Part shown: positions 1 to 64,000 of the stretch, one piece after another
How the letters are laid out: every line of letters begins with the position of its first letter
How positions within the stretch are numbered: position 1 is the stretch's first letter
From: Streptomyces clavuligerus
GTDB taxonomy: Bacteria; Actinomycetota; Actinomycetes; Streptomycetales; Streptomycetaceae
DNA length: 64,000 nucleotides
Assembly: GCF_005519465.1 (NCBI RefSeq)
Contig: NZ_CP027858.1
Span: 3,968,001-4,032,000, forward strand
Reading direction: 5' to 3'
Made by a program: the position numbers and the translations under genes
Notes under the pieces: generated by a model
Seen by the model: the letters and a program-made list of their open reading frames with translations, nothing else
Database searches by the model: none
Told to the model about the DNA's origin: nothing

Positions 1-288
1 GCGCTGGGCGGCGGCGGATACGCCGTGGTCGACGTCGTCCCGCGGTCCTGGACGCATCTGGTGGCGATCGCCGCCCATAGCCCCCTTGATCCGGAGTCGA
101 TAATTCCGGAGGAGTGGCGGAACGAGGTGTACGCGCGGACCCGGCAGCCCGGCCCCTGGCGGATGACCGACGGACGGACTGCGGCCTGGCGGGACTGGGC
201 GCAGGGGTACGACCCCGCCGACGCCCTGGACCGCGCCGTTCTGGCGACCCGGAAGGCGGTGTTCCCGCTGCGGGGACTGCTGGTCTAG
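1..288 (+). CDS. AcuC-like histone-deacetylase-family protein, C-terminal end (5' truncated by window)
   Basis: The frame is open from base 1 and ends with TAG at 286-288, leaving about 95 codons of a gene that begins outside the window. The visible peptide starts with a glycine run followed by YAVVDVVPRSWTHL and ends in FPLRGLLV, which I recognise as the tail of Streptomyces acetoin-utilisation-type (AcuC) deacetylases. That family is zinc-dependent and fold-related to histone deacetylases; in bacilli AcuC acts on acetyl-CoA synthetase. The catalytic HD motifs lie upstream and cannot be checked here. The position upstream of bdtA and bS22 agrees with the gene order I recall for S. coelicolor. 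The family call rests on a short tail, so it is moderate. Confidence 0.7.
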   Translation, partial: ALGGGGYAVVDVVPRSWTHLVAIAAHSPLDPESIIPEEWRNEVYARTRQPGPWRMTDGRTAAWRDWAQGYDPADALDRAVLATRKAVFPLRGLLV

Positions 289-883
289 GACCTGGCCCGG
301 GACCCTCCGGCGCGGACGGCCGGGGTTCTACGGTGGACCGGCAGACGTTTTGTCGTCGGCAGGATGTCTCGTCCTCACACCCCCGCAGGGCCGATGTGTC
401 GACATACCGACCCGGTTCGGAGTACGTCTGTACCAGCTCGACTACGTACGGGGAGTCGCGATGGCGTGGGCACCCGGCGCACGGGCGATTCACGATGAAA
501 CCGGCGCACACGCCCATTCCACCCTTCCGCTGCGGAGGCCCCCTGAGGGCCCCGTCCCCCTCGGTGCCTGGCTCCACGGCCTGGTCACGAGGGGCTGTGC
601 CGGGTCTGCGGGGCAGGTCAGCCGGGTGGTGAGGGGATAGGCCCGGCAGTCGTCGACGGTCCCGCCCCGCCCGGGGTGAGGAGGAGAGGTGCGCCGTCGC
701 GATGGTCCCGCCCGATGACTCGGTGCGGTCCTGTTACTACCGACCGCTGACGCGCTATGTACTCAATCGAGCGTGTCTGTCACAGTAGGCGGCCGATGGC
801 TGCTCCTCTTCCCCACTCGTACCACCCGCCCCTAGTCTGGGGAGTGAGCGCACAGCGACGAAGAGTCACCGGAGGGGAAGCCG
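289..883. other. Intergenic region upstream of bdtA
   Basis: About 600 bp without a convincing gene. A frame at 350-640 is open but has many A/T third positions and no recognisable motif, so I leave it out. The part just before bdtA (843-870) contains AGTGA and, 18 bp later, TCACC. This fits the loose older BldD consensus of two inverted half-sites with variable spacing, and bdtA means BldD target. The more specific 15-bp BldD palindrome is not clearly present. Confidence 0.4.
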
Positions 884-916
884 GTGGGCGTCGTGTGCGG
901 AAGGTACAGGTGGGTC

Positions 917-1129
917 ATGGCTGCTGGCAGCGAGAGGCCTCTGAATGAGGTCAAGTTCCTTACCGTGGCGGAAGTCGCCTCGGTGATGAGGGTGTCGAAG
1001 ATGACGGTGTACCGGCTGGTGCACAGCGGTCATCTGCCGGCGATCCGGGTGGGGAGGTCCTTCCGGGTGCCGGAACAGGCGGTGCACGACTATCTCCGTG
1101 AGTCCTTTGTGGGGGTGGAATCCGCCTAG
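917..1129 (+). CDS. bdtA: BldC-type small helix-turn-helix regulator
   Basis: A 70-residue protein made almost entirely of one MerR-like/excisionase-type winged helix-turn-helix: FLTVAEVASVMRVSKMTVYRL followed by HLPAIRVGRSFRVPE. It closely resembles BldC, the small DNA-binding developmental regulator, and matches what I recall of S. coelicolor BdtA (SCO3328), named as a target of BldD. I place the start at ATG 917 by family length. A GTG at 884 behind a strong GGAGGGG (871-877) would give an 81-residue form, so the start is open. It stands between acuC and the bS22 gene on the same strand. Role: probably DNA binding during differentiation; its targets cannot be read from the sequence. Confidence 0.85.
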   Translation: MAAGSERPLNEVKFLTVAEVASVMRVSKMTVYRLVHSGHLPAIRVGRSFRVPEQAVHDYLRESFVGVESA

Positions 1130-1250
1130 CGGAGCCGGGCGGCTGCCCTCGGATTACGAACTCGATGCTCTGGCGGGTAGGCTGGACCGACGTAGGTCGT
1201 GTGGGCCCAGACGCCCCGCACCGAGTGAAGAGAAGTGAGCGAGGGTAGTC

Positions 1251-1349
1251 GTGGGCTCTGTTATCAAGAAGCGGCGTAAGCGGATGGCCAAGAAGAAGCA
1301 CCGCAAGCTGCTCAAGCGCACTCGCGTCCAGCGCCGTAACAAGAAGTAA
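1251..1349 (+). CDS. Small ribosomal subunit protein bS22 (AURKAIP1/COX24 domain)
   Basis: A 32-residue, extremely basic peptide starting [12 protein letters not shown] with [16 protein letters not shown] towards the end. This is the actinobacterial 30S protein bS22, first seen in mycobacterial ribosome structures and related to the mitochondrial AURKAIP1/COX24 domain. It sits near the decoding centre. The start is GTG at 1251. About half of the residues are Lys or Arg, no cysteines occur, and the protein is full length for its family. A perfect hairpin follows at once, so it is probably a short transcript of its own or the end of the bdtA transcript. It is short enough that automated gene finders often miss it. 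Confidence 0.9.
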
Positions 1350-1367
1350 GACGGCGGCTGTACGTGA

Positions 1368-1404
1368 CCGTGGCCCTTCCACCGACCTGGTGGAAGGGCC
1401 ACGG
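1368..1404 (+). terminator. Hairpin terminator after bS22
   Basis: A perfect 16-bp stem (1368-1383 with 1389-1404, left arm CCGTGGCCCTTCCACC) closes a 5-nt loop 18 bp after the bS22 stop codon. There is no U-tract, as is usual in Streptomyces terminators. Confidence 0.8.
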
Positions 1405-1537
1405 CGCGTTCGGGGCCTTTCCATCCGGCCGAAAGAGCGGCCGGTGGTCGTCACACCGGACCGGTGAACCGCTACGGTGACGCTGGGGAGCGGTCTCCTC
1501 ACCTCATGGACGTTCGACCTCAGGGAAGGCGCTGATC

Positions 1538-2671
1538 TTGGGAAAGGTCGTGCTCGTCACCGGCGTTGCCCGGCAGCTCGGCGGCCGTCTCGTACGGCGC
1601 GTCCACCGGGACCCCGGGGTGGAACGGGTGATCGGGGTCGACGCGGAGGAACCGGCGCACCGTCTCGACGGCGCCGAGTTCATCCGTACCGACATCCGCC
1701 GCCCGACGATAGGCCGCATCCTCGCCGAGCACGCGGTCGACACCGTCGTCCATCTCGACGTCAGCGGGACCCCCCTGGGCACGGGAGGCCGGACGGCGGT
1801 CAAGGAGACCAACGTCATCGGCACCATGCAGCTCCTCGGGGCCTGCCAGAAGTCGCCCACGGTCCGCAGACTGGTCGTGAAGTCCAGTACGAGCGTCTAT
1901 GGCTCGGCCCCCCGCGACCCGGCGGTCTTCCTGGAGACCACCCTGCCGAAGTCGCTGCCGAGCGGTGGCTTCGCCAAGGACACGGTCGAGGTCGAGGGGT
2001 ATGTGCGGGGCTTCGCCCGGCGGCGGCCCGACGTGGCCGTGTGCGTGCTGCGGTTCGCGAACATCCTCGGGCCGTGCGCCGACTCGCCGCTGGCCGAGTA
2101 CTTCTCGCTGCCGGTGCTGCCGACGGTGTTCGGCTACGACCCCCGGCTCCAATTCGTCCACGAGGACGATGTCGTCGACGCCCTCCAGCTCGCGCTGAAC
2201 GAGCCCCGGCCGGGGACGCTCAACAGCGGCACCTTCAATGTGGCGGGCGACGGGGTGCTGCTGCTGTCGCAGTGCTCGCGGCGGCTCGGCCGGCCCACGG
2301 TGCCGGTACTGCTGCCCGCGGTCACCTGGGTCGGGACCGCGCTGAGGACGGTCGGGGTCACGGACTTCTCCCCCGAACAGATCCGGCTGCTGACCCATGG
2401 CCGGGTGGTGAGCACCGCGCAGATGCGGGAGGCACTGGGGTTTGACCCGAAGTTCAGCACCGCCGAGACCTTCGCGGACTTCGCCCGCAGCCGGGGGCCG
2501 GGGCTGCTGCCCCCGCAGTCCGTGGCACGCGCCGTGGACCGGGTCGGGGAGCGGCTGAGGTCCCTCGGGAGCGCCCGGGGCGGCCGCCGGGGGAGCGCAC
2601 GGACGCAGCAGCGGGGGGACGGCCGGGCGGCGGACGCCGCCGCCCGGAGCGACGCCGGACAAGGAGCGTAG
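1538..2671 (+). CDS. NAD-dependent epimerase/dehydratase family protein
   Basis: A 377-residue extended short-chain dehydrogenase. The Rossmann start VLVTGVARQLGG replaces the usual GxxGxxG with a looser version, NVIGTMQLL marks the middle of the fold, and SSTSVYG carries the tyrosine-side active region. The last ~50 residues are Gly/Arg/Ala-rich and probably disordered. The start is TTG 1538 with an AGGGAAGG Shine-Dalgarno 8 bp before. It ends 6 bp ahead of the acyltransferase gene, so the two are surely co-transcribed. The pair lies beside rsbN-bldN as in other Streptomyces. The substrate is unknown; sugar-nucleotide or lipid-linked sugar chemistry would be typical. Confidence 0.75.
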   Translation: MGKVVLVTGVARQLGGRLVRRVHRDPGVERVIGVDAEEPAHRLDGAEFIRTDIRRPTIGRILAEHAVDTVVHLDVSGTPLGTGGRTAVKETNVIGTMQLLGACQKSPTVRRLVVKSSTSVYGSAPRDPAVFLETTLPKSLPSGGFAKDTVEVEGYVRGFARRRPDVAVCVLRFANILGPCADSPLAEYFSLPVLPTVFGYDPRLQFVHEDDVVDALQLALNEPRPGTLNSGTFNVAGDGVLLLSQCSRRLGRPTVPVLLPAVTWVGTALRTVGVTDFSPEQIRLLTHGRVVSTAQMREALGFDPKFSTAETFADFARSRGPGLLPPQSVARAVDRVGERLRSLGSARGGRRGSARTQQRGDGRAADAAARSDAGQGA

Positions 2672-2677
2672 GCAACG

Positions 2678-3901
2678 ATGGCGGACGCCAAGGTCATTCC
2701 GTTCGACGACGACCGCGCCCGGGGCGGGGGCACGGGCGCCGCCGCCGAGGGCTCCGGTGGCGCGGGCACCGGCTCCGGCGGAGGCACCGGGGGCGGTCGG
2801 CGGGGCGGTGCCTCCCGGGTCGTACGGCAGAAGACAGCCGCCCCGAAGCCGAAGAAGGCCGCCCGGGACTCCGCCGTGCGCAGGTCCGCCCGTGGTGAGG
2901 GCGGGGCCGGGACGACGGGGCGCGGGGCCGGTGCGCGGCAGCAGTCGGCGGCCCGGAAGGCGGTACGCCCGGTACCCGAGGCCCGCAGGGAACAGCAGAC
3001 GTCCGGCTCCTCGGCCTCCGCACCCCGCAGCCCCCGCCGTCCGGAGTCCGGAGGCGACGGTGGCGGTCTCGACCGGCGGCTCGCGGAAGGGCTGGCCTTT
3101 CTGCGCCGCCGGATCACCGGTGAGTACGAGGTCGATGAGTTCGGCTACGACGAAGAGCTGACCGACCAGGTACTGATGACGGTGCTCCGGCCCCTCTATG
3201 AGAAGTACTTCCGGGTGGAGGTGAAGGGCATCGAGAACATCCCGTCCGAGGGCGGGGCGCTCGTGGTGGCCAATCACTCCGGGACGCTTCCGCTGGACGG
3301 GCTGATGATGCAGGTCGCCGTGCACGACCGGCATCCGGCGGGGCGGCATCTGCGGCTGCTCGCGGCGGACCTGGTCTTCGTCCTGCCCGTGGTCAACGAA
3401 CTGGCCCGGAAGGCGGGGCACACGCTCGCCTGCGCGGACGACGCCGAGCGGCTGCTGCGGCGGGGCGAGGTCGTCGGGGTGATGCCGGAGGGCTTCAAGG
3501 GGATCGGCAAGCCCTTCGGCGACCGCTACCGGCTCCAGCGGTTCGGCCGGGGCGGCTTCGTCTCGACGGCGCTGCGGGCGGGGGTGCCGATCGTGCCGTG
3601 CTCGATCGTCGGCGCGGAGGAGATCTACCCCATGATCGGGAACTCGAAGACGCTGGCCCGGCTGCTGGGGCTGCCGTACTTCCCGATCACGCCGACCTTC
3701 CCCTGGCTGGGGCCGATGGGGGCGGTGCCGCTGCCCACCAAGTGGACCATCCAGTTCGGGGAGCCGATCGAGACCGGGGGCCATCCGCCGGAGGCGGCGG
3801 AGGACCCCATGTTGATGTTCAATCTGACGGACCAGGTGCGGGAGCAGATCCAGCACACCCTGTACAAGCTGCTGGTGCAGCGCAGATCGGTCTTCTTCTG
3901 A
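2678..3901 (+). CDS. Lysophospholipid acyltransferase (PlsC family)
   Basis: A 407-residue protein. Residues ~1-130 are a Gly/Ala/Arg/Ser-rich tail without fold, and residues ~150-390 form a PlsC-type acyltransferase domain. The catalytic HX4D motif is in ANHSGTLPLDG, and the acyl-acceptor motif is VMPEGFKGIGKPF. The family transfers fatty acyl groups to lysophosphatidic acid or related glycerolipids at the membrane. It follows the epimerase by 6 bp with no promoter between. A long perfect hairpin ends the transcript and separates it from the converging rsbN gene. The long disordered N-terminus is unusual for PlsC enzymes. Confidence 0.82.
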   Translation: MADAKVIPFDDDRARGGGTGAAAEGSGGAGTGSGGGTGGGRRGGASRVVRQKTAAPKPKKAARDSAVRRSARGEGGAGTTGRGAGARQQSAARKAVRPVPEARREQQTSGSSASAPRSPRRPESGGDGGGLDRRLAEGLAFLRRRITGEYEVDEFGYDEELTDQVLMTVLRPLYEKYFRVEVKGIENIPSEGGALVVANHSGTLPLDGLMMQVAVHDRHPAGRHLRLLAADLVFVLPVVNELARKAGHTLACADDAERLLRRGEVVGVMPEGFKGIGKPFGDRYRLQRFGRGGFVSTALRAGVPIVPCSIVGAEEIYPMIGNSKTLARLLGLPYFPITPTFPWLGPMGAVPLPTKWTIQFGEPIETGGHPPEAAEDPMLMFNLTDQVREQIQHTLYKLLVQRRSVFF

Positions 3902-3959
3902 TCTCTGACGCCCAAGCGCACGAAGCGGGGCAGATGTACGGGGCCGGGCAGATGCACGG

Positions 3960-3999
3960 AGCGGGGGTGGTCCCGGAATGTTCCGGGACCACCCCCGCT
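3960..3999. terminator. Bidirectional terminator between plsC-like gene and rsbN
   Basis: A perfect stem of at least 18 bp (3961-3978 with 3981-3998; arm start GCGGGGGTGGTCCCGGAA) has only two bases in the loop. It lies between two converging genes and serves both strands. Confidence 0.85.
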
Positions 4000-4009
4000 T
4001 TCTGGTGGG

Positions 4010-5209
4010 TCAGGGTTGGTCCTCGCCGGTGATGTCGATCCCGAGGATGCCGTCGAGCAGCGGCGGAATGCTGACATCGGGGGACGCCGGGTCGGGCTGC
4101 GGAGCCGAGGGCGGCGTGGGGGTGTCCGGCGACGGAGGGGCGAGCAGCCCCTCCGTCGGGAGCAGCCCACCGCTCTCGGGGACCGGGGCCCCCGAGGGTC
4201 TCGGCTCCTTGGTGGTCTGCTTGCCCGAGGGTGTCCCGGGGGCCTTGGGGGACGCGGGGATCGTCCGCTCGCCCGGGGTGGCCGCCCCGCCGCTCTGCCG
4301 GGAGGTGGAACCGGTGCTTCCGCCGGGCGCGCGGCGCTCTGCGGGCAGCTCCGGCAGCAGCGACTTGAGTGGCTGGACCTCTTGCTCTATGGCGTCGAAG
4401 ACCTCGCTCACCCCGTTGCTCACGTCCTGGAGCTGGACGGGGAGCCGGTCGCGGAGACCGTTCCACGTCTCGCGGTGGGAGCGGGAGAACGTGTTGAGCT
4501 TCTGGATGGGGCCGAGTGAGCCGTCCCGCTCGTAGGCGGCGTGCAGCAGCCGGTGGCCCTCGCTGACGTCGTGGCGCATGCCGTTGAGCGCGCGGCGGAC
4601 CTCGCCGAGGGACTCGTGGTCCAGATCGCCCGCCCGTCCGCGTTCCATGAGGCGACGGGCCTCGCTGAGCCGGGTGGAGGCATGGTCCAGATACAGCTCA
4701 CCGCGGTCGGAGTCACCGTCGGCCATGCCGAGACGGATGTCCTCCATTCCGCGTTTGAGCCCGTAGAGGGTGTCACCGGGGAGGGCGTCGGAGCTGGCGG
4801 CGGCCACCCCGCTGAAGGCCCCCGCCGCGACCCCCACGGTGATGCTGCCGGCCGCGAGCCCCTTCTGCCAGCGGGTGCGGGGGCGGAGTTTCCGGAACGG
4901 GGAGGCCCGATGGGCGCCGCGGCCGGACTTCCGCTGCTCGGGCACCCTGGGGCCCGTGGAATCGCTCCCTCGCGCCGTGCCCTCCTGGAGCATGGCCTCC
5001 ATGGCTGCCACGAGCTGGGCGCGCTGCACCACCTTGACCTCGGGGTCCAGCTCCGGCACCGGCAGTTCGCCGAGGCGGGACGTCAGAGCCAACATCCGTC
5101 CGCGCTCGGTCGGTTCGACCGGGTTCTCCGCCGGCTCTCCGGACGCCTGCTCTTCCAGGGCCTGGGCGAAGGCGTTCGCCCGCCGGTGCGCCGATACGTT
5201 CGCGATCAC
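4010..5209 (-). CDS. rsbN: Transmembrane anti-sigma factor of BldN
   Basis: A 399-residue membrane protein. The N-terminal ~130 residues (MIANVSAHRRANAFAQALEE onward) are the cytoplasmic sigma-binding part. One membrane segment, roughly GLAAGSITVGVAAGAFSGVA, lies near residues 140-160. After it comes a helical DUF5667-type extracytoplasmic domain and a Pro/Ser-rich tail. In S. venezuelae and S. coelicolor RsbN holds sigma BldN inactive at the membrane and its gene is itself a BldN target. I start at GTG 5209 because GAGGAGG stands 8 bp before it; the GTG nine bases further up overlaps that ribosome site. It lies downstream of bldN on the same strand with 320 bp between, enough for its own promoter. 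Confidence 0.88.
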   Translation of the reverse strand: MIANVSAHRRANAFAQALEEQASGEPAENPVEPTERGRMLALTSRLGELPVPELDPEVKVVQRAQLVAAMEAMLQEGTARGSDSTGPRVPEQRKSGRGAHRASPFRKLRPRTRWQKGLAAGSITVGVAAGAFSGVAAASSDALPGDTLYGLKRGMEDIRLGMADGDSDRGELYLDHASTRLSEARRLMERGRAGDLDHESLGEVRRALNGMRHDVSEGHRLLHAAYERDGSLGPIQKLNTFSRSHRETWNGLRDRLPVQLQDVSNGVSEVFDAIEQEVQPLKSLLPELPAERRAPGGSTGSTSRQSGGAATPGERTIPASPKAPGTPSGKQTTKEPRPSGAPVPESGGLLPTEGLLAPPSPDTPTPPSAPQPDPASPDVSIPPLLDGILGIDITGEDQP

Positions 5210-5339
5210 TGGCGGCACCTCCTCTCGTCATGACGGTCGACTCCCCTGAGTGTCTGGATGGTTGCACGCCTTGAGCACATCCACACGTTCGATCGAATGG
5301 CTGTGGGCAGGGCGTGACCACAGGGAGCCTGCATCCCGG

Positions 5340-5368
5340 ACAACGAGTGTCGCGGCACATGGGTTACG
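5340..5368 (-). promoter_or_regulatory. Candidate ECF (sigma-BldN type) promoter for rsbN
   Basis: Read on the minus strand, CGTAAC (5368-5363) is followed after 17 bp by CGTTGT (5345-5340). This has the form of an ECF promoter and resembles the BldN-type promoter elements I recall. It lies about 130 bp before the rsbN start, where a BldN-dependent promoter is expected. The assignment is by resemblance only. Confidence 0.5.
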
Positions 5369-5529
5369 CGCGAAGGATGATCGGACCAGTGCGTCATCGA
5401 GGCGTCACCGATAGTGGGTTGAGGTCGGGGGACGGGGTGGTGCGGTCGAGCGGGTAGGAATGGATACGGCCAGGCATGGACGGATACAGGCGGGTATATA
5501 AAGGTACGGAGTTGTACAGGCGGATATCG

Positions 5530-6381
5530 TCAACGGGCGTCGTCGGGGAGGAGCCGGGCCAGGGTGCGCACGGCCCGGTACTGGAGGGTCTTGATCGCAC
5601 CTTCGTTCTTCCCCATCGCCCGGGCGGTCTCGGCGACCGACAGACCCTGGAGGAAGCGCAGGGTCACACACTCCTGCTGCTGTGGATTGAGCTTGCGCAC
5701 CGCCTCCAGCAGGGCGGCGTTGGACAGCGACTCCAGGACGGAGTCCTCCGGGCTGCGCTCGACCTCGTTGGCGTCGAGCATCTCGCCGGTGGTGACCTCC
5801 AGCCGGAAGCGGCTCGACTTGAAGTGGTCGGCAACCAGGTTGCGGGCGATCGTCACCAGCCAGGCGCCGAAGTCGCGGCCCTGCCAGGTGAAGGTGGAGA
5901 TGCGGCGCAGGGCGCGCAGGAACGTCTCACTGGTGAGATCCTCCGCCGTCGCCTTCCCGCCGACGCGGTAGTAGATGTAGCGGTAGACGGTGTCGCTGTA
6001 CTGGTCGTACAGGCGCCCAAAGGCTTCGGCCTCACCGGCCTGGGCACGTTCGACGAGTTCCATCATGCGGGCGCTGTCGCTGTCGGCGCTGGGGCGGCGG
6101 GCGGTGGTCGAGGCGCTGTGGCTGCCCCGTCCGCTCCGTCTCGCGACCCCGCGTCCGCCGCCCGGACGCCGCCCTTCGACGACGGCGCTGCGCGCCGGGC
6201 TCTCCTTGAATCCGTCGGCCAGGGCATAGCAGATGGTGGTGGGGGGACCACCGGTGGCGAGGCGGGGCAGAGCGAGGGCGGAGACGAAGTGCGCGGCGGG
6301 GACGCAGCCGCGCAAGTGGTCGAGGACCGCCGCGCGGAGCGTAGCCAGGCCCGAGGCGTCAACCCCGACGTGTGGGTACAC
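5530..6381 (-). CDS. bldN: ECF sigma factor BldN, made as a proprotein
   Basis: A 283-residue sigma factor. Residues ~105-283 are nearly identical to what I recall of S. coelicolor BldN: region 2 contains FGRLYDQYSDTVYRYIYYRV and TSETFLRALRRI, and region 4 contains LNPQQQECVTLRFLQGLSV and the recognition helix NEGAIKTLQYRAVR. Residues 1-~105 are the extension known in BldN to be removed proteolytically. Its start, MYPHVGVDASGLATLR, is conserved, while its later part is Gly/Arg/Ser-rich and looks variable. BldN directs chaplin, rodlin and bldM expression for aerial growth. The start is GTG 6381 with GGGAG before it. Clustering with rsbN supports the identification. Confidence 0.95.
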   Translation of the reverse strand: MYPHVGVDASGLATLRAAVLDHLRGCVPAAHFVSALALPRLATGGPPTTICYALADGFKESPARSAVVEGRRPGGGRGVARRSGRGSHSASTTARRPSADSDSARMMELVERAQAGEAEAFGRLYDQYSDTVYRYIYYRVGGKATAEDLTSETFLRALRRISTFTWQGRDFGAWLVTIARNLVADHFKSSRFRLEVTTGEMLDANEVERSPEDSVLESLSNAALLEAVRKLNPQQQECVTLRFLQGLSVAETARAMGKNEGAIKTLQYRAVRTLARLLPDDAR

Positions 6382-6636
6382 GGGACTCCCAGAGGCAGAG
6401 CTTCCATCACGAGCAGTGCGGGGCTGATCACCCGTCGTGGCGACCGAGAGGCCCGCGTATGCGTCTGAGGAGAATAACGCTTCGTAAAGGCAGTGCTACG
6501 CCCAGTTGCTCAAATCATCGTTTCCGTCGCTTCCGTGCCACATTAGTGACTGGTTTAGTAACTAATTGTGAACGAATGCTGATCGAATTTGATCGATTTC
6601 CGACTCTTCGGAGTGAACGAGCGGGCGCGCGCCGGG
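6382..6636 (-). promoter_or_regulatory. bldN upstream regulatory region (locally AT-rich)
   Basis: The gap between the HAD gene and bldN is unusually AT-rich at about 6480-6600. It contains the direct repeat TTAGTGACT / TTAGTAACT (6543-6551 and 6555-6563, 12 bp apart, about one helix turn) and GATCGAATTTGATCGAT near 6581. bldN is known to be under developmental control, including BldD, so these are candidate protein sites. I cannot name the binder. Confidence 0.45.
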
Positions 6637-7644
6637 TCAGCGGCGACGGCGGTGGATGGCGACGGCGGCGGCCGTGCCACCTGCCAGCGCCCCCACTCCG
6701 GCAGCCGCGGGGATGCCCACCTTGGCGGCCTTGCGGCCGGTCCGGTAGTCGCGCAGCCGCCAGTCGTGCTCGCGTGCGTGCCTGCGCAGTTTGGTGTCCG
6801 GGTTGATCGCGTAGGGGTGCCCGACGAGCGACAGCATCGGAATGTCGTTGTGCGAGTCGCTGTACGCGGCGCAGCGGCCCAGTTCGAGCCCCTCGGCCGC
6901 GGCGAGCGCCCGTACCGCCTCGGCCTTCGCCGGGCCGTGCAGCGGCTCGCCCACCAGTCTGCCGGTGTAGACGCCGTCGACCGACTCGGCGACGGTTCCG
7001 AGCGCCCCGGTCAGCCCCAGCCTGCGGGCGATGATCGTGGCGGTCTCCACCGGGGCGGCGGTCACCAGCCACACCTTCTGGCCCGCGTCGAGGTGTGCCT
7101 GGGCGAGGGCGCGGGTGCCCGGCCAGATCCGGTCCGCCATGTACTCGTCGTAGATCTCCTCGCCGATGCTCATCAGCTCGGAGACCCGGTGGCCCTTGAC
7201 GATGGAGAGCGCGGACTCCCGTACGTCCTGCATATGGTCGGGGTCCTCGACGCCCGCCAGCCGGAACCAGGTCTGCTGCCAGGCGAACCGGGCCAGCTCG
7301 CGCCGCTGGAAGAACTGCCGTTTGTACAGACCGCGGCCGAAGTGGAAGAGCGCGGCGCCCTGCATCACGGTGTTGTCGAGGTCGAAGAAGGCGGCGGCCC
7401 GCTCGTCCCCCTCCACGGGGAACGGGGCCTCCGCGTCGTCTGCGGCCTCCGCGGCGAGTGCGGCGTCCGCGGGGAACGCGGCTCCGTCCTGCCCGTCCGG
7501 ACCGGTGCCGACGCCGGTCGCGGGGGCCTCCGCCGCGAACTGCCGCGAGGTCTTGCGCGCCGCTTCGGCGGCGGCCTCGCCTGCGAGAACGCTCCGGGCG
7601 GTGGCGGAGCGTCTACGGGGGGTGAGCCATCCCAGTGCGGCCAT
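6637..7644 (-). CDS. HAD-superfamily phosphatase (subfamily IB) with C-terminal hydrophobic tail
   Basis: A 335-residue protein. The nucleophile motif AAFFDLDNTVMQG lies near residue 85, WLVTAAP forms motif II, and YSDSHNDIPML is the acidic motif near residue 265. The last ~25 residues (GIPAAAGVGALAGGTAAAVA then RRRR) look like one membrane anchor. The family includes phosphoserine phosphatase and phospholipid-type phosphatases. Here the substrate is unknown. The start is ATG 7644; upstream in-frame codons lack family sequence. No strong ribosome site precedes it, so a leaderless or weakly translated start is possible. It is on the bldN strand 255 bp upstream, so bldN may receive some read-through. 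Confidence 0.8.
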   Translation of the reverse strand: MAALGWLTPRRRSATARSVLAGEAAAEAARKTSRQFAAEAPATGVGTGPDGQDGAAFPADAALAAEAADDAEAPFPVEGDERAAAFFDLDNTVMQGAALFHFGRGLYKRQFFQRRELARFAWQQTWFRLAGVEDPDHMQDVRESALSIVKGHRVSELMSIGEEIYDEYMADRIWPGTRALAQAHLDAGQKVWLVTAAPVETATIIARRLGLTGALGTVAESVDGVYTGRLVGEPLHGPAKAEAVRALAAAEGLELGRCAAYSDSHNDIPMLSLVGHPYAINPDTKLRRHAREHDWRLRDYRTGRKAAKVGIPAAAGVGALAGGTAAAVAIHRRRR

Positions 7645-7814
7645 GGGGCGAGCATAGCCAGTCTGTTCGGAACTTCCCGATCCGCCGGGGCACGGTGGGG
7701 TGAACTCCTGGCGTTCCGGTTCCGTGTACCAGTGAGGGGAGCTCCGTCCTCCGGCGCCCCCGCTCACCGGACCCGGCCCCTCCGCGGGGCGGGCGCGGGC
7801 GGAGAATGGGAAGC

Positions 7815-8090
7815 ATGAGTCCTCTGTTCCGGCGTAGGAAGAAGAAGCCCGGCGACCGTACGGTCACGCTGATCGGCAAGCCGGGGTGCCATCTGTGCGA
7901 CGACGCCCGGACCGTGGTCGCGGAGGTCTGCGCACAGACCGGGGCGGCCTGGGAGGAGCGGGACATCACCCAGGACGAGGAGCTGCACCGGGCGTACTGG
8001 GAGCAGATCCCGGTGGTGCTCGTCGACGGTGAGCAGCACACGTTCTGGCGAGTGGACCCGGGGCGGCTGCGCCGCGAGCTGGAGGGCTGA
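7815..8090 (+). CDS. Glutaredoxin-like (DUF836-type) redox protein
   Basis: A 91-residue protein with a thioredoxin-fold CxxC in GKPGCHLCDDARTVV near residue 25 and the cis-Pro region in WEQIPVVLVDGE. It ends in RRELEG, as the small glutaredoxin-like family does. Such proteins carry out thiol-disulfide exchange, but the natural partner is not known. ATG 7815 and an in-frame ATG at 7806 are both possible. It is divergent from the HAD phosphatase and lies about 370 bp ahead of rex, the NADH/NAD+ sensor, so a redox theme is plausible for this corner of the window. Confidence 0.78.
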   Translation: MSPLFRRRKKKPGDRTVTLIGKPGCHLCDDARTVVAEVCAQTGAAWEERDITQDEELHRAYWEQIPVVLVDGEQHTFWRVDPGRLRRELEG

Positions 8091-8462
8091 GGGTCCGGGG
8101 GCCCGCAAGGGCCGAGGGGGCGGCCCGGGAAGCGGAGGTGGCGATTGCCTTTGTGACGGCGGACGCCTCCGGCGTTCCTTGTCATGCCTCTATCGAGACT
8201 CGGGGGAACCGGGCACAGTGGAGCGGTCCCGCGGGCCCCTACGTGAGGAGTGTGTCCAGCTTTGCCCCCTTCGTCGCTCGAACGGCCCGGTACGGCTCGC
8301 GGTTCCATGTTTACGCTGACAAAGCGCGTGACCCCGATCACTTTGCTCGGACAAAACGGACACCATCTTTGTGCACGCGTTCACAAAGACATAGCCTGCT
8401 GTCGACGGGGCGGTCTGGGAACACTTGGCCGCCCAGAGCCTCGCTCATCCCGCAGGAGCACC
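8091..8462. other. Intergenic region with rex promoter
   Basis: About 370 bp without a gene. The last 120 bp are less GC-rich and hold the Rex operator at 8369-8386. I see no RNA gene or other clear element in the rest. Confidence 0.5.
8369..8386. promoter_or_regulatory. Rex operator (ROP)
   Basis: TTGTGCACGCGTTCACAA matches the Rex operator form TTGTGAA-N4-TTCACAA with one mismatch. It lies 77 bp before the rex start. In S. coelicolor Rex represses its own rex-hemACD operon when NADH/NAD+ is low, so this is the autoregulatory site. Confidence 0.9.
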
Positions 8463-9188
8463 GTGGCAACTGGCCGAAATCACCGACCGGCGACTCGCAG
8501 CCGAGGAATTCCCGAGGCCACCGTCGCCCGGCTCCCGCTGTATCTGCGGGCGCTGACCGCGCTCTCCGAGCGCTCCGTGCCCACGGTCTCCTCCGAAGAG
8601 CTGGCCGCCGCCGCCGGGGTGAATTCCGCCAAGCTCCGCAAGGACTTCTCGTACCTCGGTTCCTATGGGACCAGGGGCGTCGGATACGACGTGGAGTACC
8701 TCGTCTACCAGATCTCCCGGGAGCTGGGGCTCACCCAGGACTGGCCCGTGGTGATCGTCGGTATCGGCAACCTCGGCGCCGCCCTCGCCAACTACGGCGG
8801 ATTCGCCTCCCGCGGCTTCCGGGTCGCCGCGCTCATCGACGCGGACCCGGCGATGGCCGGGAAGCCCGTGGCGGGCATCGCGGTCCAGCACACCGACGAG
8901 CTGGAGAAGATCATCAGCGACAACGGGGTGTCGATCGGTGTGATCGCCACGCCCGCGGGCGCCGCCCAGCAGGTGTGCGACCGGCTGGTGGCCGCCGGGG
9001 TGACCTCCATCCTCAACTTCGCGCCCACGGTGCTCTCGGTGCCCGAAGGCGTCGACGTGCGCAAGGTCGACCTGTCGATCGAACTCCAGATCCTCGCCTT
9101 CCACGAGCAGCGCAAGGCCGGTGAGGAGTCCGGGGGACCGGGCCGGAAAGGACCTGACGGGGACATGCCCGCCGTGATGCCGGCATGA
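8463..9188 (+). CDS. rex: Redox-sensing transcriptional repressor Rex
   Basis: A 241-residue protein, near the family length. The N-terminal winged helix (about residues 15-85) carries the recognition segment SAKLRKDFSYLGSYGTRGVGY. The NAD(H)-binding Rossmann domain begins VVIVGIGNLGAALANY, and the C-terminal swapped helix ends in LSIELQILAFHEQ. Rex leaves its operators when NADH is bound and controls respiratory and haem genes. The start is GTG 8463 behind AGGAG (8452-8456). Its stop overlaps the hemA start by four bases (ATGA), so rex and the hem genes form one translationally coupled operon, and a Rex operator stands upstream. Confidence 0.96.
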   Translation: MATGRNHRPATRSRGIPEATVARLPLYLRALTALSERSVPTVSSEELAAAAGVNSAKLRKDFSYLGSYGTRGVGYDVEYLVYQISRELGLTQDWPVVIVGIGNLGAALANYGGFASRGFRVAALIDADPAMAGKPVAGIAVQHTDELEKIISDNGVSIGVIATPAGAAQQVCDRLVAAGVTSILNFAPTVLSVPEGVDVRKVDLSIELQILAFHEQRKAGEESGGPGRKGPDGDMPAVMPA

Positions 9189-10849
9189 GCCTGCTGGTCG
9201 TCGGACTGAGCCACCGCAGCGCACCGGTGAGCGTCCTGGAGCGGGCCGCGCTCTCCGTGGACGCCCAGGTCAAGCTGCTCGCGGACACGCTGGCCACCGA
9301 GCCCGCCGCCGAGGCGGCGGTACTGGCCACCTGCAACCGCATCGAGCTGTACGCCGATGTGGAGAAGTTCCACGCCGGTGTCGCCGAGCTCTCCACGCTG
9401 CTCGCCCAGCACAGCGGGGTGGGCCTGGAGGAGCTGACTCCTTATCTCTATGTCCACTACGAGGACCGGGCCGTCCACCATCTCTTCTCGGTGGCGTGCG
9501 GACTGGACTCCATGGTCGTCGGCGAGGGGCAGATCCTCGGCCAGATCAAGGACGCCCTCGCCCGCGGACAGGCCCTGCACACCGCCGGGCGGCTGCTGAA
9601 CGATCTCTTCCAGCAGGCCCTGCGGGTGGGCAAGCGCGCCCACAGCGAGACCGGGATCGACCGGGCCGGTCAGTCCCTCGTCACCTTCGGCCTCGAACAG
9701 CTCGCCGACGGCGCCGAGGTCGCGCAGTGGGCCGCGGGCAAGCGCGCCCTGGTGATCGGCGCGGGCTCGATGTCCTCGCTCGCCGCGACGACGCTGGCCC
9801 GCCTCGGCGTGGGCGAGCTGGTGATCGCCAACCGCACCCTGGACCGGGCGACCCGGCTGGCGGCGGTGCTCTCCGAGACCGGGGCGAGCGCCCGGGCCGT
9901 CCCCATGACCTCCGTGGCCGACGAGCTGACACGTGCCGACGCGGTGGTGTCCTGCACCGGCGCGACCGGTCTGGTGCTGACCGCCGACGCGGTGCTCGCC
10001 GCGCTCGCCGAGTCCAGCGCCGCCGTCCCGGCGGGCGTCCCCGCCCCGGCGGAGCCCGCCGATCTGCGCGCCCCGGACGGCAGCTTGGTCGCCCGGCTGG
10101 CCGCGACCGCCGCGCGCGACGGCCGGGTGCACGACCGTTCCGTGGACACCGCGTCCGCGGAGGCCGCCGACGGCACCGACGCCCGCTGTCCCGTGGGACT
10201 CGACACCACCCGCGGCACATCCGCCGACGAGATGACCCAGCACGGGCTGTGGCTGGAGAACGCCGACCGCCCGGTGGCCGTCCGCACCGTGCCCGCCCCC
10301 GGGCCCGCGGGCGACACCGCTGTCCCCGGCGGCCCCGTCCGGCTGGCCCTGCTCGACCTCGCCATGCCCCGCGACATCGACCATGCCGTCCACCGGGTGC
10401 CCGGGGTCCGCCTGGTCGACATCGAGTCGCTGGCCGAGGCGTCCGCCGACGCCCCCATGGCCGCCGACGTGGACCAGGTCCGCCGGATCGTCTCCGACGA
10501 GGTCGCCGCCTTCGGCGCCGCCCAGCGCGCCGCCCGGATCACACCCACCGTGGTCGCCCTGCGCACGATGGCCGCCGATGTCGTCGCCGGGGAGATCACC
10601 CGGCTCGAAGGCCGGCTCCCCTCCCTGGACGAGAAGCAGCGTGCCGAGATCACCCAGACCGTCCGCCGTGTCGTCGACAAACTCCTTCACGCGCCCACCG
10701 TGCGGGTGAAGCAGTTGGCGAGCGAGCCCGGCGGCGCCGGGTACGCCGACGCGTTGCGGACACTCTTCGACCTCGACCCGGAGACGGTCGCCTCCGTCAG
10801 CCGGGCCGACCTGAATGACGCAGAAGTCAAGAACCGAGGGCGCGTATGA
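9185..10849 (+). CDS. hemA: Glutamyl-tRNA reductase
   Basis: A 554-residue enzyme that reduces Glu-tRNA(Glu) to glutamate-1-semialdehyde, the first step of C5 tetrapyrrole synthesis. LVVGLSHRSAPVSVLERAAL and the catalytic cysteine in ATCNRIELY form the N-terminal domain. SMVVGEGQILGQIKDA is the signature, and ALVIGAGSMSSLAA begins the NADPH domain. It is about 100 residues longer than enteric HemA because of a Pro/Ala-rich insertion at about residues 280-380, between the two halves of the NADPH domain. This is typical of Streptomyces. Four-base overlaps at both ends couple it to rex and hemC. Confidence 0.96.
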   Translation: MSLLVVGLSHRSAPVSVLERAALSVDAQVKLLADTLATEPAAEAAVLATCNRIELYADVEKFHAGVAELSTLLAQHSGVGLEELTPYLYVHYEDRAVHHLFSVACGLDSMVVGEGQILGQIKDALARGQALHTAGRLLNDLFQQALRVGKRAHSETGIDRAGQSLVTFGLEQLADGAEVAQWAAGKRALVIGAGSMSSLAATTLARLGVGELVIANRTLDRATRLAAVLSETGASARAVPMTSVADELTRADAVVSCTGATGLVLTADAVLAALAESSAAVPAGVPAPAEPADLRAPDGSLVARLAATAARDGRVHDRSVDTASAEAADGTDARCPVGLDTTRGTSADEMTQHGLWLENADRPVAVRTVPAPGPAGDTAVPGGPVRLALLDLAMPRDIDHAVHRVPGVRLVDIESLAEASADAPMAADVDQVRRIVSDEVAAFGAAQRAARITPTVVALRTMAADVVAGEITRLEGRLPSLDEKQRAEITQTVRRVVDKLLHAPTVRVKQLASEPGGAGYADALRTLFDLDPETVASVSRADLNDAEVKNRGRV

Positions 10850-11805
10850 CCGAGAGGGCACTGAGGCTGGGGACCAGGCGCAGCATGCTCGCCATGGCCC
10901 AGTCCGGACAGGTGGCTCAGGAGGTGCGCCGACTGACCGGACGACCCGTCGAACTGGTCGAGATCACCACATATGGAGACATCTCCCGGGAGCAGCTCGC
11001 GCAGATCGGCGGCACGGGTGTGTTTGTCGCGGCGCTGCGTGAGGCGCTGCTGCGCGGTGAGGTGGACTTCGCCGTTCACTCGCTGAAGGACCTCCCCACC
11101 GGGCAGCCCGACGAGCTGGCGCTGGCGGCGATACCGCGGCGCGAGGACCCGAGGGACGTCCTGGTGGCCCGGGACGGGCTCACCTTCGACCGGCTCCCCG
11201 ACGGGGCCCGGGTCGGCACCGGTTCGCCGCGCCGGATGGCGCAGCTGAACGCGTACGCCCGCGCGCACGGACTGCGCATCGAGACCGTGCCGATCCGCGG
11301 CAACATCGACACCCGGATCGGATATGTACGGAGCGGGAAGCTGGACGCGGTGGTACTCGCCGCGGCCGGTCTCAACCGCATCGGAAGGGCGGACGAGGTG
11401 ACCGACGTGCTGTCGGTCGACTCCGTGCTGCCCGCCCCCGGCCAGGGGGCACTGGCGATCGAGTGTGCCGCGGCCGACGCGGACCTCGCCGCGACGCTCG
11501 GCGCACTGGACGACCCGCACACCCGGGTCGCCGTGACCGCCGAGCGTTCCCTGCTCGCCGCCCTGGAGGCCGGCTGCAGCGCACCTGTGGGAGCGCTCGC
11601 CGACCTGTTGGGCGATGAGGAGGTTGTCACTGAAATGCGCCTGCGCGGCGTCGTCGGCACCACCGACGGCTCGACGCTGGTGCAGCTGTCCACCACCGGT
11701 CCCGTACCCACGTCGCACGGCGACGCCATCGCGCTCGGTCGCGAACTCGCGTCCGAGATGCTCGCCAAGGGTGCGGCCGGTCTTATGGGGGAGCGAGCAC
11801 TTTGA
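10846..11805 (+). CDS. hemC: Porphobilinogen deaminase (hydroxymethylbilane synthase)
   Basis: A 319-residue enzyme that polymerises four porphobilinogens to hydroxymethylbilane. LRLGTRRSMLAMAQSGQVA opens domain 1, HSLKDLPT gives conserved basic residues, GTGSPRRMAQL is the substrate-binding loop, and the cysteine in LEAGCSAPVG holds the dipyrromethane cofactor. Length and motifs are complete. The start overlaps the hemA stop (ATGA) and the stop overlaps the hemD start (TTGA), so translation is coupled along the operon. Confidence 0.97.
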   Translation: MTERALRLGTRRSMLAMAQSGQVAQEVRRLTGRPVELVEITTYGDISREQLAQIGGTGVFVAALREALLRGEVDFAVHSLKDLPTGQPDELALAAIPRREDPRDVLVARDGLTFDRLPDGARVGTGSPRRMAQLNAYARAHGLRIETVPIRGNIDTRIGYVRSGKLDAVVLAAAGLNRIGRADEVTDVLSVDSVLPAPGQGALAIECAAADADLAATLGALDDPHTRVAVTAERSLLAALEAGCSAPVGALADLLGDEEVVTEMRLRGVVGTTDGSTLVQLSTTGPVPTSHGDAIALGRELASEMLAKGAAGLMGERAL

Positions 11806-13460
11806 GCCCCACCACCAACCCGTCCTCGGCGTTCTCGGCACACGGGCACGTCACTTTCCTCGGCGCCGGTCCCGGCGATCCCGGACTGCTGACCCTGCGC
11901 GCTGTCGAGGCGCTCGCGGGTGCCGATGTACTGATCGCCGAGCCAGAGGTGCTCGAAGTGGTACGCGGCCATGCGCGGGCGAGCGTCAGCGCGCCGGAGC
12001 TGACGACTGTTGACGATGCGTCAACAGCCGCCGGAATCCCTGTACTCAGGGATGCGGTCAATCTTGTCATGGAGGCGGCGCGGGGCGGCAAGCGGGTCGT
12101 CCGAGCGGTGACCGGCGATCCCGGTCTCGACGCCGACGCGGGCCAGGAGATGCTGGCGTGCGCGGCCGAGGGCATCCCGTTCGAGGTCGTCCCCGGTGTC
12201 GCCGCCGCGGTCGGCGTGCCCGCGTACGCCGGTGTGCCGCTGCGGGACGCACAGGGGACGGACGTCCGTTTCGTGGACGCCCGTACCGCGAGCGAGCGCT
12301 GCTGGACCGAGGTGGGCGCGAGCGACGGCACGGCCGTCGTCTCCACCACGCTGGACGCGGTCGCCGCGGCGGCGGGTGAACTGGTGGCGGCGGGCCGCAA
12401 GCCCGACACCCCGCTGACCGTCACGGTCGCCGGGACGACCACCCGGCAGCGGACCTGGACCGCGACGCTGGGCTCCATCGCGCAGACGCTCAAGCAGGCG
12501 AAGGTGCTGCCGTCCCCGGACGGGCACCGGCCGGTGATAGCCGTGGTCGGTGAGCGCAGCTCCGCCGCGCAGCGGGACCAGCTCGCCTGGTTCGAGTCCA
12601 AGCCGCTCTTCGGCTGGCGGGTGCTGGTGCCGCGGACCAAGGAGCAGGCGGCGTCGCTCTCCGACCAGCTCCGGTCCTATGGCGCGGTCCCGCACGAGGT
12701 CCCGACCATCGCCGTCGAGCCGCCGCGTACTCCGCAGCAGATGGAACGGGCGGTCAAGGGCCTGGTCACCGGGCGGTACGAGTGGATCGCCTTCACGTCC
12801 GTCAACGCGGTCAAGGCGGTGCGGGAGAAGTTCGAGGAGTACGGGCTCGACGCGCGCGCCTTCGCGGGGATCAAGGTCGCGGCGGTGGGCGAGCAGACCG
12901 CGCGGGCCTTGGTCGACTTCGGTGTGAAGCCGGACCTGGTGCCGAGCGGTGAGCAGTCCGCGGCGGGTCTGCTGGAGGACTGGCCGCCGTACGACCCGGT
13001 CTTCGACCCGATCGACCGGGTGTTCCTGCCGCGTGCGGACATCGCCACGGAGACGCTGGTCGCGGGCCTGATCGAGCTGGGCTGGGAGGTCGACGACGTC
13101 ACCGCGTACCGGACGGTGCGGGCGTCGCCGCCGCCGGCCGAGACCCGTGAGGCGATCAAGGGTGGCGGCTTCGACGCGGTCCTGTTCACCTCGTCCTCGA
13201 CGGTGCGGAATCTGGTCGGGATCGCGGGCAAGCCGCACAACGTCACGGTGATCGCGTGCATCGGTCCGGCGACCGCGAAGACGGCGGAGGAGCACGGGTT
13301 GCGGGTGGACGTCCTGTCGCCCGAGCCGTCCGTGCACCGGCTGGCCGAGGCGCTGGCCGAATTCGGCGCGGCGCGCCGGCTCACCGCGGTGGAGGCCGGC
13401 GAACACGTCCTCCGCCCCTCCGAACGCCGCCCCGGCGGCCGTCGCCGCCGCACCACCTGA
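11802..13460 (+). CDS. hemD: Bifunctional uroporphyrinogen-III C-methyltransferase / uroporphyrinogen-III synthase
   Basis: A 552-residue fusion. Residues ~10-250 are a SUMT/CobA methyltransferase: VTFLGAGPGDPGLLTLRAVE opens it, and EVVPGVAAAVGVPAYAGVP is the SAM-site motif. Residues ~270-510 are HemD, with GWRVLVPRTKEQAASL and EWIAFTSVNAVKAV. It closes the tetrapyrrole ring and can methylate it towards precorrin-2, feeding haem, sirohaem and cobalamin. The start is TTG, overlapping the hemC stop. It is the last gene of the operon here: a strong hairpin follows and hemB, often next in Streptomyces, is not present. Confidence 0.93.
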   Translation: MSPTTNPSSAFSAHGHVTFLGAGPGDPGLLTLRAVEALAGADVLIAEPEVLEVVRGHARASVSAPELTTVDDASTAAGIPVLRDAVNLVMEAARGGKRVVRAVTGDPGLDADAGQEMLACAAEGIPFEVVPGVAAAVGVPAYAGVPLRDAQGTDVRFVDARTASERCWTEVGASDGTAVVSTTLDAVAAAAGELVAAGRKPDTPLTVTVAGTTTRQRTWTATLGSIAQTLKQAKVLPSPDGHRPVIAVVGERSSAAQRDQLAWFESKPLFGWRVLVPRTKEQAASLSDQLRSYGAVPHEVPTIAVEPPRTPQQMERAVKGLVTGRYEWIAFTSVNAVKAVREKFEEYGLDARAFAGIKVAAVGEQTARALVDFGVKPDLVPSGEQSAAGLLEDWPPYDPVFDPIDRVFLPRADIATETLVAGLIELGWEVDDVTAYRTVRASPPPAETREAIKGGGFDAVLFTSSSTVRNLVGIAGKPHNVTVIACIGPATAKTAEEHGLRVDVLSPEPSVHRLAEALAEFGAARRLTAVEAGEHVLRPSERRPGGRRRRTT

Positions 13461-13486
13461 GGGGCCCTGGGCTCCGGTCGACCGGG

Positions 13487-13535
13487 AAGGGCCCTGGCCC
13501 CGTACCGCCACGCGCGGCACGGGGCCAGGGCCCTT
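13487..13535 (+). terminator. Terminator after rex-hemACD operon
   Basis: A 17-bp perfect stem (13487-13503 with 13519-13535; arm AAGGGCCCTGGCCCCGT) with a 15-nt loop, 26 bp after the hemD stop. Confidence 0.85.
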
Positions 13536-13559
13536 CGGCATACGGGTCGGGTGGCCCGA

Positions 13560-13775
13560 CGGCCCGGAATCCAGCCACTGGGGTGCTCGCCCCTCTGCCT
13601 CGGGGAAGGCCGGGCGCGGGGGCTGGAATTCAGCCTTGCGGGGTGCTCGCTGCGTGCGCTCGCTGTGGTGTCCGCGATCGTCCCCGTGCAGTGCGCCCCT
13701 GGGCTGGAACTCTCGGCCCCGCCGGCGATCGAGGCGCGGGGTTCGGGGGCGGGCCCCGACGATCGCCGGGACGTG
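13560..13775. repeat. Dispersed Streptomyces intergenic repeat-type sequence
   Basis: Two diverged direct copies of GGAATNCAGCC followed by GGGGTGCTCGC (about 13566-13593 and 13625-13651) are followed by CTCGGCCCCGCCGGCGATCG and GAGGCGCGGGGTTCGGGG (13712-13750). The latter strongly resembles the short element I remember from many Streptomyces intergenic regions (CAGCC..CCGGCG.TTGAGG..CGGGGTC.GGGGCGGAGCCCC). No coding capacity is visible. Confidence 0.55.
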
Positions 13776-13884
13776 ACCGGCCGAGTGTGGTCGTGGTCCT
13801 TGACGGGTAGGGGGTGCCCGCGTACCTTCGCCGGGCGGTTCGTCGGGACCGAGTCGGTCAGCCGCTCAGGAGAGAGGCGGGAAC

Positions 13885-15546
13885 ATGGCGCACCCCCGGG
13901 ATCACGAGGCCGCGCTCTGCGCGCCCGGCGCCCCCTTCGCCGTGACCAGGGGCGAGGACGGCGTTCTGGTCTACGCCACGGGTCCCCGTACGCTCAGAGA
14001 GTTCATGGAGCCCGTCCACGCCTTCGGCGACCGGCCGTTCCTGATCGGCGAGCGGACCACCTGCACCTACGGGGAGTTCTTCGCGGCGTCCTGCGCGCTG
14101 GCGCGCCGTTTCCACGAGGAGTACGGGCTGCGCCGCGGCGACCGCGTGGCCCTGGCGATGCGGAACCACCCCGAGTGGCAGGTGGCCTTCTGGGCCACGC
14201 AGCTCGCGGGGCTCGTCTCCGTTCCGCTCAACGCCTGGTGGACCGAGGAGGAGCTGACGTACGCGCTGGACGACTGCACTCCGCGGCTGCTGCTCGTGGA
14301 CGGTGAGCGACTGCCCCGGGTCGACGCCTGGCGCCGTGCGAACGGGGCGCGGACGATCGTGTTCCACGCCGCGGACGCGCAGGTTCCGCCCGCGGTCGAA
14401 CGGTACGAGGAGTTCGGCGCGGCCGATCCCGGTACCGCCCCTCCGGCTGTCGAGGTGCGGCCCGAGGACGACTCCATGATCATGTACACCTCGGGGACGA
14501 CGGGACAGCCCAAGGGTGCCGTGGCCACCCAGCTCGCGATGGCCGGAGCCGCCCGGAATCCCCTCTTCTACATCGCCGCCGCCGCACTCGCGAAGGGTGC
14601 CGTCCCGGGCGCGGAGCCCCCGCCCGTCACCCTGATGACCTTCCCGTTCTTCCATGTCGCAGCGTTCAGCTCGCTGGTGCTGTCGATGGCGGTGGGCGGC
14701 TCCCTCGTCCTCATGCGCAAGTGGGACGCGGAACGGGCGCTCGACCTGATCGTCCGGCACCAGGCCACGGGCTACGCCGGTGTGCCCACGACCGCCCTTC
14801 AGCTCCTGGACGCCGCCGACCGCCGCGGCGGCGGTCTGGAGACGCTCAACAGCCTCGGCACCGGGGGCGCCCCCGCGCCGCCGGACCTCGTGGGGCGGCT
14901 CACCGCCCGGTTCGGGGAGCAGATCGTTCCGCGCAACGGCTACGGCCTGACGGAGACCAGCGGCGGTGTGATGGCCGGTCAGGGTGACGAGTACCGGCGG
15001 GAGCCCGGCTGTGTCGGCCGTCCGGCACCGGCCGTCGAGGCGCGGATCGCGGGGCCCGACGGGGAGCCGCTGCCGGAGGGCGGGATCGGTGAGCTGTGGC
15101 TGCGCGGGCAGTCGCTGATGCGCGGGTACTGGAAGAACGAGCGGGCCACCGCGGACGCGTTCCGGGACGGCTGGTTCCGCACGGGTGATCTGGCCGTCAT
15201 GGACGAGGGCCGGGTGACGATCGTGGACCGGCTCAAGGACATGGTGATCCGGGGCGGCGAGAACGTGTACTGCGCCGAGGTCGAGGGGGTGCTTCACGGG
15301 CATCCGGATGTCGAGGACGCGGCGGTCTTCGGGGTGCCCCACCCCCAGCTCGGCGAGGAGGTCGCGGCCGTCGTCCAGCTCCGCGCGGGCGCGGGCGCCG
15401 GGGAGGCGGAGCTGAGGGAGTACGCCGGGGGGCGGCTGGCGGCCTTCAAGGTGCCCGCCCATGTGGTGTTCGGGGACGTCCCCCGCAACCCGACGGGCAA
15501 GATCCTCAAGCGGGAGCTGCGGAAGGACTTCTTCGGCCTGGGATGA
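13885..15546 (+). CDS. AMP-dependent acyl-CoA synthetase/ligase
   Basis: A 553-residue ANL-family enzyme that activates a carboxylic acid as the acyl-adenylate and then the CoA thioester. The P-loop-like motif MYTSGTTGQPKGAV lies near residue 205, YGLTETSGG is motif A5, WFRTGDLAVMDEGRVTIVDR contains the hinge aspartate, and NPTGKILKREL holds the catalytic lysine. It resembles class-I fatty-acid ligases. The start is ATG 13885 with GGAGAGAGGCGGG before it. It stands alone between dispersed repeats and a converging protease gene, so its substrate cannot be inferred from context. Confidence 0.9.
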   Translation: MAHPRDHEAALCAPGAPFAVTRGEDGVLVYATGPRTLREFMEPVHAFGDRPFLIGERTTCTYGEFFAASCALARRFHEEYGLRRGDRVALAMRNHPEWQVAFWATQLAGLVSVPLNAWWTEEELTYALDDCTPRLLLVDGERLPRVDAWRRANGARTIVFHAADAQVPPAVERYEEFGAADPGTAPPAVEVRPEDDSMIMYTSGTTGQPKGAVATQLAMAGAARNPLFYIAAAALAKGAVPGAEPPPVTLMTFPFFHVAAFSSLVLSMAVGGSLVLMRKWDAERALDLIVRHQATGYAGVPTTALQLLDAADRRGGGLETLNSLGTGGAPAPPDLVGRLTARFGEQIVPRNGYGLTETSGGVMAGQGDEYRREPGCVGRPAPAVEARIAGPDGEPLPEGGIGELWLRGQSLMRGYWKNERATADAFRDGWFRTGDLAVMDEGRVTIVDRLKDMVIRGGENVYCAEVEGVLHGHPDVEDAAVFGVPHPQLGEEVAAVVQLRAGAGAGEAELREYAGGRLAAFKVPAHVVFGDVPRNPTGKILKRELRKDFFGLG

Positions 15547-15592
15547 CGGGCGGCGGGACGCCCGGGCGCGGGTGACCGCGGGGAGCGGGGGC

Positions 15593-16867
15593 TCAGGTGC
15601 GGGTGACGTGTATCCGGTAGGTTCCGCTTCGTCCGGAGAGGACGGCGATCCGCACGCCGTTCTCCTTGTCGGTGAAGGTCTGCCCCGGCTGATACGGCGC
15701 GTCCGACAGCTCCGCGTGGACATTGGGGCGCCGGGTGCAGCCGCCGCTGTCCTCCTGGCTGTCCATCACGGTCACCGGTCCCTCCCCGGTGTCCACGTCG
15801 CCGTGCACCCGGTAGATCAGGACACCCGGGCGGCAGACGGCCTCGTCGTTGCCGCCCCGGGTACGGACCTCCACGGCGTAACCGGAGTTCCCCGACAGGG
15901 GTATGTAGGTCATCTTCGGGCCGTCGGGGCGGGCGAGCGGGGTCAGTGTGTAGGTGGTGCTGCCCGGCGCCGAGGCGCAGCCGATCTGCTGCGCGTCCAG
16001 CCAGCCCAGCTTCCACTTGTGCCAGGCCAGCAGGTCGTTGTTGACCCCCCAGTCCTCGGACATGATGTCCCAGTGCCCGACCGCGCCGCCGCCGTCGGCG
16101 GTGTAGAGGTCGGGCAGCCCGAAGACATGGCCGTTCTCGTGCGGCAGGACGCGGAAGCCGGTTTCCGCGTGGGTTCCGGAGCCGTCGTCCTGGCGGCTGT
16201 AGACGAAGGACGTGTTCGCGAGGGGTACGCCGTCGGCGACGGGTGCCTCCGCGTTGCCGGAGAACGTCACGGAGAGCACGGTGTCCAGCGCGGAGGGGCC
16301 GGCGTTGGGGGTGACCAGGACGTTGACGAGGTCGTAGGCGCTGAAGTCGACCTGCGGATCGGCGACCGCGATCACGTCGTCGACGAGCTTGCGGTAGGCC
16401 GGGTCGTACGGGGCGCCGCGCTCTATGGCGTACTCCTCGAACGGCAGGGGCATCCGCAGCCAGTCGCGGACGGGTGTCTGCGGGAGGTAGTGGAGGCGGC
16501 CGTAGGAACTGGTGCGGAACCAGTCCGTCGTCTGGGGAAAGAATTCGGCCAGCCGGTCCAGCGCCTTTCCCTCGCCGACCGCGTCCGAAAAGTCGATCAT
16601 CAGATTGAGGGCGCGGATCTCGCCGGTGGAACGGGAGTAGCCGGGGGGCGTCGGTGTGCCCTCGGACATCTGGACGCCCGGGCCGGGGGTGAGGCGGCAG
16701 GTGCCGACCCCAATCCGTCCCGGGACCGCCGCCGGGCCGGCCGAGGTCCTGTTGGGGGCGTAGGGGATCTCGTCCGCCGTGGTCAGGGCGGCGAAGGAGA
16801 GTGCCGTGAGGGCGGTGAGCGTGCCGAGGCGGCGTATCCGGCGTATCCGGTGAGGTCCGCGCCGCAT
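15593..16867 (-). CDS. Secreted M6-like metalloprotease domain protein
   Basis: A 424-residue exported protein. An Arg-rich start followed by a hydrophobic stretch (LGTLTALTALSFAALTT) is a signal peptide; the Arg pairs leave Tat export possible. LPHENGHVFGLPDLY near residue 250 carries the zinc-binding HExxHxxGxxD motif of the immune-inhibitor-A/M6 group. SEDWGVNNDLLAWHKWKLGWL is typical of that family's active-site region (split here as SEDWGVNN and LLAWHKWKLGW). The last ~120 residues look like a beta-rich domain. ATG 16867 is chosen; GTG 16876 is also possible. It is divergent from a TetR gene, and the shared gap holds a Crp-like site. Confidence 0.8.
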   Translation of the reverse strand: MRRGPHRIRRIRRLGTLTALTALSFAALTTADEIPYAPNRTSAGPAAVPGRIGVGTCRLTPGPGVQMSEGTPTPPGYSRSTGEIRALNLMIDFSDAVGEGKALDRLAEFFPQTTDWFRTSSYGRLHYLPQTPVRDWLRMPLPFEEYAIERGAPYDPAYRKLVDDVIAVADPQVDFSAYDLVNVLVTPNAGPSALDTVLSVTFSGNAEAPVADGVPLANTSFVYSRQDDGSGTHAETGFRVLPHENGHVFGLPDLYTADGGGAVGHWDIMSEDWGVNNDLLAWHKWKLGWLDAQQIGCASAPGSTTYTLTPLARPDGPKMTYIPLSGNSGYAVEVRTRGGNDEAVCRPGVLIYRVHGDVDTGEGPVTVMDSQEDSGGCTRRPNVHAELSDAPYQPGQTFTDKENGVRIAVLSGRSGTYRIHVTRT

Positions 16868-17120
16868 ACCGCCCACCGCCTTCGGTCCCGGGCGGCCCGT
16901 CGGGCGCGGGCCGCGCTCTGTCCGATCAGCCTGTGACGGGGGACGGCCGTACGCGCGCGGGGTGGTCCGTCCGGGTGCCCACCGAGATAGTGGATGTGAT
17001 GCAGGTCACATCGAATGGGGAAACAAGCGGGGACGGGTTCCCCGTTTGACTTCATGTCCCCAAGAAATGGGGAGGCTTTCCCCGCTTCGAGGGGTGAGAG
17101 GGAGAAGAGGGGATGGAGTC
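16868..17120. promoter_or_regulatory. Divergent control region with 40-bp-periodic GGGGA/TCCCC array
   Basis: Between the M6 protease and TetR starts, GGGGA-N4-TTCCCC occurs twice (17029-17043 and 17069-17083), exactly 40 bp apart. An outlying five-base element also repeats at 40 bp (GGGGA 17017-17021, TCCCC 17057-17061), and GGGGA recurs once more at 17109. The dyads are likely operators, most simply for the adjacent TetR protein. Confidence 0.6.
16995..17010. promoter_or_regulatory. Crp/CAP-type site
   Basis: TGTGATGCAGGTCACA is a perfect TGTGA-N6-TCACA and also fits the Streptomyces Crp form GTG-N6-GNCAC. It lies 128 bp upstream of the protease start and 111 bp before the TetR start. Confidence 0.6.
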
Positions 17121-17864
17121 ATGAGTCCCACGGGCAGCCCCGCGGGCACCGACGGCGTCACGGGGGCCGTGGTGTACGAGGAGGCGTCGCACGAGGTGTG
17201 CGTGCACGCGAAGGGCGGCGGCCATCGGTCGGCCTCCCGGCCCAGGGCGGACGCCCTGCGGAACCGGGAGCGGATCGTGTCGGCCGCGCGCGAGCTCTTC
17301 GTGGAGTTCGGCCCCTCGGTCCCGCTGGACGACGTCGCCCGTCGGGCGGGCGTCGGCAATGCCACGCTCTACCGGCACTTTCCCGACCGGGACGCCCTGG
17401 TCCACGGGGTCGTGGTGGCGGTGCTCTCCCGTTCCACCGCGAAGGCGGAGGAGGCGGCCGGGCGCGCGAGCGACCCCTTCGACGCGGTCCGCCGCTTCGC
17501 CGACAACGCGGTCGAGGAGAAGATCGGGGCGCTCTGTCTGATGCTCCCCGGCACCTTCGACCACGACCACCCCGAGCTGATCGCCGGGCGGCAGCGGCTG
17601 GAGGACGCCGTGGCCGAGCTGGTGCGGCGGGCGCAGGACGCGGGCCGGATGCGCCCCGATGTCGGGGTCGGCGACTTCATGGTCGGGCTCTCCCAGCTCA
17701 CCCGCCCGCTGCCCGGGACCGGGTGCACCCACTTCGACCGGTTCGTCCACCGGCATGTCCAGATCTTCGTGGACGGTCTCGAAGCCCCCGCCCGCTCCGA
17801 ACTGCCCGGCAGCACCGTCACCCTGGAGGCCCTGCGAGGCGAATGTGCGCGTACCGATGGGTGA
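17121..17864 (+). CDS. TetR/AcrR-family transcriptional regulator
   Basis: A 247-residue regulator. After a ~45-residue unstructured start, the helix-turn-helix domain runs from RERIVSAARELFVEFGPSVP to the recognition segment VGNATLYRHFPDRDAL. The C-terminal ~140 residues form the ligand domain, with a Cys pair near LCLM and TGCTH. The start is ATG 17121 with GGATGGAG just ahead. A paired GGGGA/TTCCCC operator array stands upstream. It lies 237 bp before a DHA2-type exporter on the same strand and divergent from a protease, so either or both could be targets. The ligand is unknown. Confidence 0.85.
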   Translation: MSPTGSPAGTDGVTGAVVYEEASHEVCVHAKGGGHRSASRPRADALRNRERIVSAARELFVEFGPSVPLDDVARRAGVGNATLYRHFPDRDALVHGVVVAVLSRSTAKAEEAAGRASDPFDAVRRFADNAVEEKIGALCLMLPGTFDHDHPELIAGRQRLEDAVAELVRRAQDAGRMRPDVGVGDFMVGLSQLTRPLPGTGCTHFDRFVHRHVQIFVDGLEAPARSELPGSTVTLEALRGECARTDG

Positions 17865-17912
17865 ACGACGTGCATGACCCGTAGCGCGGCGACCGCCGTG
17901 TGACCACGATCC

Positions 17913-17971
17913 GCACGGCGCGCCGTCCGCGCCGTGCCCGGACCCCGCGGTGCCGACGCACAGCGGCACCG
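17913..17971 (+). terminator. Tandem hairpins after TetR gene
   Basis: Two hairpins follow the stop: GCACGGCGC (17913-17921) with GCGCCGTGC (17929-17937), then CGGTGCCG (17948-17955) with CGGCACCG (17964-17971). They probably end the TetR transcript before the exporter's own promoter. Confidence 0.55.
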
Positions 17972-18101
17972 GGACGGGACCGGACCGACGCGTGACCCGC
18001 GGTGCTGAGCCGACACCGCACCGCGGCCGCGCCGTACCGCCGACCCAGCCCAATACTTCTCTCCGTTTTCAGCGGATTCGCTCTCCTAGGTGGCTCCACG
18101 C

Positions 18102-19661
18102 ATGTCAAAAACAGCCCACACCACCGGTACCACCGGACCGTCCGAACCCCTCGCCCCGAACCAACCGGGTGCCGCCGACCCCCAGCGCTGGAAGGCGCTG
18201 ATCTTCATCGCCCTGGCCCAGCTCATGGTGGTGCTGGACGCGACGATCGTGAACATCGCGCTGCCCACCGCCCAGCAGGACCTGGGGATATCCGACGGCA
18301 ACCGGCAGTGGGTCATCACGGCCTACGCCCTCGCCTTCGGCGGACTGCTGCTCTTCGGCGGCCGGGTCGCCGACATCTGGGGCCGCCGCCGCACCTTCGT
18401 CGCCGGTCTCGGCGGCTTCGCCCTGGCCTCCGCGCTCGGCGGCGCGGCGACCAGTGAGGCGATGATGCTCGGGGCCCGTGCGCTCCAGGGCGTCTTCGGC
18501 GCGCTGCTGGCGCCCGCCGCGCTCTCGCTGCTCGCGGTGATGTTCACCGACGCGCGGGAGCGCGCCAAGGCGTTCGGCATCTACGGCGCCATCGCGGGCG
18601 GTGGCGGTGCCGTCGGCCTGCTGCTCGGCGGCTTCCTCACGGAGTACCTCGACTGGCGCTGGACCTTCTACGTCAACATCCCCTTCGCGGTCGTCGCCGC
18701 GCTGGGCGCCTACTTCGTGATCCGCGAGCCGAGCGGCGCCCGCAACCGCGCCCCGCTCGACATCCCCGGCGTGATCCTCTCCACCACGGGTCTGGTGGCC
18801 CTGGTGTACGGCTTCACCCGCGCCGAGCACTCCGGCTGGACGGACGGCTGGACGATCGGCATGTTCGTCCTCTCCGCCGTGCTGCTGGCCGCCTTCGTCG
18901 CCGTCGAGTCCAAGGTCAAGGCCCCGCTGCTGCCGCTGCGTGTCCTGACCGAGCGCAACCGAGGCGGTGTCTACCTCTCGCTCGGTCTCGCGGTCATCGC
19001 GATGTTCGGCCTCTTCCTGTTCCTCACCTACTACCTCCAGGTCGTCCGGGGGTACTCGCCGGTCAAGACCGGTTTCGCCTTTATGCCGATGGTCGTCGGC
19101 ATGATCGTGGGCTCGACCCAGATCGGCACCCGGCTCATGACCCGGGTGGCGCCCCGGCTGCTGATGGCCCCGGGCTTCCTGCTCGCGGCGCTGGGCATGC
19201 TGCTGCTGACCCAGCTCGACCTGGACAGTTCGTACACCACGGTGGTGCTCCCGGCGCAGTTGCTGCTGGGTCTCGGCATGGGTACGGCGTTCATGCCGGC
19301 GATGTCGCTCTCGACGTTCGGTGTCGACCCGGCGGACTCCGGTGTCGCCTCCGCGATGGTCAACACCTCGCAGCAGGTCGGCGGTGCCATCGGTACGGCG
19401 CTGCTGAACACGATCGCGGCGTCGGCGACCACCGCGTACATCGCGGACCACGCGGCGGGCGCCGCCGATCCGAAGGTGCTGGAGTTCCAGGGCATGGTGC
19501 ACGGCTTCACCTCCGCCATCTGGTGGGCGGTCGGCATCCTGGTCGCCTCGGCGGCGATCGCGTTCACGCTGGTCAACAGCGGACGTCCGGAGATCGGTGC
19601 GGCCGGGGGCGGCACCGGGGACGCGGAGGACGAGGTGAAGGTGCCGGTCGTCGTCCACTGA
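18102..19661 (+). CDS. MFS exporter, DHA2 (EmrB/QacA) 14-TM family
   Basis: A 519-residue transporter with 14 predicted membrane spans. The DHA motif D1 LDATIVNIALPTAQQDL is in TM1, motif A GGRVADIWGRRRTF lies between TM2 and TM3, and motif C is represented by GAIAGGGGAVGLLLGG. The family exports hydrophobic or cationic drugs against the proton gradient. The last ~25 residues are Gly/acidic and cytoplasmic. The start is ATG 18102 with AGGTGG nine bases before it. It lies downstream of a TetR gene and upstream of a MarR gene, so either could control it; the TetR gene on the same strand is the better guess. Confidence 0.92.
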   Translation: MSKTAHTTGTTGPSEPLAPNQPGAADPQRWKALIFIALAQLMVVLDATIVNIALPTAQQDLGISDGNRQWVITAYALAFGGLLLFGGRVADIWGRRRTFVAGLGGFALASALGGAATSEAMMLGARALQGVFGALLAPAALSLLAVMFTDARERAKAFGIYGAIAGGGGAVGLLLGGFLTEYLDWRWTFYVNIPFAVVAALGAYFVIREPSGARNRAPLDIPGVILSTTGLVALVYGFTRAEHSGWTDGWTIGMFVLSAVLLAAFVAVESKVKAPLLPLRVLTERNRGGVYLSLGLAVIAMFGLFLFLTYYLQVVRGYSPVKTGFAFMPMVVGMIVGSTQIGTRLMTRVAPRLLMAPGFLLAALGMLLLTQLDLDSSYTTVVLPAQLLLGLGMGTAFMPAMSLSTFGVDPADSGVASAMVNTSQQVGGAIGTALLNTIAASATTAYIADHAAGAADPKVLEFQGMVHGFTSAIWWAVGILVASAAIAFTLVNSGRPEIGAAGGGTGDAEDEVKVPVVVH

Positions 19662-19706
19662 GGCCGTCCCGGGCCGCCCCGGGGGCACCCGCCCGCTGCG
19701 GCCCGT

Positions 19707-19742
19707 CACCTCCGTCGCCCCTCCCGGGGGGTGACGGAGGTG
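19707..19742 (+). terminator. Terminator after MFS gene
   Basis: CACCTCCGTC (19707-19716) pairs with GACGGAGGTG (19733-19742) and an inner CCCC/GGGG extends the stem. It lies 45 bp after the stop codon. Confidence 0.75.
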
Positions 19743-19746
19743 CGCG

Positions 19747-19788
19747 ATGCCCTGTCCGGACCGGACCGGACCGGACCGGACAGGGCAT
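19747..19788 (-). terminator. Terminator of MarR gene built on a CCGGA tandem repeat
   Basis: ATGCCCTGTCCGG (19747-19759) pairs with CCGGACAGGGCAT (19776-19788). The sequence between and including the arm ends is a run of the 5-bp unit CCGGA, about five copies, so the hairpin loop is made of the repeat. Confidence 0.7.
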
Positions 19789-19830
19789 GCGTGGGTGCGG
19801 GGGCTGCCCGGCGGTGCGGTGCGCGCGGGC

Positions 19831-20346
19831 TCAGCGCAGCCAGGGCAGGTCGGCGGCCGGGTCCTGGGGCTGAAGGCCTTCCGCGACGATCCGCATGATC
19901 TCGCCGAGCTGGCGCACCTGCTCGGGAGTGAGCCGGTCGAACATGGCCTGGCGCACGGCCTCCACATGGCCCGGTGCCGCCTGCTTCAGCACCGCGAAGC
20001 CCTCGTCCGTCAGAACGGCGTTCTGCCCGCGTTTGTCGGTCGGGCAGTCCTCGCGGCGCACCCAGCCCTTCTTCTCCAGCCGGGCGACGGCGTGGGAGAG
20101 CCGGGACCGGGTGATCTTGGCGTCGATCGCCAGCTCGGTCATCCGCTTGCGCCGCCGGGGCGCCTGGGAGAGCTGCACCAGCAGCCCGTAGTAGATGTGC
20201 GGCATGCGGGCGTCCCGCTGGAGCTGGCGGTCGAGATGGTCGTCGAACAGGGTGGTGGCATGGAGGTAGGCCCGCCACACCCGTTGCTCGTCATCGGTGA
20301 GCCAGCGCGGTTCGCGCTCGCCTCCTGCCGCTGATGCCGTGTTCAT
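19831..20346 (-). CDS. MarR-family transcriptional regulator
   Basis: A 171-residue MarR protein. The winged helix covers about residues 60-125: MTELAIDAKITRSRLSHAVA is the recognition unit, followed by the wing VRREDCPTDKRGQNAVLTDEG. Dimer helices flank it on both sides. A single cysteine in the wing (EDCPTDKRG) is suggestive but does not prove thiol sensing. It is divergent from an extradiol dioxygenase gene with 88 bp between; TTGAA-type dyads in that gap are probable operators. The pairing resembles MarR regulators that sense quinones or catechols and control ring-cleavage dioxygenases, such as MhqR in Bacillus. The ligand here is inferred. Confidence 0.88.
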   Translation of the reverse strand: MNTASAAGGEREPRWLTDDEQRVWRAYLHATTLFDDHLDRQLQRDARMPHIYYGLLVQLSQAPRRRKRMTELAIDAKITRSRLSHAVARLEKKGWVRREDCPTDKRGQNAVLTDEGFAVLKQAAPGHVEAVRQAMFDRLTPEQVRQLGEIMRIVAEGLQPQDPAADLPWLR

Positions 20347-20368
20347 ACCACCACTCTACGACTTGTCC

Positions 20369-20418
20369 TTGAATGTTGAACTACATAGGTCTAGGGTGAG
20401 GGGAGCTTGAAAGTTCAA
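20369..20418. promoter_or_regulatory. Probable MarR operators between MarR and dioxygenase genes
   Basis: TTGAAAGTTCAA (20407-20418) is a perfect palindrome and TTGAATGTTGAA (20369-20380) shares its left half, with centres 38 bp apart. The first lies just before the ribosome site of the dioxygenase gene and the second covers the MarR promoter side. Confidence 0.6.
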
Positions 20419-20434
20419 ATGATGGAGTTCCGTC

Positions 20435-21316
20435 ATGACCGCCACCCCGGCTTCCGCCGCCCCCGGCTTCCCCGCCGGTCCCTCCGCCCCGCCCGCTGAG
20501 GCCGCCTCCTCCGCAGCCTCCCCCGCCGGGTCCCCGGCCGGGGACAGGACCGGAGGGCGGACGCCCGCCCTCTATCTCTCCCATGGCGCCCCGCCCCTCG
20601 CGGACGACGCCGTCTGGCCGGGGCAGCTCGCCGCCTGGTCCGCCCGGCTGCCGCGCCCCCGGGCGATCCTGATGATCTCCGCCCACTGGGAGGAGGCCCC
20701 GCTCACGCTCGGCGCCACGGAGACCCGGCCGCTCGTCTACGACTTCTGGGGCTTCCCCGAGCGCTACTCCACGGTGCGGTACGAGGCCCCGGGCGCCCCC
20801 TGGCTCGCCGCCGCTGTGCGCAAGCTGCTGCGCCGCGCGGGCACTCCCGTCCAGGACATGCCCGACCGGGGGCTGGATCACGGTGCCTATGTCCCCTTGG
20901 TCGAGATGTACCCGGACGCCGATGTCCCCGTGCTCCAGATCTCGATGCCGACCCTCGATCCACAGCGGCTGATGGAGATCGGACGGCGGCTCGCGCCCCT
21001 GCGGGACGAGGGCGTACTGATCGTCGGCAGTGGCTTCTTCACCCACAATCTGGCGGCGCTGCGACAGGGCGGAATTCCCGCCTGGTCCGCCGAGTTCGAC
21101 GACTGGGGGCAGCGCGCCCTCGCGGCGGCCGACATCGACGCCCTGCTGGACTTCGAGCACACGTCCCCGGCGGGACGGCTGGCACACCCCCGGACCGAGC
21201 ACTTCGCCCCGCTCTTCGTCACGCTGGGGGCCGCAGAGGATGAGCTGGACGCCGGGCGCAGTGTGATCGACGGCTTCTGGATGGGGCTGGCCAAGCGCTC
21301 CGTCCAGTACGGCTGA
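20435..21316 (+). CDS. DODA/LigB-type extradiol ring-cleavage dioxygenase
   Basis: A 293-residue protein. About 45 Ala/Pro/Ser-rich residues precede a class-III extradiol dioxygenase domain. Metal-site histidines are seen in LYLSHGAPPL, MISAHWEEAP and GSGFFTHNLAAL, and the conserved GLDHGAYVPL carries another active-site His. The family uses non-haem Fe(II) or Zn to open catechol-type rings or act on DOPA-like compounds. The start is ATG 20435 with GGAG 8 bp before it. Divergent transcription from the MarR gene and the palindrome in the gap suggest induction by an aromatic or quinone compound. The real substrate is unknown. Confidence 0.85.
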   Translation: MTATPASAAPGFPAGPSAPPAEAASSAASPAGSPAGDRTGGRTPALYLSHGAPPLADDAVWPGQLAAWSARLPRPRAILMISAHWEEAPLTLGATETRPLVYDFWGFPERYSTVRYEAPGAPWLAAAVRKLLRRAGTPVQDMPDRGLDHGAYVPLVEMYPDADVPVLQISMPTLDPQRLMEIGRRLAPLRDEGVLIVGSGFFTHNLAALRQGGIPAWSAEFDDWGQRALAAADIDALLDFEHTSPAGRLAHPRTEHFAPLFVTLGAAEDELDAGRSVIDGFWMGLAKRSVQYG

Positions 21317-21334
21317 CGCACGGCGCGCCGGGCC

Positions 21335-21767
21335 CGTCCGCAGATGCGCAGGGCGCGGGGCCCATGGGTGCGGATCACCGCAGGGGTGGCGCCGCCCGCC
21401 AGACCGGGCGGGCGGCCGGGGCCACCACCCGGCGAGGACGGTGCGTCAGGGGCTCGGCGGTCTCGCGCTCGAAGCGGCGGGCCCGGTCGGCGGTGCGGCG
21501 GGGGCCGCCGAGGGCCAGTTCCCGGCGGTCACCTCGGCGCTCGGCGTGGGCATGCCCCTCCAGGAGGTCCTGGCAGCGGTCGAGCCGACGGTGGACGGTT
21601 CCCGCCCGACCCTGGCGCACCAGGGCCTCCACCGCCATGGGCGCGTGGCCGCCGATCCGGCCGTCGCGCCCGGGCCCGGCGGCATGGATGCGGTCGAGCG
21701 CCTCGTCGAGGACCCCGCTGCGGTCCGGGGGCGGCGGCGCGGCAGCAGCGGTGCGGTGGTCCTCCAC
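21335..21767 (-). pseudogene. Decayed questin-oxidase-family (DUF4243) gene
   Basis: Read on the minus strand from 21767, one frame gives VLDEALDRIHAAGPGRDGRI and HAPMAVEALVRQGRAGTVHR, which I recognise as the start of questin-oxidase-like proteins. The family sequence then moves between frames: GMPTPSAEVTAGNWP is in a second frame, GPRRTADRARRFERETAEP is back in the first, RTVLAGWWPR is in another, and PGLAGGATPAVIRTHGPRAL continues in yet another. At least four frameshifts are needed, and the C-terminal half of the family is absent. Nothing downstream completes it, so it is a relic between a dioxygenase gene and hrdD. Confidence 0.75.
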
Positions 21768-22228
21768 GGCCGGACCCCAGGCAGCCGCAGGTCAGGTCCG
21801 TGACGGGCGGTGTTCCCACACCTCCGGGCCGAGCAGCGCCGGGGTCGGCTCCCGGCCCGGCGCCGGCTCCGGGCGGTGCGCGGGTGAGCACCGGCCCCGT
21901 GCCCCGTGGCGACCCGGACCGGGCGTCGACGCCCGTGCACGGGCGTGCTCCGAGACGGGAGGGGGCCGGGAGGGAGGGGCCGGGCAACCTTTCCCGGGGT
22001 GGGAGCCGTCTTCCCAGCGGGGGGAGCAGAAACGGGGAAGGGCCGGACAGGACATGTGACGGGCGTCTCATGGGACAGCTGGGGGCGGCGCGCGGCGGGC
22101 ACGGAGAATCGCCCTCCGTAACCGATCTGACCTGGCCTGACCTGCACCTCTGCCGGTCCATCGGTCGACTGCCCGCCCATGGCGGCCGGGCAGGATACTG
22201 CAAGATCGTAAAAATTGACGAGGGGCCT
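21768..22228. other. Intergenic region upstream of hrdD
   Basis: About 460 bp with no gene or recognised RNA. The last 60 bp become AT-rich and lead into the hrdD promoter. GGCGTCGACGCC at about 21921-21932 is a short palindrome of unknown meaning. Confidence 0.4.
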
Positions 22229-22255
22229 GGGAATTCTGTCCGGATTCCAGTCGTT
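22229..22255 (+). promoter_or_regulatory. SigR-type promoter of hrdD
   Basis: GGGAAT (22229-22234), an 18-bp spacer and GTT (22253-22255) match the Streptomyces sigma-R consensus GGGAAT-N18-GTT exactly. hrdD is a known member of the disulfide-stress (SigR) regulon in S. coelicolor, so this is very probably the inducible promoter. Confidence 0.85.
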
Positions 22256-22316
22256 GTTTCCATCGGATGCAGGGCACCCGCAAGGGTGTCGCGGCCTACT
22301 CAGCAAGGGAGCTCGC

Positions 22317-23318
22317 ATGGCAACCCGTGCCGTCGCCCGTCGCCGGTCCGAGACCAAGGGGACCACCGGCCGGGCCGGTAGCGTACGCGCAGTGAGCGGC
22401 GAGACCGCCGATCGCGACCTGGTCGGTATGTATCTCGACGAGATCGCGCGGACGCCGCTGCTCGACGCCGCCAAAGAGGTCGAGCTGTCCCAGATCATCG
22501 AGGCGGGCGTCTATGCCCGGCAGATCCTCGACCAGGGGGTCGAGAGCGATGCCGGCGGTGCCACCCACAAGGAGCTGGAAGCGCTGGTTGCCGAGGGTGA
22601 GCGCGCGAAGGACGTGTTCATCCGGTCCAATCTCCGGCTGGTCGTCGCCGTCGCGCGGCGCTACCCGCGCAGCGGTCTGCCCCTGCTCGATCTGGTCCAG
22701 GAGGGCAACGCGGGCCTGGTCCGCGCGGTGGAGAAGTTCGACTACAGCAAGGGCTTCAAGTTCTCCACCTACGCCACCTGGTGGATTCGGCAGGCGATCA
22801 CCCGCTCCATAGCCGACCAGTCCCGCACCATCCGGCTCCCCGTCCACCTGGTGGAGGAGCTGGGCCGGATACGCCGTGTCCAGCGCGAGTTCAACCGCGA
22901 GAAGGGCCGTGAGCCCGAGGCCGCCGAGATCGCCCAGGAGCTGGGATCCACCCCGGAGCGGGTCACGGATGTCCTCGACTGGGCGCGCGACCCGGTCAGC
23001 CTGAACATGGCGGTGGACGACGCCGGTGAGACCCAGTTCGGTGATCTGCTGGAGGACACCTCGGCGGTCTCGCCCGAGCAGTCGGTGCTCACCCTGCTGC
23101 GCAGTGAGGGCCTGGACGATCTGATCGGCAAGCTGGACCAGCGGACGGCGTCGATCATCCGGATGCGGTACGGGATCATGGACGGCCGTGAGCGCACGCT
23201 GACGGAGGTCGGCAAGGAGCACGGCCTCACCCGTGAGCGCATCCGCCAGATCGAGAAGCACGCGCTGCTGGAGCTGAAGCGCATGGCCCGGGACACCGGC
23301 TTCGACGAGGCGGCTTGA
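22317..23318 (+). CDS. hrdD: Principal-like sigma factor HrdD (sigma-70 group 2)
   Basis: A 333-residue sigma factor nearly identical to my memory of S. coelicolor HrdD. It starts MATRAVARRRSETKG; region 1.2 is DLVGMYLDEIARTPLL, region 2 contains LRLVVAVARRYPRSGLPLLD and YATWWIRQAITRSI, region 3 follows IRLPVHLVEELGRIRR, and region 4.2 is TLTEVGKEHGLTRERIRQIE. It has no long acidic region 1.1 and is non-essential in known species; it reads promoters overlapping those of HrdB. The start is ATG 22317 with AGGGAG before it. A SigR-type promoter is 62 bp upstream, so it is probably induced by thiol oxidation. Confidence 0.95.
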   Translation: MATRAVARRRSETKGTTGRAGSVRAVSGETADRDLVGMYLDEIARTPLLDAAKEVELSQIIEAGVYARQILDQGVESDAGGATHKELEALVAEGERAKDVFIRSNLRLVVAVARRYPRSGLPLLDLVQEGNAGLVRAVEKFDYSKGFKFSTYATWWIRQAITRSIADQSRTIRLPVHLVEELGRIRRVQREFNREKGREPEAAEIAQELGSTPERVTDVLDWARDPVSLNMAVDDAGETQFGDLLEDTSAVSPEQSVLTLLRSEGLDDLIGKLDQRTASIIRMRYGIMDGRERTLTEVGKEHGLTRERIRQIEKHALLELKRMARDTGFDEAA

Positions 23319-23338
23319 GCGTCCCGTCCCCGTGACCC

Positions 23339-23371
23339 GGGCCCCTCGGGTCCGTACGGGCCCAGGGGCCC
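23339..23371. terminator. Terminator between converging hrdD and WYL genes
   Basis: GGGCCCCT (23339-23346) pairs with AGGGGCCC (23364-23371); inner CGGG/CCCG pairing may extend it. It lies in the 58-bp gap between the two stops. Confidence 0.65.
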
Positions 23372-23376
23372 TGCGG

Positions 23377-24339
23377 TCAGCGGGTGCCGGAAGCGCGTGC
23401 CAGCCGGGCGGCCATCTCCTGGACATGGGTGACCAGCGGCTCCGGCCCGACGACCCGGAATTCGCAGCCGACCATGAGCAGCCGGAGTGCCAGCCACTCC
23501 AGGGTGTCCGTCGACCGCGTCCGCAGTCGGCACTCCGCCTCCCCCAGCGGCTCCGGAGCGGCGAGGGACCGGGGGAGCCGCGCCGCCACCGTCGCCGCCG
23601 GAGCGTTGAACTCCACCTCCACGTCGTACTCCTGGCGGGGCATCAGGGTGTGCCCGAGCAGTTCCCCGGCGCCTCCCTTCGGCAGCTCCCGGGGGGTGAA
23701 GCGCTCGCCCGTCGGAAAGGGCCCGGTCAGCCGGTCGACCCGGAAGGTCCGCCAGTCGGCCCGTTCCAGGTCGTAGGCCATGAGATACCAGCGATAGCCG
23801 GTCGACAGCAGACGGTAGGGCTCCACCAGCCGCTTGGTGCGGGTACTGTCCCCGGCGCGATAGTCGAACCGCAGCCGTTCCTGCCCCCGGGCCGCACCGG
23901 CGATCGTCGTGAGGGTGTGCGGGTCGATCGTCGCGCCGTCGCCCCGGGTCAGCGGGAAGGTCGCCGCCTGAAGTGCGGTCACCCGGTGGCGCAGCCGGGA
24001 CGGCAGGACCTGCTCCAGCTTGGCCAGGGCCCGGACGGACGCCTCCTCGACGCCCTCGATGGCATGGCCCGCTCCGGCGCGCAGCCCGACGGCGATCGCC
24101 ACGGCCTCCTCGTCGTCGAGGGTGAGCGGAGGCATGGCTGTGCCCGCGACCAGGCGGTATCCGCCGACCGGTCCCTTTGTGGCCTCGACGGGATAGCCCA
24201 GCTCCCGCAGCCGGTCGATGTCGCGGCGGATGGTCCGGGGACTCACTTCCAGCCGCCGGGCCAGCTCGCTGCCCGGCCATTCACGCGGGGTCTGGAGCAG
24301 GGAGAGCAGGGTCAGCAGTCTCGCCGGGGTGTCCGTCAT
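23377..24339 (-). CDS. WYL-domain (HTH-11/YafY-type) transcriptional regulator
   Basis: A 320-residue protein. The N-terminal helix-turn-helix is LARRLEVSPRTIRRDIDRLR, with a wing GPVGGYRLVAG. The WYL domain, about residues 140-220, contains RLVEPYRLLSTGYRWYLMAYD, written in family terms as YxLxxxxxxWYL, and a WCX-type C-terminal extension follows. WYL proteins sense small ligands or single-stranded nucleic acids. It is divergent from an MFS exporter with 62 bp between, which strongly suggests that it controls the exporter and itself. The gap contains CCTATAGGGCGCCTA, a partly symmetrical candidate site. Confidence 0.88.
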   Translation of the reverse strand: MTDTPARLLTLLSLLQTPREWPGSELARRLEVSPRTIRRDIDRLRELGYPVEATKGPVGGYRLVAGTAMPPLTLDDEEAVAIAVGLRAGAGHAIEGVEEASVRALAKLEQVLPSRLRHRVTALQAATFPLTRGDGATIDPHTLTTIAGAARGQERLRFDYRAGDSTRTKRLVEPYRLLSTGYRWYLMAYDLERADWRTFRVDRLTGPFPTGERFTPRELPKGGAGELLGHTLMPRQEYDVEVEFNAPAATVAARLPRSLAAPEPLGEAECRLRTRSTDTLEWLALRLLMVGCEFRVVGPEPLVTHVQEMAARLARASGTR

Positions 24340-24401
24340 GAGCCAAGGATGCCGTCTTAATAGGACGCGTTCTGGCCTATAGGGCGCCTAGTGTCGTTCC
24401 C

Positions 24402-26132
24402 ATGAGTTCACACGACCCGTCCGGTACCAGCCCGCCGCACCCGCAGACCACTCCCGCCCGGACGGGCGGACCTTCCGTACCGCACAGCAGAGCCGCCGAG
24501 CCCGGGTCTCCGGCCGCCGCCGGGGGCCCGGAGGCCCCGGCGGACCGCCGCCGCTGGATAGCCCTCGCGATCGTGATGACCGCCGCCTTCATGGACCTGG
24601 TCGACGTCACCATCGTGAACATCGCGATCCCCGCCATCGAAAGCGACCTGGACGCGTCCTTCGGCGCCATCCAGTGGATCACGGCGGGATACGCGCTCGC
24701 GTTCGCCGCCGGACTGATCACCGGTGGCCGCCTCGGCGACATCTACGGTCGCAAGCGGCTCTTCCTCATCGGTATCACCGGCTTCACGCTCGCCTCCGCG
24801 CTCTGTGGTTTCGCCCTGACCACCGAGATGCTGGTCGGCTCCCGGATTCTCCAGGGCGCGATGGCCGCGCTGATGGTGCCGCAGGTCCTCGCGATCGTGC
24901 ACGCGACCTTCCCCGCCCATGAGCGCGGCAAGGTCTTCGGCCTCTTCGGCGCCATCGTCGGACTGGGCGCGGTCTCCGGTCCGCTACTCGGCGCACTGCT
25001 GACCGAGTGGGACCTGTTCGGCCTGGGCTGGCGGCCCATCTTCCTGATCAACCTGCCGGTGGGCATCGCCGGAGTCATCCTGGGCCGGATCTACATCGCC
25101 GAGTCCCGCGCCCCGAAGGCGCTCCGGCTCGATCTGGTCGGCGTCGTCCTGGTCACCACCGCGCTGATGATGCTGATCTACCCGCTCACCCGTGGCCGTG
25201 AGCTGGACTGGCCGCTGTGGGGCCATGTCTCCATGCTGTGCAGCCCGCTGGTGCTGGCCGCGTTCGTCCTGTACGAGCGGTACAAGACACGCAAGGACGG
25301 CTCCCCGCTGGTCGAGCTGTCGCTGTTCCGGGTGCGGAGCTTCGCCGCCGGTATCGCCGTCCAGCTCACCTTCGGCGTCGTCATGGGGGTGTTCTTCCTG
25401 GTGTGGACGCTCTATATGCAGATCGGTCTGGGCTGGGGGGCGCTGAAGGCCGGACTGACGGGTGTGCCCTTCTCCCTCGCGGTCTCGGTGGCCGCCGGTG
25501 TCTCCGTGCAGCAGCTCGTGCCCCGTTTCGGCCGGAAGGTGCTCCAGGCCGGAGCGGCCACCATGGCCGCGGGTGTGCTCCTCTATCTGTGGTCGGTCGA
25601 CCACTACGGCACGGACATCAGCCCCTGGCAGATGCTGCCCGCGCTGCTGCTCATGGGCGCGGGGATGGGTCTGATCGTGGCCCCGCTGACGGACGCGATC
25701 CTGTCCGAGGTGCCGCGTGAGCACGCGGGTTCGGCGTCCGGCCTGATCAGCACGGTGCAGCAGACGGGAACGGCGCTGGGCCTCGGACTGGTCTCGGTGG
25801 TCTTCTTCGGGTCGATGCCCGCCGCTGTCGGCGACGGGATCTCGGGGCACGGGAGTGCCGATCCGGGCTCGGGCGAGGCCCCGGCTGCGGGGGGCGGTCC
25901 CGCCGGGGAACCCGACGCGCTGCGGGAGATGCTCGGCCGTGCCTTCGGGGACGGCTTCCAGAACTCCCTGGGGTGGGTCGCCGGAGTGCTCGGTCTGATC
26001 TTCCTGATGATGTTCCTGCTGCCCGCGCGGCCGAAGCAGCATCTGGAAGGGGCCGCCGCCGGTGGCGGCGAGGACAGCGACGGTGACGCGGCGGGAGCGC
26101 CGGAACCGCAGCTCACGACCTCGGGCCGCTGA
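24402..26132 (+). CDS. MFS exporter, DHA2 (EmrB/QacA) family
   Basis: A 576-residue 14-TM drug:proton antiporter. It shows VDVTIVNIAIPAIESDL (motif D1), GGRLGDIYGRKRLFLIG (motif A) and GAIVGLGAVSGPLLGAL (motif C). It has ~45 hydrophilic residues before TM1, a ~40-residue Gly/Pro loop before the last span, and an acidic tail. It is only ~40% similar in appearance to the DHA2 gene at 18.1 kb, so the two are probably not recent duplicates. It is divergent from the WYL regulator; no ribosome site is obvious before ATG 24402, so a leaderless start is possible. Substrate unknown. Confidence 0.92.
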   Translation: MSSHDPSGTSPPHPQTTPARTGGPSVPHSRAAEPGSPAAAGGPEAPADRRRWIALAIVMTAAFMDLVDVTIVNIAIPAIESDLDASFGAIQWITAGYALAFAAGLITGGRLGDIYGRKRLFLIGITGFTLASALCGFALTTEMLVGSRILQGAMAALMVPQVLAIVHATFPAHERGKVFGLFGAIVGLGAVSGPLLGALLTEWDLFGLGWRPIFLINLPVGIAGVILGRIYIAESRAPKALRLDLVGVVLVTTALMMLIYPLTRGRELDWPLWGHVSMLCSPLVLAAFVLYERYKTRKDGSPLVELSLFRVRSFAAGIAVQLTFGVVMGVFFLVWTLYMQIGLGWGALKAGLTGVPFSLAVSVAAGVSVQQLVPRFGRKVLQAGAATMAAGVLLYLWSVDHYGTDISPWQMLPALLLMGAGMGLIVAPLTDAILSEVPREHAGSASGLISTVQQTGTALGLGLVSVVFFGSMPAAVGDGISGHGSADPGSGEAPAAGGGPAGEPDALREMLGRAFGDGFQNSLGWVAGVLGLIFLMMFLLPARPKQHLEGAAAGGGEDSDGDAAGAPEPQLTTSGR

Positions 26133-26153
26133 CAGCGCGACGGTGACGGGACG

Positions 26154-26178
26154 GCTGCGGTCACCCTGTGACCGCAGC
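26154..26178. terminator. Bidirectional terminator between MFS and DUF6227-like genes
   Basis: A perfect 11-bp stem, GCTGCGGTCAC (26154-26164) with GTGACCGCAGC (26168-26178), and a 3-nt loop between converging genes. Confidence 0.8.
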
Positions 26179-26236
26179 GGACCGCTCACCGGGTGGTGTG
26201 GGGGGTGGCGGTACGGCTACGGATGGGGCTTCGGGC

Positions 26237-27055
26237 TCAGCGCACCCGGGCGCGCAGCTCCATCGCCTCCCGGGCGGTGTGCTCGGCCTCGTACACCTCG
26301 CACATGTGGCGGCCGTCGGGGGTGGCTGTGTGCTCCACCTCCCACAGGCTCACCTCGGCGCCGTCCAACAGCAGAAAGGCGTGCTCGTAGAGGGTGAAAC
26401 CGGCGTCCTTGCCCGCTACCTGGCACTGCCGGGCGAAGACCTGCGTGATGTGGTGGGCGAAGGCGGACCGCAGCAGCCCGGCGGTCTCCTCGCCGGGCCG
26501 GTCCATGTTCTCCGCGCGGCGCAGCACACGGCGGGCGTGGTCCGCCGAATTGTCCGGGACGTACATCCGGGGCAGCGCGGCCGGGGGAGTGGCCATCACT
26601 CCGGCGAGCAGGGCGACCTCGGCGTCGATCCCCGGCAGCGCCCCGGGTGGCCCGGAGAGGCCGGGGACGGTGCCGAAGGGGCCGGGGCGCTCCCGCTCGG
26701 CGGGCTCGTCCGGATCGCCCGCGTCGGCGAAACCGGGGAATCCGGCGGGCAGCCGGGAGGCGGCGAGCCGCACCTCCGCCTCCTCCGTGTACAGCTCGTG
26801 CTGCTCAAGGATGTCGGGCCCGGAGCTGTGGACCAGCTCCCAGAGGACCAGGGAACTGCCGTCGCTCAGCAGGAAGGCGTGCCGGTAGGTCGCCCGATCG
26901 AGGGTGCCGCTGTGGTGCGAGGAGTGCAGTGAACTCGCGTGCGCCAACGCCGAGTCGAGACGCTCGACGGTCGCGTCGGGCAGCTCGAAGGAGTTGAGCG
27001 CCCGGCCCAGGAGCCGCTTGAGGTGAGTCTCGGTCGTCTCATACGGATCGTTCAC
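26237..27055 (-). CDS. DUF6227-like protein with internal duplication
   Basis: A 272-residue protein that I associate, from memory, with the Streptomyces-specific DUF6227. Two copies of one module are visible. Residues ~11-98 have HLKRLLGRALN then RHAFLLSDGSSLVLWELVH and HELYTEE. Residues ~173-262 have HARRVLRRAEN then EHAFLLLDGAEVSLWEVEH and CEVYEAE. A Pro/Gly/acidic linker (~105-140) joins them. No signal peptide, membrane span or catalytic motif is seen. The start is GTG 27055 with GGAG 7 bp before it. It is a separate unit between the MFS gene and a peptidase. Function unknown. Confidence 0.75.
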   Translation of the reverse strand: MNDPYETTETHLKRLLGRALNSFELPDATVERLDSALAHASSLHSSHHSGTLDRATYRHAFLLSDGSSLVLWELVHSSGPDILEQHELYTEEAEVRLAASRLPAGFPGFADAGDPDEPAERERPGPFGTVPGLSGPPGALPGIDAEVALLAGVMATPPAALPRMYVPDNSADHARRVLRRAENMDRPGEETAGLLRSAFAHHITQVFARQCQVAGKDAGFTLYEHAFLLLDGAEVSLWEVEHTATPDGRHMCEVYEAEHTAREAMELRARVR

Positions 27056-27200
27056 AGTGGGTCTCCAGGCAGTCGCCGCAAGTAACTCGCTGATTGCTAA
27101 AAGTAGCCCCTCGATCTGACAGTGCGTCCACTCGTTCCGAAAAACGAGGGAAGTCTTTGTGAAGTTCCCAGGTTTCGGGGCAACGTCCATAAGCCGTAGA

Positions 27201-28262
27201 TCAGTTGATGTCGTACAGCTCCCGATAGGACGGGAACCAACCACCCGGTCCATTGACTCCCTCGGCCGCGAGGACCGCCCGCACGATCGCCCGGGACACC
27301 AGGTCCGCGCCCGCTGCCAGCACCTCGTTGAGGGCGAGCGGCTGCTCCGGGTCCAGCGGCACCACGCCGGTGGCGAGGGTGAAGACCGTGTCGCCGTCAT
27401 TGAGGAGATGCACCGGCCGAAGGGAGCGCGCGATGCCGTCGTGCGCCGTTCCCGCGAGCTTCTGCGCCTGGGCACGCGTCAGGTCCGCGTCCGTCCCGAC
27501 CACCGCGAGGGTCGTGTTCAGTGGCGTGGGGCCGCTGGTCGCCCGCGCCTCCGTCAGCCGCCGCACCGCCTCCGCGTGCGCCTCGGGGGGCGGAGGGCTC
27601 ACCGGGCCGTCCAGATACCGTCCGTACACCACACCGGTCAGCGGATCGACCGCGTTCCCGACCGCGTTGACCACGACGAGCGCCCCCACGGTGACCCCGG
27701 ATTCGGCGAGCCGGACACTCGCCGTGCCCACGCCGCCCTTCAGCCCGCCGACGACCGCGCCCGTGCCCGCCCCGGTGCCGCCGGTCGCCACCGGGGCGCC
27801 GAACGGGGAGCGCGCCGCGTCCTCGACGGCGGCACGCCCCGTCGCCGCGTCGGGCCGGGCCCGCCAGTCCCCACCGCGCCCCAGGTCGAAGAGGCAGGCG
27901 GCGGGCACCACGGGGACCACCTGCCCCGGACCGCCGACCGACACCCCACGGCCCCGTTCCTCCAGCCAGTCCATCACCCCGCGCGCCGAGTCGAGGCCGT
28001 ACGCGCTGCCGCCGGTGAGCACCACGGCGTCGACGCGCTGCACCAGATTGCGCGGGTCGAGCGCGTCGGTCTCCCGGGTCCCGGGCCCGCCGCCCCGGAC
28101 GTCGACGGCGGCGACCACCCCGCCGTGCGGGGCGAGGACGACGGTGGTGCCGCTGAGCGCCCGTTCCCCGGGCACCCGGGCGTGGCCCACCCGGAGCCCG
28201 GCCACATCCGTCAGCGCGTCGTTCCCCTGCCCCGCCGGTGCCGGGGGTGTCCTGTCACTCAT
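27201..28262 (-). CDS. P1/S58 (DmpA-type) family peptidase
   Basis: A 353-residue Ntn-type self-processing aminopeptidase relative. GLRVGHARV opens the fold, GGSAYGLDSARGVMDWLEE and GTGAGTGAVVGGLKGGVG are the conserved glycine-rich strands, and NTTLAVVGTDADL holds the predicted autocleavage site and N-terminal nucleophile (Asn-Thr rather than the Gly-Ser of DmpA). The family removes D- or beta-amino acids from peptides or does related amide chemistry. The start is ATG 28262, overlapping the stop of the upstream ltrA-like gene by four bases (ATGA), so the two are translationally coupled. Confidence 0.85.
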   Translation of the reverse strand: MSDRTPPAPAGQGNDALTDVAGLRVGHARVPGERALSGTTVVLAPHGGVVAAVDVRGGGPGTRETDALDPRNLVQRVDAVVLTGGSAYGLDSARGVMDWLEERGRGVSVGGPGQVVPVVPAACLFDLGRGGDWRARPDAATGRAAVEDAARSPFGAPVATGGTGAGTGAVVGGLKGGVGTASVRLAESGVTVGALVVVNAVGNAVDPLTGVVYGRYLDGPVSPPPPEAHAEAVRRLTEARATSGPTPLNTTLAVVGTDADLTRAQAQKLAGTAHDGIARSLRPVHLLNDGDTVFTLATGVVPLDPEQPLALNEVLAAGADLVSRAIVRAVLAAEGVNGPGGWFPSYRELYDIN

Positions 28263-29539
28263 GCTGTCCGCCTGCCATCCGTCCGGGAGGGGTGAACGGG
28301 GATGCCGCCGCGCCGGGAGAGCGTCAGACCGACCGCGACCGTCAGCGCCGACACCAGCCCGGCAGCGAGCACCGACCACCCGTCGGCGAAGCTGCACAGC
28401 AGGATCGCCACGGTCGCGAGCGGCAGTGTGGACTGCTGCGCGGCGCCCTGCTTGAAGTGCCGCGCGTGCAGCAGCCAGACCATCAGCAGGAACACCGCCG
28501 TCGGCACGGTCACGGCGGCGCCCGCCGCGAGCGCGGAGATGTGCGCCACCCCGACCGCGTGTTCCACGGCCACCTCCATCCCCGCGCCGATCGCCGCCGC
28601 CGAACCGAAGATCAGGACATGTCCGTAGCCCCAGGGCAGCGCCTGCCGGTTGGAGATCAGCCGCTCGTGCGCCGGTACGGCGAAGTAGATCCACCAGGCC
28701 GAGAACACGATCAGCAGCCCTCCGGCCGCGATCGGCAGCAGCTCGCCGACCGCCTTGTGCTCGTCCAGTGCGGACTGGACGGCGACGGTGGCCGCCGCCA
28801 TCGTCTCGCCCAGCACGATCAGGGTGAACAGCCCGTACCGCTCGACGATGTGACGCGGATTCCAGGGCGTCTCCCGGTGCCGCTCCGCGAACAGGGGAAC
28901 GAGCAGCTCGGCCACCATCACGAGGGGGAACAGCCAGTGCCGCGAGCCCACCGGCGCGAAGAGCAGGGCCACCCAGGCGACCTGGCAGAGGGAGACCCCG
29001 GCCGCATAGGTGAAGGCGACCTTCCGGGCCTCCCCGGTCTCGGCCCGGCCCGCGCGCAGCCACTGCGTCGTCAGCGCCAGCCGCATGATCAGATAGCCGG
29101 TGACGGCGATGACCCAGTCGTTGTCCTGGAAGGCGCGCGGGACCCCGGCGGCGTAGACGAGCACTCCGGCGATCTGGATCAGCGTCGCGATCCGGTACGG
29201 GACGTCGTCGCAGTCGTAGGCGGACGCGAACCAGGTGAAGTTCATCCACGCCCACCACACCCCGAAGAAGACGAACCAGTACCCGGCGAGGCCGCTCACG
29301 GGGTGGCCCTCCGCCAGGGCGTGGACGAGCTGGGCGCCCGCCTGGGCGACGGCGACGACGAAGCAGAGGTCGAAGAAGAGCTCCAACGGGGTCGCCGCAC
29401 GGTGCGCCTCGTCCCGGCGGCGGGGGGTCATCCGGCGCAGCGGGACATAGCCGTCGTCCTCGTCGTCCTCGCTCCCGTTGCCGTGCCCGTTCCCGGCAGG
29501 GTCGCCGGAGGGGCTGCCGGTGGTGCCTGAGGCGGTCAT
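28259..29539 (-). CDS. Low-temperature-requirement protein A (LtrA) family membrane protein
   Basis: A 426-residue polytopic protein with about ten to twelve membrane spans after a ~50-residue acidic/Gly cytoplasmic start. The family signature is clear: TPLELFFDLCFVVAVAQ in TM1, and later FTLIVLGETMAAATV. LtrA proteins were found through cold growth in Listeria; the biochemical function is unknown. I place the start at ATG 29539, since the upstream in-frame residues do not resemble the family. It overlaps the peptidase gene by four bases, which suggests joint regulation. Which of the two defines the unit's role is not visible. Confidence 0.85.
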   Translation of the reverse strand: MTASGTTGSPSGDPAGNGHGNGSEDDEDDGYVPLRRMTPRRRDEAHRAATPLELFFDLCFVVAVAQAGAQLVHALAEGHPVSGLAGYWFVFFGVWWAWMNFTWFASAYDCDDVPYRIATLIQIAGVLVYAAGVPRAFQDNDWVIAVTGYLIMRLALTTQWLRAGRAETGEARKVAFTYAAGVSLCQVAWVALLFAPVGSRHWLFPLVMVAELLVPLFAERHRETPWNPRHIVERYGLFTLIVLGETMAAATVAVQSALDEHKAVGELLPIAAGGLLIVFSAWWIYFAVPAHERLISNRQALPWGYGHVLIFGSAAAIGAGMEVAVEHAVGVAHISALAAGAAVTVPTAVFLLMVWLLHARHFKQGAAQQSTLPLATVAILLCSFADGWSVLAAGLVSALTVAVGLTLSRRGGIPVHPSRTDGRRTA

Positions 29540-29966
29540 GCCCTCAGCAGAACAGAGAGCGGGGCCGGGGGAGCCGTACGGCCGCCTGCCTGCGGCCGAG
29601 CGGGTCAAACCGTCACTCCGGGGGCTGACGCGGTCTGTTGACGCGCGCTGCCGCCGGGGCCCGCCCGCCGGGCACCCGGGCCAGGACGGGGCGGGGCGGG
29701 GACGCGAGGACGAGGGGCGGGAGTGAACGGGAAGGGGCGGGGTGCGGGCGGTCCGGCGGTGGGCGGGGCCGCCGCCGGGGGAGAACCACCCGGGTGGGTG
29801 AGGGAGTTGTCCACAACCGGTGGACGGTCCACAGGCGTCGGCGGGATCGGCGCGAAGAGTGGACCGTGAGGAGCGAACGGCCCTTCCGGCGGTCCCGCGC
29901 GGTGCTCTGCGCGGTGCGGTCCCGCCCGGGCCACGCTATCGAGCGACGAAGGCGGTGCGACAGCCC
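29540..29966. other. Intergenic region with a DnaA-box-like motif
   Basis: About 430 bp between divergent genes. TTGTCCACA (29807-29815) is the Streptomyces DnaA-box consensus. Just after it, GTGGAC-G-GTCCAC (29820-29832) is a perfect palindrome whose right half is a degenerate DnaA box. No gene is visible. Confidence 0.45.
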
Positions 29967-30725
29967 ATGACCTCTCCTTCTTCTCCCTTCCCTGCTCCCT
30001 CCTCCGGTCCTTCCCCCAGCCACTCCTCCAGCGCTTCATCCGCTCCTTCCGCCAGCCCTTCCCTTGCTCCGGACGGCACCGCGGTCCCGCACCGGTGCCG
30101 TCCGGTGGGGGTCCGGGGCCCGGCGGGCCCGCTGGTCCTGGAGCCCCTGGGGGTACCGCACTTCCGGCCGGTGCGGACGCGCCGGGGCGCCCACCGGCTG
30201 CGGCGGGCGGTACGGCGACGGCGCCGCACCCTGGCGGCCGGGATCGCGCTGACGGCCGCCGCCCTGGCCGCCTCGGCCCCCCGGGCCCCCGAGGACCGCG
30301 GCGACGGGGGCACCCGGCGCGCGGCCGGAGCCGACGACGGCGTGGTGCCCCCGGGCGGGACGGCGGACCCCGGCCCGGCGACGGACACCGGGCACCGTCC
30401 GGGCGGAGCGATCGGACGGGCCCAGCGCCCGGTGGGGGCGGGCCCCGTGACCGTCCCGGTACGGATCGCGGACGCGGAGACGGTCCGGCTGCTGCGCCCC
30501 GGCGACCGGGTGGATGTGGTCGCCGCCCCCGATGTCACGGACGGACCCGACGGCCCGCCCGACGCCCTGGTGGTGGCCTCCTGTGTCCGGGTGGCCGAGG
30601 TGCCGCGGCCGGTGGTGACCTCGGAGGGCGGCGGCGCGCTGGTGGTGCTCTCCGTCCCGCGCGGTGCCGCCCCCGCTCTGGCCGTGGCGAGTGCCACGCT
30701 CCGGCTGGCGGTGGCGGTGTGCTGA
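29967..30725 (+). CDS. SAF/RcpC-like protein with one membrane segment
   Basis: A 252-residue protein. It begins with a ~35-residue Ser/Pro tail, then an Arg-rich stretch (RRAVRRRRRTLAAG) and one hydrophobic segment (ALTAAALAASA) near residue 95. The C-terminal half, TVPVRIADAETVRLLRPGDR followed by VDVVAAP and ALVVLSVPRGAAPALAVASA, resembles the RcpC/CpaB domain of Flp-pilus assembly proteins and the SAF fold. No pilus genes are near, so a pilus role is not supported by context. It precedes mscL by 165 bp on the same strand. The domain call is moderate. Confidence 0.65.
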   Translation: MTSPSSPFPAPSSGPSPSHSSSASSAPSASPSLAPDGTAVPHRCRPVGVRGPAGPLVLEPLGVPHFRPVRTRRGAHRLRRAVRRRRRTLAAGIALTAAALAASAPRAPEDRGDGGTRRAAGADDGVVPPGGTADPGPATDTGHRPGGAIGRAQRPVGAGPVTVPVRIADAETVRLLRPGDRVDVVAAPDVTDGPDGPPDALVVASCVRVAEVPRPVVTSEGGGALVVLSVPRGAAPALAVASATLRLAVAVC

Positions 30726-30890
30726 GCGTTCCGCAGGGCGGGGAAGCCGCTCGGACTCGCACTGGTGTGCAGGGCTGTCACCTCTTCGCCGGTACGGAGT
30801 GGACAGGGCCGCGGCGCCGTGCCGTAGGTTGCGGAGGGTTTAGGCCCTGGCCTGACCCCCATCCCCGTACCAGCGAAGAAAGGCTCAGTG

Positions 30891-31415
30891 GTGACCGAGA
30901 AGAAGGTCGGCGTTCTGGAGGGTTTCAAGACCTTCCTGATGCGCGGCAATGTGATCGACCTGGCCGTGGCCGTCGTCATCGGCGCGGCGTTCACACAAGT
31001 CGTGAACTCCGTGGTGAAGGGCGTCATCAACCCCCTGGTCGGCGCTTTCGGCACCAAGAACCTGGACGCCTACAGCTCCTGCCTCAAGGGCCCCTGCCAG
31101 GTGGTCAACGGCCAGGCCGAGGGCATCCGGATTCTGTGGGGCTCGGTCCTCGGGGCCATCCTGACCTTCGTCATCACGGCGGCGGTCGTCTACTTCCTGA
31201 TCGTTCTGCCGATGTCCCGCTATCTGGCGCGCAAGGCGGCCCGGGACGCGGCGAAGGAAGGCACGAAGGAGGTCGTGGAGCTGTCGGAGCTGGAGGTGCT
31301 CAAGGAGATCCGCGACGCGCTGGTGGCGCAGTCGCGCGGCGGTGGCGCGGGGACGGGCTTTGCTCCCGGTGCCGGACCGGGCTCCGGTCCCTCGTCCGCC
31401 GGCTCTTCCTCCTGA
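30891..31415 (+). CDS. mscL: Large-conductance mechanosensitive channel
   Basis: A 174-residue MscL that opens under membrane tension to release solutes in osmotic downshock. FLMRGNVIDLAVAVVIGAAF is TM1 with the conserved N-terminal amphipathic helix before it, and LTFVITAAVVYFLIVLPM is TM2. The periplasmic loop contains a Cys pair (SSCLKGPCQ) that may form a disulfide. A C-terminal helical bundle, ELEVLKEIRDALVAQ, is followed by a Gly/Pro/Ser tail. GTG 30891 is 7 bp after GAAAGG; GTG 30888 is an equal alternative. Confidence 0.93.
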   Translation: MTEKKVGVLEGFKTFLMRGNVIDLAVAVVIGAAFTQVVNSVVKGVINPLVGAFGTKNLDAYSSCLKGPCQVVNGQAEGIRILWGSVLGAILTFVITAAVVYFLIVLPMSRYLARKAARDAAKEGTKEVVELSELEVLKEIRDALVAQSRGGGAGTGFAPGAGPGSGPSSAGSSS

Positions 31416-31544
31416 TCCTTCCGGATCTGCTCCGGGGCCTTCTTCCGGGAGGGGGCCCCGGCCCGGTCGGGAACTCTGTCCCGGGTCCCCCGGGCGTCTC
31501 GGGGCTCCTGGGCATCCCCGTCGGGGAGCTTCTCCCGAAGCCGC

Positions 31545-31751
31545 TCAGAGGTGGTGCGGAGGCTTCTCGTCCAGGAAGCGCGCGAGGTCGGCGGCTCCGC
31601 CGCCGGTGGTGGGCCGCTCACCCCACCCACGGTCCGTGTCGTCCGAGGACTGCTGGTCCAGCGGATCGTCGAAGACGATCCCCGGCCGGGACGGCTGCTG
31701 TCGGGGGTGGTGCTTCGCATCGCGCGGGCCGGAGGCGGGGGCGGTCGTCAT
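31545..31751 (-). CDS. Small conserved hypothetical protein
   Basis: A 68-residue hydrophilic peptide starting MTTAPASGPRDAKHHP, with a middle FDDPLDQQSSDDTDRGWGER and the end DLARFLDEKPPHHL. I believe small proteins with the ending LARFLDEKPPH occur widely in Streptomyces, always unnamed. The start is ATG 31751 with CTGGGGGT just ahead. It lies downstream of the MTA phosphorylase gene on the same strand with 149 bp between. No fold or function can be inferred; the C-terminal helix could be a protein-docking motif. Confidence 0.6.
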   Translation of the reverse strand: MTTAPASGPRDAKHHPRQQPSRPGIVFDDPLDQQSSDDTDRGWGERPTTGGGAADLARFLDEKPPHHL

Positions 31752-31900
31752 ACCCCCAGAGTACGGCGGCGGTGGGCCGCCCCGGGCCGTGCGCACGGCC
31801 GCCGGGCGGCGCGGCCCCAAGTGCTCCCGGGTGGGCGGAACCCCGCCGCGCCCGGCCGTGGCGCGGGCGCGGCGGGGTCCTGTCGCCGGTGGGCGGAGGG

Positions 31901-32740
31901 TCAGGGCAGCTCTATGCCGAGGTCCCAGCCGTCGTGGACATGGGTGCAGAGGCAGTCGCGGTCCTCGGCGCCGGGCAGTCCGGCCACGGCGTCGAAGAGG
32001 ACCGAGCGCAGCCGGTCGATGTTCTCGCCGAAGACCCGCATCACCTCGGTGTGGGAGACGCCCTCGCCGGTCTCGGTTCCGGCGTCCAGGTCGGTGACCA
32101 GGGCGATGGAGGTGTAGCAGAGGCCCAGCTCACGGGCGAGGACCGCCTCCGGGTGGCCCGTCATCCCGACGACCGACCAGCCTGCGGCGGCGTGCCAGCG
32201 GGACTCGGCGCGGGTGGAGAAGCGCGGCCCCTCGATGACGACCATCGTCCCGCCGTCCACGGGCTCCCACTCGTGGTCCCGCGCGGCCTTCATGGCGACG
32301 CCGCGCCCGACCGGGCAGTAGGGGTCGGCGAAGGTCGTGTGCACGACGTTCGGGGTCACCCCGTCCTCGCGGGTCACCCCGTCGAAGAAGGTCTGCTTCC
32401 GGGTCAGGGTGCGGTCCACGATCTGGTCGGGCACGACCAGCGTCCCGGGGCCGTACTCCGCCCGCAGGCCGCCGGTCGCGCAGGGGCCGAGCACCTGGCG
32501 CACACCGACGGAGCGCAGGGCCCAGAGGTTGGCGCGGTAGTTGATGCGGTGCGGGGGAACACGGTGATCACGGCCGTGCCGGGGGAGGAAGGCGACCGAC
32601 CGTCCGGCCACCTCGCCGAGGAACAGCGAGTCACTGGGAGTGCCATAGGGGGTGTCGACGGTGACCTCGGTCACGTCCTCCAGGAAGGAGTAGAAGCCCG
32701 AGCCTCCGATAACACCGATCTCTGCTTTCGTCTGAGCCAT
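31901..32740 (-). CDS. S-methyl-5'-thioadenosine phosphorylase / purine phosphorylase
   Basis: A 279-residue class-I nucleoside phosphorylase. EIGVIGGSGFYSFLED opens the fold, FLPRHGRDHRVPPHRINYRA is the phosphate and base region, TMVVIEGPRFSTRAESRW is the ribose-site signature, and MTGHPEAVLARELGLCY follows. It cleaves MTA with phosphate to adenine and methylthioribose-1-phosphate, recycling the by-product of polyamine synthesis. In actinobacteria some members prefer hypoxanthine or 6-oxopurines. The start is ATG 32740. It lies in line with fmdB and the MFS gene on the minus strand. Confidence 0.9.
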   Translation of the reverse strand: MAQTKAEIGVIGGSGFYSFLEDVTEVTVDTPYGTPSDSLFLGEVAGRSVAFLPRHGRDHRVPPHRINYRANLWALRSVGVRQVLGPCATGGLRAEYGPGTLVVPDQIVDRTLTRKQTFFDGVTREDGVTPNVVHTTFADPYCPVGRGVAMKAARDHEWEPVDGGTMVVIEGPRFSTRAESRWHAAAGWSVVGMTGHPEAVLARELGLCYTSIALVTDLDAGTETGEGVSHTEVMRVFGENIDRLRSVLFDAVAGLPGAEDRDCLCTHVHDGWDLGIELP

Positions 32741-32852
32741 GACCGTCACCCTAGCGGCGGATGGTCACCCCACGGTATGCCGAACGGCGGGCCGTTCACG
32801 CCGAGGACCCCGCCGTGCGCGACAGCGGGGTCCTGCGGGAGTGAGTCCGAGG

Positions 32853-33221
32853 TCAGGCGGCGGAGCTGCTGCTCGACGAGGACGAAGAAGACGAGGACGA
32901 CGAGGACGAAGAAGACGAGGACGACGAGGACGAAGAAGACGACGACGAGGTCGAGGTCGAGGACGATGCCGACGGGGAAGCCGAGGGCTTGCTGTCGGAC
33001 GACTTCGAACCGGACCCGGCGGCGGGGGTGCTGCTCGACGAGGAGCCCCTGCTGTCGTTGCGGTAGAAGCCGGAGCCCTTGAAGACGATGCCGACGGCCG
33101 AGAACACCTTCTTGAGGCGTCCGTCGCAGCTCGGGCACACGGTCAGGGCGTCGTCGGTGAACTTCTGCACCGCCTCGAGGCCCTCGCCGCATTCGGTGCA
33201 CTGGTACTGGTAGGTCGGCAC
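32853..33221 (-). CDS. FmdB-family zinc-ribbon protein with polyserine tail
   Basis: A 122-residue protein. Residues 1-~65 are the FmdB/regulatory-protein zinc ribbon: PTYQYQCTECGEGLEAVQKF with the second pair TVCPSCDGRLKKVF, then GIVFKGSGFYRND. The rest is low complexity, ending in about 30 consecutive serines broken only by a few Thr and Ala. The serine tract is encoded by a 24-bp tandem repeat. The zinc-ribbon family is common but its biochemical role is not established. The start is GTG 33221 behind a strong AGGAGG, and a CIRCE-like inverted repeat stands right before the ribosome site, suggesting heat-shock control by HrcA. Confidence 0.85.
   Translation of the reverse strand: MPTYQYQCTECGEGLEAVQKFTDDALTVCPSCDGRLKKVFSAVGIVFKGSGFYRNDSRGSSSSSTPAAGSGSKSSDSKPSASPSASSSTSTSSSSSSSSSSSSSSSSSSSSSSSSSSSSSAA
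32877..32940. repeat. 24-bp minisatellite inside fmdB tail
   Basis: The unit CGAGGACGAAGAAGACGAGG plus ACGA is repeated exactly at 32877-32900 and 32901-32924, and two thirds of a third copy reach 32940. The unit length is a multiple of three, so changes in copy number keep the frame and only lengthen or shorten the serine run. Confidence 0.85.
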
Positions 33222-33232
33222 TGGTCTTCCTC

Positions 33233-33259
33233 CTGGCACTCTCACTCAATGAGTGCTAA
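33233..33259. promoter_or_regulatory. CIRCE-like operator (HrcA) upstream of fmdB
   Basis: CTGGCACTC (33233-33241), a 9-bp spacer and GAGTGCTAA (33251-33259). The CIRCE consensus is TTAGCACTC-N9-GAGTGCTAA, so 16 of 18 arm positions match and the spacer is exact. It ends 12 bp before the fmdB start codon, directly ahead of the ribosome site, where HrcA operators usually lie. Confidence 0.75.
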
Positions 33260-33289
33260 CGACGGTCCATAGTGACGTATTCCGCTGTC

Positions 33290-34600
33290 TCAGTCCACCG
33301 TCGCCGGTGAGCGGTGATCCACGCCACTCGCGCTCCGGGCGGCGATCCGGCCGGAGTCCGCGGTTCCGTCGGGGTCCCGCGGGGGAGCCAGCCGGGAGCG
33401 CAGCGCGACCAGGGTCACCAGGGCCAGCGCGGTGCCGATCAGCGGGACCGTGAAGCCCGCGCTGGCCCCGCCGCTGTCGGTCAGCCGGCCCGCGGCGGTG
33501 ACCGCGAGGGCCTGGCCGAGGGCCACCGCGCCGGTCAGCCAGGTGAACGCCTCGGTACGGGCCGTGGCCGGAACCAGCGAGTCGACCAGGGTGTAGCCGC
33601 CGATCAGCGCGGGGGCGATACACAGTCCCACCACGAGTCCGACCAGGGCGAGCAGCAGGGCGGAGTCGACGGCCCACAGGGTGGACGCGGCCAGGGTGAG
33701 TCCGGCGTAGCCGATCAGCACCCGGCGCAGCGGGCCGCTCTTCCAGGCGATGGCGCCGCAGGCGATGCCCGCGAGCATGTTGCCCGCGGCGAAGACCCCG
33801 TACAGGACGCCGTTGATGCCGGGGTTGCCGATCTGCTCGCTGAAGGCGGTGATCGAGACCTGCATACCGCCGAAGACCGAGCCGATACCGAGGAAGGAGA
33901 CCACGAGGACGCGGACCCCGGGGACGGAGAGAGCGGAGGCGCGCGGTGCCGTGGCACCGTCCGCGGCGGTGCGCACGACGGGCGGCTGGGTGCGCTTCTG
34001 GGCGGCGAAGAGCAGACCGCCGACGAGGGTCAGTCCGGCTTCGGCGATCAGTCCGGCCGCCGGGTGCACCCCGGTGCAGAGCGCGGTGGCGAGGACGGGG
34101 CCCACGACGAAGGTGAACTCGTCCGTCACCGACTCGAAGGCGGCGGCCGTCGGCATCAGCGGTGAGCCGTCCAGCCGGGCCGCCCAGCGGGCGCGGACCA
34201 TCGGGCCGACCTGGGGTACGGAGGCGCCCGCCGGGACGGCCGCGGCGAACAGGGCCCACATCGGGGCCTCCGCCAGGGCCAGCCAGGTCAGGGCGGAGAC
34301 GGAGGCGGCGTGGACGAGGACGCCGGGGAGCAGCACGGCGCGCTGGCCGAAGCGGTCGGCGAGCTTGCCGCTCTGCGGGGCGAAGAGGGCCATGGAGACG
34401 CCGGTGACGGCCGCGACCGCTCCGGCCTGGCCGTAGGAGCCGGTGGTGTGCTCGACCAGCAGCACGATGCCGATCGTGAGCATGGCGAAGGGCTGCCGGG
34501 CGGCGAAGCCGGGGAGGAGGAAGGTCCAGGCACCGGGGGTGCGGAGGAGCTGTCCGTATCCGGGGCGTGCGCTGTCGGTGACCGTGGGTGCCACGGCCAT
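33290..34600 (-). CDS. MFS transporter, 12-TM
   Basis: A 436-residue transporter with 12 predicted spans. SGKLADRFGQRAVLLPG is the cytoplasmic loop-2/3 motif A, and the second half has LRRVLIGYAGLTLA in the matching place. A central hydrophilic loop (~residues 205-225) and a polar C-terminal tail are cytoplasmic. It resembles sugar- or drug-efflux MFS proteins of the YfcJ/SetA kind, but substrate motifs are not visible. ATG 34600 is the start. It is upstream of fmdB on the same strand with 68 bp between, in which the CIRCE-like site lies, so fmdB has its own promoter. Confidence 0.85.
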   Translation of the reverse strand: MAVAPTVTDSARPGYGQLLRTPGAWTFLLPGFAARQPFAMLTIGIVLLVEHTTGSYGQAGAVAAVTGVSMALFAPQSGKLADRFGQRAVLLPGVLVHAASVSALTWLALAEAPMWALFAAAVPAGASVPQVGPMVRARWAARLDGSPLMPTAAAFESVTDEFTFVVGPVLATALCTGVHPAAGLIAEAGLTLVGGLLFAAQKRTQPPVVRTAADGATAPRASALSVPGVRVLVVSFLGIGSVFGGMQVSITAFSEQIGNPGINGVLYGVFAAGNMLAGIACGAIAWKSGPLRRVLIGYAGLTLAASTLWAVDSALLLALVGLVVGLCIAPALIGGYTLVDSLVPATARTEAFTWLTGAVALGQALAVTAAGRLTDSGGASAGFTVPLIGTALALVTLVALRSRLAPPRDPDGTADSGRIAARSASGVDHRSPATVD

Positions 34601-34906
34601 GCCTTTCTGCCGCCTGGTAGCGGTGCCCGCCGGGGGTGCGGGAACGGCCGAGAGCTGTCCTCTGCGCGCGGGACTGCGGTAGATACCGGGTCCGGGAGGT
34701 GGACTGCTCGGCCGCCATACGGTCGCGCCAGCTCTGCGTCAGGCAGAGGTGGGTCGATCAAATGTCGTCCCATCCTACAACCGCCCAGGTGGCCGGCCCG
34801 GTGGCTGTCCGCCGGGGCCGCGGCCCCGCTCCGGTGGCGGCCCCGCCGCCCGATGGTCCCGGTCGATGCCCGCCGGGGCCTGCCGGATATCGGCTGTCGG
34901 CCGGGG

Positions 34907-36391
34907 TCAGCCGGAGCCGAGCCAGCCCGCCAGTTTGCCGCCCCTGCCCACCGCGCGGAGTCGTTTCTCCGCGGCGTCCCGCACCGGGTCGGTGGCGACG
35001 ACGAGGAGTTCGTCCCCGCGGCGCAGCACGGTCGCGGGCGAGGGGACGAAGCTCTTGCCGTCCCGGACGACGAGGGTGACGGCGGAGCCGGCGGGCAGCC
35101 GCAGTTCGGAGACCTCGACGCCGTGCATCCGGGACTCCTCCGGGATCGACACCGAGAGCAGATGGCCGCGCAGCCGCTCCAGCGGCGCGGACTCGACGCC
35201 CAGGTCGGAGGGGCCGCCGGGGCCCAGCCGCAGGGCCTTGGCCAGCCAGGGCAGGGTCGGCCCCTGGACCAGGGTGTAGACGACGACCAGGACGAAGACG
35301 ATGTTGAAGATCCGGTCGCTGCCCGCGACCCCGCCCACCATGGGGATGGTGGCGAGGATGATGGGCACGGCGCCGCGCAGCCCCGCCCAGGACATCAGGA
35401 TCTGCTCGCGCTCGGGAATCCTGAACGGCAGCAGGCTCAGCATCACGGACACCGGCCGGGCCACCATCGTCAGCACCAGGCCCACGACCACCGCGGGCCA
35501 GAAGTCGGCCACCAGTTCGTGCGGGGTGACCAGCAGACCGAGCAGGACGAACATCCCGATCTGGGCGATCCAGCCGAGCCCCTCGGCGAAGCCCCGGTTG
35601 GCGGGGGCGTGCGGGAGCTTCGAGTTCCCGAGGACCATGGCGGCCAGATACACCGCGAGGAAGCCGCTGCCGTGGGCCATGGCCCCCGCCGCGTACGCCG
35701 CCACCGCGATCGCCATGACGGCGATCGGGTAGAGACCGGAGGCGGGCAGGGCCACGTGCCGCAGCCCGAACGCGCCCAGGAAGCCTGCCGCGAGACCGAT
35801 GCCCGCGCCGATCGCCAGTTCCAGCAGGATCGTTCCGACCAGCACATACCAGGCGTCCACCGGCCCGGCGGTGGAGAAGGCCACGACCAGGATCACCACG
35901 GGGGCGTCGTTGAAGCCCGACTCGGCCTCCAGCACACCGGTCACCCGCGACGGCAGCGGCACCTTGCGCAGCACGGAGAAGACGGCCGCCGCGTCCGTCG
36001 ACGACACCACCGCTCCGATGATGAGTGCCTGCTGCCACTCCAGACCGACCAGATAGTGCGCCGCGGTCGCCGTGATGCCCACGCTGACGGCGACGCCGAC
36101 GGTCGAGAGCGCGACGGCGGCGGGGAGCGCCGGTTTGATCTCCTGCCACTTCGTGCCGAGTCCGCCTTCGGCGAGGATCACGACCAGTGCCGCGTAGCCG
36201 ATCACCTGGGTCAGTTCGGCGTTGTCGAACTTGACGTCGAAGATCCCGTCCTGCCCTATGGCGATGCCGATCCCGAGATAGATCAACAGACTGGGCAGCC
36301 CGCTGCGGGATGAGACACGTACCGCCGCGACGGCGATGAGGAGCACGAGCGAGCAGTTGAGCAGGAGTTCGTTGAGCTGCTGGACAGTCAG
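34907..36391 (-). CDS. CPA1-type potassium/proton antiporter with RCK-C domain
   Basis: A 494-residue membrane protein with about 12 spans: SGLPSLLIYLGIGIAIGQDG in TM2 and EAGLGTKW-like EGGLGTKWQEIKPA after TM3. The cation-site aspartates are near STDAAAVFSVL and ESGFNDAPVVILVVAF. A TrkA-C/RCK-C domain covers about residues 400-470 and may bind a nucleotide. The family exchanges K+ or Na+ for H+. No ATG, GTG or TTG gives the full first helix; the family start fits CTG 36391 (LTVQQLNELLL), with GGGAAGG nine bases before. The next usual start, GTG 36346, would cut into TM1. Confidence 0.87.
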   Translation of the reverse strand: MTVQQLNELLLNCSLVLLIAVAAVRVSSRSGLPSLLIYLGIGIAIGQDGIFDVKFDNAELTQVIGYAALVVILAEGGLGTKWQEIKPALPAAVALSTVGVAVSVGITATAAHYLVGLEWQQALIIGAVVSSTDAAAVFSVLRKVPLPSRVTGVLEAESGFNDAPVVILVVAFSTAGPVDAWYVLVGTILLELAIGAGIGLAAGFLGAFGLRHVALPASGLYPIAVMAIAVAAYAAGAMAHGSGFLAVYLAAMVLGNSKLPHAPANRGFAEGLGWIAQIGMFVLLGLLVTPHELVADFWPAVVVGLVLTMVARPVSVMLSLLPFRIPEREQILMSWAGLRGAVPIILATIPMVGGVAGSDRIFNIVFVLVVVYTLVQGPTLPWLAKALRLGPGGPSDLGVESAPLERLRGHLLSVSIPEESRMHGVEVSELRLPAGSAVTLVVRDGKSFVPSPATVLRRGDELLVVATDPVRDAAEKRLRAVGRGGKLAGWLGSG

Positions 36392-36613
36392 TGGCCGATC
36401 CTTCCCCTCGCGCCTCTACGTGCCGGATCGCTGATCCGGGCGGCGACACTTCGTTACCTTACCTAATCTTTAACGTTTTCTTGACGCCGTGATGGTCACG
36501 AATAGGGCCCGTTCCGGCAGGCGGCTTCCGGATACCGCGTCCGGGGCGCCATGGCGCTGCGCCTATGGTTGGCTCCAGCACTCCTGGACCAGCCTGCGCC
36601 TCGAAGGACAGCG
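36392..36613. promoter_or_regulatory. Divergent promoter region, antiporter / acylase
   Basis: A 222-bp gap. Bases 36455-36490 are AT-rich (CTTACCTAATCTTTAACG then TTTTCTTGACG). TTGACG at 36480-36485 could be a -35 element for the acylase gene. No known operator could be assigned with confidence. Confidence 0.4.
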
Positions 36614-39499
36614 ATGCCCTCCAAAAATTCCGCCTCTTCGCCCAAGAAGAAGAAGGGGCGACGCGCCCGCCTGCTCGTGATCCTGCTGGTGCTCGCGCTC
36701 CTCGGCGGTGTCGGATTCGCCGGTTTCTGGGGGGTGAGCGCCGTTCGCGCCTCCTTCCCGCAGACCACCGGAACGATCCGGATCGAGGGGCTGAGCGGCG
36801 ATGTGGAGGTCAAGCGGGACGACTACGGAATCCCGCAGATCTACGCCGACACCGATGCGGATCTCTTCCGCGCCCAGGGCTTCGTCCATGCCCAGGACCG
36901 CTTCTACGAGATGGATGTGCGCCGCCATATGACGGCGGGCCGTCTCTCCGAGATGTTCGGCGAGAGCCAGGTCGAGACGGACGCGTTCCTGCGGACCCTC
37001 GGCTGGCGCCGGGTGGCGCAGCAGGAGTACGACGAGAAGCTGTCGGAGGCGACGAAGAAGAACCTCCAGGCGTACGCGGCGGGGGTCAACGCCTATCTGA
37101 AGGAGAAGGCGCCGAAGGAGATCTCCGTCGAGTACGTGGCGCTCGACCTGGACAGCGGCTACCGGCCCGAGCCGTGGACGCCGGTCGACTCGGTGGCCTG
37201 GCTCAAGGCGATGGCCTGGGACCTGCGCGGCAATATGCAGGACGAGATCGACCGCTCCCTGATGACCAGCCGGCTGAGCAAGAAGCAGATCGAGGACCTG
37301 TATCCGGCATACCCGGCGGACCGGAACAAGCCGGTCGTCGAGCGCGGTGGCGTCAACCCCGTCACCGGCGTCTTCGACCCGGAGACCGAGCCCACGGGCA
37401 CCATCGGCACCTCCGGAACGGGCACCGGCACCGGCACCGGAACGGGCACGGGCACGGGCACCTCTGGAACGGGCACCGGTACGGGCACTTCCGGAACGGG
37501 TACGGGAACCGGAACCTCCGGCACGGGCACGGGCACGGGTACCGGAACGGGTACCGGAACCGGGACGCTCCCCGGCACCGCCGCGGACGCCACGCAGGGC
37601 CTGAACACCCAGCTCGCCGCCCTCTCCGAGTCCCTGGACACCATTCCGCAGCTCCTCGGCCCCAACGGCAGCGGCATCGGCTCCAACTCATGGGTCGTCT
37701 CCGGCCAGTACACGACCACCGGCAAGCCCCTGCTGGCCAACGACCCGCACCTGGCCCCGCAGCTCCCCTCGCTCTGGTACCAGATGGGCCTGCACTGCCG
37801 GAAGGTCTCCCAGAGCTGCCAGTACCAGACCGCGGGCTTCACCTTCTCCGGTATGCCGGGCGTGGTCATCGGCCACAACAGCGACATCGCCTGGGGCCTC
37901 ACCAACCTCGGCGCCGACGTGACCGACCTCTATCTGGAGAAGCTGACCGGGAACACCTACCAGGTGGGCGACGAGCAGCAGGAGCTGACCACCCGCAAGG
38001 AGGTCATTGAGGTCGCGGGCGGCAAGAGCCGGACGATCACCGTCCGCTCCACCCGGAACGGACCCCTGGTCTCCGACCGCAGCACCGAGCTGGCCCAGGT
38101 CGGCCAGCGTGCCCCCGTCTCCAGCGCGGCACCCGACCGCGCCACCGGCTACGGCGTCGCCCTGCGCTGGACGGCCCTGGAGCCCGGCACCTCCCTCGAC
38201 GCCCTGCTCGCGCTGAACCGCGCGTCCGACTTCGACTCCTTCCGCGCCGCGGCCAAGGACTTCGACGTCCCCTCGCAGAACCTGATCTACGCGGACCGCG
38301 AGGGCAGCATCGGCTACCAGGCCCCCGGCCGGATTCCGGTGCGCGGCAAGGGCGACGGCTCCCTCCCCGCGCCGGGCTGGGACTCCGCCTACGTCTGGGA
38401 CGAGTACATCCCGTTCGACGAGATGCCCTACGAGCTGAACCCGAAGCGCGGCTACATCGTCACCGCCAACCAGGCGGTCGTCGACCCGGAGAAGTACCCG
38501 TACCCGATCACCACCGACTACGGCTACGGTGCGCGCAGCCAGCGGATCAACAATCTAATCGAGTCCAAGATCAAGGGTGGCGGCAAGATCTCCACCGAGG
38601 ACATGCGCACCATGCAGATGGACAACGCCAGCGAGATCGGCAAGCTGCTGACGCCCTATCTGCTGAAGATCGACGTCAAGGACAAGGACGTCCGCGAGGC
38701 GCAGAAGCTGCTGGAGACCTGGGACTACACCCAGGAGCCGGACTCCTCGGCCGCCGCCTACTTCAACGCGGTGTGGCGGAACATCCTCAAGCTGGCGTTC
38801 GGCAACAAGCTGCCGAAGGAACTGCGTGTCGAGGGCGACTGCCTGAGCGTTCGCCCGGTCGACGGCACGGTCCTGCACGACGAGCAGAACAAGCCGAAGG
38901 ACGAGTGCGGTGAACGGGACGCCGACTCGGCGCAGCCGGACGGCGGCGACCGCTGGTTCGAGGTGATCCGGAAGATCGTCAAGGACGAGGACAACGCCTG
39001 GTGGAAGTCGCCCGGCACCCGCACGGACGAGGAGACCGACACCCGGGACGAGCTGTTCGCCCGGGCCATGGAGGACGCCCGCTGGGAGCTGACGGCCGAG
39101 CTGGGCAAGGACATGTCGACGTGGAACTGGGGTCGGCTGCACCAGCTCAACCTCAGGAACCAGACCCTCGGCGCCGAGGGCCCCGCCTTCCTGAAGTTCC
39201 TGCTGAACCGCGGTCCGTGGAACCTCGGCGGCGGTGAGGCGGCGGTCAACGCCACCGGCTGGAACGCGGCGGCGGGCTACGACGTCGTCTGGGTGCCGTC
39301 CATGCGGATGGTGGTCAACGTGGGCGACTGGGACAAGTCGGACTGGATCAACCTCTCCGGCGCCTCGGGCCACGCCTACAGCGCGCACTACACCGACCAG
39401 ACGGACAAGTGGGCCAACGGCGAACTGCTCGACTGGTCCTTCACACCGGACGCGGTGGACACCAATACGGTCGACCGGCTGACGCTGACCTCGAAGTGA
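36614..39499 (+). CDS. Penicillin acylase family (S45) Ntn hydrolase
   Basis: A 961-residue precursor. A membrane anchor or signal ([20 protein letters not shown]) covers residues ~20-45. The alpha part contains [20 protein letters not shown] and [14 protein letters not shown]. The beta part begins at the autocleavage site [11 protein letters not shown] with Ser357 as the N-terminal nucleophile, then [20 protein letters not shown]. The family cleaves amide bonds of beta-lactam side chains or acyl-homoserine lactones. Just before the cleavage region, residues ~263-318 are an almost pure Gly-Thr repeat, in the place of the spacer peptide. Substrate unknown; quorum quenching or cell-wall amide cleavage are possible. 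Confidence 0.9.
37403..37566. repeat. Gly-Thr codon repeat in acylase gene
   Basis: About 160 bp built from the 6-bp unit GGNACN (mostly GGCACC, GGAACG, GGCACG, GGTACG) with occasional TCC interruptions. The synonymous variation shows an old or selected repeat rather than a fresh slippage event. Confidence 0.8.
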
Positions 39500-39546
39500 G
39501 ACACGAGCGGGCGACGAGGTGAGACGCCCGCCGCGACCTGGCGGCA

Positions 39547-39578
39547 GAGCGCCCCCGGACCACCGTCCGGGGGCGCTC
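39547..39578. terminator. Bidirectional terminator between acylase and 5-FCL genes
   Basis: A perfect 14-bp stem, GAGCGCCCCCGGAC (39547-39560) with GTCCGGGGGCGCTC (39565-39578), and a 4-nt loop between converging genes. Confidence 0.85.
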
Positions 39579-39628
39579 CCGCGTTCCGCCGCCGTGAGGG
39601 AAGGTCCCTCATGGAATCTCCGGTGCTC

Positions 39629-40372
39629 CTAGGGAACGTCCGGTGCCCGGAAGCGGTGGACGCCCTCCGGGGTGACGGCCGCGTGCACGGGGCGGTCGTG
39701 CGGCTCGGCGGGGACCTCGGCGACCACCTCGTCCGCGTACAGCAGCACCACCAGCGCGGGCCGCGCCCCGGAGCGTTCCAGCCGGGTGAGCACCCGGTCG
39801 TACGAGCCGCCGCCGCGGCCGAGCCGCAGCCCGCGCCGGTCCACGGCGAGTCCGGGAACGAGGACGGCGTCGGCCGCGAGGACGGCGTCGGGGCCCAGCC
39901 GCGGCCCGTCCGGTTCGAGGAGTCCGCGCCCCGCCCGCGCCAGCCGCCCGGGGCCCCGGTACTCCCCCCAGTCCAGGTCGTTGTCGGGCAGGAGCACCGG
40001 CAGCAGGACCCGGGTCCCGCGGGCGCGCAGGGCGTCGAGGAGGTCCCGGGTGCCCGGTTCGGTGCCGACGGAGACATACGCGGCGACCGTGTCGGCGCGG
40101 CCCAGCTCCGGCAGGTCCAGGGCGTGCCGGGCGAGCGAGGCCGCGGCCAGGGCCACGGCCTCGGGCGGCAGCAGCCGACGGGCGGCGAGGAGCCCGCCCC
40201 GCACGGCCCGCTTGTCCGGGGCCCGGTGCGCGGCCGTGTCCGGAGCCCCGCCGGGTGCCCCGCCCGGAGTCCGGCCGGGAGCCCCGCCCCCGGACTCGCC
40301 GGACGCCTCGGGCGTCTTGGCTGTCCCACGCATACCGAATGCCTCAGGCGTCTCGGATGTCTCGGCCATCAT
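39629..40372 (-). CDS. 5-formyltetrahydrofolate cyclo-ligase family protein
   Basis: A 247-residue protein. A ~50-residue Gly/Ala/Pro tail precedes the folate domain at about residue 60 (KRAVRGGLLAARRLLPPEAV). VAAYVSVGTEPGTRDLLDAL is the substrate strand, VLVPGLAVDRRGLRLGRGGG then SYDRVL is the ATP/metal loop, and it ends AVTPEGVHRF. It converts 5-formyl-THF to 5,10-methenyl-THF with ATP. I use ATG 40372 because longer forms would run through the galU promoter. It is divergent from galU with a 127-bp gap. Confidence 0.88.
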   Translation of the reverse strand: MMAETSETPEAFGMRGTAKTPEASGESGGGAPGRTPGGAPGGAPDTAAHRAPDKRAVRGGLLAARRLLPPEAVALAAASLARHALDLPELGRADTVAAYVSVGTEPGTRDLLDALRARGTRVLLPVLLPDNDLDWGEYRGPGRLARAGRGLLEPDGPRLGPDAVLAADAVLVPGLAVDRRGLRLGRGGGSYDRVLTRLERSGARPALVVLLYADEVVAEVPAEPHDRPVHAAVTPEGVHRFRAPDVP

Positions 40373-40499
40373 TTCCGGCAAACCTTCCGTATTACGGCAC
40401 CCATTACCGTATCTATCCCGCTCTCTGCGGACGAAGTTAACCGGAACATCATCTTCTCCCCCCGCTGTGCGGCTTCGATCACCGGATATTGTGCTGGAC

Positions 40500-41402
40500 A
40501 TGACTCAGTCGAACACCAGGATCAGCAAGGCGGTCATCCCCGCCGCCGGCCTCGGAACGCGCTTTCTCCCCGCGACCAAAGCGACTCCGAAAGAGATGCT
40601 GCCTGTCGTCGACAAGCCCGCGATCCAGTACGTCGTGGAGGAGGCCGTCGCCGCCGGACTCTCCGACGTCCTCATGATCACCGGCCGGAACAAGCGGGCC
40701 CTGGAGGACCACTTCGACCGCAACTACGAGCTGGAGGAGGCCCTGACCCGCAAGGGCGACGAGAACCGCCTCAAGAAGGTCCAGGAGTCCAGCGACCTCG
40801 CCACCATGCACTACGTCCGCCAGGGCGACCCGCGCGGCCTCGGCCACGCCGTCCTGTGCGCCGCGCCCCACGTCGGCGACCAGCCCTTCGCCGTCCTCCT
40901 CGGCGACGACCTGATCGACCCCCGGGACCCGCTGCTCTCCCGCATGGTCGAGATCCAGGAGCGCGAGGGCGGCAGCGTCGTCGCGCTGATGGAGGTCGAC
41001 CCCGAGCAGATCCACCTCTACGGCTGTGCCGCCGTCACCGCGACCGACGAGTCCGACGTGGTCCGGGTGACCCGGCTGGTCGAGAAGCCCGACCCGGCCG
41101 ACGCCCCCAGCAACCTCGCCGTCATCGGCCGCTATGTCCTCGACCCCGCCGTCTTCGCCATACTGCGGGAGACCCGCCCCGGGCGCGGCGGCGAGATCCA
41201 GCTCACCGACGCCCTCGAAATGCTCGTCGAGGACGAGTCGATCGGCGGCCCCGTCCACGGCGTCGTCTTCGAGGGCCGGCGGTACGACACCGGAGACCGC
41301 GGCGACTATCTGCGGGCGATTGTCAGACTCGCGTGCGAACGTGATGACCTGGGACCGGAGTTCCAGAGCTGGCTCCGCAGCTATGTGACCGAGGAGATGT
41401 GA
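40500..41402 (+). CDS. galU: UTP-glucose-1-phosphate uridylyltransferase
   Basis: A 300-residue nucleotidyltransferase. KAVIPAAGLGTRFLPATKAT then PKEMLPVVDKPAIQYVV is the nucleotide-binding signature, FAVLLGDDLID holds the metal aspartate, LVEKPDP is the sugar loop, and GDYLRAIVRLA ends the fold. It makes UDP-glucose for wall and envelope polymers, trehalose and glycogen. ATG 40500 has TATTGT (40487-40492) only a few bases before it and no clear ribosome site, so the mRNA may be leaderless. The glp gene follows after 4 bp, so both are in one operon. Confidence 0.95.
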   Translation: MTQSNTRISKAVIPAAGLGTRFLPATKATPKEMLPVVDKPAIQYVVEEAVAAGLSDVLMITGRNKRALEDHFDRNYELEEALTRKGDENRLKKVQESSDLATMHYVRQGDPRGLGHAVLCAAPHVGDQPFAVLLGDDLIDPRDPLLSRMVEIQEREGGSVVALMEVDPEQIHLYGCAAVTATDESDVVRVTRLVEKPDPADAPSNLAVIGRYVLDPAVFAILRETRPGRGGEIQLTDALEMLVEDESIGGPVHGVVFEGRRYDTGDRGDYLRAIVRLACERDDLGPEFQSWLRSYVTEEM

Positions 41403-41406
41403 CCTG

Positions 41407-42783
41407 GTGAGCAGCGCGATCTGGTCGGTGGACGACCACCTGGAGGACATCCTGGCGGCCATCAGGCCCCTTGACCCGATCGAGCTGCATCTGCTGGACG
41501 CGCAGGGCTGCGTCCTCGTCGAGGACGTCACCGTCCCCGTCGCCCTGCCGCCCTTCGACAACAGCTCCATGGACGGGTACGCGGTCCGCGTCGCCGATGT
41601 GCGGGGCGCGACCGAGGAGTTCCCCGCCGTCCTCACCGTCGTCGGCGATGTCGCCGCGGGCGGCGGATGGGCCCCGGCGGTCGGCCCCGGCCAGGCCGCG
41701 CGGATCATGACGGGCGCGCCGCTGCCGCCCGGCGCGGAGGCCGTCGTCCCGGTCGAGTGGACCGACGGCGGCACCGGGGGCGGCGCGGCCACCGCGATGC
41801 TGCCCGCCCAGGCGGCGCCCGAGGGGGCGAGCGGCGAGGTCCGCGTCCACCGCCCCGTCGACGAGGGCGCGTACATCCGGCCGCGCGGCAGCGATGTGAT
41901 GGCCGGTGACCTCGCCCTGGTCCGGGGCACGGTGCTCGGGCCGCCCCAGATCGGGCTGCTCGCCGCGATCGGCCGCGCCACCGTGCGGGTACGGCCCCGC
42001 CCCCGGGTCGTCGTCCTCTCCACCGGCTCCGAGCTGATGCAGCCCGGCGAGAGTCTGGCCGAGGGCCGGATCTACGACTCCAACAGCTACGCCCTCGCCG
42101 CCGCCGCGCGGGACGCGGGCGCGCTCGCCTACCGGGTCGGCGCGGTCACGGACGACGCGGACACCCTGCGCGCCACCATCGAGGACCAGCTCATCCGGGC
42201 CGATCTGCTGGTCACCACGGGCGGCGTCAGCGTCGGCGCGTACGACGTGGTCAAGGAGGCCCTGTCCGGGGTCGGCGAGCTGACGGCGGGTGAGCTGACG
42301 GCCGGTGGGCCGGACGCGGACGATCCGGCGGACGGTGCCCCGGGCGGGCCCGGCGCACAGCGCCCCGGGGGCGTGGTCGACTTCCGCACGATCGCGATGC
42401 AGCCGGGCAAGCCGCAGGGATTCGGCACCATCGGCCCCGACCACACCCCGCTGCTCGCGCTGCCGGGCAACCCGGTGTCGTCGTATGTCTCGTTCGAGTT
42501 GTTCGTCCGTCCGGCGATCCGGGCGCTGATGGGGCTGGAGGATCTGCACCGGCCCCGGGTGCGGGCCGAGCTGAAGGCGGACGGGCCGCTCTCCTCACCC
42601 CCGGGCAAACGGCAGTTCCTGCGCGGCCGGTACGACCCCGACAGCGGCACCGTCACCCCGGTGGGGGGCGCGGGCTCCCATCTGGTGGCGGCGCTCGCCC
42701 ACGCCGACTGCCTGCTCGTGGTGCCCGAGCACGACACGGCGCTCCAGCCCGGCGCCGGGGTGGACGTGGTCCTCCTCGGCTGA
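41407..42783 (+). CDS. glp: MoeA/gephyrin-like protein, probably the divisome protein Glp
   Basis: A 458-residue four-domain MoeA homologue. PPFDNSSMDGYAVRVADV is the signature, ARIMTGAPLPPGAEAVVPVE and YIRPRGSDV are in domains I-III, and STGSELMQPGESL with TTGGVSVGAYDVVKEAL forms the molybdopterin-binding domain. MoeA inserts molybdate into the cofactor. In Corynebacterium a MoeA-like protein named Glp instead binds FtsZ and a membrane receptor, GlpR, and its gene sits in the same neighbourhood as here (GNAT plus membrane protein downstream). A Pro/Gly/Ala insertion at ~290-325 is unusual. I prefer Glp by context; a true MoeA role cannot be excluded. Confidence 0.8.
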   Translation: MSSAIWSVDDHLEDILAAIRPLDPIELHLLDAQGCVLVEDVTVPVALPPFDNSSMDGYAVRVADVRGATEEFPAVLTVVGDVAAGGGWAPAVGPGQAARIMTGAPLPPGAEAVVPVEWTDGGTGGGAATAMLPAQAAPEGASGEVRVHRPVDEGAYIRPRGSDVMAGDLALVRGTVLGPPQIGLLAAIGRATVRVRPRPRVVVLSTGSELMQPGESLAEGRIYDSNSYALAAAARDAGALAYRVGAVTDDADTLRATIEDQLIRADLLVTTGGVSVGAYDVVKEALSGVGELTAGELTAGGPDADDPADGAPGGPGAQRPGGVVDFRTIAMQPGKPQGFGTIGPDHTPLLALPGNPVSSYVSFELFVRPAIRALMGLEDLHRPRVRAELKADGPLSSPPGKRQFLRGRYDPDSGTVTPVGGAGSHLVAALAHADCLLVVPEHDTALQPGAGVDVVLLG

Positions 42784-42864
42784 CCGGGGCCCGGGGAAGG
42801 TACCGTGTCTGCCCAGTTGGGCCCGGCGCGGGCCCGGACGGCCCGGACCGGGAGCGGCGACGAG

Positions 42865-43344
42865 ATGAACAGCGACAGCAGGCTGACGCACATCGACGAT
42901 GCGGGCGCGGCCCGTATGGTCGATGTCTCCCGGAAGGACGTCACCGTCCGCACCGCCCGGGCGAGCGGCCGGGTCCTGGTCTCCCCCCGGGTGGTGGAAC
43001 TCCTCCGGGGCGGGGGCGTCCCCAAGGGCGACGCGCTCGCGACCGCGCGGATCGCCGGGATCATGGGTGCCAAGCGCACCCCCGAGCTGATCCCGCTCTG
43101 CCATCCGCTGGCGATCTCCGGGGTGACGGTCGATCTGACGGTCGCGGACGACGCCGTGGAGCTGGCCGCGACGGTACGGACCACCGACCGCACCGGGGTG
43201 GAGATGGAGGCGCTGACCGCCGTCACCGTGGCCGCGCTGACCGTCGTCGACATGGTGAAGGCGGTGGACAAGGCCGCCGTGATCACCGAGGTGCGGGTGG
43301 AGGAGAAGACCGGCGGGAAGTCCGGCGACTGGAGCCGGGCATGA
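42865..43344 (+). CDS. moaC: Cyclic pyranopterin monophosphate synthase
   Basis: A 159-residue MoaC, close to the family length, that rearranges the product of MoaA to cyclic pyranopterin monophosphate. [20 protein letters not shown] opens it, [13 protein letters not shown] and [20 protein letters not shown] are the signatures, and the conserved lysines lie in [11 protein letters not shown] 42865 with GGAGCGG eight bases upstream is chosen over GTG 42805. Its stop overlaps the mog start (ATGA), so moaC and mog are translationally coupled. Confidence 0.95.
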
Positions 43345-44147
43345 GCGGGGACGGCACCGCCGAGGACCGCCCCCGGACGCAGGGTTCCGCCCAGGACCCG
43401 GCCCCGGACGGCCGGGGCACGGACGCCGACGGCGCCCCCGCGACGATCGGCGGCGACCGCGCGGCGGGCTCCGCCCCGGGTGCCGACGCGGGCCCCGGCC
43501 CGGGCCGAAGCCCCTTGACCGGTCCGCCCGGTCCGACCGGTCCGACCGGCGACGGCGCCCCGCGCGCGCTCGTGATCACCGCGTCCAACCGGGCGGCGGC
43601 CGGTGTGTACGCGGACCGGGGCGGCCCCCTCCTCGCCGAAGGGCTCGCGGCGCTCGGCTTCGCGGTGGACGGGCCGCTGGTCGTGCCCGACGGCGCCCCC
43701 GTCGAACAGGCCCTGCGGACCGGGGTGCGCGCGGGCTACGCCGTCATCCTCACCACCGGCGGCACCGGTGTCTCGCCCACCGACCGCACCCCCGAGGCCA
43801 CCCGTGCCGTGCTGGACCGCGAGATCCCCGGCATCCCCGAGGCCCTGCGCGCCCACGGCCGGGAGAAGGTGCCGACCGCCGTGCTCTCCCGCGGCCTCGC
43901 CGGGGTCGCGGACCGCACCCTGATCGTCAATCTGCCCGGCTCCACCGGGGGTGTGCGCGACGGTCTCGCCGTGCTCGGCCCGCTGCTGCCGCACACCGTG
44001 GACCAGCTCCGCGGCGGCGACCACCCGGCCCCGTCCGCCCCGTCCGCCTCCCCGACCCGGTCCTCCCCGTCCGGCCGGCCCACCTCGCCGACCCCGTCCG
44101 CACCCTCCCCCGGGGCCGCGCCGAGCACCGCCGGGGGCCCCCGCTGA
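43341..44147 (+). CDS. mog: Molybdopterin adenylyltransferase family (MogA/MoaB) with long disordered ends
   Basis: A 268-residue protein. The enzyme core, about residues 72-225, has [40 protein letters not shown] as the molybdopterin-binding signature, and [14 protein letters not shown]. Residues 1-70 and the last ~45 are Pro/Ala/Ser/Gly-rich and unlike the family. The enzyme adenylates molybdopterin before molybdate insertion by a MoeA-type protein, so its place with moaC and the MoeA-like gene makes sense. ATG 43341 overlaps the moaC stop. Confidence 0.88.
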
Positions 44148-44161
44148 ACGCGTCCTGGCCG

Positions 44162-44812
44162 GTGGTCCTGAGGGACGGCGACATCCTTCTCCGTCCCATA
44201 AAACTGCGCGACCAGCGCGACTGGCGCGAGGTCAACCGCCGCAACCGCGACTGGCTGCGCCCCTGGGAGGCGACCATTCCGCCGCCTGTCCCCGGCGCGC
44301 CCGCCGCCCGGCGGCCGACCTACCGCCAGATGGTCCGCCATCTGCGGACCGAGGCCAACGCCGGACGGATGCTCCCCTTCGTCATCGAGTACCGGGGCAG
44401 GCTGGTGGGTCAGCTCACCGTGGCGGGCATCACCTGGGGCTCCATGTGCTCGGGCCATGTCGGCTACTGGGTGGACCGCGAGGTCGCCGGACGAGGGGTG
44501 ATGCCGACCGCCGTCGCGCTCGCCGTCGACCACTGTTTCCACGCGGTCGGTCTGCACCGCATGGAGGTCTGCATCCGGCCGGAGAACGTCCCCAGCCGCC
44601 GGGTGGTGGAGAAGCTGGGGTTCCGCGAGGAGGGGCTGCGGCCCCGCTATCTCCATATCGACGGTGCCTGGCGGGACCACCTGGTCTTCGCCCTCACCGC
44701 CGAGGAGGCCGCCGACGGGCTCCTGCGCCGCTGGCACCGGGCCCGGCCGGGCGCGCACCACCCGGAAGAAGGCGCGCACCACCCGGAAGAGGGGGCCGAA
44801 GCCGGAAAATGA
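44162..44812 (+). CDS. GNAT acetyltransferase, RimJ/RimL type
   Basis: A 216-residue N-acetyltransferase of the ribosomal-protein-serine/alanine type. GDILLRPIKLRDQRDWREVN opens it, GHVGYWVDREVAGRGVMPTA covers the acetyl-CoA loop (RGVMPTA in place of RGxGxA), and CIRPENVPSRRVVEKLGFRE is the C-terminal signature. Its gene lies between mog and the sepX-like gene as in other actinobacteria. GTG 44162 is used; the family start [12 protein letters not shown] would need CTG 44144, which overlaps the mog stop (CTGA) and would couple translation. The tail has a 21-bp tandem duplication (HHPEEGA twice). Confidence 0.87.
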   Translation: MVLRDGDILLRPIKLRDQRDWREVNRRNRDWLRPWEATIPPPVPGAPAARRPTYRQMVRHLRTEANAGRMLPFVIEYRGRLVGQLTVAGITWGSMCSGHVGYWVDREVAGRGVMPTAVALAVDHCFHAVGLHRMEVCIRPENVPSRRVVEKLGFREEGLRPRYLHIDGAWRDHLVFALTAEEAADGLLRRWHRARPGAHHPEEGAHHPEEGAEAGK

Positions 44813-44951
44813 AACATGTGTTCGAATGCAAGCGCCGTCATCCATGTGCTGATCGCACCTATCAGAAAAAAGTCATTGATATGAGCGGGAACGTGCGACA
44901 CACCGGGCCAATTGGCGGATGCCGCCTTCAGAATCCCTCTACGGTGTGACC
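44813..44951 (+). promoter_or_regulatory. AT-rich upstream region of sepX-like gene
   Basis: A 139-bp gap of clearly lower GC than its surroundings (CTATCAGAAAAAAGTCATTG, 44859-44878). It likely carries a promoter of its own for the membrane protein gene. I cannot assign -10/-35 elements with confidence. Confidence 0.45.
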
Positions 44952-46085
44952 GTGAGCAGCAGCGGCCTCATCTACGCAGTCATCGTCGGGGCCTGGGCCG
45001 CCTACCTGGTGCCGATGTGGCTCCGCAGGCAGGACGAGTTGAACGAGGCTCGTCCGACGGAACGCTTCTCCACCGCCATCCGGCTGCTGTCGGGCCGCGG
45101 TGCGATGGAGCGCCGGTACGCCAAGGAGCTGCGCGAGCGCACCGCGGGGGAGGCCGGTCCCGCTGTGGACCCGGACGCCGTCACGGACCGCCTGAACGCG
45201 GTGGACGTCCGGCCCTTCGTCGCGCCCCGGGGCGAGGGCAGGCCGGAAGCGGCGGCGCGCCTCCAGGCACCGGCGGCCCAGGCGGCGGCCCCGGCACCCG
45301 CGGTCCCGTCGCCGGTGTCCCCGTCCCCGGCGGCCCCGTCGCCGGGCGCCCCGGCACCGGCACCGGCCGCGGTCCGGGCGCGCCGTCCGCGCCCCGGTGT
45401 CGCCGCCGAACGCGCCCGGCGCGGCAAGGTGCTGGCCCGGCGCAGACGGACCACCACCCTGCTGTTCCTGACGTTCACGCTCGGCTCGGTCGCCGCCGCG
45501 GTCGGCGGGCTCGGCTTCCTGTGGGCCCCGGCGGTCCCCGCCGTCCTCCTCAGCGCCTATATCGCCTATCTGCGCAAGCAGGAGCGCCAGCGCTTCGTCG
45601 TGGTGATGGACCGCCGCCGGGCCGAGGTCGCGGCCCAGCGGCTGCGCGAGCGGGGCCGCCGGCCCGCCCCGGCCCCCGGTGCCCCGGCCGAGCAGCTCGC
45701 CGAGCCCGAGGCCGTCCGCGCCGAGCCGGAGCCGCCCCCGCTCTCCCCGCAGACCGCCGACCGGCGGGCCCTGGTCGAGCAGACCGACCACGCGGAGTGG
45801 GTGGACCAGCAGCGGGCCTCGGGCCCGGCGTCCGGCGGTAGCTGGGACCCCGTCCCGGTGCCGCTGCCGACCTATGTCACCGCCCCGGTCGCCCCGCGCT
45901 CCACGGGCGGCGTCGACCTGAGCGACCCCGACACCTGGAGCTCCGCCCGGTCCTCCCCGGCGGACCCCGCCCCGGCCGACCAGGCCGCCGCCGCGCCGCC
46001 CCGGCGCACCACCCGCGAGCGCGGCCGGACCCCGCTGTTCGACCAGTACGCCGACGACGACCGGCCGCGGGCGGCCAACGAGTGA
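44952..46085 (+). CDS. sepX: SepX/GlpR-like divisome membrane protein
   Basis: A 377-residue protein. It begins SSSGLIYAVIVGAWAAYLVP (first membrane span) and then MWLRRQDELNEARPTERFST, which matches my memory of Streptomyces SepX. Two further spans, TLLFLTFTLGSVAAAVGGLG and AVPAVLLSAYIAYL, lie near residues 165-210. The linker before them and the ~150-residue C-terminal tail are Pro/Ala-rich. SepX is an actinobacterial membrane protein needed for cross-walls and sporulation septa and related to corynebacterial GlpR, the receptor for Glp. GTG 44952 is chosen by family. Its location downstream of glp and the GNAT gene supports the assignment. Confidence 0.85.
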   Translation: MSSSGLIYAVIVGAWAAYLVPMWLRRQDELNEARPTERFSTAIRLLSGRGAMERRYAKELRERTAGEAGPAVDPDAVTDRLNAVDVRPFVAPRGEGRPEAAARLQAPAAQAAAPAPAVPSPVSPSPAAPSPGAPAPAPAAVRARRPRPGVAAERARRGKVLARRRRTTTLLFLTFTLGSVAAAVGGLGFLWAPAVPAVLLSAYIAYLRKQERQRFVVVMDRRRAEVAAQRLRERGRRPAPAPGAPAEQLAEPEAVRAEPEPPPLSPQTADRRALVEQTDHAEWVDQQRASGPASGGSWDPVPVPLPTYVTAPVAPRSTGGVDLSDPDTWSSARSSPADPAPADQAAAAPPRRTTRERGRTPLFDQYADDDRPRAANE

Positions 46086-46190
46086 CCCCGGGGGCGGCCG
46101 TCTCGCGGCCGCCCTCCGGTCCCCCGTGACCAGCGCGGGAGCGGATTTCCGAGCAGCCCGATGGGGATGCTAGAGTTTCACTCGTTGCAA

Positions 46191-46264
46191 GGGCCTGTGG
46201 CGCAGTCCGGTAGCGCACCTCGTTCGCATCGAGGGGGCCAGGGGTTCAAATCCCCTCAGGTCCA
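46191..46264 (+). tRNA. tRNA-Ala (anticodon CGC)
   Basis: A complete cloverleaf: acceptor arm GGGCCTG/CAGGTCC with the G3:U70 pair that identifies alanine tRNAs, D stem GCGC/GCGC, anticodon arm CCTCG-TTCGCAT-CGAGG giving anticodon CGC, and T arm AGGGG-TTCAAAT-CCCCT. The CCA end is not encoded. No att-like duplication or integrase is nearby. Confidence 0.95.
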
Positions 46265-46270
46265 CCGCAA

Positions 46271-46311
46271 CGAAGACCCCGTACGATCATCGCGATCGTG
46301 CGGGGTCTTCG
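46271..46311 (+). terminator. Terminator after tRNA-Ala
   Basis: CGAAGACCCCGTACGATC (46271-46288) pairs with GATCGTGCGGGGTCTTCG (46294-46311), with one G-U pair and a 5-nt loop, starting 6 bp after the tRNA. Confidence 0.85.
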
Positions 46312-46889
46312 CTCTGTCCCGGCACTCTTCGCGCTGCCCGGACGACCGGCTTCGCGCTCGGGGCTCCGCGCGGGCGCCCGTCCGCTCCCGCGCGGGCCGG
46401 ACACCGGCCCGCGGACGGGCCTCCTCACCCCCTCCCGGCGGCGGCGCGGTCCCGGATCTCCGCGGGGGTGTTTCCGGCCGTCCTTCCGGGGCGGTGGATA
46501 TCCGTACTCCGATGGCGTCTTCGGCGCCGGGGGTCCCGCGCGGTCGCGCGGTTGTGCGCGGGGCGGACATCCGGAGGTCTCAATTCGGAGGCGGGGGCGG
46601 GAATTGCGTGCGGCCCGGAAATAGCCGATGCAAAAGAAGAAATGCGGCGCCGTTCCGGAAAAATGATCTGCACGATACCGAAAAACGCTTGAGGTGGGGA
46701 GGAAGGCAGCAGCGGGCCCCCGGGAGAATGGCCGATAAGCGTCCCCGGGCTCCGGGCCATTTCCGGCGCTGTTGTACGGCGGTGCAGTGCCCGGCGGACG
46801 GGGTCCCCCGGGCGGCCCGCCGGGGCCGGCACAGGCCGCCCCGGCCGGGCGGAGGCCGGGCGCGGGCCCGGTCCGGCCGGGCGTCCGGG
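46312..46889. other. Intergenic region between tRNA-Ala and the signal-cassette SDR
   Basis: About 580 bp without a credible gene. The part 46610-46700 is AT-richer than the rest (GCAAAAGAAGAAATGCGGCG, GGAAAAATGATCTGCACG), unlike its neighbours. No RNA, repeat or integration site is recognised. Confidence 0.4.
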
Positions 46890-47684
46890 CTAGCGGGCCG
46901 TCGAGCCGCCGTCGACCGGGAGGACCGCGCCCGTGACGAAGGAGGCGAGGTCGCTGAGGAGCCAGGCGGCGGCGTGGGCCACCTCCTCGGGCGCGGCGGC
47001 CCGCCCCTGGGGGACCTTCGCGCGCATCCGGGGCCCGGCCTGGGGGTCGCGGGCGAAGACGGCCTCGGTCATCTCCGACAGGGTCAGCCCGGTGGCCAGG
47101 GCGTTGACCCGGACACCGGCGTCGGCGTACTGGATCGCGGCCGACCGGGTCAGCCCCACTACCGCATGTTTTGACGCGATATAAGCGGGACCCATGGACG
47201 TCGCCCGTACACCGGCCGTACTGCTGTTGTTCACGATTGCGCCGCCCGAACCTGCTAGCAGGGCCGGAATCTCGTACCGCAGGCAATTCCACACGCCCCG
47301 CACATTGGTCTCCATGACGAGGTCGTAATCGGCGTCCTCGGTGGTGTGCAGCGGGGCGGCCGGGGTGACCGTCCCGGCGTTGTTGAAGGCTCCGTCGAGC
47401 CCGCCGTAACGGTCGACGCAGAGGTCCACGGCGCGGGCGACGGCGGCCGGGTCCCGGACGTCGCCCACCGCCGGATGGGCCTCGGCCCCGGTGGCCCGCA
47501 GGGTGCGGATCAGCGCGTCCAGCCGGTCCGCGCGCCGGGCGAGCAGCACCAGGCGGGCGCCCTGCGCGGCGAAGACGTGCGCCGCGGCGGCCCCGATACC
47601 GCTGCTGGCCCCGGTGACCAGCACTCTCTTCCCCGGCAGCAGCCCGCCCACCGGGGTGTCGGCGGCGCCGGACGAGCCGGTCAC
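46890..47684 (-). CDS. Short-chain dehydrogenase/reductase of a diffusible-signal cassette
   Basis: A 264-residue classical SDR. KRVLVTGASSGIGAAAAHVF is the NADP site, FNNAGTV carries the NAG motif, the catalytic Ser lies in VNNSSTAG, and AYIASKHAVVGL gives Tyr-x3-Lys. It ends FVTGAVLPVDGGSTAR. Start GTG 47684 overlaps the stop of the HAD gene by four bases (GTGA), so the two are translationally coupled. A ketoreductase is needed in gamma-butyrolactone synthesis (BarS1 in S. virginiae is an SDR), and with HAD and AfsA-like genes beside it this is the natural reading, though not proven. Confidence 0.85.
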   Translation of the reverse strand: MTGSSGAADTPVGGLLPGKRVLVTGASSGIGAAAAHVFAAQGARLVLLARRADRLDALIRTLRATGAEAHPAVGDVRDPAAVARAVDLCVDRYGGLDGAFNNAGTVTPAAPLHTTEDADYDLVMETNVRGVWNCLRYEIPALLAGSGGAIVNNSSTAGVRATSMGPAYIASKHAVVGLTRSAAIQYADAGVRVNALATGLTLSEMTEAVFARDPQAGPRMRAKVPQGRAAAPEEVAHAAAWLLSDLASFVTGAVLPVDGGSTAR

Positions 47685-48400
47685 CGCGCCCCGCCGCCGG
47701 GCGCGGGCTCCCAGAGGGTCCCCGCCGCCGCCTCCGCGTCCACCCGCCGGATCAGCTCCTCGTCGATCGACGCCACAGACGTCACCACATGCCTCACCCC
47801 CACCTCCCGCATCAACTCTGGCTGAAAGCCCTGCGGGAAGTCGCTCGGCGCGCCGATGAACGCGGTGCCGAGCCGCCGGGCCTCCTCCCCGACCCTGGCC
47901 ACGTCGTCGATGAAGAGCGCCCGCTCCGGGGCGAGTCCGAAGATGTCCTCGGCGATCTCCCGCAGCCCGGGGCGGAAGTCGTTCGTGCACACATAGCGAG
48001 GTTTGTCGAACAGCTCCGCCACTCGCCCGAGATGGCGCTCGAAGTGGGTGATGTCCAGCCCTCCGTAGCAGATCACGGGCAGGCCCAGCGCGCGCAGCCG
48101 CTCCAGCAGTTCTTCGGCGCCGTCCCGCATCCGTACCGGATGCTCCTTGAGGAACTCCTCACGTTCCCGCAGATAGCTGTCGATGGTGGCCGACGGGCTC
48201 GCCCCCGACCCCGTGACCTCGGCGAGCACCCGCCCGGCCACCAGCCGTGTCTGCGAGAAGACCCGGCGTTCCAACTCGGCGGTGTACAGACCGCCACGGC
48301 TCGTCACAAAGCGATGGATCATAGGACTGAACGTGTCGTTCAGCAGGACGCCGTCGATGTTGACGGCAGCGAGGCTCAGTCGGCTCAGTTCCTTGGACAA
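47681..48400 (-). CDS. HAD-family phosphatase of a diffusible-signal cassette
   Basis: A 239-residue HAD hydrolase. LAAVNIDGVLLNDTFSP replaces the usual DxDGT with an N-I-D-G version, so the first nucleophile Asp is replaced by Asn and only the second Asp is kept. RALGLPVICYGGLDI is in the motif II area, and RALFIDDVARVGEEARRLG is the acidic motif. HAD phosphatases accompany AfsA-like enzymes in several Streptomyces signal clusters (for example MmfP with MmfL), where a phosphate from dihydroxyacetone phosphate must be removed. TTG 48400 is chosen because homologous sequence begins SKELSRLSLAAVNIDG. It is divergent from the AfsA-like gene. Confidence 0.78.
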   Translation of the reverse strand: MSKELSRLSLAAVNIDGVLLNDTFSPMIHRFVTSRGGLYTAELERRVFSQTRLVAGRVLAEVTGSGASPSATIDSYLREREEFLKEHPVRMRDGAEELLERLRALGLPVICYGGLDITHFERHLGRVAELFDKPRYVCTNDFRPGLREIAEDIFGLAPERALFIDDVARVGEEARRLGTAFIGAPSDFPQGFQPELMREVGVRHVVTSVASIDEELIRRVDAEAAAGTLWEPAPGGGAR

Positions 48401-48688
48401 AACGTGTGTCCTATCCCTGCGGACCGGTTGGGGAGTTATTGACAGCGCGGATGACGGGCGCTGGTCGAACAGCAAGCCGTACGGGGACCAACAGCCCAGC
48501 CCGCCGAGGTAGGTGGTCGTTCCAATGACCTCGGTCCGGGGTAAATCACCGACGTTGACGTAAATGGCCGGTGGGCGCTCGTGATTCTGGCACCTTTACC
48601 GGATCTTTGCTAGGGCTTGAATAGCTCGGCTCAGTCTGTACGTTGAAGAGTGTCGCGTTCGCCGCAGTACGTTTCTTGTGGGAGGGAC
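48401..48688. promoter_or_regulatory. Divergent promoter region of signal cassette
   Basis: TTGAAT (48617-48622) and TACGTT (48639-48644), 16 bp apart, form a candidate promoter for the AfsA-like gene. ACCGGTTGG near 48422 matches the right half of the ARE element bound by butyrolactone receptors, but the left half is missing, so a receptor site is not established. Confidence 0.45.
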
Positions 48689-49657
48689 ATGACCATGCCG
48701 TTACGCCGGGAAAGCCTCGCCGTCGTCGATCGCCCCGTCGCGCACGGGCCGTTCACCACCACGGTTCCCCGGGAGTACGTCCACCGGGCGGCACTCGCCG
48801 AGGTGTTCCTCACCGGTATTCACCCCACGGGCCTCGACAGTCTCACGGTGACCGCCCAGTGGCCGCGCGCCCATACCTTCTACGGACCCACGGCCGGGGT
48901 CCACGACCCGCTGATGTTCATCGAGAGCCTGCGCCAGGCCGTGAACCTGATCACGCACACCGTCTACGCCGCGCCGATGGACCACCACCAGATCTGGCGC
49001 CACCTCAGCGTCGACCTCGACCGGGACGCGCTGTTCGTGGGGGACACCCCCGCCTCCATCGAGCTGGACATCCGCTGCGCCGACGTGGAGCGGCGCGGGA
49101 GCGCGCTGCGCGGGATGCGGATGGAGGTGACGGGCCGCCGGGACGGCCACTACCTCGGCAGCGCGGTCAGCAGCGTGACCTCCCTCCCGAGAACGGTGTA
49201 CCGCAGACTCAGAGGCCCCCACGCCGAGGTCTGGAAGGGCGCCACGAAGGCGCTGCCGCTGCCGCCGCCGGTGCCGCCCGCGCTGGTGGGGCGCTCGCGC
49301 CCCGAGGACGTCGTCCTCGCCCCGACCCGGGTCAGGGACCGCTGGCAACTGCGCGCGGACACCAGCCACCCGATTCTCTTCGACCATCCGCAGGACCACG
49401 CCCCGGGGATGCTGCTGCTGGAGGCGGCCCGGCAGGCCGCGCTGGCGGTCAGCCCGCCGGTGCCGGTCGTGCCGGTGGGGACCGAGGCGGTGTTCCACCG
49501 GTATGTGGAGCTGGACGACGACTGCTGGATCGAGGCGGTCCCGATCGCCCCGGACGCCCGGGGCGACAGCCGGACCCGGGTCGTCGCCCTCCAGCGGGAC
49601 GCATGCCTCTTCGAGTGCACCGTGACGACGGCGCCCGTGACCCCGCTGCCGTTCTAG
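48689..49657 (+). CDS. AfsA-family gamma-butyrolactone/butenolide synthase, TTA-containing
   Basis: A 322-residue protein with the two hotdog repeats of AfsA. Repeat 1 is HRAALAEVFLTG followed by PRAHTFYGPT and DPLMFIESLRQAVNLITHTV. Repeat 2 is HPILFDHPQDHAPGMLLLEA then ARQAAL. AfsA-type enzymes join a beta-ketoacyl thioester to dihydroxyacetone phosphate, the first step to A-factor-like signals. The start is ATG 48689 with GGAGGG just before; ATG 48695 is possible. The fifth codon is TTA (48701-48703), the only in-frame TTA I noticed in a recognised gene of the window, which would make translation depend on bldA tRNA. No receptor gene adjoins. Confidence 0.9.
   Translation: MTMPLRRESLAVVDRPVAHGPFTTTVPREYVHRAALAEVFLTGIHPTGLDSLTVTAQWPRAHTFYGPTAGVHDPLMFIESLRQAVNLITHTVYAAPMDHHQIWRHLSVDLDRDALFVGDTPASIELDIRCADVERRGSALRGMRMEVTGRRDGHYLGSAVSSVTSLPRTVYRRLRGPHAEVWKGATKALPLPPPVPPALVGRSRPEDVVLAPTRVRDRWQLRADTSHPILFDHPQDHAPGMLLLEAARQAALAVSPPVPVVPVGTEAVFHRYVELDDDCWIEAVPIAPDARGDSRTRVVALQRDACLFECTVTTAPVTPLPF
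48701..48703 (+). promoter_or_regulatory. TTA codon near the start of the AfsA-like gene
   Basis: The fifth codon (third from the alternative start) is TTA-Leu, read in Streptomyces only by the developmentally regulated bldA tRNA. Confidence 0.9.
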
Positions 49658-49834
49658 GGCGACAGGGACCGGACCCGCCCGGGAGGCCCCGGGGAGCCCC
49701 GCGAAAGCCGGGGCACACCCCGGATGCACCCCGGACGCCGTCCGGGCCGCCCGCCGCGCCTGGCCCTCGCCTGGACCGCGTCCGGGCTGCGCCTGGGCCG
49801 TGCCGCCGTGCGCGGGGGAGCTGGCCCGCGGCGA

Positions 49835-50332
49835 TCAGGTGAGCGGTTTCACATAGCAGCGGCTCGCGTCGTAGTGCCGGTAGTGGCCGAACTTCCGCAG
49901 CGCCGGTGCGTAGCCGCTGGAGGCGTACAGGGCGATCGCCTCGGGCTGCCGGTCCCCGGTCTCCAGGACCATCCGGGCCCGGCCCGCCGCGCGGGCGTCC
50001 TCCTCCAGCAGGGTGAGCAGCTTCCGCGCGTACCCCCGCCCCCGGGCCTCGGGGACCACATACATCCGCTTCAGCTCGGCGTCGCCGTCCGCGTACCCCT
50101 CCTCGCCCGCGCGCTGGGTCCGCCAGCCGCCGCTGGCCACGGGCCTGCCCTCCACGTCGTACACCAGCAGGAAGAGCCCGGTCGGCGGGGCGAAATGCGC
50201 GGGGTGGATCACGGTCGCGTCGCCGCCGTCCTCGTACCGCTCGTCGTACTCGCGCTGCACCCGCTCGTTGAGCAGGACGGCGTCCGGATGGTCGAAGGAG
50301 GTGGGGCGTATGTCCAGGGAACGGGTGTCCAT
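49835..50332 (-). CDS. GNAT-family N-acetyltransferase
   Basis: A 165-residue acetyltransferase. GLFLLVYDVEGRPVASGGWR is strand beta2-3, ELKRMYVVPEARGRGYARKL holds the acetyl-CoA-binding R/Q-x-x-G-x-G/A motif, and MVLETGDRQPEAIALYASSG is the C-terminal signature. It resembles single-domain GNATs acting on small molecules or protein N-termini. ATG 50332 is the start. It is divergent from the exonuclease III gene with a 76-bp gap and convergent with the AfsA-like gene. Substrate unknown. Confidence 0.87.
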   Translation of the reverse strand: MDTRSLDIRPTSFDHPDAVLLNERVQREYDERYEDGGDATVIHPAHFAPPTGLFLLVYDVEGRPVASGGWRTQRAGEEGYADGDAELKRMYVVPEARGRGYARKLLTLLEEDARAAGRARMVLETGDRQPEAIALYASSGYAPALRKFGHYRHYDASRCYVKPLT

Positions 50333-50408
50333 GGTCAGAGGGTACGGGTGCACGAAATGTGGTGGTACGGAATAGGGCCGGGCGGGCCGTCCCGGGTAAA
50401 GTGCCTGG

Positions 50409-51260
50409 ATGCTCACCGTGACCTCCGTGAATGTCAATGGGCTCCGTGCCGCCGCGAAGAAGGGCTTCGTGGAGTGGCTCGCGGGCGCCGCCGCCGATGT
50501 GATCTGCCTCCAGGAGGTCCGGGCGGAGCCGGAGCAGCTTCCGGAGGGGGTGCGGCGGCCCGAGGGGTGGTTCACGGCGCACGCCCCGGCCGGGGCCAAG
50601 GGCCGCGCGGGCGTCTCCCTCTACACCCGCCGGGAGCCGGACGAGGTGCGCGTCGGATTCGGCGTCCCCGAGTTCGCGCACAGCGGCCGGTACATCGAGG
50701 CCGATCTGCCCGGGGTGACCGTGGCCAGCCTCTACCTTCCCTCCGGTGAGGTGGGGACGGAGCGCCAGGACGAGAAGTACCGCTTCATGGACGCTTTTCT
50801 GCCGTATCTGAGCGAGCTGCGGGCCCGCTCGGCGGCGGCCGGGCGGGAGGTCGTCGTCTGCGGCGACTGGAACATCGCCCATCACGAGGCCGACCTCAAG
50901 AACTGGCGCGGCAACAAGAAGAACGCCGGATTCCTGCCGGAGGAGCGCGCCTGGCTCTCCCGGGTCCTCGACGGCGGCGACGGAGGCGAGGGCGACCAGG
51001 GCGGCGAGGGCGGCGACAGTGCCGGATATGCCGGATATGTGGATGTCGTGCGCGCGCTCCACCCCGATCAGGAGGGCCCCTACACCTGGTGGTCCTACCG
51101 GGGCCGCGCCTTCGACAACGACAGCGGCTGGCGCATCGACCTCCAGGCGGCGACGCCGTCCCTCGCGGCCCGCGCGGTCAAGGGGTACGTGGAGCGCGCG
51201 GCCACCCATGAGGAGCGCTGGAGCGACCACGCGCCCGTGACCGTCGTCTACGAGCTGTAG
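50409..51260 (+). CDS. xth: Exodeoxyribonuclease III / AP endonuclease
   Basis: A 283-residue EEP-family nuclease for base-excision repair. TVTSVNVNGLRAAAKKG has the first metal Asn, DVICLQEVRAEP the metal Glu, SGRYIEADLPGVTVASLYLP the tyrosine region, VCGDWNIAHHEADLKN the catalytic Asp-Asn pair, YTWWSYRGRAFDNDSGWRID and RWSDHAPVTVVY the final Asp-His. A short Gly/Asp/Glu insertion (~200-212) with a repeated AGYAGY lies in a surface loop. The protein is complete and was probably acquired vertically, as GC use matches its neighbours. Confidence 0.95.
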   Translation: MLTVTSVNVNGLRAAAKKGFVEWLAGAAADVICLQEVRAEPEQLPEGVRRPEGWFTAHAPAGAKGRAGVSLYTRREPDEVRVGFGVPEFAHSGRYIEADLPGVTVASLYLPSGEVGTERQDEKYRFMDAFLPYLSELRARSAAAGREVVVCGDWNIAHHEADLKNWRGNKKNAGFLPEERAWLSRVLDGGDGGEGDQGGEGGDSAGYAGYVDVVRALHPDQEGPYTWWSYRGRAFDNDSGWRIDLQAATPSLAARAVKGYVERAATHEERWSDHAPVTVVYEL

Positions 51261-51314
51261 CCCGGTCGCGGCACACGGCATGCGGCGTGCGCGCCCCGTG
51301 GCGCGGCGCGCGGC

Positions 51315-52079
51315 TCAGGGGGTGCGCCGGTGGTCCTGGACCTCGCGCGGCCCCGGCACGTCCCGTCGCCGCGACACCTCCCGGGCCCGTGGCATCTCGT
51401 GGCGCCCCCGGGCGTCCCGGCACTCCGCCGCCGGTTCATGGGGCTGCCGCAGCCGCCGGTCCAGCGCCATCGACAGCTCCGCCTCGACGACGCTCCTCGC
51501 GAGGGGCCGCAGCCGGTCCGCGTCCCCGTCCGGGACATGGGTCCGCAGCACGCCGACGAACAGCTCCGCCAGCGCGTCCGCGTGCGTCCGCACCCGCCGT
51601 CCGGCGTCCAGCACCGTCGCCAGCGGCACCCCTTCCCGTACCAGCGCCGCCGACACATCGAGCAGCCGTCGGCTGATGTGCACGATCTCGCCGCCGTCGG
51701 TGGCCAGATAGCCGAGGTCGAGCGCGGTCGCCAGATTCTCCGGGGTGACCTCGCCCGCGAAGTGGTCGGCCAGGTCCTCGGGGGTGAGCCGGACCGGGGT
51801 CTCCTCGCTCGGCTCGCCCAGGCCCAGCACCTCGCCCACGTCCCGCCCGCTCTCGAACGCCTTGGCGAGATCGGCGATTCCGTTCAGGGTGTGGCCCCGT
51901 TCGAGCAGCGCGGAGATCGTCCGCAGCCGGGCCAGATGGTGGTCGCCGTACCAGGCGATCCGGCCCTGTCGGCGGGGCGGGGCCAGCAGTCCGCGCTCGC
52001 GGTAGAAGCGCACGGTGCGCACCGTGACGCCGGCCCGGTCGGCCAGCTCCTCCATGCGGTATTCGCGTCCTTCTGCCAC
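51315..52079 (-). CDS. MerR-family transcriptional regulator
   Basis: A 254-residue regulator. The MerR helix-turn-helix is MEELADRAGVTVRTVRFYRE, with wing GRIAWYGDHHLARLRTIS and the dimer helix near residues 75-115. The C-terminal ~140 residues are an unassigned helical domain ending in an Arg/Glu-rich tail. No cysteine cluster for metal sensing is visible, so an organic ligand is more likely. Start GTG 52079; ATG at residue 9 is possible. It is divergent from the monooxygenase operon with a 187-bp gap that holds inverted repeats, so it is the obvious candidate controller of that operon. Confidence 0.87.
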   Translation of the reverse strand: MAEGREYRMEELADRAGVTVRTVRFYRERGLLAPPRRQGRIAWYGDHHLARLRTISALLERGHTLNGIADLAKAFESGRDVGEVLGLGEPSEETPVRLTPEDLADHFAGEVTPENLATALDLGYLATDGGEIVHISRRLLDVSAALVREGVPLATVLDAGRRVRTHADALAELFVGVLRTHVPDGDADRLRPLARSVVEAELSMALDRRLRQPHEPAAECRDARGRHEMPRAREVSRRRDVPGPREVQDHRRTP

Positions 52080-52203
52080 GGGTAAAGCCTATGTTGTCGG
52101 GTGGGTAACTTGGCGGGTCCTCCCTCTACCGCTGGGTATCTCCGCTGCTCTACCCTCCCATTGCGCCAGTGATTGCTGGCATGGTCCAGCGTTCTGGACC
52201 CGG

Positions 52204-52241
52204 TTGTGACGTTCCGTGGGAACGTCCCGTTTGTGACGTTC
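52204..52241. promoter_or_regulatory. Palindrome and direct repeats upstream of monooxygenase operon
   Basis: GACGTTCC-GTG-GGAACGTC (52208-52226) is a perfect 8-3-8 palindrome. TTGTGACGTT occurs at 52204-52213 and again at 52231-52240, 27 bp apart. They lie just upstream of the ribosome site of the operon and are probable operators, perhaps for the divergent MerR protein. Confidence 0.55.
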
Positions 52242-52266
52242 AGTGGTGGCGTTCGGTGGAGGCGGC

Positions 52267-53865
52267 ATGAGCCGGCAACGACATGAGCAACAGCACGGAC
52301 AGAAACACCAGCGGAAGCAGGAACGGCAGTACGAGGACGAACGGGAGTCCGCACAACGGACCCATGTCCGCGTCGCCGTCATCGGCGCCGGCTTCGGCGG
52401 CATCGGCGCGGCGGTACGGCTGCGCCGCGAGGGCATCACCGACTTCGTCGTCCTGGAGCGCGCCGACTCCGTGGGCGGCACCTGGCGCGACAACACCTAC
52501 CCCGGCTGCGCCTGCGATGTGCCGTCCCACCTCTACTCCTTCTCCTTCGCCCCCAACCCCGACTGGCCGCGCACCTTCTCCGGCCAGGAGCACATCCGCG
52601 CCTATCTGGAGCATGTGACGGACGTCTTCCGCGTCCGCCCCCATCTGCGGCTGGGCCATGAGGTGCGCCGGATGGCCTGGGACCCCGACGCGCTCCACTG
52701 GACCGTCGAGACCAGCGGGGGCGTGTTCACGGCGGACGTGGTCGTCTCCGCGGCCGGTCCGCTCTCCGACCCCAAGGTCCCCGACATCCCCGGTATCGAC
52801 GGCTTCCCGGGCGAGGTCTTCCACACCTCCCGTTGGAACCACGGCCTCGATCTGCGCGGCAAGCGGGTCGCCGTGGTCGGCACGGGCGCCTCCGCGATCC
52901 AGATCGTCCCCGCGATCCAGCCGCGGGCCGAGCGGCTGACCCTCTTCCAGCGGACCCCGCCATGGGTGATGCCCCGGATGGACCGGCGGATCAGCGACGC
53001 CGAGCGCTGGCTCCACCGGCAGTTCCCCGCCACCGGGACGCTGCGCCGCGGTCTGCTCTGGGGCGTGCGCGAAATCCAGGTCTCCGCCTTCACCAGGCAG
53101 CCCGCCCGGCTCGTGCCGGTCGAGGCGCTGGCCCGTCTCCATCTGGCCAGGTCCATCAAGGACCCCGGGCTGCGCGCCAGGCTGACCCCCTCGTACCGCA
53201 TCGGCTGCAAGCGCATCCTGCTGTCCAGCGACTACTACCCCACGCTCACCCGGCCCAATGTCACCGTGGTGTCCTCGGCCCTGAGCGAGGTCAGGGGCTC
53301 GACGCTGATCGCGGCGGACGGCACGCAGAGCGAGGCCGACGTGCTCGTCTTCGGCACGGGCTTCCGCGTCACCGACGTGCCCATCGCGGAACGGGTCGTC
53401 GACGGGGACGGGCGCACGCTCGCCGAAGCCTGGGAGAAGGACGGGATGCAGTCCCTGCGCGGGGCGACCACCGCCGGGTTCCCCAACTGGATGACGGTCA
53501 TCGGCCCCAACACCGGCCTGGGGAACTCCTCGATGATCCTCATGATCGAGTCCCATCTGAACTACATGGCCGACTATCTGCGGCAGTTGACCGTGCTCGG
53601 CCGCGGCACCGCGCTCGCCGTGCGCCCGGCGGCCCAGGCCGCCTGGAACCGGAAGGTGCAGGCGAGGATGGAGCGCACCGTGTGGAACAGCGGTGGCTGC
53701 ACGAGCTGGTACCTCGACGCACAGGGCCGCAACACCACCATCTGGCCGGGCAGCACCGGCGAGTTCCGCAGGCTGACCCGCGAGGTCGATCTGGCCGAGT
53801 ACGACATCCTCCGCGCCCGCGTCCGGGCGGACGCCTCCGTTCCGGCCGTGGAGGCCGCGCGATGA
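52267..53865 (+). CDS. Flavin-containing Baeyer-Villiger-type monooxygenase
   Basis: A 532-residue FAD/NADPH monooxygenase. The first Rossmann motif VAVIGAGFGGIGAAVRL is near residue 40, WRDNTYPGCACDVPSHLYSF follows, FPGEVFHTSRWN at residues ~180-191 is the BVMO fingerprint FxGxxxHxxxW with Asn in the last place, and VAVVGTGASAIQI at ~205 is the NADPH site. It oxidises ketones to esters or related substrates with O2. The first ~35 residues are Gln/His/Arg-rich and extra to the family. ATG 52267 has GGAGG before it. It overlaps the hydrolase gene by four bases. Gene order resembles mycobacterial mymA-lipR-sadH. Confidence 0.9.
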   Translation: MSRQRHEQQHGQKHQRKQERQYEDERESAQRTHVRVAVIGAGFGGIGAAVRLRREGITDFVVLERADSVGGTWRDNTYPGCACDVPSHLYSFSFAPNPDWPRTFSGQEHIRAYLEHVTDVFRVRPHLRLGHEVRRMAWDPDALHWTVETSGGVFTADVVVSAAGPLSDPKVPDIPGIDGFPGEVFHTSRWNHGLDLRGKRVAVVGTGASAIQIVPAIQPRAERLTLFQRTPPWVMPRMDRRISDAERWLHRQFPATGTLRRGLLWGVREIQVSAFTRQPARLVPVEALARLHLARSIKDPGLRARLTPSYRIGCKRILLSSDYYPTLTRPNVTVVSSALSEVRGSTLIAADGTQSEADVLVFGTGFRVTDVPIAERVVDGDGRTLAEAWEKDGMQSLRGATTAGFPNWMTVIGPNTGLGNSSMILMIESHLNYMADYLRQLTVLGRGTALAVRPAAQAAWNRKVQARMERTVWNSGGCTSWYLDAQGRNTTIWPGSTGEFRRLTREVDLAEYDILRARVRADASVPAVEAAR

Positions 53866-55028
53866 GCGCCCAAACAGGCCCCCGGCCGGGCCCTCGGACG
53901 GGCGCCCGGACGGGCGCCGGGCCGGTGGGACGGACAGAGCGAACAGAGCGGACAGAGCAGATGGAACAGCGGGAACGGGCAGGGCTCATGGGGCAGGCAG
54001 GGCGTGCGGGACGGGAGTGGCGGGACGATCTGTCCCCGGCGGGCGGGCTCGACCACCGCACCCTCTACGCCGTCTCCGCCGACGGCTCCCGGATACACAC
54101 GCAGGTCTACGGCCCCGACGGCGCGCCCGCGGTCGTCCTGGTCCATGGCTGGACCTGCTCGACGGAGTTCTGGCGCGAGCAGATACGGGAGCTGTCGGCG
54201 GACTGCCGGGTCGTCGTCTACGACCAGCGCGGTCACGGCCGCAGCCCCGCCGGACCCACCGGGCCCGGCATCCTCGCCGACGATCTGGAGGCCGTGCTCA
54301 CCGCCGTGCTCGAACCCGGCGAACCCGCCGTGATCGCCGGGCACTCCATGGGCGGGATGACCGTGATGGCCTCCTCCCGCCGGGCCGCGTTCAACGGCCA
54401 CGCCGCCGCCGTGCTGCTGCTCAGCACCGGCAGCTCCCGTCTGGTCGAGGAGGCCCTGGTGTTCCCGGGGCGGCGCACACCGCTGCGGGAGCGCCTCACC
54501 CTCGCGCTCCTCGGCTCCACGGTCCCGATGGGGCCGGTCAACCCGGTCTCCCGGCGGCTGCTCCGCTACGCCACGATGGCCCGGACCTCGGCCCCGGAGC
54601 AGGTCGCCGCGTGCGCCCGGATCGTGCGGGCGTGCCCGCCCCGGGTGCGGGCCGCCTGGGCCCGGGTGCTGGCGGAGCTGGACCTCGACATGGAGGTCCG
54701 CGCGCTGCACGTGCCCACCGTCGTGGCGGTGGGCACGGAGGACCGGCTCACCCCGATGGTGCACGCCCGGCGGCTCGCCGCGACGCTGCCCGAATGCGTG
54801 GAGCTGGTGGAGATCTCCGGGGCGGGCCATATGACCCCGGTGGAGACACCGTTGACCGTCAGCTCCCTCGTCCGGGGGCTCGTCCGCGACCACCTTCCCG
54901 TTCCCCGGGACACGGGTACGGGCGCGCCCGCGGACACCGGTACGGACCTGGGCACGGGCACGGAGATCGGCGCGGAGATCGGTACCGGGATGGGCACGGA
55001 CACGGGCGAACGGGAGAGGGCCGTATGA
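53862..55028 (+). CDS. Alpha/beta hydrolase (LipR-like position)
   Basis: A 388-residue hydrolase. About 65 Arg/Gly/Glu-rich residues precede the fold. VLVHGWTCSTEFWREQ holds the oxyanion region, VVYDQRGHGRS is typical, AGHSMGGMTVMA carries nucleophile Ser162, VGTEDRLTP the Asp, and ISGAGHMTPVE the His. The last ~35 residues are a degenerate Gly-Thr-Asp repeat. It overlaps the monooxygenase and the SDR genes by four bases each (ATGA), so all three are translationally coupled. A hydrolase after a Baeyer-Villiger enzyme could open the ester made. It corresponds in place to lipR of the mymA operon. Confidence 0.88.
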   Translation: MSAQTGPRPGPRTGARTGAGPVGRTERTERTEQMEQRERAGLMGQAGRAGREWRDDLSPAGGLDHRTLYAVSADGSRIHTQVYGPDGAPAVVLVHGWTCSTEFWREQIRELSADCRVVVYDQRGHGRSPAGPTGPGILADDLEAVLTAVLEPGEPAVIAGHSMGGMTVMASSRRAAFNGHAAAVLLLSTGSSRLVEEALVFPGRRTPLRERLTLALLGSTVPMGPVNPVSRRLLRYATMARTSAPEQVAACARIVRACPPRVRAAWARVLAELDLDMEVRALHVPTVVAVGTEDRLTPMVHARRLAATLPECVELVEISGAGHMTPVETPLTVSSLVRGLVRDHLPVPRDTGTGAPADTGTDLGTGTEIGAEIGTGMGTDTGERERAV

Positions 55029-55915
55029 GCAGGGTGGGTCTGGACGGGCAGGTCGTCGTGGTCACCGGCGCGGCGCGGGGCCTCGGGGAGCTGATGGCCC
55101 GCAAGCTCTCCGCGCGCGGCGCGCGGCTGGCGCTGGTGGGGCTGGAGGCCGACGAGCTGAAGCGGGTCGCCGCCCGGCTGCACGGCGACGCCGAGTGGTG
55201 GCATGCCGACGTCACCGATCACGAGGTGATGACCCGGGTCGCGGCGGAGGTCAAGGAGCGGTTCGGCAAGGTCGACACCGTCGTCGCCAACGCGGGTGTC
55301 GCGACCGGCGGGGCCTTCGCCGGGTCCGACCCGGTCGCCTGGCGGCGGGTGATCGAGGTCAACCTCATCGGCAGCGCGGTCACGGCCCGCGCCTTCCTCC
55401 CGGCGCTCACGGCGAGCCGGGGCTATCTGCTCCAGATCGCCTCGCTCGCCGCGATCTCCTCGATGCCGCTGATGACGGCCTACTGCGCCTCCAAGTCGGG
55501 TGTCGAGGCGTTCGCCCACGGGCTGCGCGCGGAGGTCGGCCACCAAGGGGTGCGGGTCGGTGTGGCGTATCTGTCCTGGACCGACACGGACATGGTGCGC
55601 GGAGTCGACCAGCACGCGGTCCTGGCCGAGCTGCGGCGGCGGCTGCCCTGGCCCATCGGCCGGACCTATCCCATCGGGCCGACCACGGACCGGCTGGTCG
55701 CGGGGATAGAGCGGCGTGCCGCGCATGTCTACGGGCAGCCGTGGGTGCGGGCGATGCAGCCGCTGCGGGGCGCGGTGCCGGGACTGGTCGCCCGTGCCTC
55801 ACGGCGGGAGATGCGGTCCTTCGCCCCGAAGCTGGCGGAGCTGGGCCCTGACCCGGGCCGCCTCGTCGGCGCGGGCGGCGAGGCGGACGAGGCGGCGCGG
55901 GGCACCACGGCCTGA
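55025..55915 (+). CDS. Short-chain dehydrogenase (third gene of mymA-like operon)
   Basis: A 296-residue SDR. VVVTGAARGLGELMARKLSA is the cofactor site, TVVANAGVATGG the NAG motif, LLQIASLAAI the Ser strand, and TAYCASKSGVEAF gives Tyr-x3-Lys. The C-terminal ~100 residues, including RTYPIGPTTDRLV and YGQPWVRAMQPLRG, extend past the core as in the SadH/Rv3085 group. It probably interconverts an alcohol and the ketone used by the monooxygenase. ATG 55025 overlaps the hydrolase stop. No further gene follows on this strand; adhD/fadD13-like genes of the mycobacterial operon are absent here. Confidence 0.88.
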   Translation: MSRVGLDGQVVVVTGAARGLGELMARKLSARGARLALVGLEADELKRVAARLHGDAEWWHADVTDHEVMTRVAAEVKERFGKVDTVVANAGVATGGAFAGSDPVAWRRVIEVNLIGSAVTARAFLPALTASRGYLLQIASLAAISSMPLMTAYCASKSGVEAFAHGLRAEVGHQGVRVGVAYLSWTDTDMVRGVDQHAVLAELRRRLPWPIGRTYPIGPTTDRLVAGIERRAAHVYGQPWVRAMQPLRGAVPGLVARASRREMRSFAPKLAELGPDPGRLVGAGGEADEAARGTTA

Positions 55916-56578
55916 CCCCACCGGGCACCCTCGGTACTCGGCGCCCGCCTGTTTCCGTGTGGTGCCCGGTGTCGGTCTGCGGCCCGGTATCCGGGTGCCG
56001 GGCTACTGGTCACCGTTCTGTGCCGGGCCCGGGCCCTGAGTGGTTCCGGGTCCGGCGCCCGGTCGCCCCTCGGGTGGGCTGCCTCCGGCCCGGGGCCCTG
56101 GCATCCGGCTGCGGCCCGGTTCCGGTACTCGGCCTGAGGGGTCCGGCATCGGGCCACTGCCTCGGTACCCGGCGCCCGCCCGCTTCCGTGCGGTGCCCGG
56201 TGTCGGTCCGCGATCGGGGTGTCCGACTCCCGCCGCCGGGTCCGGGGTCCTGGGTGGCGGGCGTCGGCCGGGCTGTCTCCGGCTCCGGAGCCCGGGCCAC
56301 CGGCCCTGGACCGAGGGGGCCGTGCGTTCCGGTACCCGGTCCGAGAGGTCCGGTACCCGGCTCCGGCCTGTAGCCCCGGGCGTCCGGCGCCCCGGGTGCC
56401 GGGCTACTGGTCACCGTCCTGTGCCGGGCCCGGGCCCTGAGCGGTTCCGGGTACGGCCCCCGGCGCTCAGGCGTCCGTGCCCGGAGCATGTCGGGTACGG
56501 GACGCCCCGGGCACCCGGTCCTCGGGCCCGACGGACCCGAGGACTCCAGGCCCCCCGGCCCCGGGCGCCCCGCCCCGT
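55916..56578. repeat. Intergenic block of long direct repeats
   Basis: Repeat A (52 bp) at 55930-55981 and 56161-56212 differs at five positions, all C/T. Repeat B (72 bp) at 55991-56062 and 56392-56463 differs at four. Repeat C (34 bp, starting TTCCGGTAC) at 56120-56153 and 56327-56360 is more diverged. Copies are in the same orientation and interleaved as A-B-C-A-C-B. No gene, tRNA or transposase is present. Confidence 0.8.
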
Positions 56579-59500
56579 TCAGCGCGGTGGCAGCCGCGGT
56601 CGGCCGCGGTCCGGGACCTGTTCGTAGCCCGGGGGGCGGGCGGGCGGGTGGTCGGCCAGGGCCGCGAGGGCCAGGGCCACCGCCTCGTCGAGTCCGGCGT
56701 GGCGGCCCTCGGCCCAGTCGAGCGGGGTCCGCAGGGCCTCCACGTCCGGTTCGACGCCGTGGTTCTCCACGGACCAGCCGTACGCGTCGAACCAGGCCGC
56801 GTTCATCGGCACCGTGATCACCGTGCCGTCCCCCAGCCGGTGCCGCCCGGTCATCCCGACCACCCCGCCCCAGGTCCGCGTCCCCACCACGGGCCCCAGC
56901 CCCAGCAGCTTGAACGCGGCGGTGATCATGTCCCCGTCGGACGAGGTCGCCTCGTCCGCGAGCGCCACCACCGGGCCGCGCGGCGCGTTCGACGCGTACG
57001 ACACCGGCTGGGCGTCCCGGGTCAGGTCCCAGCCGAGGATGCGCCGGGTCAGCTTCTCCACCACCAGCTCGCTGATGTGGCCGCCCGCGTTCCCCCGGAC
57101 GTCGACGATCAGCGCCGGGCGGGAGACTTCGAGCCGCAGATCCCGGTTGAACTGCGCCCAGCCGGAGCCGCCCAGGTCCGGGATGTGGAGATAGCCGCAG
57201 CGGCCCCCGCTCAACTCCCGTACCACCGCCCGCCGCTTGGCCACCCAGTGCTGGTAGCGCAGGGGCCGCTCGTCCACCAGCGGGATCACCGCCACCCGCC
57301 GGGCACCCCCGTCGTCGGTGCGGAAGGTCAGCTCGACGGTGGTGCCCCCGGCCCCCGCGAGCATGGGGAAGGGACCGGCGACCGGGTCCACCGGCCGTCC
57401 GTCGACATGGGTGATGACCGCGCCCTCCGGGATGCCCGTCCCGGCCAGCGGGGACCGCGCCTTGGAGTCGGACGACTCGCCCGGCAGGATGCGCCGGACC
57501 ACCCACCGGCCGTCCCGGCGGACCAGATCGGCACCCAGCATCCCCATCGGCCGCTGATAGTGCGGCGGGCCCTCGTTCCGCCGGGCGGCGGCGACATAGG
57601 CGTGCGAGGTGCCCAGCTCGCCCAGCACCTCCCGGAGCAGATCCGCGAACTCGTCCGGCGCCGCGACCCGTTCCACCAGCGGCCGGTACTGGGCGAGCAC
57701 CCCGTCCCAGTCGACCCCGCTCAGACCCGGGTCCCAGAAGTACGCCCGCACCGCCCGGCCCGCCTCCGCGAAGGACTGCCGCCACTCGGACGGCGGGTCG
57801 ACCTCGTGCAGAATCCGCCGCAGATCGATGAGAACGGTCGACTCCGCGTCCCCGGGCTCGGTCGCGGGCACGGCGCTCAGCTCGTCCTCGTCCATGACCA
57901 CCAGCCGGGTGCCGTCCCCGCTCACGTCGAACCAGTCGATGTGCGACATGAGTTCCGTGCGGCTGGCCCGGGAGATGTCGAAGTGCTCCAGGGTGGGGCG
58001 GCCGGAGGTGTCCGCGGGGTTGACGAAGGTCTCGCCGAGCGCCCCCGAGATCGGCCAGCGCAGCCAGACCAGACCGCCGCCGCTCACCGGCTCCAGCGAG
58101 GAGTACTTCGACGCCGCGACGGGGAACGGCGTCACCCGGCTCGCCAGCCCCGCCACCTCCACCATGACCGGCGTCGGCCGCGGCCCCGTATCCGTTTCGG
58201 CCTCATCGGCCGGAACGGGCTCCTCCAGCGGATCGAGACCCCCCGCGGCGGGCCGTCCGTCCGGCGAGAGCGCGAAGGGGGAGGGGGTCGCGGACGACAG
58301 GGGGACGAGATAGGGGCGGCAGCCCAGCGGGAACGAGAGGTCGCCGGTGTGGACGTCGTACACCGGGTCGAAGCCGCGCCAGGAGAGAAAGGCCAGGTAG
58401 CGGCCGTCGCCGGTGAAGACGGGGTTCTCGTCCTCGAAACGGCCGTCGGTGACGTCGACGATCGTCCGGTCCTGGATGCGGGCGAGTTTGACGCGGCGCA
58501 GGGAGCGGCCCACACCGGGGTGCGACCAGGTGAGCCAGGAGCCGTCGGGGGAGAAGGCGAGGTCGCGCACGGGGCCGTTGACGGAACGGATCAGCTCGAC
58601 GACACCGTCGGCGACGATGTCCGCGTCGACCGCCGTGGCCGCCGTGGCCGTTGTGGCCCAGGTGGTCGACGGGGCCGCCGCGCCCCCACCCGCCGCACCG
58701 GTCCCGGTCCCGCTCACACCCCCTTCCCCTGCCCCTTCCTCCCCTTCCGCCCCTTCCTCTGCTTCCTCTGCTTCCTCTGCTTCCTCGGTGTCGAGCAGCA
58801 GCAGCCGCCCGTCGTGCGAGGCCACTGCCAGCCGCTCGCCCGCCGGGTCCGACACCAGCTCGTGCACGTGCCCCAGCAGCCCCCGGGCCAGCCGCCTCGG
58901 CTCCCGTTCCCCGCTCGCCCGGGGCAGATACGCGATCTCCACCGCGTCCTCGCCCCCGGCGTCCGTCACATAGGCCACCCGGCCGCCGCCGCCCAGCATC
59001 ACCGGCAGCCGCACCCGTACCCCCGGGGTGTCCGCGATCGTCCGCGCGGGCCCGTCGCGGTGCGTGAGCCAGTACAGACTGCCGCGCACGGACACGGCGC
59101 AGGCCCGTCCCGTCGTGTCCACGGAGACGGCGTCGACATGGCTGGCCGCCGGGACCTGGTACGGGCGCCGCCCCGTGCGCGGGCCGCCGAGCCGGACCTC
59201 CAGACGGCGCGGCACCGCGTCCGGCGACGCCAGATCCTCGGCGATCCACAGCTCGCCCGCGCACTGGTACACCACCCGCCGCCCGTCGCTCGACGCATGG
59301 CGGGCGTAGAACGCGTCGTGGTCGGTGTGGCGCCGCAGATCGCCGCCGTCGGGCCGGCAGGAGTAGAGATTGCCGATCCCCTCGTGATCGGAGAGGAACG
59401 CGATCCGGCCCGCGACGAACATCGGACAGTCGAGCTGTCCGCCGAGACCGGCGAGCAGCCGCCGCCCGTGCAGCCAGAGCCGACCCGTCGCGCCGCCCCG

Positions 59501-60025
59501 GTACCGCTTCCAGGAGGCGGGCTCGTGCGGCGGCCGTCCCGTCAGCAGCAGGGTGCGGTGCTCCCCCTCGACGTCGGCGACGGCGATGTCCGAGACCGGT
59601 CCCCACGGCAGCCGTCCGCCGGGGCCGCCGTCCGTGGGCACGCTGTAGGCCCAGGAGAAGTACGAGAACGGCTGTCCGCGCGAGGAGACGGCGAGGACGT
59701 GCCCGTCGGGGGCCCAGCCGCAGACCCGGGTGTCGGCGGAGCCCCAGTGGGTGAGCCGCCGGGCCGGTCCGCCCGCCACCGGCACCAGATGGATCTCGGG
59801 GTCCAGGCTGCGCCAGTTCGTGTACGCGATCCGGCGGCCGTCGGGGGAGAAGCGGGGGTGGCCGAGCCGGGTCCGGTCCACGGTGAGCCGCCAGGCGCGC
59901 CCGGGGCGGTGGCCCGCCGGGACCAGCGGAGCGACCCAGAGGTCGTCCTCGGCGGCGAAGCACAGCAGATCCTCGTGGAGATGAGGGAAGCGGAGATACG
60001 CCGGGTCGTCGTCGCTGTCGCTCAC
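56579..60025 (-). CDS. Tricorn protease
   Basis: A 1148-residue cytosolic peptidase that shortens proteasome products to small peptides. Two beta-propellers fill residues ~1-700 (FSPDGRRIAYTNW and similar blades). A PDZ domain (AVITHVDGRPVDPVAG) and the C1/C2 S41-type catalytic domain follow. The tetrad of tricorn can be placed: GTSHAYVAA (Ser807, His808), EATSSDGDM (Ser1029) and NHGVEPDVEAL (Glu1092). A Glu/Ala/Gly-rich insertion (EEAEEAEEAEEGAEGEEGAG) lies in a propeller loop near residue 415. Start GTG 60025. It is monocistronic, divergent from a TetR gene. Confidence 0.95.
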   Translation of the reverse strand: MSDSDDDPAYLRFPHLHEDLLCFAAEDDLWVAPLVPAGHRPGRAWRLTVDRTRLGHPRFSPDGRRIAYTNWRSLDPEIHLVPVAGGPARRLTHWGSADTRVCGWAPDGHVLAVSSRGQPFSYFSWAYSVPTDGGPGGRLPWGPVSDIAVADVEGEHRTLLLTGRPPHEPASWKRYRGGATGRLWLHGRRLLAGLGGQLDCPMFVAGRIAFLSDHEGIGNLYSCRPDGGDLRRHTDHDAFYARHASSDGRRVVYQCAGELWIAEDLASPDAVPRRLEVRLGGPRTGRRPYQVPAASHVDAVSVDTTGRACAVSVRGSLYWLTHRDGPARTIADTPGVRVRLPVMLGGGGRVAYVTDAGGEDAVEIAYLPRASGEREPRRLARGLLGHVHELVSDPAGERLAVASHDGRLLLLDTEEAEEAEEAEEGAEGEEGAGEGGVSGTGTGAAGGGAAAPSTTWATTATAATAVDADIVADGVVELIRSVNGPVRDLAFSPDGSWLTWSHPGVGRSLRRVKLARIQDRTIVDVTDGRFEDENPVFTGDGRYLAFLSWRGFDPVYDVHTGDLSFPLGCRPYLVPLSSATPSPFALSPDGRPAAGGLDPLEEPVPADEAETDTGPRPTPVMVEVAGLASRVTPFPVAASKYSSLEPVSGGGLVWLRWPISGALGETFVNPADTSGRPTLEHFDISRASRTELMSHIDWFDVSGDGTRLVVMDEDELSAVPATEPGDAESTVLIDLRRILHEVDPPSEWRQSFAEAGRAVRAYFWDPGLSGVDWDGVLAQYRPLVERVAAPDEFADLLREVLGELGTSHAYVAAARRNEGPPHYQRPMGMLGADLVRRDGRWVVRRILPGESSDSKARSPLAGTGIPEGAVITHVDGRPVDPVAGPFPMLAGAGGTTVELTFRTDDGGARRVAVIPLVDERPLRYQHWVAKRRAVVRELSGGRCGYLHIPDLGGSGWAQFNRDLRLEVSRPALIVDVRGNAGGHISELVVEKLTRRILGWDLTRDAQPVSYASNAPRGPVVALADEATSSDGDMITAAFKLLGLGPVVGTRTWGGVVGMTGRHRLGDGTVITVPMNAAWFDAYGWSVENHGVEPDVEALRTPLDWAEGRHAGLDEAVALALAALADHPPARPPGYEQVPDRGRPRLPPR

Positions 60026-60152
60026 CCCTCAATGCTTTCCGGGCCCCGGGGCCCCGGCAACTTCTGGAGCCCCGCGTGAGCCCCGCCGGAGCCGCACGGG
60101 AGGCGCCGTACCGGAGCGGAGCGCCCCTTTTGCCCCGAGTGACCGACACCAC

Positions 60153-60222
60153 AGCGAAACGATTTAGTTTCGCTCAACCGTCTCGGTTACCGTTGGCGTC
60201 TAGGTGTACGAAACCGTTTCGT
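60153..60222. promoter_or_regulatory. TetR operators in tricorn/TetR divergent region
   Basis: AGCGAAAC-N6-GTTTCGCT (60153-60174) and ACGAAAC-C-GTTTCGT (60208-60222) are perfect palindromes sharing the GAAAC/GTTTC half-site. They flank the likely TetR promoter and end 62 bp before its start. Confidence 0.75.
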
Positions 60223-60284
60223 TCGGCAAGTGGCAGTGGACGGAACGCGGTACCGGAGCACGGAACACGGGGGGAGGACCGTCC

Positions 60285-60863
60285 ATGACGACCGCACGCA
60301 GCAGGCTGACACCCGAACGCGAGGTGGAGCTGTTCGACGCCGTGCTCGCGCTGCTGCGCGAGGTCGGCTACAGCGCGCTGACCATGGACGCCGTCGCCGC
60401 CCGTACCCGTTCCAGCAAGGCGACCCTCTACCGCCAGTGGGGCAGCAAGCCCCAGTTGGTCGCCACCGCGCTCCAGCGCTGTCCGCCGCACGGTGACATC
60501 GACATCGACACCGGAAGCCTCCGGGGCGACTTCCACGCGCTGCTCTCGCACTCGGACGACGCTCAGATGAAGCAGGACTCCGAGTTGATCCGTGGCCTGT
60601 TCCAGGCCGTCCACGAGGACCGCGATCTCTACGAGGCCCTCCAGGAGAGGTTCATCGGCCCGGAGATCAGCAGGCTGACGGAGGTCGTCGACCGGGCGGT
60701 CGCCCGGGGCGAGGTCCGTTCCGACAACCCCGCCCGGGAGCTGGCCGCGCACATGCTGCTCGGCGCGTTCTTCACCCGGGAGATCATCGATGACCAGTTC
60801 CCGGACCGGGAGTTCCTGACCCGGTACATCGACTCCGTCGTCCTGCCGGCGCTGGAGGCGTGA
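60285..60863 (+). CDS. TetR-family regulator of MMPL exporter
   Basis: A 192-residue TetR protein. The helix-turn-helix is VGYSALTMDAVAARTRSSKA then TLYRQWGSKPQLV, and the ligand domain (about residues 75-190) is all helical, ending RYIDSVVLPALEA. ATG 60285 follows GGGGGGAGG by seven bases. Two matching palindromes upstream are probable self-operators. It is followed after 274 bp by an MMPL transporter gene on the same strand, the usual partner for such regulators; ligand unknown. Confidence 0.88.
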   Translation: MTTARSRLTPEREVELFDAVLALLREVGYSALTMDAVAARTRSSKATLYRQWGSKPQLVATALQRCPPHGDIDIDTGSLRGDFHALLSHSDDAQMKQDSELIRGLFQAVHEDRDLYEALQERFIGPEISRLTEVVDRAVARGEVRSDNPARELAAHMLLGAFFTREIIDDQFPDREFLTRYIDSVVLPALEA

Positions 60864-61137
60864 TGCCCTATGTGTAGCGGCTGACGCCCGCCCCGGCCTT
60901 CCGGAGCCGTCCCCACCGGCTCCCCTTCGAACTCCCCCTCCCGGTCCCCACCGGGAAGAACCCCCGGCATCCGCCGGACAGCCCGGCACCCCGCCGGGAG
61001 CGCCCGGTCCCCACCGGGAGACCCGCTCAGCAGTAACCGCGCAGTATCCGCAGTACCGCACCTGACGCGCGCCGCTCTCGTCCGTCGGGCCGACTCCCCA
61101 TGCCCTGTTACGTCTCACTCAACGGGAGAAAGCCCTC

Positions 61138-63375
61138 GTGGCCACGTTCCTCTACAAGCTCGGCCGGATATCCTTCCGCCGCCGCTGGCTCGTCCTCCTG
61201 ACATGGGTGGCGCTCCTGCTGCTCGCCGGTGTGGGCGCCTCCACCGCCGCCAAGGCCAAGGACCCCGGATTCGCCCTGCCCGGAACCGAGTCCCAGCAAG
61301 CGTTCGACCTGATGGAAGAGCGCTTCCCCGGTGCCCAGGCCGACGGTGCGGTCGGCCGTATGGTCTTCAAGGCACCGGACGGCCAGAAGGTGACCGCCGC
61401 CGACAACAAGGCGCAGATCACCAAGACCGTCGAAGAGCTGAAGTCCGGCTCGAAGCAGGTCGCCGACGCCGCCGACCCGTTCACCACCGGTGCCGTCTCC
61501 AAGGACGGCTCCACCGCCTATGTCACCGTCAGCTACAAGGCCAACGCCATGGAGCTGACCGACGACAGCCGTGAGGCGCTGAAGGAGGCGGGCGAGAAGG
61601 CCCGTGCCTCCGGGATGCAGGTCGAGATCGGCGGCGACGCCGCCATGGCCGAGATGGACCCCTCGTCCGCCGAGATGATCGGTATCGGTATCGCGGCCGT
61701 CGTCCTGGTCATCACCTTCGGTTCGATGGTCGCCGCCGGTCTGCCGCTGCTCACCGCGATCATCGGTGTCGGTATCGGCATCTCCTCGATCACCGCGCTC
61801 GCGAACGTCCTCGACCTGGGCACCACCACCGGCACCCTGGCGACGATGATCGGTCTCGCGGTCGGCATCGACTACGCGCTCTTCATCGTCTCCCGCTACC
61901 GCGCCGAGGTGGCCGAGGGCTACAGCCGTGAGGAAGCGATCGGCCGCGCCACCGGTACGGCGGGCTCCGCCGTGGTCTTCGCCGGTCTGACCGTCGTCAT
62001 CGCCCTGTGCGGCCTCGCCGTCGTCAATATCCCGATCCTCACCAAGATGGGCTTCGCCGCCGCCGCGACCGTCGTCATCGCGGTGGTCATCGCGCTGACC
62101 CTGATCCCGGCGCTGCTCGGCTTCGCGGGGAAGATGGCGTTCAGCCGCAAGACCCGCAAGGCGATGAAGGCCGGCATCGAGCCCGCCGCCGCTGCCGCGC
62201 AGGCCGCGAACGGCAAGCCCAACGGCGGCACCCGCTGGGCCCGCTTCGTGCTGCGCCGCCCGGTCGCCGTCCTGGTCGCCGCCGTCGTCGGCCTCGGTGT
62301 GGTCGCGCTGCCGGTCTCCTCGCTCCAGCTCGGTCTGCCGGACGAGGGCGCCTCCGCGCCGTCCTCCAGCCCGCGCAAGGCGTACGACCTGCTGTCCGAG
62401 GGCTTCGGCCCGGGCTTCAACGGTCCGCTGATGACCGTCACCGACCTCAAGGGGAGCGAGGACCCCAAGGCCGCCGCCGATGAGATCGCCGAGCGCCTGG
62501 GCAAGCTGGACAACGTCGCCTTCGTGGCCCCCGGTCCGTTGAACAAGGCGGGCGACGCGAGCATCATCACCGTGATCCCGAAGGACCGCCCGGCAGCCCC
62601 GGCGACCGAGGACCTCGTCCACGACATCCGTGCCGCGGGCTCCTCGATCAAGGCGGACACCGGGGCCTCGATCCTGGTCACCGGCACCCCCGCGCTGAAC
62701 ATCGACTTCTCGCAGAAGATGAACGACGCGCTGGTGCCGTATCTGGCCCTCGTCGTCGGCCTCGCCTTCCTCCTGCTGGTGCTGGTCTTCCGCTCCATCC
62801 TCGTCCCGCTGAAGGCGGCGCTGGGCTTCCTGCTCTCCGTCCTCGCGGCGCTGGGCGCGGTCGTCGCGGTCTACCAGTGGGGCTGGCTGGCCGACCTGTT
62901 CAGCGTGGAGCAGCCCGGCCCGATCATGTCGATGATGCCGATCTTCATGGTGGGTGTCGTCTTCGGTCTGGCCATGGACTACGAGGTGTTCCTCGTGACG
63001 CGGATGCGCGAGGCGTTCGTCCACGGCGAGCGCCCGGGCGACGCGGTCGTCACCGGCTTCAACCACGGTGCCCGTGTGGTCACCGCCGCCGCCGTCATCA
63101 TGATCGGTGTCTTCTCCGGCTTCATCTTCTCCGGCGACCAGATGGTCACGATGATGGGCTTCGGCCTCGCGATCGCGGTCCTCTTCGACGCGTTCGTGGT
63201 CCGGATGGCGATCGTCCCGGCGGTGCTGGCGCTGCTCGGCGAGAAGGCGTGGTGGCTGCCGTCCTGGCTGGACCGTGTCCTGCCCAACGTGGACGTCGAG
63301 GGCGAGAAGCTGTCGAAGCAGCTCGCCGACGCCCCGGAGGACCCGGACGGGGAGCGCCGCCTGGTCGGCGTCTGA
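61138..63375 (+). CDS. MMPL/RND-type membrane exporter
   Basis: A 745-residue transporter with 12 spans in two repeats. Each repeat has TM1 (RRRWLVLLTWVALLLLAGVG; RRPVAVLVAAVVGLGVVALP), a large outside loop and then five spans. AVGIDYALFIVSRYRAEVAE and GLAMDYEVFLVTRMREAFVH carry the paired Asp-Tyr proton-relay motifs of MMPL proteins. The family exports lipids, pigments or antibiotics. GTG 61138 has GGGAGAAAG eight bases before. The gap behind the TetR gene repeats CGGTCCCCACCGGGA (near 60945 and 61003). Substrate not inferable. Confidence 0.93.
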   Translation: MATFLYKLGRISFRRRWLVLLTWVALLLLAGVGASTAAKAKDPGFALPGTESQQAFDLMEERFPGAQADGAVGRMVFKAPDGQKVTAADNKAQITKTVEELKSGSKQVADAADPFTTGAVSKDGSTAYVTVSYKANAMELTDDSREALKEAGEKARASGMQVEIGGDAAMAEMDPSSAEMIGIGIAAVVLVITFGSMVAAGLPLLTAIIGVGIGISSITALANVLDLGTTTGTLATMIGLAVGIDYALFIVSRYRAEVAEGYSREEAIGRATGTAGSAVVFAGLTVVIALCGLAVVNIPILTKMGFAAAATVVIAVVIALTLIPALLGFAGKMAFSRKTRKAMKAGIEPAAAAAQAANGKPNGGTRWARFVLRRPVAVLVAAVVGLGVVALPVSSLQLGLPDEGASAPSSSPRKAYDLLSEGFGPGFNGPLMTVTDLKGSEDPKAAADEIAERLGKLDNVAFVAPGPLNKAGDASIITVIPKDRPAAPATEDLVHDIRAAGSSIKADTGASILVTGTPALNIDFSQKMNDALVPYLALVVGLAFLLLVLVFRSILVPLKAALGFLLSVLAALGAVVAVYQWGWLADLFSVEQPGPIMSMMPIFMVGVVFGLAMDYEVFLVTRMREAFVHGERPGDAVVTGFNHGARVVTAAAVIMIGVFSGFIFSGDQMVTMMGFGLAIAVLFDAFVVRMAIVPAVLALLGEKAWWLPSWLDRVLPNVDVEGEKLSKQLADAPEDPDGERRLVGV

Positions 63376-63414
63376 TCCCGAAGCGCCCCCCTCGGGGCGT
63401 CCCGGAGGATACAC

Positions 63415-63460
63415 CGTGGCCGCGTCCACTGCCCCGAAGGGGGCGGCGGGCGCGGCCACG
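63415..63460. terminator. Terminator between MMPL and SsgA-like genes
   Basis: CGTGGCCGCG (63415-63424) pairs with CGCGGCCACG (63451-63460); an inner GCCCC/GGGGC hairpin (63431-63444) sits in the loop. The genes converge here. Confidence 0.75.
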
Positions 63461-63475
63461 CGCATGCGCGGGCGG

Positions 63476-63847
63476 CTACTCCAGGGTGGCTCCGGCCGCC
63501 GCCGCGTAGGTGTGGCGGATGAAGCGGCTCAGGGCGCTGCTGTCGAACTGGACGACGTCCACGCCGTCCGCCGTGTGGTGCTCCACCACGGCCTGCACCC
63601 GGCCGCAGGGCCAGACCTCCACATTGCCGCTGCGGGCGGGGGCGCGCAGCCCGTTCTCCAGCACGTCGAGCGGCAGGGACCAGTCCGTTCCGCTGGGGAA
63701 GTCGGTCCCGGTGGGGAAGGTGAGATGGACCGCCCGGGGGTCCTCGGACGGCGCGTAGCGGAGGGCCACGCGCACGGGCCGGTACTGCGGAGCGTCCGTG
63801 ACGATCCGGCCCCAGGCGTGCTCTTCGACGGTGGCGGTGGCGGACAT
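63476..63847 (-). CDS. SsgA-like (SALP) sporulation/cell-division regulator
   Basis: A 123-residue protein of the actinobacterial SsgA family. VRVALRYAPSEDPRAVHLTF and WSLPLDVLENGLRAPARSGN then VEVWPCG are typical of the SsgB fold, and it ends with SSALSRFIRHTYAAA. SALPs steer septum placement, spore wall and autolysis; SsgB recruits FtsZ. This one is not SsgB by my reading, and I cannot tell which of the other SALPs it is. ATG 63847 follows GAGGAG. It is a single gene, convergent with the MMPL gene, and has an AT-rich upstream region. Confidence 0.88.
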   Translation of the reverse strand: MSATATVEEHAWGRIVTDAPQYRPVRVALRYAPSEDPRAVHLTFPTGTDFPSGTDWSLPLDVLENGLRAPARSGNVEVWPCGRVQAVVEHHTADGVDVVQFDSSALSRFIRHTYAAAAGATLE

Positions 63848-64000
63848 CGGACGCTCCTCACACTCGTCTTATTTGCCCTCTAATGTCCCATATTTTGCCT
63901 AACGGGGACGAGTCCTGCCCGGTCATGCGTGCGAGCGGACCGCGATTGGTCTGTTTTTACGACCGGCGCGCTCTTGCGGGGGCTGTGCAGCAGGCCCACT
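63848..64000 (-). promoter_or_regulatory. AT-rich upstream region of SsgA-like gene
   Basis: Bases 63868-63900 (CTTATTTGCCCTCTAATG, CATATTTTGCCTAACG) and 63945-63965 are strongly AT-rich for this genome and probably hold the promoter. The window ends before the next gene. Confidence 0.45.

Follow-up and report, generated by a model that had tools for sequence, protein, structure and literature searches.

A putative butenolide-type hormone cassette without the usual receptor gene, beside a tRNA-Ala gene of Streptomyces clavuligerus

The stretch of DNA analysed here (the window, 64,000 nucleotides of the Streptomyces clavuligerus chromosome) contains at positions 46890-49657 three genes that look like a small kit for the production of a diffusible butenolide-type hormone without the usual receptor gene: an AfsA/ScbA-type synthase gene on the plus strand, and HAD and SDR genes that run divergently on the minus strand. 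On balance, the trio is probably a minimal cassette that was acquired beside tRNA-Ala and makes a diffusible SRB/SAB-type butenolide; its HAD protein would not be a normal phosphatase, and its signal would either lack a cognate receptor or be read by a receptor of another class (Brp). If so, S. clavuligerus, the producer of clavulanic acid, has a butenolide synthase cassette without a receptor of the cassette's own class.

The gene trio and its insertion site

The features of the locus are as follows (window coordinates).

48689..49657, plus strand: AfsA/ScbA/BarX-type double-hotdog synthase, 322 aa (NF041195 and PF03756 matches)
48401..48688, no strand: divergent promoter region with weak autoregulatory-element-like sites
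47681..48400, minus strand: HAD-fold protein with motif I NIDGV, assigned to the SrrP family by synteny (motif reading, homolog alignment)
46890..47684, minus strand: SDR-family ketoreductase (PF13561, 195.7 bits; TGASSGIG and YIASK motifs by reading)
46314..49831, no strand: insertion of about 3.5 kb holding the trio (blastn against relatives with an empty site)
46191..46266, plus strand: tRNA-Ala (CGC) gene at the insertion edge, with sepX on one side and xth on the other in four of the five relatives examined

The initial annotation had the synthase gene run from 48401 to 49657. Its end is the stop codon found here, but 48401-48688 is the divergent intergenic region and the coding sequence most likely begins at ATG 48689, with a GTG at 48650 as a possible start further upstream. 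The encoded protein scores 343.7 bits against NCBIfam NF041195 (ScbA_BarX_GamBu; cut-off 200) and 138.4 bits against the Pfam family AfsA (PF03756), the latter in two stretches that represent the two hotdog halves. Residues E79, R82, Q83, R173, R175, R222, H233, D236, H237, E245, and Q249 are the same in every row of an alignment of the query with the 120 homologs listed out of 1773 (121 rows). Judged by these comparisons, the protein belongs to the AfsA/ScbA/BarX gamma-butyrolactone synthase family, as had been proposed, and not outside AfsA. The other NF041195 matches of S. clavuligerus comprise one over the cut-off (C1:6105777, 211.3 bits), one of 141.6 bits, and one on the plasmid of 36.6 bits. 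The gene avaA2/SCLAV_0471, a target of CagR (PMC6382702), was considered as the synthase gene of the window and dropped; by position alone, it would be the AfsA gene near C1:6.1 Mb.

The SDR gene (47684-46890, minus strand) starts with a GTG inside the stop codon of the HAD gene, and the two genes share the four-base overlap (GTGA) that had been described initially. All three frames are open, and the GC content at third positions is high (AfsA 0.94, HAD 0.88, SDR 0.91). These properties bear on the view that the cassette is a decaying relic, silent and drifting after loss of its receptor. Although the missing receptor and the weak autoregulatory element in the promoter would agree with such decay, it appears very unlikely given the open frames, the high third-position GC, the intact conserved AfsA residues, and the nearest relative, NPDC000594, which has close homologs of AfsA (87%) and the HAD protein (77%), apparently on the same contig.

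The genes for SepX, tRNA-Ala (CGC), xth, MerR, and a flavin monooxygenase recur together in relatives, and the trio interrupts this arrangement. In one relative (L195), the blastn match extends to window position 46313 and resumes from 49832 with 44 bases in between, and in another (L196) it breaks off at 46265 and continues from 49855, the two parts being 75 bases apart; the site is thus empty in two of the five relatives examined. By this gap, the trio lies within an insertion of about 3.5 kb between tRNA-Ala and the conserved GNAT-xth block. In a third relative (L197), about 1.2 kb at the site are unmatched, and the stretch fetched from a fourth (L199) contains neither the tRNA nor SepX. 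The expectation of conserved synteny of the cassette with tRNA-Ala failed, since no tRNA-Ala was found at any of the 17 cassette loci scanned in relatives and the empty sites mark the location as an insertion point. An integration scar in the form of a directly repeated tRNA end was sought and discarded (the longest exact match within 40000-56000 is 11 bases), as was a foreign base composition, for which the GC content gives no signal (0.722 in the insertion versus 0.746 and 0.728 in the flanks). In other observations on this region, tRNA-Ala and xth are about 5.5 kb apart at the corresponding place in another Streptomyces (L198:10107-15575), so that this location may be variable. The flavin monooxygenase at window 52243-53865 is PtlE-like (Baeyer-Villiger; 201.8 bits against a cut-off of 1100), and genes for MerR and xth stand near it in each of the five relatives.

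The composition of the cassette was compared at the best 80 of 131 HAD loci confirmed in a scan of named genomes, counting neighbours within 5 kb of the HAD gene at thresholds of at least 100 bits for AfsA and at least 80 bits for ScbR-family proteins, with true and pseudo-receptors pooled. An AfsA gene is present at 73 of these 80 loci, a ScbR-family gene at 70, and a same-strand SDR gene directly behind the HAD gene at 54; as the same neighbours recur at most of the loci, the arrangement of the trio is beyond chance. Among the 62 loci that extend for 5 kb or more in each direction, the corresponding numbers are 58, 57, and 45, and AfsA occurs together with a ScbR-family regulator within 5 kb at 54, which bears out the initial remark that the absence of a receptor gene is unusual. 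The first ten listed loci (L036-L045) share an order in which AfsA diverges from HAD, SDR, and ScbR-family genes that follow each other in one direction, with the exception of L037, where the contig ends after the HAD gene. Among 121 surveyed Streptomyces genomes, 17 have the HAD protein; 16 of these have the Asn type described below, and G105 has solely an Asp type. An 18th match (E 9.3e-4) was left uncounted. All 17 of the HAD-positive genomes have a NF041195 match (E <=0.001), and such a match is also present in 85 of the remaining 104 genomes. The HAD protein was hence not met without AfsA in this survey, and most AfsA-positive genomes lack it. Conservation of the HAD/SDR pair without AfsA, named at the outset as evidence against a hormone cassette, is not observed (0/17), and the proposal of a hormone-type biosynthetic cassette gains support. 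The HAD protein is also encoded in 19 plasmid records, all of them from Streptomyces.

A HAD protein with asparagine at the nucleophile position

The HAD gene (48400-47681, minus strand) starts with TTG and encodes 239 aa, the same length as an identical database protein (P0004), and this start agrees with the MSEELSRL start of a 77% homolog (P0005). The product scores 22.7 bits against the Pfam family Hydrolase (PF00702), under the cut-off of 26.4. Its motif I reads N-I-D-G-V, in which Asn, residue 15 in the numbering of P0001 and 14 in that of the 239-aa protein, takes the place of the nucleophile. Apart from the nucleophile, HAD phosphatases are marked by an Asp two residues further on (Asp+2), Ser/Thr in motif II, Lys/Arg in motif III, and an acidic pair in motif IV. 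In an alignment of the query with the 120 homologs listed out of 534, one of which is the query's own database copy, all 121 rows have Asn at this position, and the nucleophilic Asp of HAD phosphatases is absent from each. D17 (Asp+2), the Tyr113-Gly-Gly sequence, R144, and the motif IV pair D166 and D167 are invariant in these rows, and position 112 (motif II) is Cys in 118 and Ser in three, i.e., mostly non-canonical. The Asn pointed out in the initial annotation is thus real, but the alignment marks it as a family-wide trait and not as an anomaly of the S. clavuligerus gene. Similarly, the HAD fold stands, whereas the label "phosphatase" seems doubtful for a protein without the nucleophilic Asp. 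An enzyme that is repeatedly annotated as a phosphatase would lack the phosphatase nucleophile in every listed relative, and an open biosynthetic step would thereby be brought within reach of a one-enzyme assay.

Among 100 rows derived from loci (the query, 80 named loci, and 19 from the genome survey, with some genomes in both), Asn is found in 98 and Asp in two (L032 and L035; 46% and 43% identity). The Asp-type proteins belong to another cluster type (L122 and L123) that comprises an AfsA-like gene (186.5 bits in L122, under the cut-off of 200), FabH, FabF (both identified by eye in L123), HAD, and aldo-keto reductase genes. Streptomyces coeruleorubidus (L106) also has AfsA, FabH, FabF, and aldo-keto reductase genes, but with an Asn-type HAD, and without a ScbR-family gene within 5 kb of it. 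Both Asp and Asn HADs therefore occur naturally near AfsA. These clusters (L106:6027-14301, L122:3807-9418, and L123:3877-10555) provide a natural Asp/Asn comparison. A second HAD-like protein (L106:10878-11558; 22.7 bits to PF00702, below the cut-off) is encoded directly behind the Asn-type HAD of L106 as a tandem pair.

The route to the product would begin with the reaction known for the AfsA family, in which a beta-keto acyl thioester and dihydroxyacetone phosphate give a 2-acyl-3-(phosphooxymethyl)butenolide. The SrrP-family HAD would bind the phosphate without an Asp nucleophile and would most likely help to convert the CH2-O-phosphate and the ring CH2 into CH3 and CH(OH), and the SDR would reduce the C1' ketone of the side chain, by analogy with SrrG/SabD. 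The product would then be a 2-alkyl-4-hydroxy-3-methylbutenolide and not a classical gamma-butyrolactone. The step from the phosphorylated butenolide to the 4-hydroxy-3-methylbutenolide has been called still to be elucidated, with mention of a rearrangement and dephosphorylation (PMC7756379).

It is tempting to speculate that HADs of the SrrP/SabP family are phosphate lyases or isomerases and not phosphatases, although this proposal is a tentative one. With Asn in place of Asp, no phospho-enzyme would be formed; with the phosphate and Mg site in use, the second Asp, as a general base, would deprotonate the ring, C-O cleavage would expel the phosphate, and addition of water would result in the 4-hydroxy-3-methyl pattern. 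The change from CH2-O-P and ring CH2 to CH3 and CH(OH) involves no net redox, as elimination plus hydration would give, whereas simple P-O hydrolysis would retain a CH2OH group. A HAD fold with a phosphate and metal site and no nucleophilic Asp would suit the elimination route. This idea was not met in the mainly open-access literature surveyed, in searches not directed at lyases or elimination. If true, it would supply the step described as unsolved (PMC7756379), and the presence of the HAD gene in a genome would distinguish butenolide from gamma-butyrolactone signals. A strict rule by which Asp goes with a retained CH2OH and Asn with a methyl group agrees with the MmfP-like HAD described below, but L122/L123 and L106 mix Asp and Asn in similar neighbourhoods; the rule was rejected in its strict form and kept as a hypothesis.

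Two other roles for the HAD protein have to be weighed. It may be a pseudo-enzyme that serves AfsA as a phosphate-binding partner or carrier, with dephosphorylation occurring spontaneously, as drawn in one scheme (PMC7564063), or by general phosphatases. The Asn that is invariant among the listed homologs and the Pfam score under the cut-off would be in keeping with this, but the invariance of Asp17, Arg144, Asp166, and Asp167, together with Cys/Ser at position 112, exceeds the needs of a bare binding protein, and SabP, likened to the HAD by its description, is stated to be required for SAB formation (PMC7756379), which makes a pseudo-enzyme unlikely. Alternatively, the trio may be a classical gamma-butyrolactone cassette in which AfsA forms the phosphobutenolide, the HAD hydrolyses the phosphate despite its Asn, and the SDR finishes the lactone. 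The score against the ScbA/BarX equivalog and the naming of SrrP and SabP as phosphatases (PMC7564063, PMC6930871, PMC7756379) speak for it; nevertheless, we regard it as quite unlikely, given the missing nucleophile in all 121 rows of listed homologs, the synteny with SRB-type loci, and the 85 AfsA-positive genomes of 121 that have no HAD, from which it follows that AfsA systems in general do not need one.

The missing receptor and the place of Brp

The genome of S. clavuligerus consists of two contigs (6,748,591 and 1,795,495 bases), the second of which is the plasmid pSCL4, as indicated by a 3.57-kb stretch (L008) with a 100% match to S. clavuligerus plasmids including pSCL4. On the chromosome contig, no ScbR-family gene exceeds the cut-off of 150 bits (the best scores 69.3), which is consistent with the original statement that no receptor is adjacent to the trio. 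A receptor pseudogene behind the SDR gene was considered and rejected: in a comparison of 107 ScbR-family proteins with 46267-46889, the best match is 19.2 bits, with E 0.044 or worse, and weak receptor matches in the wider window fall inside galU and glp. Two proteins of pSCL4 exceed the cut-off, C2:952406 (192.7 bits) and C2:948919 (153.5 bits). From its score and place, the former would be brp (SCLAV_p0894), which has been named "the only butyrolactone-receptor protein" of S. clavuligerus (PMC5702194; PMC3992018). The latter (C2:948919-949488; L117:2975-3592) is a second ScbR-family protein 3 kb from Brp, which groups in the tree with pseudo-receptor-like rows on long branches; the literature just cited mentions one receptor.

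A tree of 101 receptors places Brp, with a support of 100/100, in a clade of 25 members that is separate from the receptors of HAD cassettes; the other members are ten listed database homologs of Brp and 14 rows that come from 13 loci. An acyl-CoA oxidase and a P450 lie near the Brp homolog at 12 of the 13 loci (two of the oxidases being partial matches), L174 having neither, and at 15 of the 16 Brp-clade loci fetched (three of the oxidases being Pfam-confirmed). By descent, Brp thus appears to belong with receptors linked to acyl-CoA oxidases (avenolide type) and not with cassette-type receptors, and if this is true, the search for the Brp ligand turns away from gamma-butyrolactones. The idea that Brp is the relocated receptor of the cassette had drawn on a first tree, which held only receptors of HAD loci and of pSCL4 and in which Brp stood beside the cassette receptors (99/91); it was abandoned, as the addition of receptors of oxidase loci shifted Brp into the clade of the latter. 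An avenolide-type acyl-CoA oxidase (57% identity) is encoded on the chromosome at C1:4519920-4521668 (L180:8675-10672), and neither a receptor nor a P450 was found beside it. In the genome of S. clavuligerus, the oxidase and the receptor of the avenolide type are therefore separate both from each other and from the butenolide cassette.

The promoters were compared by means of a palindromic motif of the autoregulatory-element kind, derived without prior input from 23 relatives with directly divergent AfsA and HAD genes. A first matrix gives 2.3 bits for the cassette promoter of S. clavuligerus (p 0.37 in shuffles). Under a stricter matrix, leave-one-out scores are at least 12.9 bits in 17 of the 23 relatives and below 9 in six, some of the promoter regions being cut at matched protein ends; the S. 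clavuligerus cassette has one site, good in its left half, that scores 8.1 bits (p 0.07 relative to shuffled bases), and the brp promoter scores 12.7 bits (0/500 shuffles). The promoters of the oxidase gene and of the other ScbR-family gene on the plasmid score 6.0 bits (p 0.18) and 2.6 bits (p 0.13), respectively. These scores suggest that the autoregulatory element may have been lost from the cassette promoter.

A pairing in trans has to be considered at this point, by which Brp (ScaR), encoded on the megaplasmid pSCL4, would sense the signal of the cassette and control ccaR and clavulanic acid. Both ScbR-family proteins over the cut-off are on the plasmid and just one of the two clusters with genuine receptors, Brp has been described as the only such receptor (PMC5702194), and the nearest relative, NPDC000594, has close homologs of Brp as well as of the cassette, with those of AfsA and HAD assigned to a contig of length 249,324 and that of Brp (88%) to another of length 73,800. 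Such a pairing nonetheless seems rather doubtful, because Brp falls in the 100/100 clade, of which nearly all fetched loci are linked to an acyl-CoA oxidase and a P450; such an oxidase is present in S. clavuligerus itself, and a significant autoregulatory element is found in the promoter of brp but not in that of the cassette. The absence of the receptor is best described as a loss, or as a part never acquired, at the insertion site that is not made good by Brp as a receptor of the same type. The cassette would thus have been inserted beside tRNA-Ala with its usual linked receptor absent, and, as a receptor of the same type was not found in the genome, its molecule would have no cognate receptor or be read by another signalling class (Brp).

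Comparison with known systems

The initial annotation had left the signal type open among gamma-butyrolactones, butenolides, and furans; the associations described here point to butenolides of the SRB/SAB type and away from the other two. The methylenomycin furan system (mmfL-mmfH-mmfP) also has an AfsA-type synthase and a HAD beside receptors. In a plasmid of Streptomyces anthocyanicus (L126), the HAD in the place of mmfP, between an MmfH-like gene and the MmyR gene (WP_011039548), has the canonical sequence DVDET and belongs to another HAD subfamily (PF12710), and furans of the MmfP pathway keep the hydroxymethyl group (PMC7756379). The contrast with this HAD, which has Asp and goes with a retained CH2OH, fits the Asn hypothesis as a single case of families that are not close homologs. 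GlaP of the gladiofungin system has been described as a HAD family phosphatase (PMC10574677).

The avenolide system (aco-cyp17-avaR1; clustering reported in PMC5575351) also concerns a butenolide hormone, and the Brp clade is linked to genes of this kind. Avenolide is made by an acyl-CoA oxidase and not by AfsA, and the oxidase gene of S. clavuligerus has no receptor or P450 gene found beside it.

The SRB loci are closer to the trio. In Streptomyces rochei, where SRB genes are borne by pSLA2-L, the genes are arranged in the order srrH, srrX, srrO, srrP, srrA, srrG .. srrB (PMC7564063), and the plasmid pSGRIFU1 of Streptomyces griseofuscus has the same order, with genes for an alpha/beta hydrolase, ScbA/BarX, P450, HAD (annotated as hypothetical), ScbR, and SDR, followed at a distance by ScbR. 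Streptomyces cellostaticus DSM 40189 (L047) shares the order of pSGRIFU1 from the AfsA gene onward, and strain NBRC12849 of this species makes SRBs (PMC12301235). The HADs of S. griseofuscus and S. cellostaticus in the srrP position belong to the family of the S. clavuligerus HAD and have Asn. By contrast, the SRB loci carry a P450 (SrrO position) and linked receptors, both missing from the trio, and their SDR is on the opposite strand and a remote relative of that of S. clavuligerus (51.7 bits).

The reading as an SRB/SAB-type cassette draws on the ScbA/BarX score, the association of HAD with AfsA, the synteny with srr, the likeness to the sab trio, the empty site, and the receptor census with the Brp clade. 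Against it, the Asn-type HAD is also present in the L106-type cluster and Asp in the similar L122/L123, so that the HAD does not correspond one-to-one with a product class; the P450 of the SRB loci is absent and their SDR remote; the membership in the SrrP/SabP family follows from synteny and description; and the product is a prediction from the genes. The trio comprises the AfsA, SrrP-family HAD (by synteny), and dehydrogenase that characterize SRB/SAB-type systems. Streptomyces ansochromogenes, which has the receptors SabR1/SabR2 where the trio has no linked receptor, provides the nearest counterpart: its sabA-sabP-sabD genes encode an AfsA-like enzyme, a "phosphatase" (SabP, likened by description), and a dehydrogenase, as does the trio of S. 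clavuligerus, and expression of sabA, sabP, and sabD leads to the SAB butenolides SAB1-3 (PMC6930871), with both SabP and SabD being required for SAB formation (PMC7756379).
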